Shown: piece by piece, positions 1-53,154 of the stretch
How positions within the stretch are numbered: the stretch's first letter is position 1
How the letters are laid out: each line of letters begins with the position of its first letter
From: an uncultured Bacillota bacterium
GTDB lineage: Bacteria > Bacillota > Clostridia > Christensenellales > Borkfalkiaceae
Length of the DNA: 53,154 nt
Direction of reading: 5' to 3'
NCBI GenBank assembly: GCA_949290895.1
Contig: CASETU010000020.1
Location: forward strand, 1 to 53,154
Made by a program: the position numbers and the translations under genes
The notes under the pieces: model-generated
Told to the model about the DNA's origin: nothing
Seen by the model: only the letters and a program-made list of their open reading frames with translations
Databases searched by the model: none

Positions 1-2457
1 GTCAAAGGGGAAGCGGATTTCTTGTCATTTACGGTAACTTTTACCGACGCGTATGATCCGGAAATTTATATAACCGTGCGTGTAAACAGCGGTGACGAAG
101 ATAAAATGATTTATACTGCGGCGGCAAAAAGCGGTGAAGTGCTTACGGGAATGAATTATAATACCAACACGTTGCACCGCGGCGATGAATACGGGTATGT
201 TTCTTCCATGGACTTTTGCGGCAATCCCGATCGCCCGGTAGATCGCGATGTTTTCGAGCTTTCTTTCGATTATGCGCAAAAGCAGTTGCACGGGGCGCGG
301 TATGCTTCGAATTCCACGATGATTTGCGACTTTGACGATCCTGCTTATTTTACCGATTTGTGGGAGGGATTTACGACGGGAGAAGTGTTTGTTTCCGTAA
401 AAGCCGATTCCTTGCAGAAAGATACGGCAAACTTCGTCATCACGAACATAGGCGGACACGATCTTTCCGAAGTGGAACTCAACGATGAAAACGCTCCGGC
501 GATATCCGTGGATTTTGAAGGTTATTCGGAAAACGAACTGCCGAAGGCTTATGTCGGACTGACTTATAAGGTGTTCGATGCGGAATGTTACGACGCTTAC
601 CGTACGGATGCGCAACTTTTCGTCCGCGCGTTTTACGATTACAATGGAGATAATCGCACGCAGATAGAGATTGAAAACGGTCGGTTTGCGATGGACAGAG
701 CGGGCGAATATACTGTAGAGTACAGGGCGGAAGACGGTTCGGGCAACGTCGGGATAAAAACCTATACCGTGGAATGTTTAGATGAAAAAAACAGCCCCGA
801 CGTGGTAATTTCCGAAGAACGCGTGACGAAAGCGACGGTCGGCGAACGAGTCCCCGTGGCGGAAGCCCAGGCGCATGGCGGCAGCGGAAATGTTGTGCTC
901 GAAAGCAAGGTCGTTTGCATTGAAAACGACATGGAAATCGAAGTAACGGACGGTACGTTTCAACCGCTTTTTGAGGGACAGTATAAAATCGTGTATACCG
1001 TTACGGATTTTTTACATCAGACTGTATCGGAAGAGTATATTTTTGAAGCGGAAGTTTCGGGTGTGCCGGTATTCCTTGCACACCCGGTCATGCCCGAATA
1101 TCTCATTGCGGGCATGACCTATGAATTCCCTCTTTTCAGCGCAGAGTATTATAAAGGCGACGGAACGGTGGAAAATATCGTTGCCGACGTAACCGTTGAA
1201 GAGGAAGGGGGTATAAAGGAAGGATCGGTTTACGTTCCTTCACAAGCGCTGGCAGGAAAGACCGTTAAAGTTGTTTATACTGCAAACGGAGAAAAAGGCG
1301 CGGACACGATAGAATGGGAAATTCATGTCGTTTCCGTTTCGACGGGCGAAGGAAAAAATATAGACATCACAAAATATTTTATGCACGATGAAAACGTTCG
1401 GCTGATTGCGGACAGCGAAAAAATAGCGGCTGAAACGCAGGCAGACGGCGCTGAGATGTCGTTTATCAAATTGCTGATGGCGGACGGATTTTCTTTTTCG
1501 TTCGGTGTGGATCCCGCAAAAAATAACTTTACCAAGGCGGTTGTAGTGTTGAAAGACCCCCTCGATCCTTCCGTAAAAGCGGAAATTGCCTTTACAAAGA
1601 AAAAAAGTCTGCTTTCGGGTGTTTCGGTGAACGGTAAAGAATACGGAAATATAGAAAGCGACTTCTTCGGTTCGGGAATGAATTTCGATTTTAGTTACGA
1701 TGCCTCTGAAAATAAAATTTCCGCAGGAAACGCTTCGCTCGTTTTTTCGCCCGAAGATTTTGACGGATTTCCCAGCGGCTGGGTGAATTTATCCGTTCGT
1801 TTTGAAGGAGTTACGGGTGCAAGTTCTATTCTTTTGAAAGAACTTTGCAAACAACCGCTCACGTCGGTTTCGCGGGACGCTATCAAACCGAATATCATCG
1901 TGGAGGAGGATGCTTTCAGCGGCGAAAGAACAATCGGCAGCAAGGCGGTTATCCCCGCTGCGGCGGCTTATGATGTGCTCGATACTTACGTGAAATTCAG
2001 TTTATCTGTTTACGCGCCCGACGGCAGTGTGGCAAAATCTGACGACGGAACGTTGCTGGAAGGCGTTGCGGCAGATAGAGAATATGTTTTATCGTTGACG
2101 AGTTACGGATATTATTCGCTGCGTTATGAAGCTACGGACGGTTCAAACCGAAAACAGACTCTCAATTATGCCATCAATGTGGCGGACGATGTTGCGCCAA
2201 AGATAGAAATAGACGGCAAAGTTCCCGTAAGTGCAAAGCTCAATCAAACTGTCACGCTTCCTTCGGCGGCAGTTACGGATAATATTCCTTCGGGATGCGT
2301 ACTTTACGTGTGTTACGTAACGCCTGACGGAATTTATCAAAATGCCGTTGATTACCAGATGCAGTGTACGCAGAAAGGTATATATAAAGTGAAATACATG
2401 GCGATGGACGATTACGGCAATACGACGGTGCTTGTTTTCGATATCGAAGTAAAATAG
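1..2457 (+). CDS. Large Ig-like/cell-surface repeat protein, 5' end outside window
   Basis: The reading frame is open to the left edge, so the N terminus and any signal peptide are missing; the first in-window start-like codon (TTG at 22) is not a convincing start. The visible 819 codons carry repeated beta-rich Ig/HYR-like modules with the recurrent pattern 'GEYTVEYRAEDGSGN' and a C-terminal pair of such modules ('YGYYSLRYEATDGSN', 'KGIYKVKYMAMDDYGN'). A middle stretch without obvious repeats may be a jelly-roll carbohydrate-binding fold. The last about 350 residues align by eye with the end of the 1,164-residue protein at 23942-27436, and both genes are followed by a DUF4838 lipoprotein gene. 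Likely a secreted glycan-binding or scaffold protein; no catalytic motif is seen. It ends with the only TAG terminal stop found in the window. Confidence 0.8.
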   Translation, partial: VKGEADFLSFTVTFTDAYDPEIYITVRVNSGDEDKMIYTAAAKSGEVLTGMNYNTNTLHRGDEYGYVSSMDFCGNPDRPVDRDVFELSFDYAQKQLHGARYASNSTMICDFDDPAYFTDLWEGFTTGEVFVSVKADSLQKDTANFVITNIGGHDLSEVELNDENAPAISVDFEGYSENELPKAYVGLTYKVFDAECYDAYRTDAQLFVRAFYDYNGDNRTQIEIENGRFAMDRAGEYTVEYRAEDGSGNVGIKTYTVECLDEKNSPDVVISEERVTKATVGERVPVAEAQAHGGSGNVVLESKVVCIENDMEIEVTDGTFQPLFEGQYKIVYTVTDFLHQTVSEEYIFEAEVSGVPVFLAHPVMPEYLIAGMTYEFPLFSAEYYKGDGTVENIVADVTVEEEGGIKEGSVYVPSQALAGKTVKVVYTANGEKGADTIEWEIHVVSVSTGEGKNIDITKYFMHDENVRLIADSEKIAAETQADGAEMSFIKLLMADGFSFSFGVDPAKNNFTKAVVVLKDPLDPSVKAEIAFTKKKSLLSGVSVNGKEYGNIESDFFGSGMNFDFSYDASENKISAGNASLVFSPEDFDGFPSGWVNLSVRFEGVTGASSILLKELCKQPLTSVSRDAIKPNIIVEEDAFSGERTIGSKAVIPAAAAYDVLDTYVKFSLSVYAPDGSVAKSDDGTLLEGVAADREYVLSLTSYGYYSLRYEATDGSNRKQTLNYAINVADDVAPKIEIDGKVPVSAKLNQTVTLPSAAVTDNIPSGCVLYVCYVTPDGIYQNAVDYQMQCTQKGIYKVKYMAMDDYGNTTVLVFDIEVK

Positions 2458-2477
2458 AAGTTTGGGAGGAAAGGACA

Positions 2478-4382
2478 ATGAAAAAACTGATTGCTCTGTT
2501 ACTTTGCGTGGTTTTATCCATGGGTGCTTTGACGGCATGCAAAAAGACGGAAGAAGATACAGGTGACGAAGGAAATAAAGGAGAAACTGAAATGACGGAC
2601 ATCGATTTGATAAAAAACGGAAAGACGGATTATAAAATCATTTATCCCGCAAACGCAACGGAATTTGAAATGTTTGCCGTAAACGAGCTGGTTTATTTTT
2701 TCAATCAGGCAACGGGTATCAGTCTTGTGAAGATAAGCGATGAAGGCGCGGATACGTCTTCTTCCAACAAATACCTTTCCGTCGGGCAAACTTCGGTATT
2801 CAAGGCTTCTGCCATCACCGCGACGAGGGACGAACTCGGCCCGAACGGATTCAAGATCGAACGTAAGGATAACACCGTATTCCTTGTAGGAAACAAGGAT
2901 ACGGGCACAATGTTTTCCGTGTATGAGTTTTTGCGGCTTAACTTTCATTACGAGTGCTACCATAAAGACGAAATTAAAATCGATAAAAACGTAACCGAAT
3001 TGAAGCTTGCAGATTTTCACGTTTTGAAAAAGCCCGATATCGATCTGGCTTGCGCAAACTACGGAGAATTGATTTTTGATCCTACGTTTGCATATCGCCG
3101 CGGAATGTTGATCGATAAGGATATGTTTATCAACGTCGGCGGAAATTTCTGGCACAATTCTTTCAATTATCTTCCGCCGTCTACCTACGCGAAAGATCAT
3201 AGGGATTGGTATTATTACGGAAACGGGGAAAGTGCAGAGCCCACGCAGCTCGATTACACCAACGACGAAATGCGCCTTGAACTGACAAAGGTTTTAAAGC
3301 AGTATCTTCTGGATAATCCCACGCTGGAAAATATTACGATCACGCATCAGGACAATCGGCATTGGAGCGACAGTGCAAAAAATCTGGAACTGCAAAAGAA
3401 GTACGGCACGGACGCCGCATCTATGATCATTTTCTGCAATAAGGTGGCAAAGGACATCAGAGAATGGCTGAATGAAACAGATCCCGGCAGGGAAATCAAT
3501 ATCATTATGTTCGCTTATTATGCAACGGAGAAAGCGCCGACAAAGTATAATGAGTCGACAAAGAGTTACGAACCGATCGACAGCGAAGTCGTTCTCGATG
3601 AGGACGTATGCGTTTTCTATGCGCCCATCAGTGCGGATTATAATTCTTCGGCGTATTCTCAGTCAAACGTCAATATGTACAATACTTTGCAACAATGGCA
3701 AGTGCTGACGGACAGAATATTTTTATGGACGTATTCCACGAACTTCGATTATTATATGGGAATGTTCAATTCCTTCGACTCCATGCAGAGTATTTACAAA
3801 ATGGCAAGGGATGCCGGCGTGTATTATATTTTCGATCAGGGACAGTTCAACTCGAAAGTGTCTACCGGGTTCAGCCGTTTGAAAATGTATCTCAATTCCT
3901 CTTTGGCGTGGGATGTCGATGCGGATGTGAATGCGCTGACGCAAGACTTTTTCGATAATTATTTCAAAAATGCAAGCGCACCCATGAAAAAACTTTTCGA
4001 CAGCATGCGCTTACATTATGCGTATCTGCGCGATGAAACGGATATGGACAGGGGAATTTACGCGAATATCATAAACGATAAATATTTCCCTAAAGGCGTT
4101 TTGGATAACTGGATGGACATTATCGACGAGGCGTATGACAGCATAGAAGACTTGAAAAATACCGACAGCGCATTGTATCGCACGCTGGAAAACAGAATTA
4201 AGTTGGAAAGCTTAAGTATCAGATACCTACTGATAGAAATTCAGGGCAGCAAATATACGTCGAACCAGCTTTACAAAATGAAATCGGAATTCAAGCTGGA
4301 TGCCACCAAGCTCGGTATGGATCGCTACAAGGAACGCAACGGCGCGTTGAACTTCCTGTGGTCGGAATGGGGTATTTTATGA
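2478..4382 (+). CDS. DUF4838 (GH163-like) lipoprotein
   Basis: 634 residues. A signal peptide ends in the lipobox L-T-A-C21, so the protein should be lipid-anchored outside the cell. Residues about 45-170 form the N-terminal alpha/beta domain common in DUF4838 and related hydrolases (start 'DLIKNGKTDYKIIYP', then 'GTMFSVYEFL'). The rest matches DUF4838: 'THQDNRHW', 'INIIMFAYYATEKAP', 'LWTYSTNFDYY', and 'LAWDVDADVNALTQDFFDNYF' near residue 480. DUF4838 is, to my recollection, the domain of family GH163 (endo-beta-N-acetylglucosaminidases on complex N-glycans). Unlike the two other copies here it lacks the CxC/CxxC cysteine cluster after the QMD/HQD motif. GGAGG at 2464-2468 sets the start. The next gene overlaps by 4 nt (ATGA). 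Confidence 0.85.
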   Translation: MKKLIALLLCVVLSMGALTACKKTEEDTGDEGNKGETEMTDIDLIKNGKTDYKIIYPANATEFEMFAVNELVYFFNQATGISLVKISDEGADTSSSNKYLSVGQTSVFKASAITATRDELGPNGFKIERKDNTVFLVGNKDTGTMFSVYEFLRLNFHYECYHKDEIKIDKNVTELKLADFHVLKKPDIDLACANYGELIFDPTFAYRRGMLIDKDMFINVGGNFWHNSFNYLPPSTYAKDHRDWYYYGNGESAEPTQLDYTNDEMRLELTKVLKQYLLDNPTLENITITHQDNRHWSDSAKNLELQKKYGTDAASMIIFCNKVAKDIREWLNETDPGREINIIMFAYYATEKAPTKYNESTKSYEPIDSEVVLDEDVCVFYAPISADYNSSAYSQSNVNMYNTLQQWQVLTDRIFLWTYSTNFDYYMGMFNSFDSMQSIYKMARDAGVYYIFDQGQFNSKVSTGFSRLKMYLNSSLAWDVDADVNALTQDFFDNYFKNASAPMKKLFDSMRLHYAYLRDETDMDRGIYANIINDKYFPKGVLDNWMDIIDEAYDSIEDLKNTDSALYRTLENRIKLESLSIRYLLIEIQGSKYTSNQLYKMKSEFKLDATKLGMDRYKERNGALNFLWSEWGIL

Positions 4383-4972
4383 AACGTGCAAGCATAAAAA
4401 AAGTGATCGCTTTGTTTGCTGTTATTGCATGCGTCGCTGCATTTTCGACAAGTTTGTACGGCTGCGCAAAAGGGAACGAAACAAAGGTTATTTTGAGTGA
4501 ATCGGAAATTGTCCTCGATTTTTTTGAAGAACGCGTTCTCACCGCTACGGTGGAAGGGGTCGAAGGCGAAGTCGTATGGGAATCTTCCGATTTGACCGTT
4601 GCCGTCGTGGAAAACGGTAAGGTTTCCGCAAAGGGCGTTGGAAAGGCTGTGATCAAGGCGATCGTAGGAAAAGCGCAGGCGGAATGCGCGGTGGAAGTGC
4701 GCGATTCGGGCGAAATTCCGTCAGTGCGGCTCAGTGAAAATACTTTGGAAATAGAAACGGGCAGAGCCGTAACGGTTAAAGCGGAGGCAGTTTATAAAAA
4801 GAATGTCATCGCGGCGGAATTTTCCTATCATTCTAACGACGAAACGGTCGCTGCCGTTACTCAGGACGGACGTATCAGTGCCGTCGGCGCGGGAAAAACG
4901 CAAATTATTGTGAGCGCGACGATCAACGGCGTTACCGTTTACGGAGAAATTTCCGTAACGGTACCGCGATAA
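4379..4972 (+). CDS. Small lipoprotein with two Big2 domains
   Basis: 197 residues from the ATG at 4379, which overlaps the TGA of the upstream gene. A longer in-frame GTG start at 4358 would sit inside the upstream gene and spoil the signal peptide, so it is rejected. The N terminus is a lipoprotein signal with lipobox L-Y-G-C29. Two Big2 (bacterial Ig-like group 2) domains follow, each with the typical 'W.SSD..VA.V..GKVSA.G.GKA.I' pattern (residues about 38-108 and 113-196). Probably a surface spacer or adhesion protein serving the neighbouring DUF4838 protein. No enzyme motif. Confidence 0.8.
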   Translation: MKRASIKKVIALFAVIACVAAFSTSLYGCAKGNETKVILSESEIVLDFFEERVLTATVEGVEGEVVWESSDLTVAVVENGKVSAKGVGKAVIKAIVGKAQAECAVEVRDSGEIPSVRLSENTLEIETGRAVTVKAEAVYKKNVIAAEFSYHSNDETVAAVTQDGRISAVGAGKTQIIVSATINGVTVYGEISVTVPR

Positions 4973-5019
4973 GTGGAAAATGCACGTCAAAAACGTGAAA
5001 TAAATATCGGAGGAAATAA

Positions 5020-8000
5020 ATGATGAAAACAAAAAAGTATGCAGTGGCTTTGCTGAGCGTTATTTTTGTGTTTTGTCTTGCGCTGTGCGCGGCGTGTGCA
5101 AAACCTGCTTTAAAGCTCGATAAAACCGAATTGCAGCTGACTGTCGGACAAACGGCAACCATTACCGCCGACACCGACGAAAAAGTGGAGTGGTCTTCTT
5201 CGGACGAAAAAATCGTTACGGTCAAAGACGGCACCGTTACCGCCGTTGCGGCAGGTAAGGCGACTGTCACCGCGAAAGCGGGCGACGCCGTAGGCAAGTG
5301 CGAAGTGACAGTTAAGGCGAGTACCGAAGGGCTTTCCGTCGCGGTTTCCAAAACTTCTATCGATATGAAAATCGGAGAAGAAACCACGGTCGTTGCTACC
5401 GCTACGCAGGGCGGAAGCGTGGTGCAGGCTTCCATTACGTGGAGCAGCGAAAATGAAGCGGTTGCCACCGTGGCAAACGGTAAAATCACGGCGGTTGCGG
5501 CGGGCGAAACGCGTATTGCCGTAAAGGCCGCGTTTGGCGGAAAAGAGGCTACCTCTTATATCTCGGTAAAAGTTAAACTCGATGCGGAAATCGAGCTTTC
5601 TTCGGAAAAGTTCAATCTTTCCGTATTGAAGCTTTGCGATGAGGACGTGCAGACAGCCTCCGCGGACGCGAAACTTTTTTATAAGGACGAGGAGCAAAGC
5701 GATATTACCTTTGCCTATGTTTCGGACGATGAGAATGTATTTACCGTCAGCGAAGATGGCTTGATAAGCGCAGTAGGCGCAGGCAAAGCCACCCTTACCG
5801 TGAAGGCGCAATTCATGGAAAGTGAAATTACGGCGGAATGCGAAGTGGAAGTCGTTACCACAAACAATGTGGAATTTGAAGCGGATTTCGGAGATTACGA
5901 TACGGCTATGCTCAATAAAGCCGTAGGCGAATATGATCTTACCCAGCAAATCACGGCAAGCGTAACGCCCTATGACGAATCGTTAAAAGTAGAGTGGGTA
6001 TCTTCCAACGATAAGATCGCATCGGTAGAATACGACGGTCTCAATGCAACGATCAAAGCGGAAGAAGGCTGCTTGGGCGGCGAAGCGATCATTTCCCTTT
6101 ATGTAGAAAATATCGAAGTCGGGTATGTCGTGATCGGCGTATATTTCCCCGTCAGTTCCGAAGAAGATATCGTTGCCATCAACAACAGCGATCAGGCGCT
6201 CACGTGCTGGTATCTCATGACGAATGACATCAGGCTGGAAAATGTTTACGAATATTCTCTCGTTACGAAAAACGAAGACGAAAAATGGTCAAAAACTTTC
6301 AGCGGCGTGTTTGACGGCAACGGCTACACCATTTCTAATTTCAGAATGGGAGAAGTTGACGCTGGCACGAAAGGCAACGGAACTTGGAACATGGGTATCA
6401 TCGGTTACAATACCGGAACGGTACGTAATCTGCGTGTGGAAACGGAATCTTATTCTTGGGGCACGGGCACTGTGTTTACCAACTCATTGAGAACGGCAAG
6501 CGGTGCGGTTGTCGCTTATAACGAAGGCATAGTTGAAAACTGCATGGCCGTTGTTAAATTAACGAATACCGAAAATCCGAGCAGAGCGAGCGGCGGTATA
6601 GTCGGAACGATGGGATTGAAAGGAATTTTAAGGAATTGTTATGTGGAAGTAAACGGAATCAGTACCATTATTCCGAATCATGAAGCGACTAAAAACAATA
6701 AAGGCGGTGCTTTCCTGGGAACTTTTTACGACGGAACTTTGGAAAACTGCTGGGGACTGAAAGTGGATAACGAGCTGATCCAACCCGTAGGTTATAAAGA
6801 AAAGGGCGAAGAGATCGGCAACGTTTTAAAAACGAGTAAAGCGGATCTGATCGCCGCAGGGTTCGGGCCGGATAAATTAAACGGGGACGTTTGGAACATT
6901 GCCGTGGACGGCGATAATTATACCGTGCAAATGAACAAGGGTTTTCGCTTCAAGCTGGATCAGGGCGAGGTGACCTGTGAAGTCGGCGATTATACCGCAA
7001 TGGTGAGCAAAGCGGTTGCGGGGTATAACAATACGCAGGAAATTGAGCTTAATTTCAATAGGGAAAACGTGACTTTCAGCGTATCTACTTCTACCCCTGA
7101 ACTGATCTCTGCCGAGGCGGCGGGCAATAAAGTCAAAGTTACGGCTCTCGATTCTTTAGGCGGAACGGCAAGCGTGGAAGTCAGCGTAAACGACGTGGTG
7201 GTCGCTTCTTTCAAAATCGAAGTTTATTCGCCCGTTTCTACGGAAGCGGATCTCGAAGCCATTGACGACGCAACGGAAAATCTTTCCGGTAATTATTTGA
7301 TGACGAACGATATTGCTCTTACAAAAATATATGAAAAAGCAATCGTCACGCAAAACGACGGCAGTAAATGGAACGGTTCTTTCAAAGGTGTGTTTGACGG
7401 CAACGGCTATACGATTTCTAATTTCCGCATGAGCGGCACATATAACATGGGCGTGTTCGGCTATAACCGCGGTATCGTTCGTAATCTGTGCGTCAAGACG
7501 GAAAATTACCAGATCGATGGGAAACCGCATATTTTCAATATCCGTTCTTCCGGCGGCGCAATCGCTGCGCTCAACGGCGGCACGATTGAAAACTGTATGG
7601 CTATCGTCGATATGGTTAATCCCGAAAGCGATACAAAATGCGGCGGCGCGATCGTCGGTTTTCAGGAAAACGGGGGCAGCGTCAAAAACTGTTATACCGA
7701 AGTTAAAGTACATTCCATTATACCCGATCACGTTTCGGCGGGTTATAACGTAGGCGCAATCGTCGGCGATCTCAGCGCGGGAACGGTGGAAAATTGCTGG
7801 TCTGTAAAGCAGGACGCCGAAACCATTCGGATATGCGGAAGGTTTTCCGGTGAGGCTACGGAGGAAACCGCAGTTAAAAACAGCTACCTCGCAACCGATA
7901 AGGCGGGGTTGATAGAAGCAGGTTTCAATGCGGAAACTTTTGACGGCGGCGTGTGGAACGTTGCGGTGGAAGGCACTTCCTTTACCGTTGCTCTCAGAAA

Positions 8001-8031
8001 CGGTTGCACGGTTGCGGCGGTCTTAGCGTGA
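5020..8031 (+). CDS. Big2/GLUG-type surface lipoprotein with internal duplication
   Basis: 1,003 residues; start set by GGAGG at 5010-5014. The signal peptide ends 'LCAAC' (a non-standard but plausible lipobox). The N-terminal 280 residues hold three Big2 domains. The rest is two copies of one large module (about residues 285-645 and 650-1000). Each copy begins with a Big2-like segment ('VGEYDLTQQI' / 'VAGYNNTQEI'), followed by 'PVS.E.D..AI', 'YLMTND', 'GVFDGNGYTISNFRM', 'NMG..GYN.G.VRNL' and 'ENCMA'. The last motifs resemble GLUG repeats, which often form beta-helix-like structures in surface proteins. Likely extracellular binding or adhesion. A terminator hairpin follows 22 nt after the stop, so this ends the first block. 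Confidence 0.8.
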   Translation: MMKTKKYAVALLSVIFVFCLALCAACAKPALKLDKTELQLTVGQTATITADTDEKVEWSSSDEKIVTVKDGTVTAVAAGKATVTAKAGDAVGKCEVTVKASTEGLSVAVSKTSIDMKIGEETTVVATATQGGSVVQASITWSSENEAVATVANGKITAVAAGETRIAVKAAFGGKEATSYISVKVKLDAEIELSSEKFNLSVLKLCDEDVQTASADAKLFYKDEEQSDITFAYVSDDENVFTVSEDGLISAVGAGKATLTVKAQFMESEITAECEVEVVTTNNVEFEADFGDYDTAMLNKAVGEYDLTQQITASVTPYDESLKVEWVSSNDKIASVEYDGLNATIKAEEGCLGGEAIISLYVENIEVGYVVIGVYFPVSSEEDIVAINNSDQALTCWYLMTNDIRLENVYEYSLVTKNEDEKWSKTFSGVFDGNGYTISNFRMGEVDAGTKGNGTWNMGIIGYNTGTVRNLRVETESYSWGTGTVFTNSLRTASGAVVAYNEGIVENCMAVVKLTNTENPSRASGGIVGTMGLKGILRNCYVEVNGISTIIPNHEATKNNKGGAFLGTFYDGTLENCWGLKVDNELIQPVGYKEKGEEIGNVLKTSKADLIAAGFGPDKLNGDVWNIAVDGDNYTVQMNKGFRFKLDQGEVTCEVGDYTAMVSKAVAGYNNTQEIELNFNRENVTFSVSTSTPELISAEAAGNKVKVTALDSLGGTASVEVSVNDVVVASFKIEVYSPVSTEADLEAIDDATENLSGNYLMTNDIALTKIYEKAIVTQNDGSKWNGSFKGVFDGNGYTISNFRMSGTYNMGVFGYNRGIVRNLCVKTENYQIDGKPHIFNIRSSGGAIAALNGGTIENCMAIVDMVNPESDTKCGGAIVGFQENGGSVKNCYTEVKVHSIIPDHVSAGYNVGAIVGDLSAGTVENCWSVKQDAETIRICGRFSGEATEETAVKNSYLATDKAGLIEAGFNAETFDGGVWNVAVEGTSFTVALRNGCTVAAVLA

Positions 8032-8052
8032 TCACATATTTATAAGCAGGAT

Positions 8053-8100
8053 AAACGGCTGCAAGAATTCTTGCAGCCGTTTATTGAAAAGTTTATTTTT
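8053..8100 (+). terminator. Rho-independent terminator after the Big2/GLUG gene
   Basis: Perfect 13-bp inverted repeat (arms 8053-8065 and 8070-8082, loop AATT) followed by a T-rich stretch. It separates the first block from the kinase gene. Confidence 0.85.
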
Positions 8101-8121
8101 CGCCGTATGTTATGATATAAT
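8092..8121 (+). promoter_or_regulatory. Weak candidate promoter for the kinase gene
   Basis: A TATAAT box at 8116-8121 lies 40 nt before the ATG. A poor -35 (TTTATT, 8092-8097) is 18 nt upstream. The -10 is convincing, the -35 is not. Confidence 0.35.
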
Positions 8122-8161
8122 AACATCGTGACAAAAAATGTATGTTTCGGACGGGAGAGAT

Positions 8162-9085
8162 ATGGAAAAATTTTTTATCGGCGTGGACGGAGGCGGCACA
8201 AAAACACAGTTTGCGTTGTGCTGCGAAGACGGAAAAGTTCTTTCGCAAATCAAATTAGGTTGTTCTAATCCCGTAAACGTCGGCGTAAAACATTGCGTCG
8301 ATATTTTGCAGGAAGGGATTTCCTCGTTGCTTTTAAAATTACCGTCAAAAGCGAACTGCACTGCTTATGCAGGTATTGCCGGCGTGGCAAGCGGAAATTA
8401 TAAAGCGGAAATCGCGGCGTTAATGCCCGAAAATGAAAAGCTTAAATTATTTGTCGGGTCGGACATCGTCAACGCGTTAAACGTCGCTTTCGGTTTTGAA
8501 GACGGTCTTGCGGTAATAGGCGGTACGGGGTCTGCTTGTTTTGTGCGCAAACTAAACGAATATTACCGAGTGGGAGGGGGCGGCTGGCGGCTCGATCGCG
8601 GCGGAAGCGGTTATGCCATCGCCGTACGGGCGCTCGATAAGGTTCTTCGTGCATCGGACGGCAGGGGCGCGCCGACTTGTTTAAGTGCGATCGTCGCGGA
8701 AAAATACGGTGTTTTTCCTGAAAATCTTTCAAAGATTTACGAATTGTCCGTAGAAGAGATTTCTTCTTTTGCAAAGTATGTTTTCGAAGGATATGAATCG
8801 GGCGATGAAATTTGCGCTTCCGTTTTAGACGAAACCGCCGATTATATTGCGGAACTTGTAATAACGGGATTTCGCGTATCCTCTTTGCAAAGTGGTTGCG
8901 CCGCTTTGATCGGAGGACTTTTTAAGAGCGGGCCGCTTTTTTCCATGCTTTCCGCAAAACTTCCCGACTGCAAATTTTTTGTCGCAGATTACCCTGCGGT
9001 TCTCGGCGCGGTACTGGAAGCTGTGCGTCTTGACGGAGCAAAGGCGAAAAAGGAATTTGCAAAAAATTTTATAAATACTTTTTAA
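8162..9085 (+). CDS. BadF/BadG/BcrA/BcrD-family sugar kinase (GlcNAc kinase-like)
   Basis: 307 residues from ATG 8162, chosen over the upstream in-frame ATG 8138 because GGGAGA (8153-8158) is correctly spaced and the protein then starts directly with the fold. The phosphate-1 motif D9-G-G-G-T-K-T15 opens the ASKHA fold; the second phosphate loop is 'AVIGGTGSACF' followed by 'GGGGWRLDRGGSG'. This is the pattern of the BadF/BcrA ATPase family, whose members in sugar operons are mainly N-acetylglucosamine or related hexosamine kinases. It likely phosphorylates a monosaccharide released from the imported glycan in the cytoplasm. Substrate not proven by sequence. Cotranscribed with the metallophosphoesterase gene 19 nt downstream. 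Confidence 0.85.
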   Translation: MEKFFIGVDGGGTKTQFALCCEDGKVLSQIKLGCSNPVNVGVKHCVDILQEGISSLLLKLPSKANCTAYAGIAGVASGNYKAEIAALMPENEKLKLFVGSDIVNALNVAFGFEDGLAVIGGTGSACFVRKLNEYYRVGGGGWRLDRGGSGYAIAVRALDKVLRASDGRGAPTCLSAIVAEKYGVFPENLSKIYELSVEEISSFAKYVFEGYESGDEICASVLDETADYIAELVITGFRVSSLQSGCAALIGGLFKSGPLFSMLSAKLPDCKFFVADYPAVLGAVLEAVRLDGAKAKKEFAKNFINTF

Positions 9086-9104
9086 TCCTTTCGGAGAGGA
9101 AAAA

Positions 9105-10520
9105 ATGAAAAAAATTATAAGCTCGATTGCTTTGGCCGCGGCATTTTTTATGCTTCCGGTCTATGGCGGGTGTGAAAAGAAAAGAGGTGAGGCATTGATG
9201 AATTTTCAAATCGTTTCCGATATACATTATAATACGGCGCACAATCCGGCCATGAAGGAAAAATTCCGTTCTGTTTGTCAGTATAATGCGGAACATTTTC
9301 CCGAAAGCGACGCGATGGTCGTGGCGGGCGATTTTACGGTATGGGGAACGGAAGATCAATATGCCGATTTTTTTGCGGATCTTACCGAATTGAATACGGC
9401 AAAAAATGCCATCGTTGCACTCGGAAATCACGAATACGAATTTAGTCCCGAAGGGCGGATAGGTGCGGATATGTTCCCCGAACGCAGCGAAAGGTACCGC
9501 CGTTATGTAGGAAATGTTTTGCAAGGAAGTCCGCTTGAAAAAACATATTACGATCGTTGGGTCAACGGGTATCATTTTATTGTGCTCAATTCCGAAAACT
9601 GGGTTGACGGCAGTGGAAAGGCGTATATTTCGGAAGAACAGCTTGCGTGGTTTGAAAGCGCATTGCAGGAAAACGCCGAAACAGATAAGCCCATTTTCGT
9701 CGTTTGCCACCAGCCTTTCGATAATACTATCGACCGTTCGTGGAAGTGGGGGCTCGGAGCGCAGACCGAGCGTATACAAAAAATTTTATCGAATTATCCG
9801 CAGACTATCGTGTTTTCGGGACATCTCCATAACGGGTATATCGGTTACGACGCTGTATTTAATACGGGGTATGGAACGCTTATCGATCTTCCGTCATTTC
9901 AATATAACGACCTTTACAATACAGAACAGACAACCGCGCTGGGGTATAACGTGGAAGTATATGAAAAAGAAGTCGTACTTACGCCTGTAGATTATGCTGC
10001 GGGAAAGCTTTTGAAAGATAAAGAAATCGTGTTGAACCGTTCTGTTATGTATGGCGCGAATTCTGTTCGCGATGCGGAATGCGGGGTGTTTTTGAACGGA
10101 AAAGAAGAACCTAATTTATGCGACCGCGATGTTTCCACGGCAGTTGGTTTGAAAAAAGGAGATAAAATAACGCTGCGGACGGCGGAAGAAATTAAAATTG
10201 CGGGCGTAAGATTGCGCATTGATCCCGAAGTGAAATTTGTTTACGGTGTAGACCCTTACGGTGCGGCTTATACAGGGGATTCTTCTTTTAAAAATTCCGA
10301 ATGGGGCGGATGTACGATAAAGTCGCAGGGAAAGAAAGTCGGTTCTTTTTCGCGCGAACTCCCTAAGTGGGGAAAGTGTTTTTCTGCGCGATTCGAAGAT
10401 CAATGGCTAAAAGATTTAGGATGGATTTTTATCGAAGCGCCATGTCGCGCACAGGAAATTGAAGTTGTATTTTCGGGAAACAGTGCAATTTCCGAGATCG
10501 CTTTAGTAGTGGAAAAATAA
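9105..10520 (+). CDS. Metallophosphoesterase lipoprotein with C-terminal beta domain
   Basis: 471 residues; start set by GGAGAGG (9091-9097). The signal peptide ends in lipobox Y-G-G-C23. A calcineurin-like phosphoesterase domain covers about residues 33-330 with all signature motifs: D39-I-H41, G75-D76, G-N108-H109-E110, 'VCHQPF' and 'SGHLHNG'. The C-terminal about 130 residues look like a beta-sandwich (carbohydrate-binding type), with no known catalytic signature. It likely removes phosphate or cleaves a phosphodiester outside the membrane, perhaps on a phosphorylated glycan. Substrate unknown. Followed by a terminator hairpin. Confidence 0.82.
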   Translation: MKKIISSIALAAAFFMLPVYGGCEKKRGEALMNFQIVSDIHYNTAHNPAMKEKFRSVCQYNAEHFPESDAMVVAGDFTVWGTEDQYADFFADLTELNTAKNAIVALGNHEYEFSPEGRIGADMFPERSERYRRYVGNVLQGSPLEKTYYDRWVNGYHFIVLNSENWVDGSGKAYISEEQLAWFESALQENAETDKPIFVVCHQPFDNTIDRSWKWGLGAQTERIQKILSNYPQTIVFSGHLHNGYIGYDAVFNTGYGTLIDLPSFQYNDLYNTEQTTALGYNVEVYEKEVVLTPVDYAAGKLLKDKEIVLNRSVMYGANSVRDAECGVFLNGKEEPNLCDRDVSTAVGLKKGDKITLRTAEEIKIAGVRLRIDPEVKFVYGVDPYGAAYTGDSSFKNSEWGGCTIKSQGKKVGSFSRELPKWGKCFSARFEDQWLKDLGWIFIEAPCRAQEIEVVFSGNSAISEIALVVEK

Positions 10521-10659
10521 AGTATTCTTTAAATAGCAAAGGTATTTGAAAATTGCCTTTCGGCGACTTTATAGAATACAAACTGTTTTTGTCCTTTTTA
10601 TTTCAATTTTGTGAAAATATTATTCCTTTTTATGGGCGCTCTGCTGAAGATCGTTTAAA

Positions 10660-10706
10660 AATAAACAGTATATGGAGTTTTTTCATATACTGTTTATTAT
10701 TTTTTT
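10660..10706 (+). terminator. Terminator after the phosphoesterase gene
   Basis: Perfect 15-bp inverted repeat (10660-10674 and 10684-10698, 9-nt loop) followed by a run of T. An A-run precedes it, so it could act in both directions. Confidence 0.85.
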
Positions 10707-10822
10707 AAGTTTATTGCGCAAAACGGTTATATTATTCACTTTATTGACAATTTCGGTATTCTTTATAAAAATCGGATGCAACAGAGAAAAACGTAAAGTC
10801 AAGTAAATTTGCAAGATTTTCT

Positions 10823-10851
10823 TTGATTTAGAAAGCGTTTTGTTTTATAAT
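10823..10851 (+). promoter_or_regulatory. Promoter of the alpha-galactosidase block
   Basis: TTGATT (10823-10828), 17-nt spacer, TATAAT (10846-10851). The spacer contains GAAAGCGTTTT (10831-10841), which resembles half of a LacI-family/cre operator; see findings. The mRNA leader would be about 140 nt. Confidence 0.7.
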
Positions 10852-10998
10852 ACAATTACAGCCAAATAAAAATTCGGCGGTATAAAAAATCGAACAGGCT
10901 TTGCCGATAGTGAACAAAGTAGCAAATATGCGGTCGAAATAAAGGTTGAATGTCGTTTTACGATGTGATAAATTATTAACGGAACGGGAGAGGACAAT

Positions 10999-13113
10999 AT
11001 GATCAGAAAAACAGAAAATTATTTTATTCTGGAAACTAAAAACACGCAGTACATTCTGGAAATCGATGCGGAAAACAAGTTGGTGCAAAATTATTACGGC
11101 GCAAAAATCAACGATTATATTCCGAATCGCTCGCACGTGTGCTCTTTTTTTTGTGTGGAAAAAAATGAAAAGAGCGATGAAGGTAAAAATATCGAATATC
11201 CGACTTTCGGGCATACCGATTTTCGTACGCCCGCATTTTCCTGCGAACTTCCCGACGGGAGTTGCGTAACGGACTTTGAATATTCTGATTATAAGATATT
11301 AGACAAAAAAAGATCGCTCGAGATAATGCCTTGCGCGCGCAGCGGCGGGGAAAGTCTTATCATTACTCTAAAATGTAAAAATGCGCCGATCAGAATCGAG
11401 CTTATGTATGCCGTTTACGAAGATTGTGACGTAATCGTCAAAAATGCCGCAATTTTTGCCGATGGGGAAGATATTCTCATCGATACGGCTTTTTCACAAT
11501 CGCTTTCACTTTCGCCGGAATACGATAACGTTTGTTATCTTGCGGGGGCGTGGGCGCGCGAACGGCACGTGCAGCATCAAAAGCTCGGATACGGTATTTT
11601 TGAAATCGGCGAGGCGCGCGGTACGAGCGGGCACAATTTAAATCCGTTTTTTGCGCTTTACAAGAACGGCGCGACGGAGACATGCGGAGAGGTTATAGGA
11701 GTAAATTTGATATACAGCGGAAGTCATGCGGCAAAAATCGAAACGGACAGATTCGGCGGCGTGCGCGCGTTAAACGGTATCAATCCGTTCAATTTCCGTA
11801 AAAAGCTGAATAAAGGCGAAAAGTTTGAAACGCCCGAAGCCGTTTTGACGTATTCGGCACAAGGTTTTGGCAAAATGAGCCGTAACTTCCATGATTTTAT
11901 CAATGAATATATTATTCCCGCAAAATGGGCTAAAAAGGAACGTCCCGTGCTTATCAACAACTGGGAAGCCACTTATTTTTCCTTTACGGAAGAAAAACTG
12001 CTCGAAATAGCGCGCATGGCAAAAGAGCTGGGCATTGAACTTTTTGTGTTGGACGACGGTTGGTTCGGCAAACGGGATCTGGATAATTGCAGCCTCGGCG
12101 ATTGGACGCCGCACCTTAAAAAACTTCCGAAAGGCATAGACGGCATTGCGGATAAGGTGCTTGAAAAAGGCATGAAATTCGGGTTATGGTTTGAACCGGA
12201 AATGATTTCGGAAGACAGCGATTTGTTCCGCGCTCATCCCGATTGGGCAATCGTTACGGATAATTTGACGCCTTCCAAGGGTAGGTGCCAGCTGGTGCTT
12301 GATCTGACGAGAAGCGACGTGCAGGACTTTATCGTTTCCGTTTTCGATCGGTATCTCGTCGGCGGGAAAATTTCTTATGTGAAATGGGATATGAACCGCT
12401 ATCTTTCCGATGTGCCGAGAAAGGGCTATTGTCATGAATATACGCTCGGATTATATTCCGTGCTCAATCGAATTTTCAAAAAATATCCCGATGTCCTTTT
12501 TGAAGGCTGCAGCGGCGGCGGTGGGCGTTTCGATTTGGGAATGCTTTGTTATTTTCCGCAGATATGGACAAGCGACGATACCGATGCCGTTGAAAGATTA
12601 AAAATACAAAACGGAACTTCTTTTGCGTATCCGTTGTCTTGTATGTCTGCGCATGTAACCATAACGCCAAATCATCAAACGGGGCGTGTGTGCGATATGG
12701 ATACGCGGTTTGCGGTGGCGTGTTTCGGGGTGTTCGGTTACGAACTGGATCTCGCAAAAGAACCGGAACGCGAAAAAATCAAAACGCAAATCGAATTTTA
12801 TAAACAAATAAAAGAAATCACGCTGCAGGGCGATTTCTACCGTTTAAGCGACGGGAACGTGTTTTCTTTTCAGGCTGTATCGAAAGATAAAAGCGAAAGC
12901 GCGGTATTGTTCGTAAAACAGCTCAGCGTGCCGAATGTGATCGAAAAAGCTGTCAGGTTGCAGGGGTTGAAAGAGGACTCGATTTATTTTGTAAACGGAA
13001 GCGGAGTAAGTTTCAGCGGAGCGGATTTAATGAACAGAGGGTTTACGCCGGAATTTGCGCAGGGTGATTACAAGGCTCAGCTTTTGGTATTAAAAGAAAA
13101 AAAGGAAAAATGA
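10999..13113 (+). CDS. GH36 alpha-galactosidase, cytoplasmic
   Basis: 704 residues, the usual size of GH36 alpha-galactosidases. No signal peptide, so it should act in the cytoplasm on imported oligosaccharides. The N-terminal beta-supersandwich is followed by a TIM barrel. The nucleophile motif K-W-D464-M-N-R and the acid/base motif W-T-S-D526-D-T-D are both intact, as are 'DDGWFG' and 'GLWFEPEMIS'. The C-terminal beta domain is complete. Start at 10999 with GGGAGAGG in front. It opens the block 10999-17234, and the next gene begins 1 nt after its stop. Expected reaction: hydrolysis of terminal alpha-1,6- or alpha-1,3-linked galactose. Confidence 0.93.
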   Translation: MIRKTENYFILETKNTQYILEIDAENKLVQNYYGAKINDYIPNRSHVCSFFCVEKNEKSDEGKNIEYPTFGHTDFRTPAFSCELPDGSCVTDFEYSDYKILDKKRSLEIMPCARSGGESLIITLKCKNAPIRIELMYAVYEDCDVIVKNAAIFADGEDILIDTAFSQSLSLSPEYDNVCYLAGAWARERHVQHQKLGYGIFEIGEARGTSGHNLNPFFALYKNGATETCGEVIGVNLIYSGSHAAKIETDRFGGVRALNGINPFNFRKKLNKGEKFETPEAVLTYSAQGFGKMSRNFHDFINEYIIPAKWAKKERPVLINNWEATYFSFTEEKLLEIARMAKELGIELFVLDDGWFGKRDLDNCSLGDWTPHLKKLPKGIDGIADKVLEKGMKFGLWFEPEMISEDSDLFRAHPDWAIVTDNLTPSKGRCQLVLDLTRSDVQDFIVSVFDRYLVGGKISYVKWDMNRYLSDVPRKGYCHEYTLGLYSVLNRIFKKYPDVLFEGCSGGGGRFDLGMLCYFPQIWTSDDTDAVERLKIQNGTSFAYPLSCMSAHVTITPNHQTGRVCDMDTRFAVACFGVFGYELDLAKEPEREKIKTQIEFYKQIKEITLQGDFYRLSDGNVFSFQAVSKDKSESAVLFVKQLSVPNVIEKAVRLQGLKEDSIYFVNGSGVSFSGADLMNRGFTPEFAQGDYKAQLLVLKEKKEK

Positions 13114-13114
13114 T

Positions 13115-14968
13115 ATGAAAAACGCATTCAGGTTGGGGTATAACAGATATTTCGACGACAAGCAGTTTGAAGAAAATCTCGCTTTCGTCAAAGAAAACAT
13201 CGACGTTATCGACGAGTTGACGCTTTTCGTTGAGTATTCGCATCATGGATATTGGGAGCTTTCTCAGCAAAAAGAAGTCGCGCGCGTATTAAAAGACAGA
13301 ATGGAAAAATATCGTGCTGCGGGCGTAAAAAGCGTAGGGATTAACGTGCTTGCCACAATCGGACATTTAGACGAAAGCTATGATGTTTTGCCAAAGCCGC
13401 CTTTTCAAACGATGGTAGGCGATGACGGTCAGGTATCGAAGTCCTGTCTTTGTATCAACAATGCAGAGTATCTTGCTTATATAGAGGAAAGATATAAAAT
13501 TTTGGCGGAAAGCGCGCCTGATTTTATATGGATAGACGACGATTTTCGCATCGTATGGCACGGCGTGACCAATCCTTGTTTCTGCTCGAAATGTTTGGCT
13601 GATTTTTCCACGTCGGCAGGAAAAAATTTTAATCGGGAAAGTCTTGTCAAGGCAATCGCTTCGGATAAAAAAGTCAGCGATGCTTTCGATTGTTTCAGAA
13701 GAGATAAATTTACCGATCTTGCGGAAAGAATAGAAAAGAGCGTGCACGGAGTAAATGAAAATATCAATATAGGGTTTATGACCAGTCCCAACTGGACGGA
13801 AACCGTTTGGCTTGAAAAGTTTAAAGCAAAAATGGCGCGTCCGGGCGGCGGGTTTTATCATGACGAAAAACCGACCGATGTTTTGAGAAAGATTTTTGAA
13901 GTGGGAAAGCAGAATATGCTTTTGCCCGCAAATATACGCGATATTCAATATGAATTTGAAAATTTTCCTTATCAGGAATTTGCAAAATCGCAGACGATGA
14001 TCCGTTTGGAATGCATGCTTGCGCTGATGAGCGGTTGTAACGGCGTTTTATATAATGCTATGCTTAGTTACGATTATCCGCGGTTGACGGACACGGTGCG
14101 CTCCCGCGTAAAACAGTGGGATAAAATTTGCGAATATGCCGAAAACGGAAAAAATATCGGGATTTTCGGCAATCAGCAAGCATGCCTTAACTTTGGCGAG
14201 CTTGGTATCCCTTTGGCTTTTTCGGAAGACGGCGCGTCGACAATCGTTTTGTGCGGAGAAAGCGATGTGAACAAGCTGAGCGATGAAAAACTGCTTTCTT
14301 ATTTGAAAGGGGGATTGTTTTTGGACGGCGACGCATTTGCTGCGGTTGAAAAGCGCGGTTTGGCGCGTTATTGCGGAATAGTAACTAAAAAGACTTTTAC
14401 GAACGGTATGACGGAACGGCATACATCGCACCCGCTGAACGGTCAGACTGCAGGTTATGTGCGCGATATATTTACGAGTTTTTGGTTCGGTGAAAAAGCC
14501 GTTTCCGTTTATGAAACGCGCGGCGCGGAGGAATTGAGCCGACTGGAAAACATCAAGCATGAAGATATGGGGTGTTGTGCTGCGGTTTATGAAAACGAAC
14601 TCGGCGGAAGAGTGTGCGTAATGGGATACTGTTTTCCCGAATTTTTCAAAACGCGGGAAAAGCAGAAACAGTTGCAAAATGTTTTTGATTATCTCGGGAA
14701 AACGCTTCCTGCCGTATGTTACGGAAATCAACGCTTTGCCGTAACGTGCCGTGATGCCGGGCACCGTTTGATATCGGTAACCAACGTCAGCATTGATGAG
14801 GCGGATAATTTCACGTTGGAAGTGCGGGGAAGTTATAAAAATTTCTTTGCGATTGACGAAAAAGGACTGTTGCAAAAAATGGAGATTATTCGAGCGGAAA
14901 ACTGTGTGAAATTAAAGCCGAAAACGTTAAAAGCGTGGGATTATTGCATAATATTATGTGAAAAATAA
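13115..14968 (+). CDS. Glycoside-hydrolase-like TIM-barrel protein, unknown family (paralog 1)
   Basis: 617 residues without a signal peptide. I do not recognise a named family. The layout resembles GH42-type proteins: an N-terminal barrel-like region, then a middle GATase-like domain with 'GGLFLDGDAFAAVEKRGLARYCG' character (about residues 400-430) similar to the beta-galactosidase trimerisation domain, then a small C-terminal beta domain. A striking acidic motif, I140-D141-D142-D143-F144-R145, is followed by W-H-G and a Cys pair (C-F-C-S-K-C). The protein at 35116-37002 shares the motif and layout. Directly coupled to the GH36 gene (1-nt gap), so it likely acts on the same sugar in the cytoplasm. 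Function is inferred only from context. Confidence 0.75.
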   Translation: MKNAFRLGYNRYFDDKQFEENLAFVKENIDVIDELTLFVEYSHHGYWELSQQKEVARVLKDRMEKYRAAGVKSVGINVLATIGHLDESYDVLPKPPFQTMVGDDGQVSKSCLCINNAEYLAYIEERYKILAESAPDFIWIDDDFRIVWHGVTNPCFCSKCLADFSTSAGKNFNRESLVKAIASDKKVSDAFDCFRRDKFTDLAERIEKSVHGVNENINIGFMTSPNWTETVWLEKFKAKMARPGGGFYHDEKPTDVLRKIFEVGKQNMLLPANIRDIQYEFENFPYQEFAKSQTMIRLECMLALMSGCNGVLYNAMLSYDYPRLTDTVRSRVKQWDKICEYAENGKNIGIFGNQQACLNFGELGIPLAFSEDGASTIVLCGESDVNKLSDEKLLSYLKGGLFLDGDAFAAVEKRGLARYCGIVTKKTFTNGMTERHTSHPLNGQTAGYVRDIFTSFWFGEKAVSVYETRGAEELSRLENIKHEDMGCCAAVYENELGGRVCVMGYCFPEFFKTREKQKQLQNVFDYLGKTLPAVCYGNQRFAVTCRDAGHRLISVTNVSIDEADNFTLEVRGSYKNFFAIDEKGLLQKMEIIRAENCVKLKPKTLKAWDYCIILCEK

Positions 14969-15060
14969 CAAGTTTTGCGGAAATAAAAACAAGAAATGAG
15001 GAGGTATGAATAGTAAAATAAAATCAGAAATAAAAAATTTTTTTTGATAAGGAGGGGCAA

Positions 15061-15177
15061 ATGTTGCTAAAAAAATGTTATTTTGCACCGCGGGCGGAAG
15101 TAATGAAGATTGCGGCGGCAGATATCATGACAGCGTCGGAAAATTATGTCAAGTGGGATACGGAGGAATGGATATGA
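15061..15177 (+). CDS. 38-residue small ORF coupled to a secreted protein
   Basis: A strong GGAGGGG (15051-15057) sits 3 nt before ATG 15061. The ORF encodes 38 residues, M-L-L-K-K-C-Y-F-A-P-R-A-E-V-M to ...K-W-D-T-E-E-W-I, and its TGA overlaps the ATG of the next gene (ATGA at 15174-15177). The form, basic start, Y/F-x-P-x-x-E-V, then D-I-x-T-A-S and an acidic/aromatic tail, resembles short 'KPE.EV....DIITAS' peptides that I recall from many gut Clostridia and that are usually unannotated. It could be a secreted or modified peptide, or only a translational-coupling leader. No function assigned. Confidence 0.5.
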   Translation: MLLKKCYFAPRAEVMKIAAADIMTASENYVKWDTEEWI

Positions 15178-17234
15178 AGGCAAGCAGCAAAAAATTATTT
15201 ATTTGCACATTGTTTTTTATCCTACTTGTTTGTGTTAGTGCGGGAGTATTCGTTTTTCAAGCGAAAGCTACAGATGACGTTGCCTCGATCATAATGGAAG
15301 GCGGAGCGTCGGTACGATACAAAGATCAAAGCGATACGGAAGATTTATCGGGGTTGCGTTTCTCGGCGTACGTCGAAGAATCTTTTGTAAGTGAAAATAC
15401 ATCTGCTGAATACGGGATGTTGTTGATTCCCGAGAAAATGCTCGGTGAAGAAGAACTTACCGCAACAACTGACGGAGCGATAAATAAAAAGTCGGAAGTT
15501 TGGCGTGCGGTTTCTGATCGGGAAGGATATAAAAAATTCAGTACGGTTTTGTATGCTATCCCTGAACAAGACTACGGTACCGTGATTGCCGTTCGCGCGT
15601 ATATAAAGAACGGGGAAGATTATGTTTATTCTTCGGAAACAGTAAAGCGTTCTGTCGGACAAGTGGCAAGTTATGCTCTTGCCTCAGGCGATATAAATGA
15701 AATCGAATTGCTTGCTTATGTAGACGGAGCTCTTAAAAATTTGACTGTTGCGGAAACGGAAGTGAAATTGTTTACTGACGAAACAGTCGATTTAACGGTA
15801 TCGGTTACGCCCGCGGAGTTGAAAGCTGTTTTCAAAAGCGATGACGAAGCAGTCGCTACGGTAGACGAAAACGGTAAAATAACGGCGGTGGGAATTGGGG
15901 CTTGTAATGTAACGGTTCAAGTCGGAAGTACCGTAAAAAATGTTTCCGTGAAGGTTGAGGAAATTCCTGAGCCTCAGATCATATATCCGGAGTTCACATC
16001 TTCAGATTATTATAAGTCGACGGGAGAAATCTCGTTCCCCGCGGTGCAGAACAACAGCGAACAATACGGATTCGAATGCGAATATACGCTGGTCAAAGAA
16101 GTGTTTGCAAGCGTAGAGGACGATATTTCCGTAACGTATACGGGGACGGTTGACGGCGATCAAGTGAAATTTAACGCTGAACAGGCGGGTATTTATAATT
16201 ACACCGTTACCGTCGTGCGTAACGGCGTAGAATGTGGCTCGCAAAGCTATGTTGTTTCCGTAGGCATGGAAGCTACCAACGTAGATGTGGATACTTTGCA
16301 AGCAACTTTTTACGGCGGAAATCGTTATACGCAGGTTTTCGGAACCGAAACCGTAAGATATAAGAGTTTTTACGTAGCCACGGAAACATGGGCGAATTTC
16401 AGCTTTCCTTCGGTGAATTTCAATGGTTATCTCGCAGTATTCTTTGATGTTTCGTCGGGTGAACATTACGACGGAAATATCGTTGCGGGTATTGATCAGG
16501 TTTCACCTGAAAACGGAAAATATTCCGTATATGCTGCGCATGACGTTCCTCCGTATAAATATTATCACGGATATTTTCAGGCAACCGCGGGTACGTTAGG
16601 ATTTTTGGTTGATACCACTACCGATTTTTTCTTGGCAAACGTCACGCTATTAAAATTGCCGGGCGAGAAAAAGGAAATTACCGTAACTTACGATTTGAAC
16701 GGCGGAACGAGCGAGCAAAGCCTTACGCAGACTTTCATGCAGGGTGAACAGGTTTCTTTCATTACGGCAACCCGTGAAAACGCGCAGTTTTTGGGTTGGT
16801 TCGACGGCGGCGTGCAGGTGAGCGATTTGTCGCTTCTCACGGAAAATACTACGCTGAAAGCGCGCTGGCAGTACAATCTTGATTTGAATGCTCTTGGCTA
16901 CGTTTCGCCTGATAACAGAACGGGCAGCTACAATGCGGCGCAAAACTATTTTGAAATCAATTCCGAAGGCTGGGCTCGACTGTGTTTTGAAAACGTACGT
17001 TTTGCCGACTATTTGCAGGTCAACGTATTATTGCAGACTTCGGAAGCGGGGGCAATGCGCGTGGGAGCTACGACGAACGGAACGGACATTGGAGCGGGTG
17101 AAGTTTCTCTGAATTTTTCCGCATGGGAAGAGAAATGGATTAACGGGATAAATTCAAGTGTCGGTTGGCTGGAATTGTATGTGGATTCGGGGTGCATGAT
17201 GGTTTATGTCAAACAAATACAAGTGATTGTATAA
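15174..17234 (+). CDS. Secreted Big2 / InlB-repeat surface protein
   Basis: 686 residues from ATG 15174. GGAGG (15162-15166) is 7 nt upstream of this ATG and the protein then begins with a clean Sec signal ('MKASSKKLFICTLFFILLV', cleavage near 'QAKA'). In-frame upstream starts are rejected because they would bury the signal. A Big2 domain lies at about residues 210-270. An InlB/Listeria-Bacteroides repeat ('VTYDLNGGTSEQ', 'GWFDGG', 'TTLKARW') is at about 500-565. The C-terminal about 120 residues match the end of the lipoprotein at 17386-19521. No LPXTG motif or membrane anchor is seen, so it may be released or bound noncovalently. Confidence 0.8.
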   Translation: MKASSKKLFICTLFFILLVCVSAGVFVFQAKATDDVASIIMEGGASVRYKDQSDTEDLSGLRFSAYVEESFVSENTSAEYGMLLIPEKMLGEEELTATTDGAINKKSEVWRAVSDREGYKKFSTVLYAIPEQDYGTVIAVRAYIKNGEDYVYSSETVKRSVGQVASYALASGDINEIELLAYVDGALKNLTVAETEVKLFTDETVDLTVSVTPAELKAVFKSDDEAVATVDENGKITAVGIGACNVTVQVGSTVKNVSVKVEEIPEPQIIYPEFTSSDYYKSTGEISFPAVQNNSEQYGFECEYTLVKEVFASVEDDISVTYTGTVDGDQVKFNAEQAGIYNYTVTVVRNGVECGSQSYVVSVGMEATNVDVDTLQATFYGGNRYTQVFGTETVRYKSFYVATETWANFSFPSVNFNGYLAVFFDVSSGEHYDGNIVAGIDQVSPENGKYSVYAAHDVPPYKYYHGYFQATAGTLGFLVDTTTDFFLANVTLLKLPGEKKEITVTYDLNGGTSEQSLTQTFMQGEQVSFITATRENAQFLGWFDGGVQVSDLSLLTENTTLKARWQYNLDLNALGYVSPDNRTGSYNAAQNYFEINSEGWARLCFENVRFADYLQVNVLLQTSEAGAMRVGATTNGTDIGAGEVSLNFSAWEEKWINGINSSVGWLELYVDSGCMMVYVKQIQVIV

Positions 17235-17246
17235 ATAATTGTGAAG

Positions 17247-17280
17247 AAAAACCGGGGGAATAATTCCCTCGGTTTTTTAT
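17247..17280 (+). terminator. Terminator after the InlB-repeat gene
   Basis: 14-bp inverted repeat with one G-U pair (17247-17260 and 17264-17277), loop TAA, then a T-rich tail. Confidence 0.85.
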
Positions 17281-17346
17281 TTTTTGTGAACAAAATCGCA
17301 AATTTAAAATGGAAAGCGACAAGAATTACACGTGGCGGTTGTGATA

Positions 17347-17355
17347 TGCTATAAT
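17347..17355 (+). promoter_or_regulatory. Extended -10 promoter of the 21-kb operon
   Basis: TGCTATAAT at 17347-17355 is an extended -10 element. There is no good -35 at the usual distance. GAAAGCG (17312-17318) lies upstream and matches the element in the GH36 promoter. Transcription should begin near 17362, 24 nt before the ATG. Confidence 0.65.
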
Positions 17356-17385
17356 TGTAAGAAAATGATTGTGCGGGAGTAGAAA

Positions 17386-19521
17386 ATGAGAAAAGGTAAT
17401 AGCAAAATATTTTTGATACTGTTGTCTTTCGCGGTTGTTTTTGTGGTATGTTTCGCCCTCGGTTGCGGAGAAAAGAAGAATACCGAGCGGAAATTGCCGC
17501 AGCTTTCGGTAACAAGCGACGTTGCCGATGCGCCCTATGCCGTCAGCATGGGCGACTATGTGCTGAAACAGGTTAAATTCGGCGGGGAAACGCTTTCTTC
17601 CGATTTGTATAAGTCGAAGAACGGGCATTTGATATTTTTGGTGGACTCCTATGCGGAATTCGGCGCGGGAACGCTCAGTTTCACCCTGGTTTTCGAAACG
17701 GGGGAAGAAATGACCTTGCAAATCGCGCAGACGGACGAAAAAGACCCGCAGTACGTTTTGCCGGAAGTAGCCGAAAATTACATTTTTACGCAAAAATTTG
17801 ATTTTCCCGTAGCTGAAAAGTTAAAAGAATTTCAGAACTTTTCTTTCCGTTACGTAGCAAAAATGGGAGACGAAGAAGTGCCTTTGGAAGTGACGGAATC
17901 GGCAGTACGCGTTTCTGCTCCAAAAGAAGGCGACCTCGATTTCACTATTGAAGTGATCCGTAACGAGGAAGTGTTCGCTTTTCAAACGTACCGTGTGAAA
18001 ACGGTGTCCGAAGAAAATTATAATGCGATTTTCGACGCTGCTTTGTCCGAACAGTTCGTTTCCAGGTGGCAAAAGCAAAGCCTGATAAACGAAGTGGAGT
18101 TTTTCGGGGCGGTTACCGATAATTACGGGGTAACGAAATCTGCGATAAAATTCATCAATAACGAATACCTCGGCCGCGGCGACGAGAGGACGTTCGGCCT
18201 TCCGGTCGAATATGTCGAAAACGCTATATCCAACGGCTACAACACGCTGAATTTCAGCTATTTCGTGCCCGATGACGCCGATAACCGCTTTGAAAACGAT
18301 TCCGTATACGTGGCGCGGTGGGACAGCGACAGACAGGTGATGAACTGGGATAAAGTCTATTACGGAACGAGCGGCGTGGGCAAATGGTTCGACGTGGCGG
18401 TGCCTCTCGATAGGGCAGAACTGGAAGGCTATTCCGTTTCCTTGATGTGCGAATCGAAAAGCTGGTACGTCAGCGACGTTCACTTTTCCTATGTGGCGCC
18501 CGTAGATGATCCGCTTTACAATGCCATCGGCAAAATGAGTGAGGCGAACGCCGTGGAAATGGTTGGTGAAACGGCGGATAACAACGGTGTGCGGTATGCC
18601 GGATATCATTTCATCAACAATACCGCCGCACAGGAAGGCGACAACCGCGCGTTCTATATTTCGAGAGAGTATCTCGGACTTTCCAACGACACGATTTCTT
18701 TCAAATATTATATTCCCGAAGGCAGCGAGTACAACGGCCAGTGCACTTTGTATTTCGCGCCGTCCGACGGAACGGCTTACCAGTGGGATAAATTGCACGA
18801 CGCGGGCAGCGTAGTGGGTGCGTGGACGCAGGTGGAATTCCCGCTTACGGGCGAATACGATTTCGCAATTCTGGCTGCGGGGTATGAGTTCTATATCGCA
18901 GATGTGCAGGCGACCCGTACGCAGCAGGGCATCAAGGTCAATTATCTTTTGAACGGAGGGGAGAGCGACGACGAATTGAGCGTTGTGTTCGACCCCGAAG
19001 GAGCCGTGCCCGAATTGATAACCGCCGAAAGGGCAGGGTATGATTTTTACGGGTGGTTCAATAAGGGCGTAAAAGTGAATTCTCTTTCGGAATTGACGGA
19101 AAGCGCCGATCTTACGGCTCGTTGGGCAAAAAAAGTTCCGCTTGCAGATTTGGGGTACAAGGACGTTGACGGCGGACGTGCGGGAGAATACCACAACGAT
19201 GAAGGATTGGAATATTTCCGTTTCGATTCTTGGAACTGGTGCAGGATCGCTTTTGAAAAGGTTTCGCTGGAAGGCTGCTTTATGGTAGAAGTAAAGACTT
19301 CCACCGACGTGATGCAGCAAATCCAGCTCGGCGCGAGCGTGGACGGCGGCGCGTCGCTCGGCGGCGGCGCTTCGGCGGTCATAACAACGCAACCGCAGAC
19401 GGAACATACGGTAAACTTTTTGGTAAACGGCGGCGGAACCCTTTGCTATTTCGTGCACGGCGGTGATACCGCGGTGGGCAGCGGAAACTGTCACGTTTTG
19501 GAACTCACGTTGATTTATTGA
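17386..19521 (+). CDS. Surface lipoprotein with repeated beta modules and InlB repeat
   Basis: 711 residues. Lipobox A-L-G-C27 ends the signal peptide. Two copies of a jelly-roll-like module occur at about residues 210-370 and 380-510; each contains an 'F.G.VTDNYGV / VGETADNNGV', 'FINN' and 'YVSDVHFSY / YIADVQATR' pattern. An InlB repeat follows ('VNYLLNGGESDDE', 'YGWFNKG', 'LTARW'), then a C-terminal module shared with the 15174-17234 protein ('LADLGY', 'FRFDSWNWCRIAFE'). Likely a glycan-binding protein at the cell surface. First gene of a continuous series of genes running to 38847 without an internal terminator. A spurious open frame of about 689 codons on the opposite strand is a shadow of this gene. 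Confidence 0.78.
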   Translation: MRKGNSKIFLILLSFAVVFVVCFALGCGEKKNTERKLPQLSVTSDVADAPYAVSMGDYVLKQVKFGGETLSSDLYKSKNGHLIFLVDSYAEFGAGTLSFTLVFETGEEMTLQIAQTDEKDPQYVLPEVAENYIFTQKFDFPVAEKLKEFQNFSFRYVAKMGDEEVPLEVTESAVRVSAPKEGDLDFTIEVIRNEEVFAFQTYRVKTVSEENYNAIFDAALSEQFVSRWQKQSLINEVEFFGAVTDNYGVTKSAIKFINNEYLGRGDERTFGLPVEYVENAISNGYNTLNFSYFVPDDADNRFENDSVYVARWDSDRQVMNWDKVYYGTSGVGKWFDVAVPLDRAELEGYSVSLMCESKSWYVSDVHFSYVAPVDDPLYNAIGKMSEANAVEMVGETADNNGVRYAGYHFINNTAAQEGDNRAFYISREYLGLSNDTISFKYYIPEGSEYNGQCTLYFAPSDGTAYQWDKLHDAGSVVGAWTQVEFPLTGEYDFAILAAGYEFYIADVQATRTQQGIKVNYLLNGGESDDELSVVFDPEGAVPELITAERAGYDFYGWFNKGVKVNSLSELTESADLTARWAKKVPLADLGYKDVDGGRAGEYHNDEGLEYFRFDSWNWCRIAFEKVSLEGCFMVEVKTSTDVMQQIQLGASVDGGASLGGGASAVITTQPQTEHTVNFLVNGGGTLCYFVHGGDTAVGSGNCHVLELTLIY

Positions 19522-19543
19522 AAATAAAAGAGAGGTAAATATT

Positions 19544-21313
19544 ATGAAATTCAGAAAAAAAGCAGGTTGTATGCTGATCGCTTTGGTGTTGGCATGCACG
19601 TTGCTGTTCGGCGCGTGCGGTAAGGTGGTCGATTCCAACGACGACGGAAAACAAATCATCTTTATTTCCGTATACGACGGCGGTACCGGAACGGAATGGG
19701 TGGAAACGCTGGCTGAAAAATGGTCTTCCGAAAACGAAAAATATAAAATCGAAATCATACCCGAAAAGACGTCCGACGTGGTATCCCGCGTCGAGGCGGG
19801 CGAAACCGCTACATCGCCCGCCGCATACTTCCTTGTCGGCATAGAAACATCGCTGAAATATTCTAACAAGCTGGAAGATCTCTCCGACATACTCGAAATG
19901 GAAGTAGACGGGGAAGGTAACGGAACGATAGGAGATAAGCTCGGGCGTACGGAAGATTACAGAAAGCAGTGGGACGAAGTCGCCTCCCGTTTCGGTGAAG
20001 GGTATTACGCTCTGCCGTATGCCGACTCTCTTGCCGGTTGGGTATACGATCACGATACGTTTCTGGAAATGGGCTGGCTGAATCTTGCGCCCGCGTCTGC
20101 GGCGGCGGACGCGTTGGAAGACGGAATTCAGACGCAGCAGGTCGGCAACACCCTAATCGTGACGGGCGATTACGATTATTACGATTCGGGCGATAAACTG
20201 CTTACGGCGGGTAAAGACGGCGTATACGGAACGTATGACGACGGGCAGCCGACGACTGTAGCGGAATGGAACGATATGATCAACAAGATCGTGAAAGTCG
20301 ATAACAAACGTGCGTTCATCTGGTCGGCAGCGAATAAAGAATATATTGACAGTATGATCTGGGCAACAGCTTTTCAATATGCCGGGATTGACGCTTTCAA
20401 TGCGTTTACATACCGCGACAGCGGCGATATGGAGATCGAACTTCATAACGATGACGGTACAACTCGCAGTAAAGTCATTAAAGTAGATACAGGGTATGAG
20501 TTTTATCAGATGGAAGCTTTGTATCAGGCTTATAAATTCGCGGGAGAAAATCTTCTCGTCAGCGCAAACGTGAATCCGAGTTCCGAACAGGGTTCGACAA
20601 ACCATACCGAAACGCAGGGAAGATTTCTTTTGGGTTACAGAGAAGAGGATACCGCGCCGCTAACTGCCATGCTTTTTGACGGCATCTGGTGGGAAAACGA
20701 AGCGCGCCCCGTGTTTACTTCTATCGAGAAAAATCCCGAAGATAAAGAAACGAGGGGATTCGGCAAGCGTGATTATAGGTATATGCTCTACCCGAATTTT
20801 GACGGACAGGTCGGTATTGACGGGAATGGCCACGGCACGGTGTTTTCCTGCATGGATTCGGGCAGCATCATCGTTCCGAAGTCTGCCGATAGGGAAAAAG
20901 TTGCCGCGGTAAAGGATTTTATCGCGTATACGCTTACCGATGAAAATTTGCGTTTCTTTACCAGAGAAACGGGGGTAATGAGAGCGTATAAATACGAACT
21001 CACCGACGAAGATAAAGCGCAAATGACGCCTTTTTCCAGAACGGTTTGGGATATTTACGCCGATACCGAAAACATCGCCATTATCCGTCCGATGGTTGCG
21101 GATGCGGCAAGTCCGTTCGTCAATCTCGGCGGTCTGAAGACAGCGGGGCATTTCGTTTCAAAAATTAACAATATACAATATAACACCGCCATTCACAGTA
21201 TGCAGCAATCCAAAAGTTACGAAGCGGCGTTCAAAGGACTTTCCACTTATATTGCGGACTTTGACTGGGCGCTTTATGTGGAAAATGCGAGAAATTACGG
21301 ATATTATCTGTAA
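19544..21313 (+). CDS. ABC sugar importer, solute-binding lipoprotein
   Basis: 589 residues. The signal peptide ends in F-G-A-C25. The mature N terminus 'IIFISVYDGGTGTEWVETLAEKW' is typical of family-1 extracellular solute-binding proteins for oligosaccharides. It is longer than the usual about 430 residues, as often seen in gut Clostridia. AGAGG precedes the start. Followed at 24 nt by two permease genes. It should capture the oligosaccharide released by the surface proteins and deliver it to the permeases. Ligand not deducible from sequence. Confidence 0.88.
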   Translation: MKFRKKAGCMLIALVLACTLLFGACGKVVDSNDDGKQIIFISVYDGGTGTEWVETLAEKWSSENEKYKIEIIPEKTSDVVSRVEAGETATSPAAYFLVGIETSLKYSNKLEDLSDILEMEVDGEGNGTIGDKLGRTEDYRKQWDEVASRFGEGYYALPYADSLAGWVYDHDTFLEMGWLNLAPASAAADALEDGIQTQQVGNTLIVTGDYDYYDSGDKLLTAGKDGVYGTYDDGQPTTVAEWNDMINKIVKVDNKRAFIWSAANKEYIDSMIWATAFQYAGIDAFNAFTYRDSGDMEIELHNDDGTTRSKVIKVDTGYEFYQMEALYQAYKFAGENLLVSANVNPSSEQGSTNHTETQGRFLLGYREEDTAPLTAMLFDGIWWENEARPVFTSIEKNPEDKETRGFGKRDYRYMLYPNFDGQVGIDGNGHGTVFSCMDSGSIIVPKSADREKVAAVKDFIAYTLTDENLRFFTRETGVMRAYKYELTDEDKAQMTPFSRTVWDIYADTENIAIIRPMVADAASPFVNLGGLKTAGHFVSKINNIQYNTAIHSMQQSKSYEAAFKGLSTYIADFDWALYVENARNYGYYL

Positions 21314-21337
21314 AAAAACGGATGAAAAAAGGGTTGT

Positions 21338-22267
21338 ATGAAAAAACTGCACGATATTGTAATCAGTAAAAAGTTTAGTAGGAACATGTTTATCATCTGT
21401 GTATTTGCCTGGCCGCTGCTGGTCGGGCAAGTGCTCAGTTGGTCGATCAACTGGGAATATTATACCTTAGCGTTCAAAGATTATAACGTTACGGGCAATT
21501 ACACATGGGTGCTGTTTGATAATTTCAAGGCGTACTTGCAAGAACTTGTCAGCGGGGGATCGTATCTTTATACTTCTCTGATCAACTCTTTGAAAATGTA
21601 CATTTTGAATCTGGTCATCAGTATGCCGCTGTATATATTCTTTTCCTATGCGCTTTTCAAAAAATTCCGCGGAAAAAAAGTTGCAATGGCGATCATCATG
21701 TTGCCCATGATCATTTCCGGATTTACGATGTGTCTGGTTTTCAGAAAGTTTGTGGAATCGGCGCTGCCGTCTATTATGAACGAAATTTTCCATATCGAAA
21801 ATTTTCCGAATCTTTTATATGACGAACGATATCTTTTCGGCACGATCATCTTTTATATGATTTGGAGTTCGTTTGCAATGTCTTTGATGATCTATCCCAA
21901 CGCCATGAAGGAAATTCCCGACGAATTGTTTGAAAGCGCGCAGATCGACGGACTAAACAATATGTTCAAAGAATTATGGTACATTATTTTGCCTATGATT
22001 TTTCCCACGCTTTCCACTACGTTGGTATTGGGATATGCTGGAATACTTACACAGACGGGACCGATTTTGGAATTTTATATGTATGATGCACCTTTACAAG
22101 CTTATACGATGGGGTATTATTATTTGTCCTGCGTAAAGACGGCAACGACGTATGAATCTTACCCGCTGCTTGCCGCCGGCGGTTTGATGATGACCGCGGT
22201 CGTCGCGCCGACGACGATGATATTACGGCATCTGTTCAATAAATACGGACCGAGTACGGATATGTGA
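21338..22267 (+). CDS. ABC sugar importer permease 1 (MalF-type)
   Basis: 309 residues with about six membrane segments. The cytoplasmic coupling loop (EAA motif) reads 'DELFESAQIDGLNNMFKEL...LP', which binds the ATPase. Homologous to MalF/UgpA-type carbohydrate permeases. The next gene starts 12 nt after its stop. Confidence 0.88.
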   Translation: MKKLHDIVISKKFSRNMFIICVFAWPLLVGQVLSWSINWEYYTLAFKDYNVTGNYTWVLFDNFKAYLQELVSGGSYLYTSLINSLKMYILNLVISMPLYIFFSYALFKKFRGKKVAMAIIMLPMIISGFTMCLVFRKFVESALPSIMNEIFHIENFPNLLYDERYLFGTIIFYMIWSSFAMSLMIYPNAMKEIPDELFESAQIDGLNNMFKELWYIILPMIFPTLSTTLVLGYAGILTQTGPILEFYMYDAPLQAYTMGYYYLSCVKTATTYESYPLLAAGGLMMTAVVAPTTMILRHLFNKYGPSTDM

Positions 22268-22278
22268 GGGAGAAAGAA

Positions 22279-23208
22279 ATGAAACAGAGCAATTTTAAGC
22301 TGAAAAAAGCGTTTCCTTTTGTGACGAACAGCGGAAACTGGGCGGAGGCGCTATTTAAGGTCATTATCGTGACGTTGATTTTCATTTTGTGTTTTACGCT
22401 GCTCGTTCCGCTATTTTGGATGATTTTAGGTTCGATGAAAGAATATGACGATTTTATTCTTCACACCTTTCAATGGCCGGAAAAGTTTACTTTAGAACCT
22501 TATAAAGACATTTGGAACATGCTGACGCTGGAAGTTTATACTTCGCGGGGACGAGTGATTTACAATATCGTCGATATGTTTTTGTGGTCGCTGTTATATG
22601 CCGTTATGCAGCCGCTTTTCGGTTTGTTTTTTACCTGTTCCATGGCATACGTTTGTGCGAAATACAAAACGGTGTTTACGGAATTCATCGTGGCGTATGG
22701 CATTTTGTTGATGATAATCCCCATTATGGGAACATTGCCCGCGACGATGAAAGTTTACAATACGCTGGGCATTTATGACAATATGTTTATGATGATATTG
22801 GTCGGCAGCGGCGGTTCGTTTTCCGGTTTGCAGTTTTTGATGTTTTTGGCTGCTTATAAAAATATTCCGTCCGATTATTCGGAAGCGGCGTTTTTGGACG
22901 GAGCGGGGCATTTCAGAACGTATCTGCAAATCTTTTTCCCGATGATCTTGCCTACTTTCGTCATGTTTTACGTGCTGGCGTTTTTCGGCGTATGGAACGA
23001 TTACGGAACATTTTTGATCTGGTTGCCCAGCTATCCTAACCTCGCTTACGGAATGTATATGTTCCAGCAGCGCGCGTCGTCGCTCGGCGTGGGTATGCCT
23101 ACCGTGCTTGCGGGATTCGTCATCGTTTCCATTCCTTCGGCAATTCTTTATTTCATCACGCACGATCTGATTGCCGCTAAATTTACGGTCGGTGGGTTAA
23201 AAGGATGA
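22279..23208 (+). CDS. ABC sugar importer permease 2 (MalG-type)
   Basis: 309 residues from ATG 22279; GGGAG at 22268-22272 supports this start over the GTG at 22264. Six membrane segments and an EAA loop 'SDYSEAAFLDGAGHFRTYL...P', typical of MalG/UgpE permeases. It should pair with the upstream permease. No ATP-binding subunit is encoded in the operon, which usually means a shared MsmX-type ATPase elsewhere. Overlaps the next gene by 4 nt. Confidence 0.88.
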   Translation: MKQSNFKLKKAFPFVTNSGNWAEALFKVIIVTLIFILCFTLLVPLFWMILGSMKEYDDFILHTFQWPEKFTLEPYKDIWNMLTLEVYTSRGRVIYNIVDMFLWSLLYAVMQPLFGLFFTCSMAYVCAKYKTVFTEFIVAYGILLMIIPIMGTLPATMKVYNTLGIYDNMFMMILVGSGGSFSGLQFLMFLAAYKNIPSDYSEAAFLDGAGHFRTYLQIFFPMILPTFVMFYVLAFFGVWNDYGTFLIWLPSYPNLAYGMYMFQQRASSLGVGMPTVLAGFVIVSIPSAILYFITHDLIAAKFTVGGLKG

Positions 23209-23945
23209 AAAAACTGATTATTTTATTTGCGGTATGTCTGCTTTTAGTCGGGGGCACTTACATAACGGTAAGCGCGGAAACTTCACCGACTTTGAACGAA
23301 TCGTATACACTGAATGTCGACGAAAACGGAATGATAGAAATTCCCGCGGTAGAAAGCGGGGCGGCGGGCGAGGAATATCTCGTGAGTATTTTTAGAACGT
23401 CCGACCTTGCGCACCCCCTTTACGAAGACGTGGCAGTGGGTAAGTTCAAAATGGGGTATACGGGTAGTTTTACCTTTATTTACGAGCTCGTCGGAGGAAC
23501 GCCGGAAGATTCGTTGATGACTTCGGTAACGGTAAAAGATAGCATCGCGCCCGTTTTGAATATCAGCGGGCTGGAAGAAACTTACTTTGTGGGGGATACC
23601 ACTTCCTTTAAAGTGGAGTATTCCGACAATATGGACAGCGGAGAAAAATTGATTTACACGCTTCGCGTATGGTATGAGGACGCGCCTTACACCGCCGCCG
23701 TACAGGAAAACGGACAGGTGTTGTTCGACGTAAAGGGGGATTACCGCCTGGTATTCACGGTGCGTGATTCTTCCGATAACACCGTGGTGCAGGAGTTTTC
23801 CTATAAAGTTGCGGTAAACGGGTTCGATTATTCCATGCTGATCCCCGTACTCGCGGTAGCCATCATGCTGGCAATGTTTATCGGTCCTATCATTTTTGTC
23901 GTGAAAAGCGAATTCCGTCCCGTTAAAAAGGAGAAAAAGAAATGA
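23205..23945 (+). CDS. Membrane-anchored Ig-like protein
   Basis: 246 residues; ATGA overlaps with both neighbours. An N-terminal signal peptide (cleavage near 'VSA') is followed by two Ig-like beta domains (about residues 28-110 and 113-205). A single membrane helix lies at about 212-235 ('LIPVLAVAIMLAMFIGPIIF') with a basic tail K-K-E-K-K-K inside. It is placed between the permeases and the 1,164-residue Ig protein, and its position suggests an accessory or docking protein for the importer. No named family recognised. Confidence 0.75.
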   Translation: MKKLIILFAVCLLLVGGTYITVSAETSPTLNESYTLNVDENGMIEIPAVESGAAGEEYLVSIFRTSDLAHPLYEDVAVGKFKMGYTGSFTFIYELVGGTPEDSLMTSVTVKDSIAPVLNISGLEETYFVGDTTSFKVEYSDNMDSGEKLIYTLRVWYEDAPYTAAVQENGQVLFDVKGDYRLVFTVRDSSDNTVVQEFSYKVAVNGFDYSMLIPVLAVAIMLAMFIGPIIFVVKSEFRPVKKEKKK

Positions 23946-26900
23946 AAAAGAAAATTATACTCGCCTTGCTTTCACTGACGTTGATATGCAGCGTTTCGGC
24001 AACCGTCATTTTCGCGCAGGATCAAAATGTTTCCGCGCGGCAAGGCGGAGAGTATACCCTCGTGTTGGAAATGTATACGGTGGATAATTATACCGAAGGC
24101 GTGATCGTCAAAGAACCGAACGGAAATCGGGCAGAAGTGAGCGGCGGTACGTTTTTGGTGAAAACGACGGGAACGTACGAAATCGTTTATCCCGACGGAA
24201 CGGTCAAGTATCTTTATTCCTATGCAAAGAGAATTCCTTCGGAATTTGAATATTCTGCCGTTCTTGAAAGCGAATATACGGCGGGGGAAATCGTGCGCTT
24301 ACCCAAAGCGACTATAAAAAATCCCGTCAAAACGTATACGGAATATGACGTAATCGTCCGTGCAAACGGGGAAGAAGTGGCGAAAATTACCACCGAGATA
24401 CCGCAAAACGGGTATCCGTTCAAAATTCCCAAAGCAGGCGCTTATACCGTTTCGTATGTTTATACCGACGTGTTCGGAATAGAAGAATCGGACGAATTGT
24501 CTTTCTCCGCTGTGAACGAAAAAATCCTGGTTATCGAAAGCGAACTTCCCGAACAGATCAGCTTTGGCGAAAGTTTGACCTTATCCGCTTACGGATATTA
24601 TAAGGAAAAGCAGTATGTGAGTAAGATCACCGCCAAAACGCCTTCGGGAAAGACGGAGCAGATCGCCGGCAGGAAATATACGCCCGAAGAAAGGGGTGAA
24701 TACGAGTTCGTATTTGCGGCGGATATCGAAGGAGAAACGATCAGCCAGACTCGGAAAGTTTTTGTGGAATACACTTCCCGCAGCCTTTTGGGTAATTACA
24801 TCGGCATAACGGATGTTCAAAGCGGTGTTAAGCTTCCCGACTACAGTCAAAATACGGGAAACGCCACGTTGGTGCGCGCGAGTTCTTCGGGGTCTTCGTT
24901 CATGTATTCCAAGGTGATAAATCTCAGAGAATTCGACAAAAACGACAGCCTGATTGAATTTGAAATGTATTCCGACGGCGTGGCGGAAGCTTCCGCCGTA
25001 CAAGTCACCTTGATCGACGTTTACAACGAGGCAAACACTTTGACTGTGTACTGGTGGGCAAATCCGTGGTCGACCAACATGAGCTATATGCTGGTACGCT
25101 GTAACGGACTGTCTTTGGGAAGAGATAACGAAAGCGGTTCAAATCTTCCGCGCGGGGAAAACGATTTCGGCACTAACGCCCGCAATACGTTTTCCGGGTA
25201 TAAAAACAAAAATTCGCTGCCGTTTAATTTTCAGTACGATTATCAGGATAAAGCCGTTTATTCTTACGTGCTGGATGTAAATACGCAGTACAACATTTTG
25301 GATCTCGATAACGAAAAGGAAATCCCACAGGCGAACCTGTGGAGCGGGTTCACGGCGGATCTCGTGCTGATGAAAGTGGAATTCGTCACCAACAACAACG
25401 CGGGAATGTACATCACTAAACTTGCTGGCGAAGATATGTGCGGCGACGTTATCGTTTCCCCTAAGGACGACAATCTGCTTTGCCTTACAAGCGAATATGA
25501 GGTTTTACCCGATGGTGCGGTGGGGTATTCTTACCGCCTGCCCACGGTGCTCGGCAGCAATGCGGCGTTGGGGGAATTCGATGTAACGCAAAAGTTATAT
25601 TGCGGCGAAGAAGATATATCCTCCCAGATATCGGACGGCGCTTTCGTACCGAAGAGCGCGGGCGAATATAAAGTGGAATTTTCCGCAAAAGATTTCTTCG
25701 GCAACATCGTGACCAAGACCATGGAATTCGTCGTCAACGAAAAGCCCAACGAAATCAGTTTCGATCTGTCGGACGATCAAAGCGTAATCATCACGCAAAA
25801 TTATGTCGTGCCTCCGATCAATGCGACAGGCGGTTCGGGTAAAATCGACGTGACGGCGGAAGTTTATTTCGACGGAAAGTTGCTTACACCCGATATCAAC
25901 AACCGCTACGCTATCGAAAAATTCGGAGATCTCGAGTTGGTGGTTACGGCGAAAGATTTCATCGGATATACCTATTCGCAAACTTATAAAATCAACATAG
26001 AAAAAAACTATTTTTACGTGGATATCGGCGGCGTGCCCGATGCGGTGCGCGCGGGATCTACTGTGACCTTCCCCGCAATGAAAGCGATCGATTACAATAC
26101 CGATACTGTTTATGAAACGGCGCTGTTCGTCAACGGAACGGAATTGGAGGGCACAAGCTACGTTGTTCCCGAAGACGTTACTTCCCTGGAACTTCGTTAT
26201 ACGGTAAAAGGATTTGACGACGGAGAAAAAGACAAAGTATTTACCGTAAAAGTCATTCCCAAAACCATCGAAAATCAGCACGATTTCCTTCTCTTTGAAA
26301 ATGCGGAAACGGCGTATCTCGATCCGGGGCTGTATTTCAACCCGAACGGGGAAGAATTTTCTCTTAAAATGCCGTATCCCGTTCCGATGGAAAATCTTGT
26401 ACTCGGATTTTCCGTCAATGATTTCGAAAAAGATTTCGAAAGTCTGCAAATTATCTTCACCGATTATTATTCGGCATCGGAACGCGTTGTGCTCTCTATA
26501 TCGGATTTGAAAGAGGGAAAAGCTCTTCTCGGCGTAAACGGAAACCAAAATTCCGCCGAAATCGAATATTATCAAAATAAGTATAACAGTACTGTCGGAA
26601 TGGAAGGATTGGAAGTATCGTTTGAGGGGAAACAATATAATTCGTTCGAGTTTGTGTTTAAGAATGAAAATTGCAGAGTGCGCAATGCAAGCGGCAGAAC
26701 GCTGGCAACCATCGACACGTTAGAAAACGGAGATAATTTCGGCGGTTTTTCCAGCGGTCTGGTTCGTGTGGAGTTTCGCTTGCAGGGTATAAGCGGAGAA
26801 GCGTCCTTTATCCTTTCCAAAGTAGGCAATCAGTTGTTTAACTATTATATCAACGACGTAGATTATGAAGATAAGGATAATAACGGCGCATTGCTCCTTT

Positions 26901-27436
26901 CCGAGCCGTTCGACAAGAGCGACAGGAAAATCGGGGAAACGCTTGTCATTCCCGCTGCCAAGGCGTACGACGTTTTGCAGCAGGAAGCCGTTGTATTCTT
27001 ATCGGTTACCGCGCCGGACGGCAAGGCGATATGCAGCAACGTATCGATTGAAAAGGATTATGAAGTGGTGCTCGATCAGTACGGTTCGTATTCCGTGAAA
27101 TACGTTACCACCGATTCCGTGGGAAGAAGTTCCACCACAACTTACCGCGTAAAAGTGATCGATGAGATCGCGCCGACTTTACAGGTGAACGGGAATTACG
27201 AAGAAATTGTTGCGGTCGGCACGGAAATTACCGTTTGCGGAGCAAAGGCGAGCGATAACGTAGACGGCGAAATCGATGTGGAAATCATGATTTTGCGCCC
27301 CGATTCCAAATTGCTCGTAGTCAATGCCGGCGATCGTTATACGTTTGCGGAAAGAGGATTGTATACCGTGATCTACCGCGCGGTCGATGAGCAGTATAAC
27401 ATTACCCGCACGGAATTCAAGATAGAGGTAAGGTGA
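23942..27436 (+). CDS. Large secreted Ig-like / jelly-roll repeat protein
   Basis: 1,164 residues, signal peptide cleaved near 'IFA-Q'. Several Ig/HYR-like modules with 'GEY.V.Y.A.D.FGN' signatures alternate with two larger beta domains (about 280-500 and 770-960) that may bind carbohydrate. The C-terminal 350 residues match the partial protein at 1-2457 ('KIGETLVIPAAKAYDVL' against 'TIGSKAVIPAAAAYDVL'). No membrane anchor, LPXTG or catalytic signature is visible. As in the first copy, the next gene encodes a DUF4838 lipoprotein, so the two genes form a duplicated module. Likely binds the substrate for the DUF4838 enzyme. Confidence 0.78.
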   Translation: MKKKIILALLSLTLICSVSATVIFAQDQNVSARQGGEYTLVLEMYTVDNYTEGVIVKEPNGNRAEVSGGTFLVKTTGTYEIVYPDGTVKYLYSYAKRIPSEFEYSAVLESEYTAGEIVRLPKATIKNPVKTYTEYDVIVRANGEEVAKITTEIPQNGYPFKIPKAGAYTVSYVYTDVFGIEESDELSFSAVNEKILVIESELPEQISFGESLTLSAYGYYKEKQYVSKITAKTPSGKTEQIAGRKYTPEERGEYEFVFAADIEGETISQTRKVFVEYTSRSLLGNYIGITDVQSGVKLPDYSQNTGNATLVRASSSGSSFMYSKVINLREFDKNDSLIEFEMYSDGVAEASAVQVTLIDVYNEANTLTVYWWANPWSTNMSYMLVRCNGLSLGRDNESGSNLPRGENDFGTNARNTFSGYKNKNSLPFNFQYDYQDKAVYSYVLDVNTQYNILDLDNEKEIPQANLWSGFTADLVLMKVEFVTNNNAGMYITKLAGEDMCGDVIVSPKDDNLLCLTSEYEVLPDGAVGYSYRLPTVLGSNAALGEFDVTQKLYCGEEDISSQISDGAFVPKSAGEYKVEFSAKDFFGNIVTKTMEFVVNEKPNEISFDLSDDQSVIITQNYVVPPINATGGSGKIDVTAEVYFDGKLLTPDINNRYAIEKFGDLELVVTAKDFIGYTYSQTYKINIEKNYFYVDIGGVPDAVRAGSTVTFPAMKAIDYNTDTVYETALFVNGTELEGTSYVVPEDVTSLELRYTVKGFDDGEKDKVFTVKVIPKTIENQHDFLLFENAETAYLDPGLYFNPNGEEFSLKMPYPVPMENLVLGFSVNDFEKDFESLQIIFTDYYSASERVVLSISDLKEGKALLGVNGNQNSAEIEYYQNKYNSTVGMEGLEVSFEGKQYNSFEFVFKNENCRVRNASGRTLATIDTLENGDNFGGFSSGLVRVEFRLQGISGEASFILSKVGNQLFNYYINDVDYEDKDNNGALLLSEPFDKSDRKIGETLVIPAAKAYDVLQQEAVVFLSVTAPDGKAICSNVSIEKDYEVVLDQYGSYSVKYVTTDSVGRSSTTTYRVKVIDEIAPTLQVNGNYEEIVAVGTEITVCGAKASDNVDGEIDVEIMILRPDSKLLVVNAGDRYTFAERGLYTVIYRAVDEQYNITRTEFKIEVR

Positions 27437-27444
27437 ATTCGTTT

Positions 27445-29472
27445 ATGAAAGCAAAACACATTTTATTGGTTTTACTCATATTGATTTTATCGTTTTCGGC
27501 CGTGACGGCTACTTCCTGTAAGGGGAAAGAGCCGGAAATTCCGCCCGCTTATGAAGAAGACGACGGAATCGACCGCAGTCAAGTGCTCGATTATATCGTT
27601 AAGGACGGGGTCAGCGAATACACCATCGTTTACGGCGATGCGGCGAGTAGTGCGGAAGTGTTTGCCGCGTCGGAATTTCAGCTTTATGTCGGCAAGATGA
27701 CTGGCGTATATCCTTCGCAGACGGCGGAGAGCAACGTCAACTTTGACGAAAACAGCAAAATCGTCTCCGTGGGGAACACGGCTTTGCTGGAATCTATGAA
27801 CTTCGACGTGGATTATTCCGCGATGAACACCGACGGTTTTATCATAAAGACGTACGGAAAGAATGTTTTTATCAACGGTGCGAGCGACAGCGGCACGATT
27901 TACGGCGTTTATGATTTTTTGGAAAAAATATGCAACCTTAAATTTCTGGCTTACGATTATACGTATATTCCCGAACTGACGGAAATTCCCGTTTATAAAA
28001 TGGACGTTTTGGAAATTCCGGCGTTTGAAACCAGATCGTATATGTCGGGTTCTGCCACGGCGGCGGCCAACGAACTTAATATGGTGCACATGAGAATGGC
28101 AAACGATTATACCGTCATTCCCGAAGAGCACGGCGGCGGCATGAGCAATTAGTGGTATCAGGGCTATAAAGATATGCATAACTCGCTGGAATACGTAGAC
28201 CCTAAAATTTATTATACCGAAGATAATAAAGAAGCCAATGCCCATATATTTTACCGCGATAAAAACGATAAGGTTTTGGATATTTGTTATACCGACGGCA
28301 TAACGGAGGACGGCAAGCTGGATACGAGTATGCCCGTCAGTGCGGCGAAAATCGCGCTGGAATCGTTGAAAGGCTACGTGACCGACGCGGTGGAACAGGG
28401 GCTTAGCTGTAAATATTTCATGTTCGGGCAAATGGACTTAACTTCTGCGTGTTCCTGTTCGAGATGTCTTGCCGCAACAGAAAAGTACAGTCGGAGCGGT
28501 AATTTGATCCGCTTTGTGAATGTTTTGGCGGAAGAAATTCAGAAATGGGCGGATACGGCGTTAAACGGCAAAGAGGTGACGATCGTTACCTTCGCTTATC
28601 AGTATACCGATACCGCGCCCGTCAGACAATTGTCTAACGGAGAATATGAACTTTTGGACGCTACCGTAAAACCGAGAGATAACGTGTGTATCCGCCTTGC
28701 TCCTATCGAAGCGTATAATTATTGGTCGCTTTCCGATGAAAAACAAAGTCCTAAATATAATACCTGGTTTAAACAATGGAGCATAACGGGCAACAACTTC
28801 TGTCTGTGGACGTATCACACCATGTTCGCAAAATCGTATTTCTGGTATTATCCTACTTTGCCTGCTTGGCAGGAAAATCTGCGTGATTTCAGGGATATGG
28901 GCGTGAAATATATTTTAATGCAGTCCTCGCATACCGAAAAGCACGATTGGCAGGCGTTGATGGAAACGTACATTGCATCAAAACTGCTTTGGGATCCCGA
29001 CCGCGACGTAAACGCCTTGCAAAACGAGTTTATCGAATACTATTACGGCGATCTTGTTAGCGACAATATCAAGCTGTTTATGCGGAATTTTGACGAACAT
29101 TACGCCTTGCTTGCTGCGGACGGCAATTCCGGCGTTAACTTCATGCTGTGGAATCCCGCCCTGTGGAGTATGGAAAATCAGCCGTTGAACTTGCTCACGT
29201 TGCAGGACGGTATCGTGGACGATTCGCTGGAAATCATTGCGGAAAGCGATTTGCCGAGTACGGAGAAAAAATCGCTTACCGATCGGTTAAAGCGTTTGAA
29301 ACTGACTACCTTATTTATGATCATCGAAAATTATTCCGGATATTATCCGGGCGACGAGGACGGCAAAATTGCCATGGCAAACGAATTTTTTGACATCTGT
29401 TCCGAACTCGGCGTGGTGCAATATGCGGAAGGATTATCGGTGGCAAGCTTAAAGACAACGCTTTTGGGATAA
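27445..29472 (+). pseudogene. DUF4838 (GH163-like) lipoprotein gene interrupted by in-frame TAG
   Basis: Start at ATG 27445 (GGTG-type site upstream; GTG 27433 is an alternative). A lipoprotein-like signal ends 'TATSC'. The frame stops at TAG 28150-28152 after 235 residues, but the very next codons continue the protein in the same frame (W-Y-Q-G-Y-K-D-M-H-N-S-L-E-Y) to the TAA at 29470. Alignment by eye with the 29477-32182 protein places the TAG next to the conserved W, opposite a Tyr. Without the TAG the product would be about 675 residues with all DUF4838 landmarks, including Q-M-D and the CSCSRC cysteine cluster. It may be a recent nonsense mutation, a strain polymorphism or assembly error, or readthrough. 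A restart at ATG 28174 has no good ribosome site. Confidence 0.75.
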
Positions 29473-29476
29473 CGAT

Positions 29477-32182
29477 ATGATCATTGATAACATCATTAAA
29501 AACGGAAAATCCGAATATACCGTGATTTATCCGAACGAAGCCGCCGCTCCCGAAATTTTTGCGGCAAAAGAACTCGTAAAATACTTAAAACAGGCGAGCG
29601 GCGCGGAACTTTCGATACGAAAGGAAAGCGATAATATTTCGCAAAAATTCATAAGCATAGGCAAAACGCGCGCTTTTGAAGAACTCGGCATACGCCTCGA
29701 TCGGGAAGAGATGAACGACGACGGTTTTATCATCAAAACGGTCGGCAAAAATCTCTTTCTCACCGGAGCGATGCCCAAAGGTACGATATATTCCGTCTAC
29801 GATTTCCTGGAAAAATTTATCGGATTAAAATTCGTGGCGGAAGATTGCACGATCGTTCCGTCGGTCGATGTTTTGGACCTGTGCGACTGGGATATTGTGG
29901 AGATACCCGATTTTGCCATGCGCGCGTATATGTCGGGGATGACGACTTGGGGGCACGAAGAAAACATCGTTCACATGCGCATGGGGCATGAATACGCGCG
30001 CGTACCCGAGGAAATGGGCGGAAATATGTATTGGAGCGACGTACTGAAGAATTCGCACAATACGTTGGAGTACGTACCGCCCGAAATCTATTATACCGAA
30101 GAAAACAAAGCGGAAAACGCGCACATGTATTACGAAATCAACGGTAAGGTGATGGATATTTGCTTTACCGACGGGATAACGGACGACGGCGAACTGGACG
30201 AAACCATGCCCGTTTCCTGCGCAAAGGTCGCCATTGAGTCGTTAAAACGCGTGGTGTTGGCGTCTAAGCCCGATTGCAAATATTTTATGCTTGGGCAAAT
30301 GGATATTCAAAAGACTTTCTGCGAATGCAAAAGATGCGTTGCCGCCGCCGAAAAATATAAGCGGAGCGGTATTCTTATCCGTTTTGCAAACGTGGTGGCA
30401 AGGCATATTCAGAAATGGGCGGACGAAGAATTGAACGGGCGAAAGATCAATATCGTCATTTTCGCTTATCAGTATACGGAAATGGCGCCCGTTGAATGGA
30501 ATTCTCACGTCAACGCTTATGAATTGCTTTCGCCGCAGGTGGAGCCGGCAGAAAACATTTACATCCGACTCGCTCCCATCGAAGCATCATTTTACTATCC
30601 GTTTTCTCATCCGAAACAAATCCAGAAATATGCCGAATGGTCCAAACAATGGCAGGCGTGCGGACATAATTTTATGATATGGACGTATCACACCATGTTT
30701 GCGTTCAGCTTTTTCTGGTATTATCCGACGCTTCCCAGCTGGAACCGCAATATCGAAGAGTTCAAGAATATGGGCGTAAGTTATGTATTTTTACAGTCTT
30801 CGCATAACGAAAGTCAGGATTGGAAAGCTATCATGGAGACGTACATAGCTTCCAAAAAACTTTGGAACTCCAAACTCGACGTATACGATCTGCAAGCGGA
30901 ATTCAATGCGGCTTATTATTCCATTGCCGCGCCTTATGTGAACGCATTTATCGATATGCTCGATAAACATTATAAAAAACTTGCGGACGATCCCGAAGTA
31001 GGGGCGGCGTTTAACATTTACGACGGGGCGCTTTGGGATATTAAAAATATGCCCTATGAGTTTTTGCAAAAACTGCTCGGCGTGCTGGAAGAAGGCGTGC
31101 GTAAGGTGGAAAACAGCGATTTAAGCAAGAGCGAGCAAAGAGAACTTCTCAAAAGACTCAGCCGCGTAAAGCTTACGCCGCTTTATATGCTGATGTATAA
31201 TTACGGAAATTACAGAAAGAACGATATGCGCGGCAGGGCGAAAATCGCGAAACAGTTTTTCGATATTTGCGATAAGCTCGGCGTTCAGTATTATGCGGAA
31301 GGTCCGATGATCAAAGACCTGAAGGAAAAGTATTTGGACGAAAAACCCGGAAACGTTACGAAATATTCTTTCCGTTCATTGTATAAAGACCCGTATCACA
31401 TCGATATTTACCGAAACAAGGAGACGCTCAGTTATAACCACGTGCACGATTTTTGGGAATTCATGATCGTGGCGAAAGGGCGTATCTCGCTTGTCGTGAA
31501 CGGCAGAAAGGTGGAACTATGCGAAAACGAAATTTTATTGATTCGCCCGCCCCACAGGCACAGTTTGGTGCAAAGCGAGTCCAAGCCTAACTCCGAGGTC
31601 ATCAATGTTTCCGTCGTCAACGACTATATGCTGAATTTTCTCAAACAATATGAGGTTTCCGTAAAAGAATTTCAGGAACTTGCGGAAAACATCATTCACA
31701 TCAAGCTGAACGCGATACAGTCGGAAATGCTGATGGATCTCGTGCTGGAAACGGAAAAAAAGAACTATATAAACGATCCGAATCTCAACGCGTTCAAAAA
31801 TATCCTGCTTGCGGAAATCATGAAAAACGTTCTCAGAAAGAAGATGATTTCGCAAAACGGCTATCCCGAATGGATTGAAAACATGATGATCGCGATGAAC
31901 AATCCCGCGAATTACTCCATGCAGATAAGCGACTTTTATAAAATGAGCGGATACGGAAAAACGTATTGCACGAAACTCTTTACGGAAAACGTGGGAATGT
32001 CGCCCATCAAATATTTCACGCATTCGAAAATCAACTATGCGTGTATGTTGCTCGATATAACCGACAATACGATTTTGCAGATCGCAAATGAAATCGGATT
32101 TTATTCGCTTAGCCATTTCAATCATTGTTTCCTTACGGAAAAAGGAATGACGCCGAACCAGTATCGAAAACGCGGCGTCTGA
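29477..32182 (+). CDS. DUF4838 (GH163-like) domain fused to cupin and AraC DNA-binding domain
   Basis: 901 residues without a signal peptide, hence cytoplasmic. Residues 1 to about 610 are a complete DUF4838 protein, close to the interrupted gene just upstream ('FAYQYTEMAPV', 'WTYHTMFAFSFFWYYPTLP', 'METYIASKKLW', cysteine cluster C-E-C-K-R-C). Residues about 640-740 form an AraC-type cupin ('HVHDFWEFMIVAKG', 'ELCENEILLIRPPHRH'). Residues about 800-901 are the two helix-turn-helices of AraC regulators ('MQISDFYKMSGYGKTYCTKLF' region; 'ILQIANEIGFYSLSHFNHCF' region, ending 'GMTPNQYRKR'). The likely role is a transcription factor whose sensor is a glycan-hydrolase-like domain. The frame is continuous through the joins. 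Starts 4 nt after the previous gene. Confidence 0.9.
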   Translation: MIIDNIIKNGKSEYTVIYPNEAAAPEIFAAKELVKYLKQASGAELSIRKESDNISQKFISIGKTRAFEELGIRLDREEMNDDGFIIKTVGKNLFLTGAMPKGTIYSVYDFLEKFIGLKFVAEDCTIVPSVDVLDLCDWDIVEIPDFAMRAYMSGMTTWGHEENIVHMRMGHEYARVPEEMGGNMYWSDVLKNSHNTLEYVPPEIYYTEENKAENAHMYYEINGKVMDICFTDGITDDGELDETMPVSCAKVAIESLKRVVLASKPDCKYFMLGQMDIQKTFCECKRCVAAAEKYKRSGILIRFANVVARHIQKWADEELNGRKINIVIFAYQYTEMAPVEWNSHVNAYELLSPQVEPAENIYIRLAPIEASFYYPFSHPKQIQKYAEWSKQWQACGHNFMIWTYHTMFAFSFFWYYPTLPSWNRNIEEFKNMGVSYVFLQSSHNESQDWKAIMETYIASKKLWNSKLDVYDLQAEFNAAYYSIAAPYVNAFIDMLDKHYKKLADDPEVGAAFNIYDGALWDIKNMPYEFLQKLLGVLEEGVRKVENSDLSKSEQRELLKRLSRVKLTPLYMLMYNYGNYRKNDMRGRAKIAKQFFDICDKLGVQYYAEGPMIKDLKEKYLDEKPGNVTKYSFRSLYKDPYHIDIYRNKETLSYNHVHDFWEFMIVAKGRISLVVNGRKVELCENEILLIRPPHRHSLVQSESKPNSEVINVSVVNDYMLNFLKQYEVSVKEFQELAENIIHIKLNAIQSEMLMDLVLETEKKNYINDPNLNAFKNILLAEIMKNVLRKKMISQNGYPEWIENMMIAMNNPANYSMQISDFYKMSGYGKTYCTKLFTENVGMSPIKYFTHSKINYACMLLDITDNTILQIANEIGFYSLSHFNHCFLTEKGMTPNQYRKRGV

Positions 32183-32194
32183 AAAGGAGAAATT

Positions 32195-34186
32195 ATGAAT
32201 TTATTCGACAGGTTTATGGCGATAGAGGAACCCTACGGTGCGGGGATTTTCGAAGATGAGAGCGCGCCGCGCTTTGTCCGCTTGGCGAACGGTCAGAAGA
32301 GATTTTGGGAATTTGCCGATATGCCTGTTTACGGCGGCGGGAAATTGTATCCGTCGGGCAGGCGTTTTTCCGTGAAATACGGAATATATCCTTATTTTTC
32401 CCCTACATATTACGTGGAAGAAAGCGTTTTAAAACCGAAAGACGAAGCGCTGAACAAAATTGCGGTGGAGGAATTTTTCACGCTTAAATCGTTGGTTTTT
32501 AACCCGAAACTGCAAAGGCATCTCGTCGGCGGGGACGGATTCGTTCATTCCATTCCAAACTACGGGCGCGTAGTGAAAGAAGGTTTGAATTCCTATGCCG
32601 CCCGCGTGGAGAATATGCCCGAAGGGGAAATCAAACGCGGCTTGAAGATCATTCTCGACGGGATACGCATTTATCATACGCGCGCGCTGAAATTGCTGCG
32701 GGAGCAAAACGGCGATGCCGAACTCATATCCGCGTTGGAAAAAGTTCCGTTTTCTCCCGCCGAAAACATTTACGAGGCGCTTGTCTGCTGGAATTTTATT
32801 TATTATATCGACAGCTGCGATAACCCGGGCAGGCTGGATAACGATTTGAACCCGTATCACAAGGGGGAGGACGTTACTGCCGTTATTCGCGAACTTTTTC
32901 AGAACGTGGACGCAAACGACGGCTGGACCTGCGCGCTCGGACCCGATTATAACGAACTTACAAAGCAATGCCTTGTGGCGATTCGCGGGATACGGCGTCC
33001 GAACGTGGAGCTGCGCGTTACGAAAGACATGCCGCAGGAAATTTGGGATACCGCAAAGGCTACGCTTTTGAGCATGACGGGACATCCCGCTTTATATAAC
33101 GAAGAGCTTTATCAGAAAAAGCTGGCGGAATTTTTCCCCGAAATGCCCGCGGAGGATAGGAAAAAATTTTGCGGCGGCGGTTGTACGGAAACCATGTTTG
33201 CCGGCATTTCCAACGTCGGTTCTCTCGACGCGGGCATAAACCTTTTGTATATTTTGGAAGATATGCTCTATCGCAGGTTGCCCGAGTTTGCCGATTTCGA
33301 AAGTTTTTATGCGGCGTATTTGCGGGAAATCACAGCGATAAAGGACGAATTTGTGCGGGAGCTCAACCGTTACGAAAAGGACAGGGCGACATTCCGTCCG
33401 CAACCCGTGCGCACGCTCCTTATTGACGATTGCATCGACAGGAATAAGGATTTTTATGGCGGCGGAGCGCGTTGGCATTTTTCCATTCTGAATTACGCCG
33501 GTTTTGTAAACGCGGCGGATTCGCTCCTTGCCGTGAAAGAACTTGTGTTCGATAAGCGCGTTTACGGCGCGAGGGAATTTGCAAGGGAGTTAAAAGCGCA
33601 GACGGACGAGATGAAGAACGCTTTGCGGCGCTGTCCGTGTTACGGTATCGACGACGATGTCGCCGACGGTTTTGCCGCGCGTTTTGCAAGGGATCTCGTT
33701 GCGCTCGTTAAAAACGACAGGGATTATCTCGGCGGCAAGATCGTGACGGCGTCCATACAGTTTACCACCTACCTGAATGCGGGAAAGGGAATTTTGCCGA
33801 CGCCTGACGGCAGAGAAGAAAACGCGCCGCTGTGCGATTCTTTGGGCGCAATTTACGGCAAAGACCGCGCGGGGGCGGTGGCAATGCTAAATTCCGTCAC
33901 CAAACTGCCGCTGGGTGATATGATCGGAACGCCCGTTTTGAATCTCAGGTTGCAAAAAGGTTATCTCGATAAAGCGTTTGAAGGATTGGTAAAGGGGTAT
34001 TTTGCCCGCGGCGGAATGCAGATGCAAATTACTTGTATGAGCAAAGAGGAGATGCTCGATGCGCTCGATCATCCCGAACGTCACAGGAGCCTTATCGTCA
34101 GGACGGGCGGATATGCGGAATATTTCGTCAATCTGGACAGAGAATTTCAGGAAACGCTGATAAAGCGTACGGAGTTTTCCGAATGA
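32195..34186 (+). CDS. Short glycyl radical enzyme of unknown substrate (PFL-like)
   Basis: 663 residues, clearly shorter than most family members (about 780-850). The PFL-like barrel is recognised by 'RRPNVELRVTKDMP' and 'HPALYNEE'. The thiyl-radical loop reads F-C326-G-G-G-C330-T-E332: the G-C-x-E pattern of dehydratase/lyase-type glycyl radical enzymes, not the C-C pair of pyruvate formate-lyase. The C-terminal glycyl-radical motif is R-T-G-G639-Y-A, 24 residues from the end. AAGGAG precedes the start. The activase gene overlaps by 4 nt. Activity should be strictly anaerobic in the cytoplasm. The substrate is unknown; the operon suggests a sugar or sugar-derived alcohol or acid. Confidence 0.88.
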   Translation: MNLFDRFMAIEEPYGAGIFEDESAPRFVRLANGQKRFWEFADMPVYGGGKLYPSGRRFSVKYGIYPYFSPTYYVEESVLKPKDEALNKIAVEEFFTLKSLVFNPKLQRHLVGGDGFVHSIPNYGRVVKEGLNSYAARVENMPEGEIKRGLKIILDGIRIYHTRALKLLREQNGDAELISALEKVPFSPAENIYEALVCWNFIYYIDSCDNPGRLDNDLNPYHKGEDVTAVIRELFQNVDANDGWTCALGPDYNELTKQCLVAIRGIRRPNVELRVTKDMPQEIWDTAKATLLSMTGHPALYNEELYQKKLAEFFPEMPAEDRKKFCGGGCTETMFAGISNVGSLDAGINLLYILEDMLYRRLPEFADFESFYAAYLREITAIKDEFVRELNRYEKDRATFRPQPVRTLLIDDCIDRNKDFYGGGARWHFSILNYAGFVNAADSLLAVKELVFDKRVYGAREFARELKAQTDEMKNALRRCPCYGIDDDVADGFAARFARDLVALVKNDRDYLGGKIVTASIQFTTYLNAGKGILPTPDGREENAPLCDSLGAIYGKDRAGAVAMLNSVTKLPLGDMIGTPVLNLRLQKGYLDKAFEGLVKGYFARGGMQMQITCMSKEEMLDALDHPERHRSLIVRTGGYAEYFVNLDREFQETLIKRTEFSE

Positions 34187-35061
34187 AAGGAAAAATTTTC
34201 AACCTGATACGCGGCTCTACGGAAGACGGCAAAGGGTTAAGAACGGTTGTCTATTGCAGCGGTTGTTCTTTGAATTGCAGTTGGTGCCAGAATCCCGAAG
34301 GCAAAACGGAAAAACCACTTTTGTATTATGCTCATAAATGCGTCGGTTGCGGCGCATGCGTGCGGGTTTGCGGGCGCGGCTGTCATGCGATTGTTTTGGG
34401 AAAACACGTGTTTTCACGAACGAATTGTATTCGCTGCGGGGAATGTGCGCAAGTCTGTCCTGCGGGTGCGCTTGTGTTTATGCAAAGCGAAACGGAGGCA
34501 AAGGAACTCGTCGGACTGATTGCGCGGGATAAGGATTTTTTCGCGGCGTCGGGCGGCGGCGTAACTTTTTCGGGCGGAGAATGTGTTTTACAAAATGATT
34601 TTCTCGTGGAGACGTTACGCTTATGCAAGGAAAACGGCATCGATACCGCAATCGAAACGGCGCTTTTTTACGATTATTCGCTTTTGAAAAGACTGTTGCC
34701 TTATGCCGACTGTGTGCTCGCCGATTTGAAACATACCGACAGCGCGAAACATAAAGAATTTATCGGCTTCGGCAATGAAAAAATACTGACAAATTTGAAA
34801 TTGCTTTTGAAAGAAAATACAAAGACCGTCGTCCGTTTTGCATTGATACCGGGATTTAACGACGATGAAATTTCGTTGAAAGAAATGGCTTTGTTCGTTA
34901 AGGAAAACGGCGGCAGAGAAATAGAGCTTTTGAATTTCAACGATACGATAGAAAATAAATATTCGGCTTGCGGGCAAACGGTCGCAAGAAAGTTCGGCAA
35001 GGCTTTTTCGCCGGAAGAGTTCGCGAAGAAGAAGGAATATGTAAGTAAAATTTTATCTTAA
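34183..35061 (+). CDS. Glycyl radical enzyme activase (radical SAM)
   Basis: 292 residues from ATG 34183, which overlaps the TGA of the enzyme gene; the frame is open further upstream but inside that gene. The radical SAM cluster motif is C28-x3-C32-x2-C35. An inserted ferredoxin-like part has two 4Fe-4S motifs (C53/C56/C59/C63 and C82/C85/C88/C92), typical of activases for non-PFL glycyl radical enzymes. The 'FSGGE' motif for SAM binding follows. It should abstract hydrogen from Gly639 of the partner using S-adenosylmethionine. Confidence 0.93.
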   Translation: MKGKIFNLIRGSTEDGKGLRTVVYCSGCSLNCSWCQNPEGKTEKPLLYYAHKCVGCGACVRVCGRGCHAIVLGKHVFSRTNCIRCGECAQVCPAGALVFMQSETEAKELVGLIARDKDFFAASGGGVTFSGGECVLQNDFLVETLRLCKENGIDTAIETALFYDYSLLKRLLPYADCVLADLKHTDSAKHKEFIGFGNEKILTNLKLLLKENTKTVVRFALIPGFNDDEISLKEMALFVKENGGREIELLNFNDTIENKYSACGQTVARKFGKAFSPEEFAKKKEYVSKILS

Positions 35062-35066
35062 TTTCT

Positions 35067-35095
35067 GACGAACGGGCGATATTCGCGCGTTCGTC
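35067..35095 (+). other. Hairpin in the gap between activase and GH-like gene
   Basis: Arms 35067-35074 and 35088-35095 (8 bp), plus an inner 4-bp stem (35076-35079 / 35083-35086) with one G-G mismatch. There is no T-run, so it is not a normal terminator. It may protect mRNA ends or tune expression within the operon. Confidence 0.45.
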
Positions 35096-35115
35096 GGTGC
35101 GTCAGGAGAAAATCT

Positions 35116-37002
35116 ATGCAAAAAATATCCATACCCGCTATATATAATTCCTATAATTACGATAGGGAAAAATTGCTTGAAATTTTAAAAAAATGCAAAG
35201 CGTTCCGATTGATGCTGGCGATACCGCGCGTCATTGAAAACGGCCGCATCGTGTCGGCGGTCGACGAAAATTTAAAGGAAGATATTTCTTTTTTTGAATC
35301 TCACGGGTTTGAGGTTTGTGTTTGGTTGGGGGAATCGATCGGGCACGGCTGGCCGATCAATGAAACGGCGGCTTATTGCAATATCGTCAGTCTTGCGGGT
35401 GAAACGGGTAATTCCGCATTCTGTCCTACGGACGAATTGTTTGTTTCCGATTTTTGCGCGTGGGTAAAAAACGTGGCGCGGGCGGGGGCAAAGCAAATTT
35501 TGTTGGACGACGATTTCAGAATGTCCATGCACGGCACGCCCGTTTGCGCGGCAAGCTGTTTGTGCGAAGAGCATTTGCGGCAATACAATGAACTTATCGG
35601 AGAACAACTTACGCGGGCGGAAATTGCGGAAAAAGTCTTTACGGGCGGACCTTCCCGCTATCGTAATGTATGGTACGACCTGATGAGAAGTACCATGTTG
35701 AATTTTGCAAAAAAAATCCGCACTGCCGTCGATGAAGTGGACTCTTCTGTGCGTGTTGGAGTATGCGCGACATACGGCATGTGGGACTTAGACGGCGCGG
35801 CTTTCGAAGATGCGGGAAAAATTCTTGCGGGAAAAAACAAGGCGTTACTGCGGCTTTGCGGCGCGCCTTACTGGGCGCGCGACGGTTATGAGTTGGCGAA
35901 CGTCATCACGCTGGAACGTATGGCTGCGGCAAGATTCAGAAAAGAAAATACGGAACTTCTGAGCGAGGGGGATACTTATCCTCGCCCGCGTACTGTTTGT
36001 CCCGCCGCATATCTGGAAACATTCGAGCAGGCGCTCGTTGCTGACGGAGGTTTTGACGGCGCTTTAAAGTATATGCTGGAATACGACGCGCCGTACGATT
36101 ACGAAACGGGATATATCGATCGCCATATAAAAAACCGTGCGCTGATCGATTCGATAGAAAAGGCGTTTGCCCAAGGGTGTTGCGCGGGATTAAGGCTGTT
36201 TGAAAACTTTCAATATCTGTGCGGCGCGGATCTTCCAAACGAAAATCCTTACGAAAATGCAAACAGGGCAAATATGCGCCCGCGGGGGATCGGTTGCAGG
36301 TTTGTTTCCGCTTTGGGACTTCCCGTCGCGTTCAACGGAGAATTTCCTGTAATCGTATTCGGAGAAAATGCAAAATACGTAACAAACGAAGATTTGAAAA
36401 ACGGGGCGATTTTGGATATTGTCGCCGCAGACATTCTGCAAAAACGCGGAACAGATGTCGGAATGAAAGCCGCTCGTAAAGTAAACGACGTTATTTTGAC
36501 GGAGCATTTTGTCGACGAAAATATCCGTGTTACAAGCGCACAGCCGGAATTTTACGATTTGGAAATTTCCGATGCTGCTTGTACGCTCACTTATTTTGAG
36601 GGAAAACAAAAACATATCGGCGCGTATTTATATGAAAATAAGGAAAAGCAGCGTTTTTTGGTGTATTCTTTCGACGGAGAAAATACCGATTCCCGCGTTT
36701 TTAAAGCTTACGCGCGCCAACGCGAGGTGAATAGCGCGTGCGAATGGCTGTGCGGGAAAAAATTGCCCGCCGTGTGTACGGGCAATCCTGCCACTTATAC
36801 TATATGTAAAATGCAGAAAAACCGTTTGTCGGTTGCATTTTGGAATCTGTATCCCGACGAAATCGTTTCGGCGCGATTTGATATTTCCGAAGCGTATACG
36901 AAAGCAAGCTGGCTCGGCGCGGAAGGGGAATTTAAGAAAAATTCCGTAGTATTTAAAAATGTCGCGGCGTATTCTTTTTGTGGTTTTGTACTTGAAAAAT
37001 AA
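35116..37002 (+). CDS. Glycoside-hydrolase-like TIM-barrel protein, unknown family (paralog 2)
   Basis: 628 residues, no signal peptide; AGGAG at 35104-35108 sets the start. Distant paralog of the 13115-14968 product. It shares the acidic motif L130-D131-D132-D133-F134-R135 followed by M-H-G and a Cys-rich stretch (C-A-A-S-C-L-C), then the same order of domains: a barrel-like first half, a GATase-like segment with 'NGAILDIVAADILQKRGTDVG', and a C-terminal beta domain. No known catalytic signature can be named. Follows the activase and overlaps the first DMT transporter gene by 1 nt (TAATG). Probably a cytoplasmic hydrolase for an imported glycan. Confidence 0.75.
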   Translation: MQKISIPAIYNSYNYDREKLLEILKKCKAFRLMLAIPRVIENGRIVSAVDENLKEDISFFESHGFEVCVWLGESIGHGWPINETAAYCNIVSLAGETGNSAFCPTDELFVSDFCAWVKNVARAGAKQILLDDDFRMSMHGTPVCAASCLCEEHLRQYNELIGEQLTRAEIAEKVFTGGPSRYRNVWYDLMRSTMLNFAKKIRTAVDEVDSSVRVGVCATYGMWDLDGAAFEDAGKILAGKNKALLRLCGAPYWARDGYELANVITLERMAAARFRKENTELLSEGDTYPRPRTVCPAAYLETFEQALVADGGFDGALKYMLEYDAPYDYETGYIDRHIKNRALIDSIEKAFAQGCCAGLRLFENFQYLCGADLPNENPYENANRANMRPRGIGCRFVSALGLPVAFNGEFPVIVFGENAKYVTNEDLKNGAILDIVAADILQKRGTDVGMKAARKVNDVILTEHFVDENIRVTSAQPEFYDLEISDAACTLTYFEGKQKHIGAYLYENKEKQRFLVYSFDGENTDSRVFKAYARQREVNSACEWLCGKKLPAVCTGNPATYTICKMQKNRLSVAFWNLYPDEIVSARFDISEAYTKASWLGAEGEFKKNSVVFKNVAAYSFCGFVLEK

Positions 37003-37916
37003 TGGAAATATTGTATTATATTTTAACTGTATGCACGGCATTGTTTCTTTCGCTGGGGGCGCTTGGCAAAAAGTATAGTAATGCGTACTCCGCGAGAGAA
37101 AAATTTTTGAACATTTCCGCTTTTTCTTTGTTGGTGGCGATAATTATGTGGTTGATTTTTTCGTTTTCCTACGTAAAAATCAACATCACGGTATTTTTAT
37201 ATTCGGCGGTTTTCGCAGTCAATTTTATAATTTGCAGTTTTGCGCTGTACGCGGCTATGGAACAAGGCAGTTTGTCGGTAACGAATCTGATAAATTCGCT
37301 GAGCCTCGTCATTCCCACGCTTGCGGGCATAGTGTTTTGGAACGAAGAGTTCAACGCGTGGTTATTTTGCGCGGCTCTGGCGTTGATGATCGCATCGTTG
37401 TTGCTTATCTTACTGAAAAAAGAGCCGATTGCGGACGGAGGAGCGGAAAGTGCCGTAAAAACGGGAAAGGCAAAGTTGGTCTTTTTCAACGTCGTCGCTT
37501 TTATTACCAACGGATTGTCGAGCGTGATTCAGAAAAGCGAACAAATCGCCATGGACGGACAGGGCGTTTTTTCCATGACGGCTTTAAGTTTTTCGCTTGT
37601 TACCGTATTCGCTTTTTTAATCTATCTTATCTATTTTTTTATAGAAAAAGAAAATTCTTTTAAAAAAGACTTTATAACGCTTTATTTCAACAAAAAAAGC
37701 ATATTGCTGAATGCGGCGGGTGTCGGACTTGTTAATTTAGCCGTTACGTTTTTGGCAACGCGTGTTGCGGGCGTCTTTTTGTATCCGTGCGTGCTTGGCG
37801 GTTCGGTAATCGTCACAACGCTGTTTTCCGCTCTTTTGTTGAAAGAAAAAATACGTTTGCGCATGGCGGTCGGTGCAATGCTCGGCGTTGCCGCTATCGT
37901 AATGTTCAGCTTGTGA
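37002..37916 (+). CDS. DMT-superfamily (EamA-like) transporter 1
   Basis: 304 residues, about ten membrane segments arranged as two similar halves, as in EamA/DMT transporters. The end of the second half ('LYPCVLGGSVIVTTLFSALLLKEKI') is typical. No own ribosome site is visible; the start overlaps the previous stop as TAATG, so translation is probably coupled. Pairs with the next DMT gene, perhaps as a heterodimer that moves a sugar-derived product. Confidence 0.82.
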   Translation: MEILYYILTVCTALFLSLGALGKKYSNAYSAREKFLNISAFSLLVAIIMWLIFSFSYVKINITVFLYSAVFAVNFIICSFALYAAMEQGSLSVTNLINSLSLVIPTLAGIVFWNEEFNAWLFCAALALMIASLLLILLKKEPIADGGAESAVKTGKAKLVFFNVVAFITNGLSSVIQKSEQIAMDGQGVFSMTALSFSLVTVFAFLIYLIYFFIEKENSFKKDFITLYFNKKSILLNAAGVGLVNLAVTFLATRVAGVFLYPCVLGGSVIVTTLFSALLLKEKIRLRMAVGAMLGVAAIVMFSL

Positions 37917-37947
37917 TTTTTTGTCGGTTGTCGGGGGGGGGTGTTGT

Positions 37948-38847
37948 ATGACCGATTATATCTTTTTGTTTTCCGCCTGCGTTTGCATTGCAATGCAATT
38001 TACTTTCAATAAGTTTTACGAAAAAAAAGCGGTGGAAAAAGTTTGGCATCTTCTGTTTTTTCCGGTAATTACCGCTGTCTTTTCCGCGGTGCTTTTTTTC
38101 GCATTAAATAAGTTCGGGGTATCGTTCGGCGCGTTCAGCGTCGCGCTTGCGGCGCTGAACGGATTGATTTCCATTTTGTCTTTGCTTTGCGGGATTGCCG
38201 TTGTAAAACGCGGCAGCGTTTTGGTTTATACCGTTTTCATGATGCTCGGGGGAATGTTTCTTCCGTATTTATACGGAATGATTTTTCTCGGAGAGCCCGT
38301 AAAGGCAACCCGTATTATCGGAATATTGATCATGATTTTTTCGCTTTGGCTTTCCGTTGTTCCGGAATGGAAACAAAAAAAAGCGAGCAAAGATAAATTG
38401 TTTTATCTTTTGTGCATAGCCGTTTTCTTGCTGAACGGAAGCGTGAGCGTAATTTCCAAAGCGCATCAAATTCACCCGTCGGCGCTTCCCACGGGAGACT
38501 TTCTCGTTTGGAATTACTTTTTCCAGTTGCTGTTTGCCCTTATCTGTTTTGCGTTATATTTTATATGTCTAAAAGACGGGGCGAAAGAATTTGTACCGGA
38601 AAAAAGATATATAAAAAACGCGCTCTTGCTTGCGCTGGGATATTCCGTATTTTGCGGACTCGGATATTTTTTACAGTTGGTTGCGGCAAAAAATCTGGAC
38701 GCGTCGCTTTTGTATCCCGTAGTAACGGGCGGAACTATTTTTTTCACTACCGTTTCCGCACGGCTGTTTTTCAAAGAAAAAATCACGGCGATTATGATTG
38801 TCAACATGGCTTTCATTCTTGTTGCCATGATAGTTTTTATAATATAA
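37948..38847 (+). CDS. DMT-superfamily (EamA-like) transporter 2
   Basis: 299 residues from ATG 37948. An upstream in-frame TTG (37921) is rejected because the glycine-rich extension is not protein-like. About ten membrane segments; the ending ('LYPVVTGGTIFFTTVSARLFFKEKI') matches the partner gene. The region just upstream is a run of nine G (37933-37941) that must serve as, or overlap, the ribosome site; see findings. Last gene of the long operon, followed by a terminator. Confidence 0.82.
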   Translation: MTDYIFLFSACVCIAMQFTFNKFYEKKAVEKVWHLLFFPVITAVFSAVLFFALNKFGVSFGAFSVALAALNGLISILSLLCGIAVVKRGSVLVYTVFMMLGGMFLPYLYGMIFLGEPVKATRIIGILIMIFSLWLSVVPEWKQKKASKDKLFYLLCIAVFLLNGSVSVISKAHQIHPSALPTGDFLVWNYFFQLLFALICFALYFICLKDGAKEFVPEKRYIKNALLLALGYSVFCGLGYFLQLVAAKNLDASLLYPVVTGGTIFFTTVSARLFFKEKITAIMIVNMAFILVAMIVFII

Positions 38848-38967
38848 GCGTTTCGATATCGGGTATAATTTTTTTATTTGGGCGGTTCTTGCCGCCGCAG
38901 TCATCAAATCCAATAATTTCTTGTATCAAGCGGGTTATAAACTAACATCGTTGATATGCTTTTTTCC

Positions 38968-38999
38968 GTCGGGCAGTTTTTTTAACTGCTCGACTTTTT
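38968..38999 (+). terminator. Terminator of the 21-kb operon
   Basis: 11-bp stem with one G-U pair (38968-38978 and 38984-38994), T5 loop, then TTTTT. Confidence 0.85.
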
Positions 39000-39042
39000 G
39001 CTTGCTTTTTATATGGAAATAAATTATACTAAAAAAACGGGA

Positions 39043-39048
39043 TATAAT
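39043..39048 (+). promoter_or_regulatory. -10 box for the YwaF-like gene
   Basis: TATAAT lies 18 nt before the ATG at 39067. A weak -35 (TAAATT, 39020-39025) is at the right distance. Confidence 0.45.
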
Positions 39049-39066
39049 ATTTATAGGTGAGATGAA

Positions 39067-39831
39067 ATGTTTAAAATGCCTCATATTTTGTTTATCGTTG
39101 TTTCTTTGACGGTGTCCGTCGGCATGATGATCGGATTGTTTTTTGTAAAAAACCGCAAGGCGAAAGATGCGATTTTAAAATCCTTTGCGCTTGCAACGTT
39201 TATCATTCATATCAGCATTATGTGGGTGGACTTTCTTAAAAACGGAAAAGCGGAAGCGTATGACAATATCCTTTTCCCGATATATTTTTGCAATTTTATA
39301 ATGTATTTATTGCTGATATGCGCATTTATGCCGAATAAGGAAAGCCGCGTTTTCAAAGTATTTGCCACATTTGTCTCGTATGCGGGTGTTTTAGGTTCTG
39401 TTATAACCTTGGTGATAACGCCTTTTGAAATCCCTGCAACTTATGAGCGCGTGAAAAGCCTTGTCAGCCATGTGACGATGCTTTGGGGCTGTTTGTATTT
39501 ATTTGTGGGCGGATACGTAAAAATCGGCGTGTTCAATCTGATCCCGTATGTGATCGGGCTTGCCGGCTGCGGTATCGTCGGCGTCATCGTGAACGCTGTC
39601 TTTTTATGGGCAGGGCTGGGCGAAAGGAATGCGATGTATTTACAGCACCCGCCTGCTGAAGCGCCTATGCTGAGTTGCTGGGCGATATCGGGTTTGATGC
39701 TGCTTGTGATTTTCATTTTTGCCGCATTGTACGAATGTTTTGCTTACGGAAAGCAAAAAAGATTTTATAAAAGCGCTCAAATGATGTGGGAATATTTCCC
39801 TCAACCCGAAAAGAAAAACGAATCGCAATAA
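39067..39831 (+). CDS. YwaF/TP0381-type integral membrane protein
   Basis: 254 residues with about seven membrane segments. The pattern 'FPIYFCNFIMYLLLICAF' in the first half and the conserved His in 'VSHVTMLWGCLYL' fit the YwaF family of uncharacterised membrane proteins (TIGR02206 as I recall). AGGTGAG precedes the start. Single-gene unit ended by a strong terminator. Function unknown. Confidence 0.7.
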   Translation: MFKMPHILFIVVSLTVSVGMMIGLFFVKNRKAKDAILKSFALATFIIHISIMWVDFLKNGKAEAYDNILFPIYFCNFIMYLLLICAFMPNKESRVFKVFATFVSYAGVLGSVITLVITPFEIPATYERVKSLVSHVTMLWGCLYLFVGGYVKIGVFNLIPYVIGLAGCGIVGVIVNAVFLWAGLGERNAMYLQHPPAEAPMLSCWAISGLMLLVIFIFAALYECFAYGKQKRFYKSAQMMWEYFPQPEKKNESQ

Positions 39832-39841
39832 GGCGATTATG

Positions 39842-39880
39842 AAACCGACCGAGCTGTAAGTTCGGTCGGTTTTGTTTTTT
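39842..39880 (+). terminator. Terminator after the YwaF-like gene
   Basis: 11-bp perfect stem (39842-39852 and 39862-39872), 9-nt loop, followed by a T-rich tail. Confidence 0.9.
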
Positions 39881-39952
39881 TTAGGGTATAATTTTTTAAA
39901 AAAACGGATAAAACAATGTTGAAAAAATTTTAAAATTTTTTTGTAAAAACTC

Positions 39953-39980
39953 TTGACAAATCTTTTTAAAGTGTTATAAT
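39953..39980 (+). promoter_or_regulatory. Promoter of the Hsp20 gene
   Basis: TTGACA (39953-39958), 16-nt spacer and TATAAT (39975-39980) preceded by TG (39972-39973), i.e. an extended -10. Near consensus. Confidence 0.85.
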
Positions 39981-39981
39981 G

Positions 39982-40008
39982 TTAGCAGATAAAGCAAGAG
40001 AGTGCCAG
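39982..40008 (+). promoter_or_regulatory. Degenerate CIRCE-like element
   Basis: TTAGCAGAT, 9-nt spacer, GAGTGCCAG. Consensus CIRCE is TTAGCACTC-N9-GAGTGCTAA; 13 of 18 arm positions match with the exact spacer, and the element begins just after the -10. It could be a weak or decayed HrcA operator. Confidence 0.4.
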
Positions 40009-40063
40009 CAATTAAATAAAAAGATTGCTAAATCTTGCAATAAAATAAAAGGAGAATAAAATT

Positions 40064-40492
40064 ATGAGAAATTATATTATCAGAAGAAATAACAACAGGA
40101 CGGACGACTTTTTCGGTGACGTGTTCAACGACTTTTTCAAGCCGGTTTTTTACGATGAAAAGGCGGACGGCATGAAAACGGATATCAAGGAACTTGACAA
40201 CGCATACGAAATGGACGTGGAACTTCCCGGGTTCGATAAAAAGGACATCAACGTTTCCTATAACGACGGTTACGTAACGGTAAGCGCGAATAAGGAAGAA
40301 AAGGAAGAAAACGAAAAGGACGGCAAAAAATACGTCCGCAGAGAGAGGAGCTGCTCCTGCTCGAGAAGTTATTATGTCGGTGAAGTTCAGGAACAGGACA
40401 TCAAGGCGAAGTATGAAAACGGTCTTTTGACGGTAGTCATTCCCAAAGAACAGCCGAAGAAGATCGAAACGCATAACATCAGCATCGAATAA
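40064..40492 (+). CDS. Hsp20/alpha-crystallin small heat-shock protein
   Basis: 142 residues, normal for bacterial Hsp20. The N terminus has 'DDFFGDVFNDFF'. The alpha-crystallin domain covers about residues 38-130, with 'YEMDVELPGFDKKDINV' and the signature 'KYENGLLTVVIPK'. The C-terminal I-x-I motif is 'ISI'. GGAGAA precedes the start. ATP-independent holdase that forms oligomers and keeps unfolded proteins soluble. The leader carries a CIRCE-like element just after the promoter. Confidence 0.93.
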   Translation: MRNYIIRRNNNRTDDFFGDVFNDFFKPVFYDEKADGMKTDIKELDNAYEMDVELPGFDKKDINVSYNDGYVTVSANKEEKEENEKDGKKYVRRERSCSCSRSYYVGEVQEQDIKAKYENGLLTVVIPKEQPKKIETHNISIE

Positions 40493-40538
40493 AATATTGC
40501 TAATGCCACAACATATAAACCTCCTTATATACAACGCG

Positions 40539-40570
40539 GAAGCGGCGCAGAATGCGCCGCTTCTGTTATT
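40539..40570 (+). terminator. Terminator after the Hsp20 gene
   Basis: 11-bp GC-rich perfect stem (40539-40549 and 40553-40563), loop GAA, then a T-rich tail. Confidence 0.85.
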
Positions 40571-40592
40571 TTATAAAAGTGTGAAAAAACCG

Positions 40593-40621
40593 TTGCAGTA
40601 AGGCGATGTTTCGTGTATAAT
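40593..40621 (+). promoter_or_regulatory. Promoter of the MFS transporter gene
   Basis: TTGCAG (40593-40598), 17-nt spacer, TATAAT (40616-40621). Leader of about 67 nt. Confidence 0.75.
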
Positions 40622-40694
40622 GACACGGTAACGGCACAAAAAGCCGCGCGGAGAAATATAATAAAGTAAACGACTTTTATATACGGGAATTTAC

Positions 40695-41909
40695 ATGGGG
40701 ATAAAGATAAATTATAAACACACGCTTGCCGCCAGCTGTATCGGTTCGGTAACGCAGTCGATCGTAAACAATTTTGCGCCGTTGTTGTTTCTCACTTTTC
40801 AGTCAACTTACGGAATTTCGTTGGAAAAGATAACGCTGCTTGTGACCATCAATTTCGTGTTGCAGTTTTTCATCGACCTTGCGGCGGCGAAATTCATCGA
40901 TAAAATCGGCTATCGTGCGGGTATCGTTGCGGCGCATATTTGTACGGGCGTGGGGCTGGCATCGTTTTCGTTTCTGCCGGAAATCTTTGCCGATCCTTAC
41001 ATAGGTCTGCTTCTTTGCGTTACGCTTTGCGCGATAGGCGGGGGATTGGACGAAGTGCTCATCAGTCCTATCGTGGAAAGCTGTCCCACAAAGCGCAAGG
41101 CGGCGGTAATGAGTTTTTTGCACTCCTTTTACAGTTGGGGTTCGGCATTCGTCATCGTGATTTCTACGATTTTTTTTCTGATATTCGGCATCGAAAACTG
41201 GAAGTGGATGGCTTGTATCTGGGCGATATTGCCGCTTTTTGACGCGAATTATTGTCTATTCGTACCGATTTACAATACGCATGAGGAAAACAAAAAAGGC
41301 ATAAAGCTCAAACAGCTTTTCTCGATGAAGATTTTTTGGGTACTTGCGCTTTTGATGATGAGTTCGGGCGCTGCGGAACTTTCCATGAGTCAATGGGCTT
41401 CCGCATTTGCGGAAAGCGCGCTCGGCGTGGATAAGACGGTCGGCGATATCGCGGGACCGTGTATGTTTGCCGTGCTCATGGGGATCAGCCGCAGCGTTTA
41501 CGCAAAGTTCAGCGAAAAAATCGATTTGACGAAGTTTATGGTGTTCAGCGCGGTGTTGTGTATGGTTTCATACGTAACGGTAACGCTTTCGCCCAGCCCC
41601 GTACTGTCGCTCATTGCCTGCGGTGCGTGCGGATTTTCCGTGGGCATTATGTGGCCCGGTACGGTCAGTATCGCGGCGAAGAACGTCAAATGCGGCGGGA
41701 CTGCATTATTTGCCATGCTGGCGCTCTTCGGCGATGTAGGCGCAACGGCGGGGCCGACGATAGTCGGTTTTGCTTCGGGCGCGCTCGGGGACGATTTGCA
41801 AAAGGGGCTGATTTTCGGTATCGTGTTCCCCGTGCTGCTGCTCCTCGGTATCTTTTTGATACGCCGCATGAAAAAGAAAGCGTCAATGCCGCAGCTTTTG
41901 GAAAAATAA
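40695..41909 (+). CDS. Major facilitator superfamily transporter
   Basis: 404 residues with about twelve membrane segments, split by a central loop ('THEENKKGIKLKQLF'). The loop 2-3 region 'AAAKFIDKIGYRAG' resembles the MFS signature, and the second half has 'GFSVGIMWPGTVSIAA'. It looks like the fucose/sugar-permease-like branch of MFS, but the substrate cannot be told. Its ribosome site is weak (CGGGA at 40684-40688). Single-gene unit between two terminators. Confidence 0.82.
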   Translation: MGIKINYKHTLAASCIGSVTQSIVNNFAPLLFLTFQSTYGISLEKITLLVTINFVLQFFIDLAAAKFIDKIGYRAGIVAAHICTGVGLASFSFLPEIFADPYIGLLLCVTLCAIGGGLDEVLISPIVESCPTKRKAAVMSFLHSFYSWGSAFVIVISTIFFLIFGIENWKWMACIWAILPLFDANYCLFVPIYNTHEENKKGIKLKQLFSMKIFWVLALLMMSSGAAELSMSQWASAFAESALGVDKTVGDIAGPCMFAVLMGISRSVYAKFSEKIDLTKFMVFSAVLCMVSYVTVTLSPSPVLSLIACGACGFSVGIMWPGTVSIAAKNVKCGGTALFAMLALFGDVGATAGPTIVGFASGALGDDLQKGLIFGIVFPVLLLLGIFLIRRMKKKASMPQLLEK

Positions 41910-41932
41910 ATATTGTTTTGCAAAATATAAAA

Positions 41933-41970
41933 CGCGCCGCGCAAAGAATTTGCGCGGCGCGTAGTTTTTT
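41933..41970 (+). terminator. Terminator between the convergent MFS and Xre genes
   Basis: 13-bp GC-rich perfect stem (41933-41945 and 41949-41961), loop GAA, then a T-run on the + strand. Confidence 0.88.
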
Positions 41971-41999
41971 TGTATGTTGATAAGGCGGGGCGTGCGTGC

Positions 42000-42209
42000 T
42001 TAATCGAGGCAGAGGATATAATTTGCGTCGATATCCAAAACTTTGCAAAGGTTTGCCAAAGTGTCGAGCGCGGGCATTGCCCTGCCGGAAAGATATTTTC
42101 CGACGGTCGGCTGAGAAATATTCAATCGCCGGGCAATTTCCGTCTGCGTTAAACCGCTGTTTTTAATGCTTTCCGTAAGCCTTTCCCGAATCTGTTCAAG
42201 CGTTATCAT
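42000..42209 (-). CDS. Small Xre-family repressor
   Basis: 69 residues from the ATG at 42209, preceded on this strand by GGAGAG; longer in-frame starts exist but lack a ribosome site. Almost the whole protein is one HTH_3 (Cro/C1) domain: 'LTQTEIARRLNISQPTVGKYLSGRAMPALDTLANLCKVL'. The last residues ('DIDANYILCLD') are a short tail. Its divergent neighbour is the Cys-rich gene pair starting at 42417. Two perfect palindromes in between are candidate operators, so it probably represses itself and the pair. Confidence 0.85.
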   Translation of the reverse strand: MITLEQIRERLTESIKNSGLTQTEIARRLNISQPTVGKYLSGRAMPALDTLANLCKVLDIDANYILCLD

Positions 42210-42240
42210 AATTTTTCTCTCCGATTTATCATTTTTTTTC

Positions 42241-42246
42241 ATTATA
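42241..42246 (-). promoter_or_regulatory. -10 box of the Xre gene
   Basis: TATAAT on the minus strand, 31 nt before the ATG. The -35 is poor. The palindrome at 42275-42289 lies just upstream of the -35 position. Confidence 0.45.
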
Positions 42247-42274
42247 AAAGCATTGTTTATAAAATGCATGAAAA

Positions 42275-42289
42275 ATAGGCATTGCCTAT
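42275..42289. promoter_or_regulatory. Palindromic operator candidate 1
   Basis: ATAGGCA-T-TGCCTAT, perfect 7-bp arms, between the divergent Xre and Cys-rich genes. Size and symmetry suit a dimeric HTH repressor. Confidence 0.5.
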
Positions 42290-42336
42290 GGTGTTTTTAA
42301 GAATAAGCGAAACGGGTAGGAAAATAAAAAAATTAA

Positions 42337-42347
42337 ACCTGACAGGT
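42337..42347. promoter_or_regulatory. Palindromic operator candidate 2
   Basis: ACCTG-A-CAGGT, perfect 5-bp arms, 48 nt from the first palindrome. It is different in sequence, so it may bind another protein. Confidence 0.3.
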
Positions 42348-42416
42348 GTAAAGAAAGACGAAGAATATTTCGTTTTGCTAAAATGTACGTATAAAGCGTT
42401 TTAAGGAGGATAGCGT

Positions 42417-42683
42417 ATGGAAAACAATAGCGGAAAATGCGTTCGGTGTAAAAATCTGGACTTGTATTATACAAAGGGCGTAAAAAAATTTTCCAGGACG
42501 AAATTCGGGTGGTGCATTGTAAAATGTGCGACGGTAAAGACGGACGGCGGTTGCGAAAATTACTGCCCGATAAGAAGAAAGTACAAAATAAATCCGATGA
42601 TAAAGTACAGCATTAACGAAATATTGACGGAACTGTCGGAAATGCGCATGCTTTTGGAGGACGAAGTACGTGAATCGGAATAA
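42417..42683 (+). CDS. Small Cys-rich protein A, unknown family
   Basis: 88 residues with AGGAGG in front. Cysteines occur as C8-x2-C11, then 'GWCIVKC', 'GGCENYC', suggesting a zinc-binding fold in the first 50 residues. A helical tail ('NEILTELSEMRMLLEDEV') may form a coiled coil. The following gene overlaps by 14 nt and encodes a related protein with the same order K-C-x2-C-K ... C ... G-C-E-N ... helix. The role is unknown. Control by the divergent Xre repressor is likely. Confidence 0.65.
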   Translation: MENNSGKCVRCKNLDLYYTKGVKKFSRTKFGWCIVKCATVKTDGGCENYCPIRRKYKINPMIKYSINEILTELSEMRMLLEDEVRESE

Positions 42684-42903
42684 ATGCGACGGGTGTAAAT
42701 TTCACAAACACATTTATCGGCAATGTCGATACCGTTACTTTCGGGATTCTTTGTTTTATTGTGAGAAAAAGGAAGAACTGCTCGAAGAATTTTTCGGTTG
42801 TGAAAACCGTCAGACGGAGCGCAACGAATACGATTTTTCCGAAAAGCGGTTTGAGCAAGTGACAAACGACGTTTTGCGCATAGAAGAACTATTGAATATT
42901 TGA
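42670..42903 (+). CDS. Small Cys-rich protein B, paralog of A
   Basis: 77 residues from a GTG start at 42670; GGAGG (42656-42660) lies 9 nt upstream. Pattern 'KCDGCKFHKH', 'QCRYRYF', 'FYCEKKEE', 'GCENR', then a helical tail 'RFEQVTNDVLRIEELLN'. It shares spacing with the upstream protein and overlaps its 3' end by 14 nt in another frame, so translation is coupled. Probably a zinc-binding partner. Ended by a strong terminator. Confidence 0.65.
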   Translation: MNRNKCDGCKFHKHIYRQCRYRYFRDSLFYCEKKEELLEEFFGCENRQTERNEYDFSEKRFEQVTNDVLRIEELLNI

Positions 42904-42943
42904 ATTATGCGGCGCTTTCTTTTACGGAAAGCGCCGCATAATT
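42903..42943 (+). terminator. Terminator after the Cys-rich pair
   Basis: 17-bp perfect stem (42903-42919 and 42927-42943) with a 7-nt loop and a short T-tract. The stem starts at the stop codon. Confidence 0.82.
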
Positions 42944-42997
42944 TGGAATTTGCAAAAATAATCGACGCATATTTACTTATTTTTAACCTGCGGGCGG

Positions 42998-43003
42998 TAT
43001 AGT
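42998..43003 (+). promoter_or_regulatory. -10 box exactly 6 nt before an ATG (leaderless candidate)
   Basis: TATAGT followed by 6 nt and ATG 43010. No ribosome site is present. Expected transcript start coincides with the start codon. The -35 is weak. Confidence 0.45.
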
Positions 43004-43009
43004 GTTTGC

Positions 43010-43759
43010 ATGATGGAAAAGAAATTAAAGTTATCTGTTTATCTGGCAAGCGTTATATTGTATCTTCCTTGCGTCATTTACGGCATGGTGTGCTGGATCG
43101 GTTCTTTTGCGCCCGTTCAGGCGCAGGCGCCTTCCAAAATCGTAGCGGAAACCCTGCAGGGCATAGCCCTCGCTTTCGTTCCGCTTTTGCTCGAAAAAAT
43201 ATTCAGGATAGAAATTTCCTTCACTGCAAATCTCATGCTGTTTATTTTTTCTTTCAGCGCTATCTTTTTGGGGCAGTTCGTCGGGCTTTATTATTGCACT
43301 TCGTGGTGGGATAAAATCACGCACGTCATGTCCGCCGCCATGCTCTTTCTCTTCGGCACGGCGCTCGCGGGGGTGTTTTTCAAGGATAATCCCACAAAGA
43401 CGGGCGTGATCGTATTCGGATTTTTATTCGCGCTTGCCGCGGGCTTTTTGTGGGAGCTTGCGGAATTTACCATAGACAGCGTTTTCGGCAGCAATATGCA
43501 ATGCTTTATCCCCGAAAACGATTTGTGGAACGGCGGCAGCAGTTTCGATAACCTCAACGGCACGCTCGAGGAGATCGGTTCGTTTTTCCTCACGCCCGAA
43601 GGCTATCGCTATGCCCTTATGGATACCATGTTCGACGTCGTTGCCGATACCTGCGGCGCGGGCGCGGGGGCTGCGGTTCTTGCCTGTTTAAGCAAGGAAA
43701 AGTGTTTTTCCCTCTTTCACATGGTACATAAAAAACCCCGTAAAGAAAAGGCGGCTTAA
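43010..43759 (+). CDS. Integral membrane protein, possibly DUF2238/YjdF-like
   Basis: 249 residues with about six to seven membrane segments. The motif 'WWDKITHVMSAAMLFLFG' followed by 'GFLWELAEFTIDSVFG' and 'DTMFDVVADTCGAGAGA' recalls the YjdF/DUF2238 layout (Asp-x-x-x-His, Trp-Glu-x-x-Glu, Asp-x-x-x-Asp), though I am not certain. ATG 43013 is an alternative start. There is no Shine-Dalgarno sequence before either, and a -10 box ends 6 nt before ATG 43010. Function unknown. Confidence 0.75.
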   Translation: MMEKKLKLSVYLASVILYLPCVIYGMVCWIGSFAPVQAQAPSKIVAETLQGIALAFVPLLLEKIFRIEISFTANLMLFIFSFSAIFLGQFVGLYYCTSWWDKITHVMSAAMLFLFGTALAGVFFKDNPTKTGVIVFGFLFALAAGFLWELAEFTIDSVFGSNMQCFIPENDLWNGGSSFDNLNGTLEEIGSFFLTPEGYRYALMDTMFDVVADTCGAGAGAAVLACLSKEKCFSLFHMVHKKPRKEKAA

Positions 43760-43819
43760 AACCCGCTTTTTTTGTTTTGTTTAAAAGCGCGGCGGAAAAC
43801 TTTCGATATCGTTTATGAA

Positions 43820-43848
43820 AAAAAGCACGGAGTGATTCCGTGCTTTTT
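43820..43848. terminator. Bidirectional terminator between convergent genes
   Basis: 12-bp stem (43820-43831 and 43837-43848), 5-nt loop, with A and T runs on the two sides. It overlaps the stop codon of the Xre gene at 43847. Confidence 0.85.
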
Positions 43849-44152
43849 ATGGATTCAGCGTTTTTAAAAAGTTCAGCAGCGCTTCCCGCTGTTTGTCGGA
43901 AAGCTGTAAAATTTCCCTTAAAAGCGGCGCGCTCGCGGACAATTTCGCAATATCCGCAGCGGGAGGAGCGCCTCTGCCCAAAAGTTCGTCCGTCGTAACG
44001 CCCAACACGTCGGCAAGCTTGACGATGGTTTCGCAATCGGGCTCGCTCGTGCCGTTTTCCCAGTTGCTTACGTTCCTCTGTACGTTATCGATTTTCTCCG
44101 CAAGTTGCTTTTGCGTGAGTTGCGCTTCTTCGCGCAGTTCTTTCAATCTCAT
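43847..44152 (-). CDS. Xre-family transcriptional regulator
   Basis: 101 residues from the ATG at 44152, preceded by AGGAG on this strand. N-terminal Cro/C1 HTH ('MRLKELREEAQLTQKQLAEK', then 'RNVSNWENGTSEPDCETIVKLADVLGVTTDELL') and a short helical C-terminal part ('LREILQLSDKQREALLNFL'), perhaps for dimerisation. It diverges from the zinc-finger membrane gene at 44339. Repeats of ATTACTG flank that promoter, so it likely represses the pair. Its stop lies in the terminator shared with the convergent gene. Confidence 0.85.
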   Translation of the reverse strand: MRLKELREEAQLTQKQLAEKIDNVQRNVSNWENGTSEPDCETIVKLADVLGVTTDELLGRGAPPAADIAKLSASAPLLREILQLSDKQREALLNFLKTLNP

Positions 44153-44197
44153 AAATGCTCCTTTTTTAAAGAATAGCAAAAAAATTACTGAAAATAA

Positions 44198-44226
44198 TTG
44201 ACATAGAAATAAAATTACTATATAAT
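44198..44226 (+). promoter_or_regulatory. Consensus promoter of the zinc-finger membrane gene
   Basis: TTGACA (44198-44203), exactly 17 nt, TATAAT (44221-44226). ATTACTGAAAA (44184-44194) and its near-perfect inverted copy (44247-44257) flank it, and a third half-site (ATTACTA, 44214-44220) lies in the spacer. A long leader of about 105 nt follows. Confidence 0.85.
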
Positions 44227-44338
44227 ACAGATATTGCAGAAATAAATTTTCTGTAATGTTAATTTTTAGCGGTAAAAAGAAAATTTATACGGATTTTAAG
44301 TAAAAAAATTTCTTGCCGCAATTCGGGAGGAGAAGGGT

Positions 44339-44923
44339 ATGAAGTGTGCGAAACATACGGACAGAGAAGCTGTTGCGCAATGTGCCGAATGCGGCGCGTA
44401 CATCTGTTCGGAGTGTGCGGAAAAGACCGCGGAGTTGAAAGAGCATTGCGGCGTGCTGTGTGTGGAATGTTACCGTAAGGAAATCGAGGGCGCGCGGGAC
44501 TTTTATGTCGGCGACAGAAAGAAAAAACTGCGCAGGATCATCACGAGCTGCGTGCTGTACGTCGTCGGTTTGCTTGCCATTATCAGCGCGTTTGCCATCG
44601 GCGCGCAGGGAATAGAACTTTTCTGGCGCGTGTTGATAGGACTGCTGTTCTGCGGTTGGGACGGCGCCGTCGCCGGCTGGAGAAAGGGCGAACAGGCGCA
44701 GGAAGAATATGAAAGAAAATACGGTGCGACTTATACCGTTACCGACGACGGCGTTTATAAGGAAGACGGGTTTTTCAAAAAGCTTATCATGTCGCTCATC
44801 GGCATGGTCATCGGCGTCATCGCAACGCCTATCAATGTAATTCGCTATGCCGTGGGCATGAAAAAAGATAAGGCAAACGTGGAAATGTTCGAGCGCGAAC
44901 TCGCGGCGATCAGCGAGGACTGA
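44339..44923 (+). CDS. B-box-type zinc-finger membrane protein
   Basis: 194 residues with a strong GGGAGGAG site. The N-terminal 45 residues hold a B-box-like zinc motif: C3-x2-H6, C15-x2-C18, C23-x2-C26, C41-x2-C44. Hydrophobic segments lie at about 67-88, 94-112 and 147-171. The family is common in Clostridia and usually unnamed. Probably a membrane protein with a cytoplasmic zinc domain. Likely controlled by the divergent Xre regulator. Confidence 0.75.
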   Translation: MKCAKHTDREAVAQCAECGAYICSECAEKTAELKEHCGVLCVECYRKEIEGARDFYVGDRKKKLRRIITSCVLYVVGLLAIISAFAIGAQGIELFWRVLIGLLFCGWDGAVAGWRKGEQAQEEYERKYGATYTVTDDGVYKEDGFFKKLIMSLIGMVIGVIATPINVIRYAVGMKKDKANVEMFERELAAISED

Positions 44924-45072
44924 GTTGCCGAAAAAAGTTTTTGCCTTGCGAACGGTGAAGAAAATATAAGGTATTAACCTTAAAAAAAAGTTGGAATATC
45001 TTCGCGTTTTCGGAAAATAATTTGCAGATACTTTTTTGAACGTTTTAACAAACGAAAAAATTTACCCTGAAA

Positions 45073-45112
45073 CACGCGGCGCCGCCCTGATGGGCGGCGC
45101 CGCGTGCATTTT
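45073..45112 (+). terminator. Terminator after the zinc-finger gene
   Basis: 15-bp GC-rich perfect stem (45073-45087 and 45092-45106), loop TGAT, then CATTTTTT. Confidence 0.82.
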
Positions 45113-45128
45113 TTCAGCGTTTTGCACT

Positions 45129-45160
45129 CGCCGCGCCGTAAATGATTTTACGGCGCGGCG
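45129..45160 (-). terminator. GC-rich hairpin at the 3' end of the ABC exporter operon
   Basis: 14-bp perfect stem (45129-45142 and 45147-45160), loop TGAT. It begins 5 nt after the exporter stop on the minus strand. No T-run follows directly, so termination may need the next hairpin. Confidence 0.5.
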
Positions 45161-45165
45161 GTCGT

Positions 45166-46089
45166 TTATTTGTTATGCGGTGTTTTTTTGCGCGTTTTGC
45201 GTCCCTTTAGCACCGTTACAAGCACGTTGAGCAAGACGAACACGAGCGTGAGCGCGGCGAAGATGAGGTAAGTTTCGCCCGTGCCGAGCTCAGTGCCGAA
45301 AAAGTCGAGCTGCATGGAATAGCCTTCTTTCAATGCCGCTTCCGCACCGGGAGCGGTTTGGGCAATTTTTTCCAGTGCGCCGTTCATGAAAAAGTTTCTG
45401 AAAAGTCCCGCCGAATACGTGCCGGGAATGACGAGTACGGCGTAGCCAATCCAGTCGGAAAGCATGGAAAGGGGAAAGTAAGCGCCGCACAAAAAGCCTA
45501 TCGCCGCGCTCATGATGCCCACCAGCCCGCCGAGCGCCGATTCGCTTTTCAAAAACGAACAGACAAACACGCTTATCGCCGTTGCGGACAGGGCGGAAAA
45601 GAGCAGGAGCGCTACGATGTTTGCAACGTCCGCAAAGGAAAGGTACCAGCCGCTGATCGCAAGGTAGATCAGTCCCACGGCGAGCACCGCCGCGCAGATG
45701 ACGAGGGTCACGATAAAGTTGTAAACATAATAAGACGCCGTCAAAACGCCGCGGCGGACGGGGGAGGCGAGGGCGTCGTTGATGACGCCGCGCTGTTTGT
45801 CCTGCACCATGATGTTGTTTGCGGAAAAGGATACCGTTATGCAGGAAACCGCCATTACGCCTGCGAGCATCCAGCCGTCGATGAACGCGCCGAGCAAGGC
45901 TTCGTCCACGGGCGCGCCTTCCATAGCCGTTTTTAAGGAAGAAAGCTGCATTTCGCGCAAAAACAACACGAATAGCACCAGCACGATTAGCGGGGCGAGC
46001 AGGGAGAAAAATACCGTCATTTTATCTTTCAAAAAGATTTTCAGCCCGCGTTTTACCAACAAAAATATTGTCTTTATATCGTTTTTCAT
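45166..46089 (-). CDS. ABC-2 type exporter permease
   Basis: 307 residues with six membrane segments and a large first outside loop (about residues 45-75), as in ABC-2 drug/polymer exporters. 'SNNIMV' type stretch ('FSANNIMVQDKQRGVINDALASPVRR') is the conserved cytoplasmic part of the family. The start overlaps the stop of the ATPase gene (ATGA), so the two are one operon. Likely exports a drug, peptide or lipid; substrate unknown. Confidence 0.87.
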   Translation of the reverse strand: MKNDIKTIFLLVKRGLKIFLKDKMTVFFSLLAPLIVLVLFVLFLREMQLSSLKTAMEGAPVDEALLGAFIDGWMLAGVMAVSCITVSFSANNIMVQDKQRGVINDALASPVRRGVLTASYYVYNFIVTLVICAAVLAVGLIYLAISGWYLSFADVANIVALLLFSALSATAISVFVCSFLKSESALGGLVGIMSAAIGFLCGAYFPLSMLSDWIGYAVLVIPGTYSAGLFRNFFMNGALEKIAQTAPGAEAALKEGYSMQLDFFGTELGTGETYLIFAALTLVFVLLNVLVTVLKGRKTRKKTPHNK

Positions 46090-47006
46090 GCGTGTTCTCC
46101 TCCCGTAAGTTTTTTGCCCGTCACGTTTAAGAACACGTCGTCCATATCGCCTTTGATGACTTCGAAATCCGTTAATTGTTCGCCGTATTTTGCGATGATT
46201 GCCTTTGCCTCTTCGCTGTCTTTTACGCGTATCGCGTAAAAATTGCCGCTATAGGTGCAGTCGAGCGCGCAAAACGTTTTGTCAAGCGCCTCGCTTTGCG
46301 GTGCATACAGTTTGATGTAGTCGGAAGAATATCTGTTTTTCAGTTCTACGGGGGAGCCTGTCGCGGAAATCTTGCCCGCGTCTATGATGACTACGTCGTC
46401 GGCGCGGTTTGCCTCTTCCATATAATGTGTGGTCAGAAAGACCGTCATGTTTTTTTCTTTGCGCAGCGTTTCAATCGCCCGCCACACCGTCTGCCGCGTC
46501 TGCGGGTCGAGCCCCGTCGTCGGCTCGTCTAAAATGAGCAGCTGCGGTTCGTGCAGGATACCGCGCGCCACGTCCGTGCGTCGCCGTTGTCCGCCCGAAA
46601 GTTTTCCGTACGGTCTTGACAGCAAATCGCCCAGATGCAGCCGCTCGGTGATTTCTTTTAATCGCGTTTCCCACGCCTTGCCGTGTAAGCCGTAAAAACC
46701 CGCTCGTACCGTCAAATTTTCCCGCACCGTCAGCGATTTGTCCAAAATGGAGTCCTGAAAGACGATGCCGATGGCGCGCCTTATTTTTTCGGGTTCGGAA
46801 TCGATGTCCGCGCCGCAGATCTTTACTTTGCCCTTGTCCTTTTGCAAAAGCGTGCACATCACGTTGATGGTCGTGCTTTTTCCCGCGCCGTTTACCCCCA
46901 AAAAGGCGAAAAGGCGGCCTTTTTTGACGTTGAAAGAAATTCCGTCAACCGCCTTTACCGTAGCGAAATGCTTTTGCAGGTTTTCGATTTCCACTGCGTA
47001 TTCCAT
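46086..47006 (-). CDS. ABC exporter ATP-binding protein
   Basis: 306 residues from the ATG at 47006. Walker A G37-V-N-G-A-G-K-S-T45, signature 'LSGGQRRR', Walker B 'LLILDEPTTGLDP', H-loop 'TTHYMEEA', all intact; the C-terminal extension is typical of drug-exporter (DrrA/CcmA-like) ATPases. A longer start (47042) is possible in frame, but a -10 box lies between it and ATG 47006, so the shorter form is chosen. No Shine-Dalgarno site; candidate leaderless mRNA. Confidence 0.9.
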   Translation of the reverse strand: MEYAVEIENLQKHFATVKAVDGISFNVKKGRLFAFLGVNGAGKSTTINVMCTLLQKDKGKVKICGADIDSEPEKIRRAIGIVFQDSILDKSLTVRENLTVRAGFYGLHGKAWETRLKEITERLHLGDLLSRPYGKLSGGQRRRTDVARGILHEPQLLILDEPTTGLDPQTRQTVWRAIETLRKEKNMTVFLTTHYMEEANRADDVVIIDAGKISATGSPVELKNRYSSDYIKLYAPQSEALDKTFCALDCTYSGNFYAIRVKDSEEAKAIIAKYGEQLTDFEVIKGDMDDVFLNVTGKKLTGGEHA

Positions 47007-47012
47007 AACCGC

Positions 47013-47042
47013 ATTATAGCATAGCGTGCATTTTCTTGGCAA
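47013..47042 (-). promoter_or_regulatory. Promoter ending 6 nt before an ATG (leaderless candidate)
   Basis: On the minus strand: TTGCCA (47042-47037), 18-nt spacer ending in TGC, TATAAT (47018-47013), 6 nt, ATG (47006). The extended -10 makes this a convincing promoter, and transcription would begin at the start codon. Confidence 0.65.
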
Positions 47043-47051
47043 GAAAAAAAC

Positions 47052-47082
47052 GATAAAAAGCGCGCGCCCGTCGGGCGCGCGC
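47052..47082 (-). terminator. Terminator after the DUF6512-like gene
   Basis: 11-bp GC stem (47060-47070 and 47072-47082) with a very small loop; the minus strand continues CTTTTTATCGTTTTTTT. Confidence 0.75.
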
Positions 47083-47100
47083 GAAGAATTTTATATCGCT

Positions 47101-47634
47101 TTATTTGACGATACCGTATCCGCCGCTTATGGGGTCGCGGAACAAAAAGCAATGCGGGGGAAAGTACGTCAGCGTAAAATACAATATCAAAATAACGGCG
47201 ATGCCGCATAGCGAGACGATGTTTAATGCGGGACGCGGGGTGGCGGTCATGAGATAATATGCCACCGTAAAGCCTACAAACAGCGCCAGCGTAAAGGTTA
47301 GGATATCCATAAACAGCACCGAGCGCCCGACGATCGCCGTGTAAAAGTAAAACACCGCGGGAATAAACACGATTGCCGAAAGCACGCAGAAAAACGCGGC
47401 GGCGGGGTAATTCGGGGTCTTGCGCATGAAAAAAGCGCCTGCACCAAAATATAAAAACACGGGGAAGATGACGAGTTTCAAATGCTCCCACGTGCTTTCG
47501 TTTAGGGGGAAGAATACCGCCGCGACGGCGGAATTTCCCGACCATTCGTAAAAAAAGTGAGAAAGCGAACCTAAAACGTTGGCAAACAAAAAGCCGATCA
47601 GGCAAAACAAAAAGATTTTTTTATCGAACTTCAT
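47101..47634 (-). CDS. DUF6512-like membrane protein
   Basis: 177 residues from ATG 47634. About five membrane segments. The motif 'PLNESTWEHLKLVIFPV' is the hallmark of a common Clostridia family that I know as DUF6512. Longer in-frame starts reach into the histidine kinase gene and are rejected. The ATG is preceded by TATAAT and 6 nt, without a ribosome site, so it may be leaderless. Function unknown. Confidence 0.8.
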   Translation of the reverse strand: MKFDKKIFLFCLIGFLFANVLGSLSHFFYEWSGNSAVAAVFFPLNESTWEHLKLVIFPVFLYFGAGAFFMRKTPNYPAAAFFCVLSAIVFIPAVFYFYTAIVGRSVLFMDILTFTLALFVGFTVAYYLMTATPRPALNIVSLCGIAVILILYFTLTYFPPHCFLFRDPISGGYGIVK

Positions 47635-47640
47635 ACAGTA

Positions 47641-47646
47641 ATTATA
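47641..47646 (-). promoter_or_regulatory. -10 box exactly 6 nt before an ATG (leaderless candidate)
   Basis: TATAAT (47646-47641), 6 nt, ATG (47634) on the minus strand. No good -35 and no Shine-Dalgarno site. Confidence 0.5.
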
Positions 47647-47669
47647 TACGGTTCGACGTCGGTTTATTC

Positions 47670-48683
47670 TTAGTTTTTGTCGGCTATATCTTCGCAAAGC
47701 GGAATATTTGCTCGGAACAAAGCGGTTTTGCCGCATTCGGCTACAAGCGTTCCGCCAAGCTTTTCCGCCGCTTTTCTTGCCAGCGTCAGCCCCAAGCCCG
47801 TGCCCTTTTCCCGCGGTTGTCCCGCCGTGCAAAAGGGGCGAAAAAGCATATCTTCTTTGCCTTTTAACGCGTCGGAAGAATTTTCCGCGGAAAAAATCAG
47901 TCGGGAATTTTCCTTTTTTGTTTCTATGCGGATAAAACCGCCGTCATCGGTGTATTTTACTGCGTTGGAAAAAAGGTTTTGCACGATCAGCCGAAAAAGG
48001 GTTTTATCGGAAAAAACGGGCAACTCTTCAAGCTCCGCTTCCACGCAAAGGTTTTTCGCGCTCCATGTCGGTTGCAGGGCAAGCACGACGTCGCGTACAA
48101 GTTCGTCTGCGTTGAAATACTCTTTGTGCACGATGTTTTCCGTATGGTCAAGGCGGGAAATTGCCAGCATTTTCATGCTCATTTCGTTCAGCTTGCGCGC
48201 TTCGTCGCAGATGATGCAGGCGTATTCCTTCCTGTCTTTGTCTGTAATTTCATCGGTTTTGAGCAGATCGCCGTAACCGATGATGGCGCTCAGCGGCGTT
48301 TTGAATTCGTGGGATACGTTTTTGACGAATTCTTTGCTTAAATACTCGTTTGCGCGCAGTTCTTTCGTCATTTTGTTGAGCGCGGCGGCAAGGTCCGCGA
48401 GTTCGTCGTTGCCGCTTAAGCAAAAAGTTGTTTCATAATCGCCTTTTGCCACCTTTTTGATGCCGTCTTTCAGTTTGTTGAGCCTGCGTCCGATGAAAAT
48501 GCATAAAAGTGCCGCAAATAAAATCAGACCGCAAAAGCCGGAAATAAGGCTGACGTGGTAAGAAACAGCTGTCGTTACCGCCCGCTTTGTGCTTATCGCA
48601 AACAATATAAGGCGCGAAAAACCCAGCACGAACGCCATGACGAACAACATCATTGCAATGATTTTTATCAGCAGCTTTTTCAT
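47670..48683 (-). CDS. Sensor histidine kinase with a very short sensor loop
   Basis: 337 residues. Two membrane helices (about 8-30 and 44-65) leave only about 13 residues outside. A HAMP domain is at about 64-118. The H-box is V-S-H124-E-F-K-T-P-L, the N-box 'NLFSNAVKYT', the G-box 'GTGLGLTLARK'. The start overlaps the regulator stop (ATGA), so kinase and regulator are one operon. The tiny outside loop suggests it senses a membrane signal or a partner membrane protein. It should autophosphorylate His124 and pass the phosphate to Asp52 of the regulator. Confidence 0.92.
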   Translation of the reverse strand: MKKLLIKIIAMMLFVMAFVLGFSRLILFAISTKRAVTTAVSYHVSLISGFCGLILFAALLCIFIGRRLNKLKDGIKKVAKGDYETTFCLSGNDELADLAAALNKMTKELRANEYLSKEFVKNVSHEFKTPLSAIIGYGDLLKTDEITDKDRKEYACIICDEARKLNEMSMKMLAISRLDHTENIVHKEYFNADELVRDVVLALQPTWSAKNLCVEAELEELPVFSDKTLFRLIVQNLFSNAVKYTDDGGFIRIETKKENSRLIFSAENSSDALKGKEDMLFRPFCTAGQPREKGTGLGLTLARKAAEKLGGTLVAECGKTALFRANIPLCEDIADKN

Positions 48684-49348
48684 GACTTTTCCACCTTGTA
48701 TCCGAGTCCCCGTACCGACACGATGGTTACTTTCGAGGCGGCAAGCTTTTCCCGCAATTTGTTCACGTGCACGTCCACCGTACGCTCAAAACTTTCCGAA
48801 TCCAATCCCCACACTTCGTCGAGCAACTGTGTGCGGGAGAATATCCGTCCCGGGGAAGAGGCGAGCGCAAACAGCAAAAGAAATTCCTTTTTGGTGGTGT
48901 CTATCACCGTTTCTCCCAACCGCACTTCTTTTGCCGCGTAATCGAGAGTTAGATCGCCTATCTTCAAGCGGTTTGAAGAAACTTTTCCGTATCTTCTCAA
49001 AAGTGCGCGGAGCTTCAGCTCGAGTTCGTCGAAATCCACGGGCTTGGTGATGTAATCGTCCGCGCCGCAGCGATAGCTTTTTCGTTTGTCGTCCAGCGCG
49101 TCGAGGGCGGTCAGCATGACGACGGGCAGATCTTCGTCGAACTCCTTGACTTTTCGCGCAAGTTCGTTTCCGTCCGTTACGGGCATCATCGTGTCGGTGA
49201 GAAGGAGGTCGATTTTCTTTTTTTCAAGCGCCGTTATCGCCTCGGCTCCGTCGGCGCAGTCCGTTACGGAAAAATTGCGCGCTTCGAGATTTTTTTTGAT
49301 AAGTTTTCTGAGCGGAGCGTCGTCTTCCGCTATGAGTATGCTGAACAT
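48680..49348 (-). CDS. OmpR/PhoB-family response regulator
   Basis: 222 residues. Receiver domain with E8-D9-D10, phosphoacceptor D52, conserved Thr in 'VVMLTALDA' and Lys in 'YITKPVDF'. Winged-helix DNA-binding domain at about 127-220 ('LTLDYAAKEVRLGETVIDTTKKEFLLL', 'VDVHVNKLREKL', 'VRGLGYKVE'). GGAGG precedes the ATG. Partner of the kinase gene downstream. A consensus promoter lies 26 nt upstream. Confidence 0.93.
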   Translation of the reverse strand: MFSILIAEDDAPLRKLIKKNLEARNFSVTDCADGAEAITALEKKKIDLLLTDTMMPVTDGNELARKVKEFDEDLPVVMLTALDALDDKRKSYRCGADDYITKPVDFDELELKLRALLRRYGKVSSNRLKIGDLTLDYAAKEVRLGETVIDTTKKEFLLLFALASSPGRIFSRTQLLDEVWGLDSESFERTVDVHVNKLREKLAASKVTIVSVRGLGYKVEKS

Positions 49349-49373
49349 TGCCGCCTCCGTGGCTTTTTATTTC

Positions 49374-49402
49374 ATTATATAGTTTGCAGTGTCTTTTGTC
49401 AA
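49374..49402 (-). promoter_or_regulatory. Consensus promoter of the two-component operon
   Basis: Minus strand: TTGACA (49402-49397), 17 nt, TATAAT (49379-49374). The -35 overlaps the stop codon of the upstream membrane gene. Confidence 0.85.
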
Positions 49403-50079
49403 TCTTGCGCGGTTTTGCCTTCGCGGCGGTATTGCATAAGCCCGATCACGACCACGCCGACGTAAGCGAGTGTTTTGGGGATCATCAAAACGCCCACAAG
49501 GGGGTAAACGTCTGCAAAAAGCACAACCGGGATATAGAACGCAAAGGATAAAATGACCAAAATGCCCATCGCAAGATAGTTTTTATCCCCGTTTTGTCTG
49601 TAAATTGCAAAGCATATCGCGATGACTTCTATGCCGAGTATCGCAAAGGGGATGTTTCTGAGAATACCCCACAAAAGGGAGCCTTCGTAAGAAAACCAGT
49701 CGTTTTGGGGGAAAGCGCACAGCGCAACGCGCAGGATAGCCATGCTCCACATGAAAATATCCGCGATTTTTTTCGTTTTGTCGCTCGCATGCAAAACCGA
49801 GCGCAGGATATAATACAAAATCACGTAAAACGCCGTCATCGTGACGGAAGTGATCAGTTTGCCGAGTCCCAGCGCGAAAGCGTTTGCCTCCAGCCCGTCG
49901 GTCAGCAAGGCGTAAACGCGGGGGATTAAATGAAAGGAATCTCCCAGCGATAAGACGATCGCCATAATCCCGAACATCTTGAAAAACAGTTTTTTGCCTT
50001 TTACCGCCAAAAAGATGCCGACGCTCAGCGCAAAACACAAATATGCGGCGTCGAACAGCAGTTCCATGATACCTTGCAT
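49399..50079 (-). CDS. Seven-helix membrane protein of unknown family
   Basis: 226 residues from ATG 50079 (GAGGTG 7 nt upstream on this strand; a second ATG at 50067 is weaker). About seven hydrophobic segments. Conserved-looking 'SLGDSFHLIPRV' after the second helix and 'AFPQNDWF' in the fourth. I do not recognise a family. Its upstream region holds TTAAC-type direct repeats near 50128-50142, which an OmpR-type regulator might bind. It precedes the two-component operon on the same strand. Confidence 0.7.
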   Translation of the reverse strand: MQGIMELLFDAAYLCFALSVGIFLAVKGKKLFFKMFGIMAIVLSLGDSFHLIPRVYALLTDGLEANAFALGLGKLITSVTMTAFYVILYYILRSVLHASDKTKKIADIFMWSMAILRVALCAFPQNDWFSYEGSLLWGILRNIPFAILGIEVIAICFAIYRQNGDKNYLAMGILVILSFAFYIPVVLFADVYPLVGVLMIPKTLAYVGVVVIGLMQYRREGKTAQD

Positions 50080-50163
50080 AATAAAACACCTCTTGTTTTT
50101 TTATCGTTATTATGCCGCTCTTTTTTTAAGTTAATGTTAAGTTTTTGTTTTTCAGCGCAATGC

Positions 50164-50192
50164 TTGACAAAATTTATTTCTTTTGCTATAAT
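50164..50192 (+). promoter_or_regulatory. Consensus promoter of the arsR-like operon
   Basis: TTGACA (50164-50169), 17 nt, TATAAT (50187-50192), with TGC just before the -10 (extended). Confidence 0.9.
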
Positions 50193-50210
50193 ATAGAAAA
50201 AATTCTATAT
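50191..50210. promoter_or_regulatory. Operator candidate for ArsR
   Basis: ATATAGAA-AAAA-TTCTATAT, perfect 8-bp arms, overlapping the -10 and the transcript start. Position and form fit autoregulation by an ArsR/SmtB repressor. Confidence 0.7.
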
Positions 50211-50221
50211 GAAAAACAACG

Positions 50222-50497
50222 ATGGATAACGAAAAAATTTTAAAGTGCATGAAGGCGCTTGCGGATCCCGTGCGGCTGGAAATTTTTAACATGCTGCGCG
50301 GCGGCACGCTTTGCGCCTGCAAAATACTGGAACGGTTTGCCATGACGCAACCCACGCTTTCCTATCACATGAAGCTTTTAACGGAATCGGGGCTGGTCGT
50401 TGCAAAGCGGGATTGGAAGTGGAGTTATTATTCCGTCGACGAACGCGCGGCGGAGGAGATCGGCAATTATTTCAAGCATATCGAAAAGGAGAAGTAA
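50222..50497 (+). CDS. ArsR/SmtB-family metalloregulator
   Basis: 91 residues. Winged HTH with 'DPVRLEIFNMLRGG', then the metal loop T-L-C31-A-C33-K (the CxC type used for As(III)/Sb(III) in ArsR), and the recognition helix region 'TQPTLSYHMKLL'. No clear Shine-Dalgarno site before ATG 50222. Binding of a thiophilic metal or oxidation of the Cys pair should release the operator at 50191-50210. First gene of a three-gene operon. Confidence 0.9.
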   Translation: MDNEKILKCMKALADPVRLEIFNMLRGGTLCACKILERFAMTQPTLSYHMKLLTESGLVVAKRDWKWSYYSVDERAAEEIGNYFKHIEKEK

Positions 50498-50498
50498 A

Positions 50499-50696
50499 AT
50501 GCAGTGCGAAAAGGTAAAGGAATGTGCCTGTCCGAAGACAACGTGTCAAAATCACGGCAGGTGTTGTGCGTGCGTTATCAAGCACAGGACGACGGACAGT
50601 CTGCCGTATTGTCTTTTTCCCGACAACAACGGGGATAAATCGAATTATAATCATTATAAAGTTTTGCACGCGCTCTTTTGCGAGGAGGAAAAGTAA
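50499..50696 (+). CDS. Small Cys-rich protein of the ArsR operon
   Basis: 65 residues from ATG 50499 (AAGGAG at 50486-50491). Ten cysteines occur, in 'CACPKTTCQNHGRCCACVIKH' and further on. The pattern 'CPKT.CQNHG.CC.CV..H....LPYC' is one I recognise from clostridial small proteins, often next to ArsR and DUF5714 genes. It probably binds metal; role unknown. A longer in-frame start inside the arsR gene is rejected. Confidence 0.75.
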   Translation: MQCEKVKECACPKTTCQNHGRCCACVIKHRTTDSLPYCLFPDNNGDKSNYNHYKVLHALFCEEEK

Positions 50697-50702
50697 AAGA
50701 AT

Positions 50703-51284
50703 ATGACTTTAAGCGAAAAATGTGAACGCATCAAAAAAGCGGTGTCGGGTTCAGACTTAAAAAATCCCGTTAAAATTGCGGAAAACGTCATGCGGGAAGA
50801 TTACGTTTCCATGCACGGACCGGAGCATCATTTTCTCGACGGTGCGGCGTTTTTGGCGGCGTATAAGAATGCGGGCGGGAATATCGATTTGGCGGTTTGC
50901 CTTGACGAGTTGGAAAAGCGCACGGAATTGATGCCCGGTGCGATGTGCGGCTTGTGGGGGGTATGTGGTTCTGCGGCGGCGGTCGGCGCGGCGCTTTCCG
51001 TCATTCACGGCACGGGACCGCTGAGCACCGATGAATTTTATAAAGATCACATGGAGTTTACTTCAAAAGTCATCGGGAAGATGAGCAAGATCGGCGGCGC
51101 GCGGTGCTGTAAGCGGAACGCGTTTTTATCGCTTTCGACTGCGGCGGAATACGTAAGGGAAAAATACGGCGTGGCGATGGAAACGGAAAAACCCCGCTGC
51201 ACGTTTTCCGAAAAAAATCGGCAGTGTCTCGGCGGGCGCTGTCCGTTTTTTGCGGAAAACGTGCAGCGGGGCGTAAAAGTTTGA
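50703..51284 (+). CDS. DUF5714-domain protein
   Basis: 193 residues with a strong GAGGAGG-type site. Landmarks 'MCGLWGVCGSAAAVGAALSVIHGTGPLS' and 'IGGARCCKRNAFLSLSTA' fit DUF5714, whose members often accompany ArsR regulators. Cysteines cluster in 'GARCCKRN' and 'CLGGRCPFF'. It lacks the N-terminal methyltransferase-like part found in some longer relatives. Function unknown; the operon suggests a redox- or metal-linked role. Confidence 0.8.
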   Translation: MTLSEKCERIKKAVSGSDLKNPVKIAENVMREDYVSMHGPEHHFLDGAAFLAAYKNAGGNIDLAVCLDELEKRTELMPGAMCGLWGVCGSAAAVGAALSVIHGTGPLSTDEFYKDHMEFTSKVIGKMSKIGGARCCKRNAFLSLSTAAEYVREKYGVAMETEKPRCTFSEKNRQCLGGRCPFFAENVQRGVKV

Positions 51285-51312
51285 AAAAGAGGATAAAGGA
51301 ATATTTTACATA

Positions 51313-51360
51313 AAAAAACCCGCGGTGCAAAAACTTTCGGTTTTGCACCGCGGGTTTTTT
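51313..51360. terminator. Bidirectional terminator between DUF5714 gene and tRNA
   Basis: 20-bp perfect stem (51313-51332 and 51341-51360) with an 8-nt loop; A-run and T-run ends lie within the stem, so it serves both strands. Confidence 0.92.
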
Positions 51361-51361
51361 C

Positions 51362-51438
51362 TGGTGGGAACGGTAGGGCTCGAACCTATGACCTCATGCA
51401 TGTCAAGCATGCGCTCTAACCAACTGAGCTACGCTCCC
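51362..51438 (-). tRNA. tRNA-Val (GAC)
   Basis: 77-nt cloverleaf including encoded CCA. Acceptor GGGAGCG/CGTTCCC (one G-U), D arm GCTC/GAGC, anticodon stem CATGC/GCATG with loop TTGACAT, variable loop AGGTC, T arm ATAGG/CCTAC with loop TTCGAGC. Anticodon GAC reads GUC/GUU. A73 and the anticodon suit valine. The outer T-stem pair is A-C (mismatch). Confidence 0.93.
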
Positions 51439-51454
51439 TTTTTACAGCTTTATT

Positions 51455-51484
51455 ATTCTATCATAAAGACGAAAGGCTTGTCAA
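51455..51484 (-). promoter_or_regulatory. Promoter of tRNA-Val
   Basis: Minus strand: TTGACA (51484-51479), 18 nt, TAGAAT (51460-51455), ending 16 nt before the tRNA. Confidence 0.75.
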
Positions 51485-51526
51485 GCCAAAAAAGGAAAAA
51501 TTATTTGTTTTTTAACTTGTTTTCGA

Positions 51527-51555
51527 TTGACTTCAAATATGTTCCTTGCTACAAT
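51527..51555 (+). promoter_or_regulatory. Promoter of the MATE gene
   Basis: TTGACT (51527-51532), 17 nt, TACAAT (51550-51555) with TGC before the -10 (extended). Confidence 0.82.
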
Positions 51556-51589
51556 GATATCCCTAGGACAGGAAAATAGGAGATATTTT

Positions 51590-52963
51590 ATGAAGTCGCT
51601 CGATTTGGGAAGCAAAAAAGTTGCGTCTACCGTAATGAAACTCGCTTTTCCCGCCATGTTGGCGCAGTTCGTAAACGTGCTTTATTCCATAGTGGACAGA
51701 ATGTTCGTCGGCAACATTCCCGTCATCGGGGATACAGCGCTTGCGGGATTGGGTGTGGTGGCGCCGCTGGCTACGTTTATTTCCGCATTCGCTTTCCTCA
51801 TCGGTATCGGCGGCGCGCCGCTCTTTGCCATGTCGCTGGGCGAAAATAACGAAGAAAAAGCGAAAAATATCCTTTCCAACGCTTTACTTGCTCTCATCGT
51901 CGTGGCGGTTGCGGTATCCGTCGTTATTTTTGCCGCGGCGAATCCCGTGCTGCGCTTGTTCGGTGCAAGCGATAACACTTTTTCCTATGCGAAACAATAT
52001 CTCATGATATATACGGCGGGCGCGATATTTTCCATCACGGCGGTAGGGCTCAATCAGTTCATCATCGCGCAGGGCTATTCGGGTGTGGGAATGTGCACAA
52101 CCGTCATCGGCGCGCTTGCCAACGTGGGGCTCGACCCGCTCTTTATTTACGTGTTTAAAATGAATGTGGCGGGGGCGGCGCTCGCCACGATAATTTCGCA
52201 GTTTTTGTCCTTTGTTTTCGTCGTCGTTTTCCTCCTCATGAAAAACACGAAAATCAAGCTTTCTTTCGGAAATTATTCGATAAAGACGATAGGGAAGATG
52301 TTCAAACTCGGTCTTTCGCCCTTTTTGATCATCGCGACGGACAGCGTCATCATCATCGTTTCAAACATGATGCTCAAAATGTACGGCGGCGCAAACGCGG
52401 ATATGTGGATTACCGTTTCTACCATAGTGCAGGCGTTTCTTTCCCTCATTACCATGCCGCTGCTCGGCATCAGTACGGGCACGCAGCCGGTGCTCAGTTT
52501 CAATTACGGCGCGAAAAACATCGCTCTCATCAAAAAAGCGGAAAAGGTCATCGTCGTCATGGGGCTGGCTTTTACTTCGCTGATGTTTGCGCTTTCTTTC
52601 CCGCTCGCCGCGCCCGTCGCGCGGTTGTTTACGGCAAATAAGGAAATCATCGCCGACGCGGTATGGGGCATACGCATTTACATGATAGGCATTATCCCGC
52701 TTTCGTTGCAATACGTGTTCGTGGACGGCATGACCGCGCTCGGACAGCCGAAATTCGCCGTAACACTTTCCATGACGCGAAAAATGGTCGTCTATCTCGG
52801 TTCCATCGTGTTCCTTCCCATGCTGTGGGGCGTGGAGGCGGTATTTTACGCCGAACCTATTGCCGACATCTTCGGCGCGTGCCTGAGCACGACGGTTTTT
52901 TCGATTTTCTTCCCGAAAATCATGAAAAAGCGCGCGGCGGAGCAAAGCGCCGTTGCGGCGTGA
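51590..52963 (+). CDS. MATE-family multidrug/Na+ efflux transporter
   Basis: 457 residues from ATG 51590, set by AGGAGA (51578-51583); an earlier in-frame ATG would begin upstream of the transcript start. Twelve membrane segments in two similar halves. MATE landmarks: 'PAMLAQFVNVLYSIVDRMFVG', 'GIGGAPLFAMSLGENNEEKA', 'GLNQFIIAQGYSGVGM', 'PLLGISTGTQPVLSFNYGAKN'. It resembles the NorM/MepA-like branch common in Firmicutes. Exports cationic drugs or metabolites using an ion gradient. Confidence 0.92.
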   Translation: MKSLDLGSKKVASTVMKLAFPAMLAQFVNVLYSIVDRMFVGNIPVIGDTALAGLGVVAPLATFISAFAFLIGIGGAPLFAMSLGENNEEKAKNILSNALLALIVVAVAVSVVIFAAANPVLRLFGASDNTFSYAKQYLMIYTAGAIFSITAVGLNQFIIAQGYSGVGMCTTVIGALANVGLDPLFIYVFKMNVAGAALATIISQFLSFVFVVVFLLMKNTKIKLSFGNYSIKTIGKMFKLGLSPFLIIATDSVIIIVSNMMLKMYGGANADMWITVSTIVQAFLSLITMPLLGISTGTQPVLSFNYGAKNIALIKKAEKVIVVMGLAFTSLMFALSFPLAAPVARLFTANKEIIADAVWGIRIYMIGIIPLSLQYVFVDGMTALGQPKFAVTLSMTRKMVVYLGSIVFLPMLWGVEAVFYAEPIADIFGACLSTTVFSIFFPKIMKKRAAEQSAVAA

Positions 52964-53039
52964 AGGCTTTATTTTTACGTCATAAGCCGCCTGCGCTTTT
53001 TAAAAGATAAAGCCGTCCGCAATCTATAAAAGCATAAAA

Positions 53040-53069
53040 AAAAGACCGCGAAACGCGGTCTTTTCGTTT
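53040..53069 (+). terminator. Terminator after the MATE gene
   Basis: 11-bp stem (53040-53050 and 53054-53064), loop AAA, then a T-rich tail. Confidence 0.88.
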
Positions 53070-53091
53070 TGTAGCCTTTAGCGAAAAACAA

Positions 53092-53110
53092 CCACCGCTT
53101 GGAGCGGTGG
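53092..53110. repeat. Palindrome at the right edge, possible IS200/IS605-type end
   Basis: CCACCGCT-TGG-AGCGGTGG, perfect 8-bp arms without a T-run, in AT-rich sequence after the MATE terminator. The form recalls subterminal hairpins of IS200/IS605-type elements, but the window ends 44 nt later, so this cannot be tested here. Confidence 0.3.
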
Positions 53111-53154
53111 AATTAAAAATCATTAGATAAAAGAATCCTCCTATGATATAATTA

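Follow-up and report, generated by a model that had tools for sequence, protein, structure and literature searches.

The window (the whole stretch of 53,154 nucleotides that was analysed) contains a gene in which a glycosidase-like DUF4838 protein and an AraC-type transcriptional regulator share a single reading frame. What does the DUF4838 half contribute to such a regulator? An earlier note on this DNA had proposed that it serves as the ligand sensor, which is plausible. The relevant features are:

2478..4382 (+): third, more distant DUF4838 lipoprotein
10910..10927 (+): candidate operator GTGAACAAAGTAGCAAAT, 72 nt upstream of the GH36 start codon
10999..13113 (+): GH36 alpha-galactosidase, the first gene past the other promoter gap with the common site
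17246..17278 (+): terminator-like hairpin of 15 pairs, upstream operon boundary
17286..17303 (+): candidate operator GTGAACAAAATCGCAAAT, 83 nt upstream of the start codon that opens the ABC/DUF4838 operon
19544..23208 (+): carbohydrate ABC importer, with a solute-binding lipoprotein (19544-21313) and two permeases (21338-22267 and 22264-23208)
23942..27436 (+): Ig-like surface protein of 1164 aa, found in the same operon slot in relatives
27433..29472 (+): secreted DUF4838 lipoprotein gene, a paralogue with one in-frame TAG (28150-28152), 50% identical to the DUF4838 half
29477..32182 (+): fusion gene P0001, GH67N plus DUF4838 plus a full AraC regulator (ORF, Pfam)
29477..31342 (+): DUF4838 half, residues 1-622, with an N-terminal alpha/beta domain, a TIM-like barrel and a helical C-terminal domain, signal peptide absent (Pfam, AlphaFold2, fold matches, conserved residues)
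31352..32179 (+): AraC half, residues 626-901, with a cupin (654-726) carrying the conserved His/Glu, a helical linker and two helix-turn-helices (HTHs) (Pfam, alignment, AlphaFold2)
32195..35061 (+): short glycyl radical enzyme (32195-34186) and activase (to 35061), downstream and co-directional

Frame, domains and junction of the fusion gene

The fusion frame starts with ATG, ends with TGA and comprises 901 codons with zero internal stops. A hydrophobic signal stretch was looked for in residues 1-70 and none was found; both observations bear out the earlier description of a continuous frame without a signal peptide. Pfam profiles above their gathering cut-offs place Glyco_hydro_67N at residues 13-110 (3e-8), DUF4838 (PF16126) at residues 119-493 (5e-33; 115 bits versus a gathering cut-off of 26.6, covering positions 1-325 of the 325-position profile), AraC_binding at residues 654-726 (3e-8, 34.1 bits) and HTH_18 at residues 824-899 (7e-16, 58.7 bits), while HTH_AraC reaches 41.1 bits in the C-terminus. 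Of the domain make-up that had been read from the letters, DUF4838, the AraC cupin and the two HTHs are confirmed, but the N-terminal part is not DUF4838 alone, GH67N being present as well. Tests for the AraC/XylS family found both the two C-terminal HTHs and the AraC-type N-terminal cupin.

Homology to DUF4838 proteins stops at about residue 620 and homology to AraC regulators begins at about residue 627, which indicates that two whole proteins have been joined nearly without a linker (approximately 10 residues). Misassembly at this junction had been named as a possible source of error, and the sequence gives no sign of it: the region 31201-31500 shares no exact repeat of at least 16 nt with the rest of the window, the codon-position GC pattern is unbroken across the junction (GC3 of 0.56 and 0.59 for the two halves), the window contains no ambiguous bases, and homology passes from the DUF4838 half into the AraC half in the same frame. 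An assembly artefact at the junction is therefore unlikely. The source MAG is 86% complete and consists of 199 contigs, and the fusion rests on one of them.

The DUF4838 half, its secreted sister and the AraC half

The two halves were modelled separately, not as one chain. The model of the DUF4838 half (AlphaFold2, 84 sequences) has a mean pLDDT of 95.3 and displays the domain order of the GH67/GH84/GH115-type fold, i.e. an N-terminal alpha/beta domain, a TIM barrel and a helical domain. It matches GH115 and GH84 structures with Z values of 14-17.5 across 377-517 residues: GH115 with Z up to 17.5 (Foldseek E 1e-13) and GH84 with Z about 14, followed by GH67 with about 13, at an identity of only 10-13% in these structural alignments. 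The profile-to-PDB sequence match is limited mainly to the GH67 N-terminal domain, and sequence comparison of the DUF4838 half retrieved no solved GH163 structure. DUF4838 may be the domain of family GH163, a lead provided by a paper in which a DUF4838 protein bears the GH163 label (PMC9870897). A GH163 endo-beta-N-acetylglucosaminidase of B. thetaiotaomicron hydrolyses GlcNAc-beta-1,2-Man in complex N-glycans (PMC10154615).

Columns kept in at least 85% of 53 DUF4838 relatives were considered conserved, and the DUF4838 half retains 30 out of 30, including H194, D276, N305, Y331, W392, W402 and Y404. Its terminal branch (0.66) is shorter than the median (0.76), which gives no sign of decay. 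The cleft is thus predicted to be intact, and the combination of a full glycosidase fold with all 30 conserved columns suggests that the DUF4838 half is probably still an enzyme or a binder; it probably retains catalytic competence.

The secreted paralogue immediately upstream carries a signal stretch with a lipobox-like cysteine. In the tree, it forms a sister pair with the DUF4838 half (SH-aLRT 99), in agreement with the earlier note, which had named this interrupted gene as the closest relative in the window and had considered duplication followed by fusion to be likely. In relatives, too, a cytoplasmic DUF4838 copy frequently groups with the secreted copy from the same locus (SH-aLRT 98 to 100), so that a duplication in which the signal peptide was lost seems to have occurred repeatedly; concerted evolution could produce the same picture. 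A tandem duplication of the neighbouring DUF4838 gene, followed by fusion to an AraC gene, is the simplest history and a likely one. Tandem secreted and cytoplasmic copies that are mutual sisters occur at window positions 27433-31342 and at L083, L087, L095 and L098. Four to five tandem DUF4838 genes are present at L190, L195 and L212, in other taxa (Parachristensenella, a Thermoguttaceae MAG and an Oscillospiraceae MAG). In two large proteins of 1350 and 1032 aa (L075:13850-17899, +, and L085:7395-10490, +), DUF4838 is C-terminal and the N-terminal parts are without a Pfam match.

The TAG at 28150-28152 interrupts the secreted paralogue, both flanks of which are otherwise intact. A reading as pyrrolysine was rejected, no PylS being detected above cut-off in the genome, and TAG terminates only one of the 23 main window genes. 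Both observations make a nonsense mutation or a consensus error likelier than recoding. Owing to this TAG, the supply of a ligand by the secreted sister is uncertain.

The AraC half can be aligned end to end with standalone AraC regulators, at identities of up to about 31%, and retains the cupin His/Glu residues that are invariant among AraC relatives. Its model (AlphaFold2, pLDDT 82) contains the cupin, a helical linker and the helices of two HTHs. Because the cupin is intact, the AraC half may already own a sensor and DUF4838 need not be the sole one; with a complete cupin, DUF4838 may even be irrelevant to sensing. The models of ChbR, RhaS/RhaR and MelR match fusion residues 639-899 over their cupin-plus-HTH length, but the fusion scores 61.6 bits against the ChbR equivalog cut-off of 264 (NF007633) and is also far below the equivalog cut-offs of RhaS/RhaR and MelR. 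Unlike the fusion, these regulators lack a 620-residue glycosidase-like domain. Besides the fusion, no other AraC-type frame was found in the window.

The operon, its candidate operators and the rarity of the fusion

From 17386 to 38847, the genes are co-directional and lie no more than a few tens of bases apart. Among their products are a surface protein, the binding lipoprotein and two permeases of the importer, Ig-like proteins, the secreted DUF4838 protein, the fusion, and the glycyl radical enzyme and activase. Relatives show strong conservation of the order binding protein, permease, permease, Ig protein and secreted DUF4838. In many of them, a second DUF4838 gene without a signal follows the secreted copy, always without AraC. 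These cytoplasmic proteins of related Clostridia resemble the fusion in their domains, their slot after the secreted copy and their conserved residues, and differ from it in lacking AraC. In 7 of 40 related regions, an AraC regulator is encoded no more than about 10 kb from a DUF4838 gene; in G841, an AraC gene lies directly downstream of a secreted/cytoplasmic DUF4838 pair and is convergent to it. The glycyl radical enzyme next to the fusion (663 aa) contains a CxE-type cysteine motif (GGGCTE) and an RxGGY glycyl loop; its scores lie far below all NCBIfam equivalogs, and none of the 40 related operon regions contains a counterpart. Two further window proteins of 617 and 628 aa (13115-14968 and 35116-37002) have no Pfam/NCBIfam match, and a relative of both is encoded at L068.

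The earlier note had suggested a search for operator sites common to two promoter gaps, and a site of this kind was found. The gaps before 10999 (GH36) and 17386 share GTGAACAAA-N-T-N-GCAAAT in the same orientation, with 16 of 18 positions identical. The statistics are modest: 4 of 300 dinucleotide shuffles matched this 18-bp site, and another, unrelated pair of window gaps scores equally high (3 of 60 shuffles). Without mismatches, the pattern occurs in the 1.72-Mb genome at these two places only, from which it was itself built. The sequence is regarded as a candidate operator, modestly better than chance. The word GAAAGCG, also present in both gaps, was rejected as an operator word, as it occurs 46 times in the window.

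Protein searches of 299 genomes of the phylum, 391 of the class, 398 of the family, 396 of the order and 5 of the genus (approximately 1,400 distinct genomes, estimated after overlaps) revealed no second DUF4838-AraC fusion, and pattern scans of 85,000 genomes and tblastn of plasmid records revealed no second frame of this kind; E-values were strict in the family and order runs, and the best 80 of 396 loci were retained from the genome scan, so that a divergent fusion could escape. Among 274 DUF4838 frames (overlapping loci counted), the fusion is the sole case with AraC. The open literature that was covered, in which DUF4838 itself hardly figures, describes no regulator combining the two, in line with the earlier impression that this architecture is undescribed. 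Among the relatives found in the order, Pumilibacter muris is the closest that bears a name. G819 and G781 contain long AraC frames that were rejected as fusions, being ordinary AraC genes with a noise frame upstream, and in L219 the DUF4838 gene is followed by no more than a separate fragment of an AraC HTH.

A different fusion is present in a genome of the same family (G773; L151:4247-6286, -), where a 680-aa AraC regulator contains a C-terminal GH5 endo-mannanase-like domain (E 3.7e-37 versus 8d89). As in the window fusion, AraC is covalently linked to a glycoside hydrolase domain, but here AraC comes first and GH5 last, and the GH family is unrelated. The reversed domain order and the unrelated family point to an independent fusion. 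No second AraC-GH5 fusion was found in 61 genomes of the family.

Possible functions of the fusion protein

The most likely reading, offered tentatively, is that the fusion is an autoregulatory, glycan-responsive AraC regulator that uses the DUF4838 cleft as its input. An AraC/XylS-family transcription factor would thus bear, at its N-terminus and in a single cytoplasmic protein, a DUF4838 domain that began as a copy of the glycosidase of its own operon. The secreted DUF4838 protein would release an oligosaccharide outside the cell, which would be imported by the ABC transporter and bind in the fusion's DUF4838 cleft. A filled cleft would alter dimerisation or DNA binding of the AraC half, and the fusion would activate its operon as well as the neighbouring GH36 unit via sites such as 10910-10927 and 17286-17303. 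The signal may drop as the DUF4838 half consumes the ligand, and a second, smaller sugar may be sensed by the cupin that the AraC half has kept. The analysis establishes the anatomy, conservation, origin and context of the fusion, from which its ligand, activity, DNA binding and coupling are inferred.

Several observations favour this sensor function: both halves are complete, with intact conserved residues, the DUF4838 half has a confident glycosidase fold and no sign of decay, the protein is cytoplasmic and the window's only AraC-type frame, the operon encodes an ABC importer in a gene order that relatives conserve, AraC regulators recur near DUF4838 genes in relatives, RsgI6 and the AraC-GH5 fusion are precedents for glycoside hydrolase domains as regulatory inputs, and the two promoter gaps share a site. 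The cytoplasmic form suits a protein that has to reach both DNA and an imported sugar. The proposal is weakened by the single occurrence in one MAG contig, the intact cupin, the modest support for the common site and the TAG in the secreted sister. The AraC regulator Btr carries a substrate-binding-protein domain at its C-terminus, and E. coli XylR combines an AraC HTH with a periplasmic-binding-type domain. Both resemble the fusion in joining an AraC DNA-binding part to a large domain; theirs is a ligand-binding protein derived from uptake machinery, whereas that of the fusion is glycosidase-like. A glycoside hydrolase domain attached to a regulator as its input is found in the anti-sigma factor RsgI6 of Clostridium thermocellum, in which a GH10 domain with very low activity binds its polysaccharide (PMC4711584). 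RsgI6 is a membrane protein that senses polysaccharide outside the cell, while the fusion is cytoplasmic and predicted to bind DNA.

The data fit almost equally well with an active enzyme that is tethered to an ordinary AraC regulator sensing through its cupin. Such a bifunctional protein, i.e. a working intracellular DUF4838 glycosidase joined to a regulator that senses through its own cupin and is perhaps fed the product, is possible, although it falls well short of an even chance. It would account for the retention of both the invariant cupin His/Glu and the conserved DUF4838 residues, and standalone cytoplasmic DUF4838 copies fill the same operon slot in many relatives; yet enzyme and regulator rarely need to be covalently linked, and the near absence of a linker suggests some coupling. 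A more specific version of the sensor proposal is rather unlikely, namely that the duplicated operon glycosidase, with its catalytic site intact, is the sensory half of the transcription factor, recognises exactly the oligosaccharide of its secreted sister and switches the response off by consuming it. In that case, glycosidase-AraC one-component sensors would form a recurrent class, with the fusion and the AraC-GH5 protein as members.

The near-linkerless join exactly at the DUF4838 end and the AraC start would also be expected if the loss of a stop codon had incidentally merged a DUF4838 gene with the AraC gene beside it, the halves working independently. This origin would agree with the occurrence in one genome only and with the AraC genes that adjoin DUF4838 pairs in relatives. 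An internal start near 31300-31340 may in this case also yield a free AraC protein, and purine-rich stretches do precede in-frame ATG and TTG codons near the junction, but these are also explained by the conserved YAEG/LKEK codons. As both halves have remained intact despite divergence, which in the AraC half leaves at most about 31% identity to standalone relatives, an incidental fusion is improbable. The chance is very small that a wrong stop or a short stretch in the assembly or consensus of the draft MAG makes two genes merely look joined: the single, incomplete and fragmented MAG and the unexplained in-frame TAG in the neighbouring gene would be compatible with such an artefact, but the repeat-free junction, the continuous coding pattern, the lack of ambiguous bases and the homology that crosses the junction without a frame change argue against it.

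Even if the DUF4838 half is not a sensor, the gene is a clean fusion that links a regulator to its pathway in an uncultured gut lineage, in which assigning regulators is otherwise difficult. With the DUF4838 half as its input, the regulator would inherit its specificity from an enzyme, and the substrate of an uncharacterised glycan locus would become readable from its regulator. Glycosidase sensing of the RsgI type would then extend from anti-sigma factors that sense outside the cell to cytoplasmic DNA-binding proteins, and there would be a route to sugar sensors made from glycosidases.

Follow-up and report, generated by a model that had tools for sequence, protein, structure and literature searches.

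This locus raises a question of substrate: on what does a short glycyl radical enzyme (GRE), encoded with its own activase in an apparent glycan operon, act? We analysed it within a stretch of 53,154 nucleotides of DNA (the window) from an uncultured bacterium of the clostridial family Borkfalkiaceae. The first-pass annotation had argued for a new, likely sugar-derived substrate from the neighbouring genes.

The GRE and its activase

The GRE, its activase, the fusion gene just upstream and the remaining features of the likely operon are on the forward strand. The GRE gene (32195..34186) encodes 663 amino acids of a short subfamily, recognised by Pfam, by full-length relatives and by superposition of an AlphaFold2 model. 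Its ATG start codon has a ribosome-binding site, AAGGAG (32184..32189), five bases upstream. Pfam places the PFL-like domain PF02901 at residues 252-526 (1.3e-45) and Gly_radical PF01228 at residues 553-645 (1.4e-16, above cut-off). The Cys loop C326-G-G-G-C330-T-E332 (33170..33190), which reads KKFC-GGG-C330-T-E332-TMFAG and is also clear in the family alignment, holds the thiyl Cys and the CXE glutamate. The glycyl motif R-T-G-G639-Y-A (34100..34117; in context LIVRTGG639YAEYF) lies in the Gly_radical domain, and both Gly638 and Gly639 are invariant in the family. The enzyme, loop and motif described in the first-pass annotation are thus all present. Its remark on length stands in part: 663 residues is short relative to other GREs, but not unusual for the family, whose members have about 650-730. 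The homology is not a chance match, given full-length Treponema relatives with 51% identity and the rest of a 30-sequence clade. The only other GRE found in the same genome is an ordinary pyruvate formate-lyase (PFL) on a separate contig (C165). The microcompartment shell protein PF00936 was not found in this genome (86% complete), in agreement with the earlier statement that microcompartment genes are lacking.

The activase gene (34183..35061) overlaps the GRE stop codon by 4 bp and encodes a radical SAM protein of 292 amino acids. We chose the ATG at 34183 over an upstream TTG at 34033 because the ATGA overlap start fits the match to TIGR02494. This general GRE-activase model is passed with 274.9 bits (cut-off 174.35), and none of the activity-specific activase models among the NCBIfam profiles is passed. 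The radical SAM motif CX3CX2C (CSLNCSWC, residues 28-35; 34264..34287) is followed by two ferredoxin-like CX2CX2CX3C motifs, at residues 53-63 (34339..34371) and 82-92 (34426..34458), so that the coupled activase with two extra 4Fe-4S motifs noted earlier is real.

A clade apart from the characterised GREs

Most family members are 30-51% identical to the window GRE over their full length, with the highest values in Treponema (51%) and in Clostridia (43-48%); others occur in genomes of Chloroflexi, Armatimonadota, Victivallales and Omnitrophota. Identities of 40-50% are below the threshold that separates most functionally distinct GREs (PMC11528403), and the family may therefore hold several activities. 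Identity to reference GREs is only 19-28%. In trees of 62 GREs, all 30 members of the family group together (FastTree support 1.0, ultrafast bootstrap 100), in a clade that contains no characterised enzyme in either tree; deeper nodes mostly have support of 44-78, and the branching order outside the family clade is poorly resolved. Several tree references were taken from PDB alignments, those for CutC and streptococcal PflD covering the C-terminal part only, and for IseG, HpsG, HplG, the arylacetate decarboxylases and the succinate synthases the comparison used profiles, PDB sequences and folds rather than the trees. Neither the profiles nor the two trees group the window GRE with any characterised GRE tested; such a grouping would have spoken against the novelty first proposed for it.

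No NCBIfam equivalog was matched by the window GRE, all scores being far under cut-off. These results speak against its belonging to the anhydrohexitol-6-phosphate lyases PflD/YbiW (PRK09983, 129.9 vs 1109), which also form a separate clade; the trans-4-hydroxyproline dehydratase HypD (NF043068, 152 vs 1100), whose Asp278, Ser334 and Thr645 are absent; the choline TMA-lyase CutC (TIGR04394, 125.1 vs 1050); the sulfopropanediol dehydratase/sulfolyase HpfG/HpsG (NF048009 and NF048011, 118.3 and 119.4 vs 1000); the arylacetate decarboxylases HPAD/IAD (NF033715 and NF033718, 81.6 and 112.5 vs 1150 and 1100); and PFL (TIGR01255, 61.3 vs 994.2), the window GRE having Gly329-Cys330 in place of an adjacent Cys-Cys pair.

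For close relatives in cultured organisms, we found nothing above 28% identity in a plasmid collection. A Parabacteroides distasonis plasmid carries an uncharacterised GRE of 759 amino acids with an activase (L103:8143-14747), in a row with genes for ROK, ManNAc-6-P epimerase, a sugar O-acetyltransferase and an AraC protein. A literature search, outside which many subscription papers lay, found no GRE tied to galacturonate, aldonate or pectin and no description of the family clade. The aminoacyl radical enzymes (PMC11528403) likewise include uncharacterised, eliminase-like GRE branches with varied neighbourhoods; their radical residue is Ala, Ser or Thr, whereas that of the window GRE is Gly.

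Active site and predicted fold

We read the active-site columns from an alignment of the 30 family members. The family retains the eliminase residues at His118, Cys330, Glu332, Cys413, Arg540 and Gly639, of which Cys330 and Glu332 are invariant. His118 (codon 32546..32548), the equivalent of His164 in glycerol dehydratase (GD) and His160 in HypD, is present in all members covering the column, both in this alignment and in a HMMER alignment to GD. The Cys loop is therefore of the eliminase type claimed for it. The Thr within it, described as an uncommon replacement of Val, turns out to be a signature of the family (Thr331, 97% conserved). The CXE motif is common to GRE eliminases (PMC7077986, PMC8473560), and mutagenesis showed both its Glu and the beta-1 His to be essential in HypD (PMC7077986). 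From this and the eliminase comparison we infer that Glu332 and His118 would play the same roles in the window GRE.

The contacts to known substrates are another matter. The columns of GD His281/Ser282, GD Phe333, HypD Asp278 and HypD Ser334 are gaps in every member, Phe523 stands at the HypD Thr645 column, and the GD Asp447 column is occupied by Leu344. Asp345 may be the equivalent of GD Asp447, though the alignment places it one residue further on. The deleted His281/Ser282 columns and the Leu at the Asp447 column speak against glycerol/propanediol dehydratase as an identity for the window GRE. Invariant or nearly so, and specific to the family, are Tyr52-Pro53, Asp206, Asp209, Gly342, Asp345 (28 Asp and 2 Glu among the 30 members), Arg406, Phe523 and Gly638. 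With the catalytic columns kept and the known substrate columns gapped, the family appears to have an eliminase engine without the known substrate contacts. The trimmed loops, together with Asp206, Asp209, Asp345, Arg406 and Phe523, suggest a pocket shaped differently from that of glycerol or proline-type dehydratases, and perhaps a larger one.

An AlphaFold2 model of the GRE made with 11 family members (pLDDT 85.8, pTM 0.88) superposes on GD and propanediol dehydratase (PD) over 634-641 residues. By VIA-align, 634 of the 663 residues align with PD 5i2g at 2.3 A (Z 33.6); the other Z values, among which differences of 1 or less count as ties, were 33.5 for GD, 33.0 for PflD, 32.1 for YbiW, about 32 for CutC, 31.9 for HypD, 29-30 for decarboxylases and succinate synthases, 25 for PFL and 18-19 for ribonucleotide reductase. 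In this model the ten-stranded GRE barrel is complete, with no sign of the missing helix set that the first-pass annotation had considered, and the short length is thus explained by trimmed surface and pocket loops rather than by a broken barrel.

Three characterised groups come closest. GD and PD share with the window GRE the whole fold, the Cys-X-Glu loop, the beta-1 His, the glycyl domain and a ferredoxin-type activase; however, the window GRE is only 24% identical to them and about 120-180 residues shorter, lacks the His281/Ser282 segment, has the family-specific Asp206, Asp209, Asp345 and Arg406, and has no microcompartment. PflD and YbiW (1,5-anhydromannitol- and 1,5-anhydroglucitol-6-phosphate lyases) share the fold and CXE, but identity is 22-28% and we noted no PTS or fructose-6-phosphate aldolase genes nearby. 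Their activity on anhydrohexitol phosphates does offer an earlier example of a GRE whose substrate is a sugar-derived ring (PMC12441222). HypD resembles the window GRE in CXE and in the His160 equivalent, yet is 24% identical, its Asp278 and Ser334 being deleted and its Thr645 replaced by Phe.

The operon in the window

A fusion of GH67N, DUF4838, cupin and AraC domains (29477..32182, by Pfam) ends 12 bp upstream of the GRE; it is a probable regulator, and AraC genes adjoin the GRE elsewhere in the family. Beside it, two frames at 27433-28152 (GH67-N) and 28174-29472 (DUF4838) look like one split gene, and a further DUF4838 protein is encoded at 2478-4382. Downstream of the activase, the same likely operon continues with a 628-amino-acid protein of unknown family (35116..37002) and ends with two EamA-type (DMT) transporter genes (37002..38847, by Pfam). 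A terminator-like hairpin with an 11-pair stem and a T tail follows (38968..38994), found in a scan for terminators and promoters that performed near chance overall. The 628-amino-acid protein has no match in Pfam, NCBIfam or PDB, and further profile searches were likewise empty. Neither these searches nor a two-sequence model (pLDDT 40.7, not used) support its being a glycosidase. It has a paralog in the window at 13115-14968 (24% identical, also without a Pfam or PDB match), and DDDF and C-x-C motifs of the pair are conserved in homologs from the window's taxonomic family.

The first-pass annotation had rested the sugar substrate on these neighbours and had proposed a test of co-occurrence with DUF4838 or the GH-like family. 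The inference found no support on these grounds. A genome of the same genus (L119) has orthologs of the 628-amino-acid protein and the first EamA protein, paired and with 54% and 59% identity, without the GRE. Of 16 genomes with the GRE, 12 had DUF4838, as did nine of 16 without it (Fisher p = 0.46). Beside the GREs of the other family loci we found neither DUF4838 nor the 628-amino-acid protein, and none of these loci has the 628-amino-acid/EamA pair. We therefore rejected both proteins as obligate partners of the GRE, and the glycan operon of the window lends little weight to a sugar substrate.

Distribution and neighborhoods of the family

Among genomes close to one clostridial relative, 15 of 196 had the family GRE, as did two of 147 close to the Treponema relative and many close to an environmental relative. 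None of the four same-genus genomes searched has it, and it is rare in the phylum of the window, where a sample of 398 genomes yielded it only in the genome of the window itself. The GC content of the GRE gene is 0.507, vs 0.42-0.47 for its operon neighbors, which together with the lack of a same-genus ortholog may mean recent transfer. In genomes related to that of one environmental locus (L041) the subfamily is part of a large GRE expansion, with matches at E 1e-70 in 57 of 201 and up to five per genome; these paralogs, of about 690-880 amino acids, are largely without characterised relatives. One family GRE (L044:986-3124) is split over two frames by an internal TAG, through assembly error or decay.

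Across 52 loci, the only genes recurring widely within 4 kb of the GRE were those for the activase (13 of 52, that is, 12 loci besides the window) and AraC proteins. No metabolic partner is common to most loci, and the family may accordingly hold several substrates. Individual loci do offer leads towards sugar acids, as distinct from a measured enrichment over random loci. A FAH-family hydrolase, the GRE and a second GRE stand in a row in L147 (4003-9231), and the same set occurs with an activase in L040 (7437-12052) and L044 (232-6172). The second GRE has 791 amino acids in L147 and 724 in L044; the corresponding frame in L040 has 251 amino acids and only the glycyl domain (truncated or resembling a spare part). 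A large upstream gene, GH123-like by Pfam in L040, is common to L040 and L147. In L132 the GRE is followed by genes for a GntR/FCD regulator, a 2-hydroxyacid dehydrogenase, an aldehyde dehydrogenase and a FAH protein, and in L141 it adjoins LacI-like, enolase-superfamily, class II aldolase, PfkB kinase and KDPG-aldolase genes. An MR_MLE gene is near the GRE in L039, GH28-type genes are found in L080, L082 (by likeness to L080) and L090, and Zn-alcohol dehydrogenases in L087 and L088. A sugar-derived substrate thus stays the better guess, on the strength of the loci of other members rather than of the window neighbors.

Discussion

We favor, at somewhat better than even probability, the view that the window encodes an active eliminase-type GRE of an uncharacterised subfamily, whose substrate is polyhydroxylated and probably derived from a sugar or sugar acid. 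Within this, we observe the anatomy and the conservation, carry the chemistry over from characterised GREs and guess at the sugar-type substrate. In the mechanism we propose, the activase, with SAM and its 4Fe-4S clusters, would take a hydrogen from Gly639, and the glycyl radical would generate a thiyl radical on Cys330. The thiyl would take a C-H hydrogen at a carbinol carbon in the substrate while Glu332, tuned by His118, would deprotonate the hydroxyl; a neighboring leaving group, most likely water, would be expelled, and the product radical would regain a hydrogen from Cys330 to give a carbonyl product.

A possible objection is that the enzyme is an eliminase acting on something other than a sugar (an amino alcohol, a hydroxyproline analog, a sulfonate or another diol), the sugar genes being incidental in genomes that degrade polysaccharides. 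That no sugar enzyme is common to most loci, that related genomes often have DUF4838 whether or not they carry the GRE, and that the GH-like/EamA pair of the window is separable from it would all fit; but the operons with FAH, enolase-superfamily and KDPG-aldolase genes around divergent members, the absence of the HypD pocket residues and the low HpsG/HpfG scores leave us regarding this as unlikely, though deserving of serious attention. Decarboxylation, or C-C cleavage or formation, is a less probable alternative still. CXE is not unique to eliminases, being found also in arylacetate decarboxylases such as 4-hydroxyphenylacetate decarboxylase, and in the tree the subfamily lies far from every characterised enzyme. 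Against such chemistry are the weak HPAD and IAD scores, the lack of a PFL-like adjacent Cys pair, the conserved eliminase His and a fold closer to diol dehydratase than to the decarboxylases, succinate synthases or PFL.

A divergent form of a known activity, either glycerol/propanediol dehydratase or 1,5-anhydrohexitol-6-phosphate lyase, would agree with the nearest structures (Z 33.0-33.6) and the best sequence matches; we nevertheless consider it very improbable, given the 22-28% identity, the position outside the known clades in both trees, the altered GD substrate columns and the low PRK09983 score. Least probable of all is a window copy that is in decay and without activity, or that serves as no more than a radical spare part. 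It does differ at three near-invariant sites (561 P->A, 562 T->V and 641 S->A) and is missing from the four same-genus genomes searched, but its frame is open over the full length, all catalytic residues are kept, the overlapping activase is intact and the ribosome site is good.

Returning to the eliminase acting on a sugar-type substrate, we tentatively suggest, as a narrower and rather doubtful version, that the family comprises radical dehydratases of sugar acids (of aldonate or uronate type) that would start the anaerobic catabolism of plant-glycan fragments, with two GREs feeding a FAH-family hydrolase in some lineages. Characterising GREs has repeatedly brought to light surprising anaerobic reactions in microbes of the gut and of sediments. 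The subfamily described here is common to rumen and hindgut Clostridia, Treponema and free-living phyla, is outside every NCBIfam equivalog and appears to have a remodelled pocket; its recurring set of FAH hydrolase, GRE and second GRE provides a concrete entry point to the substrate.
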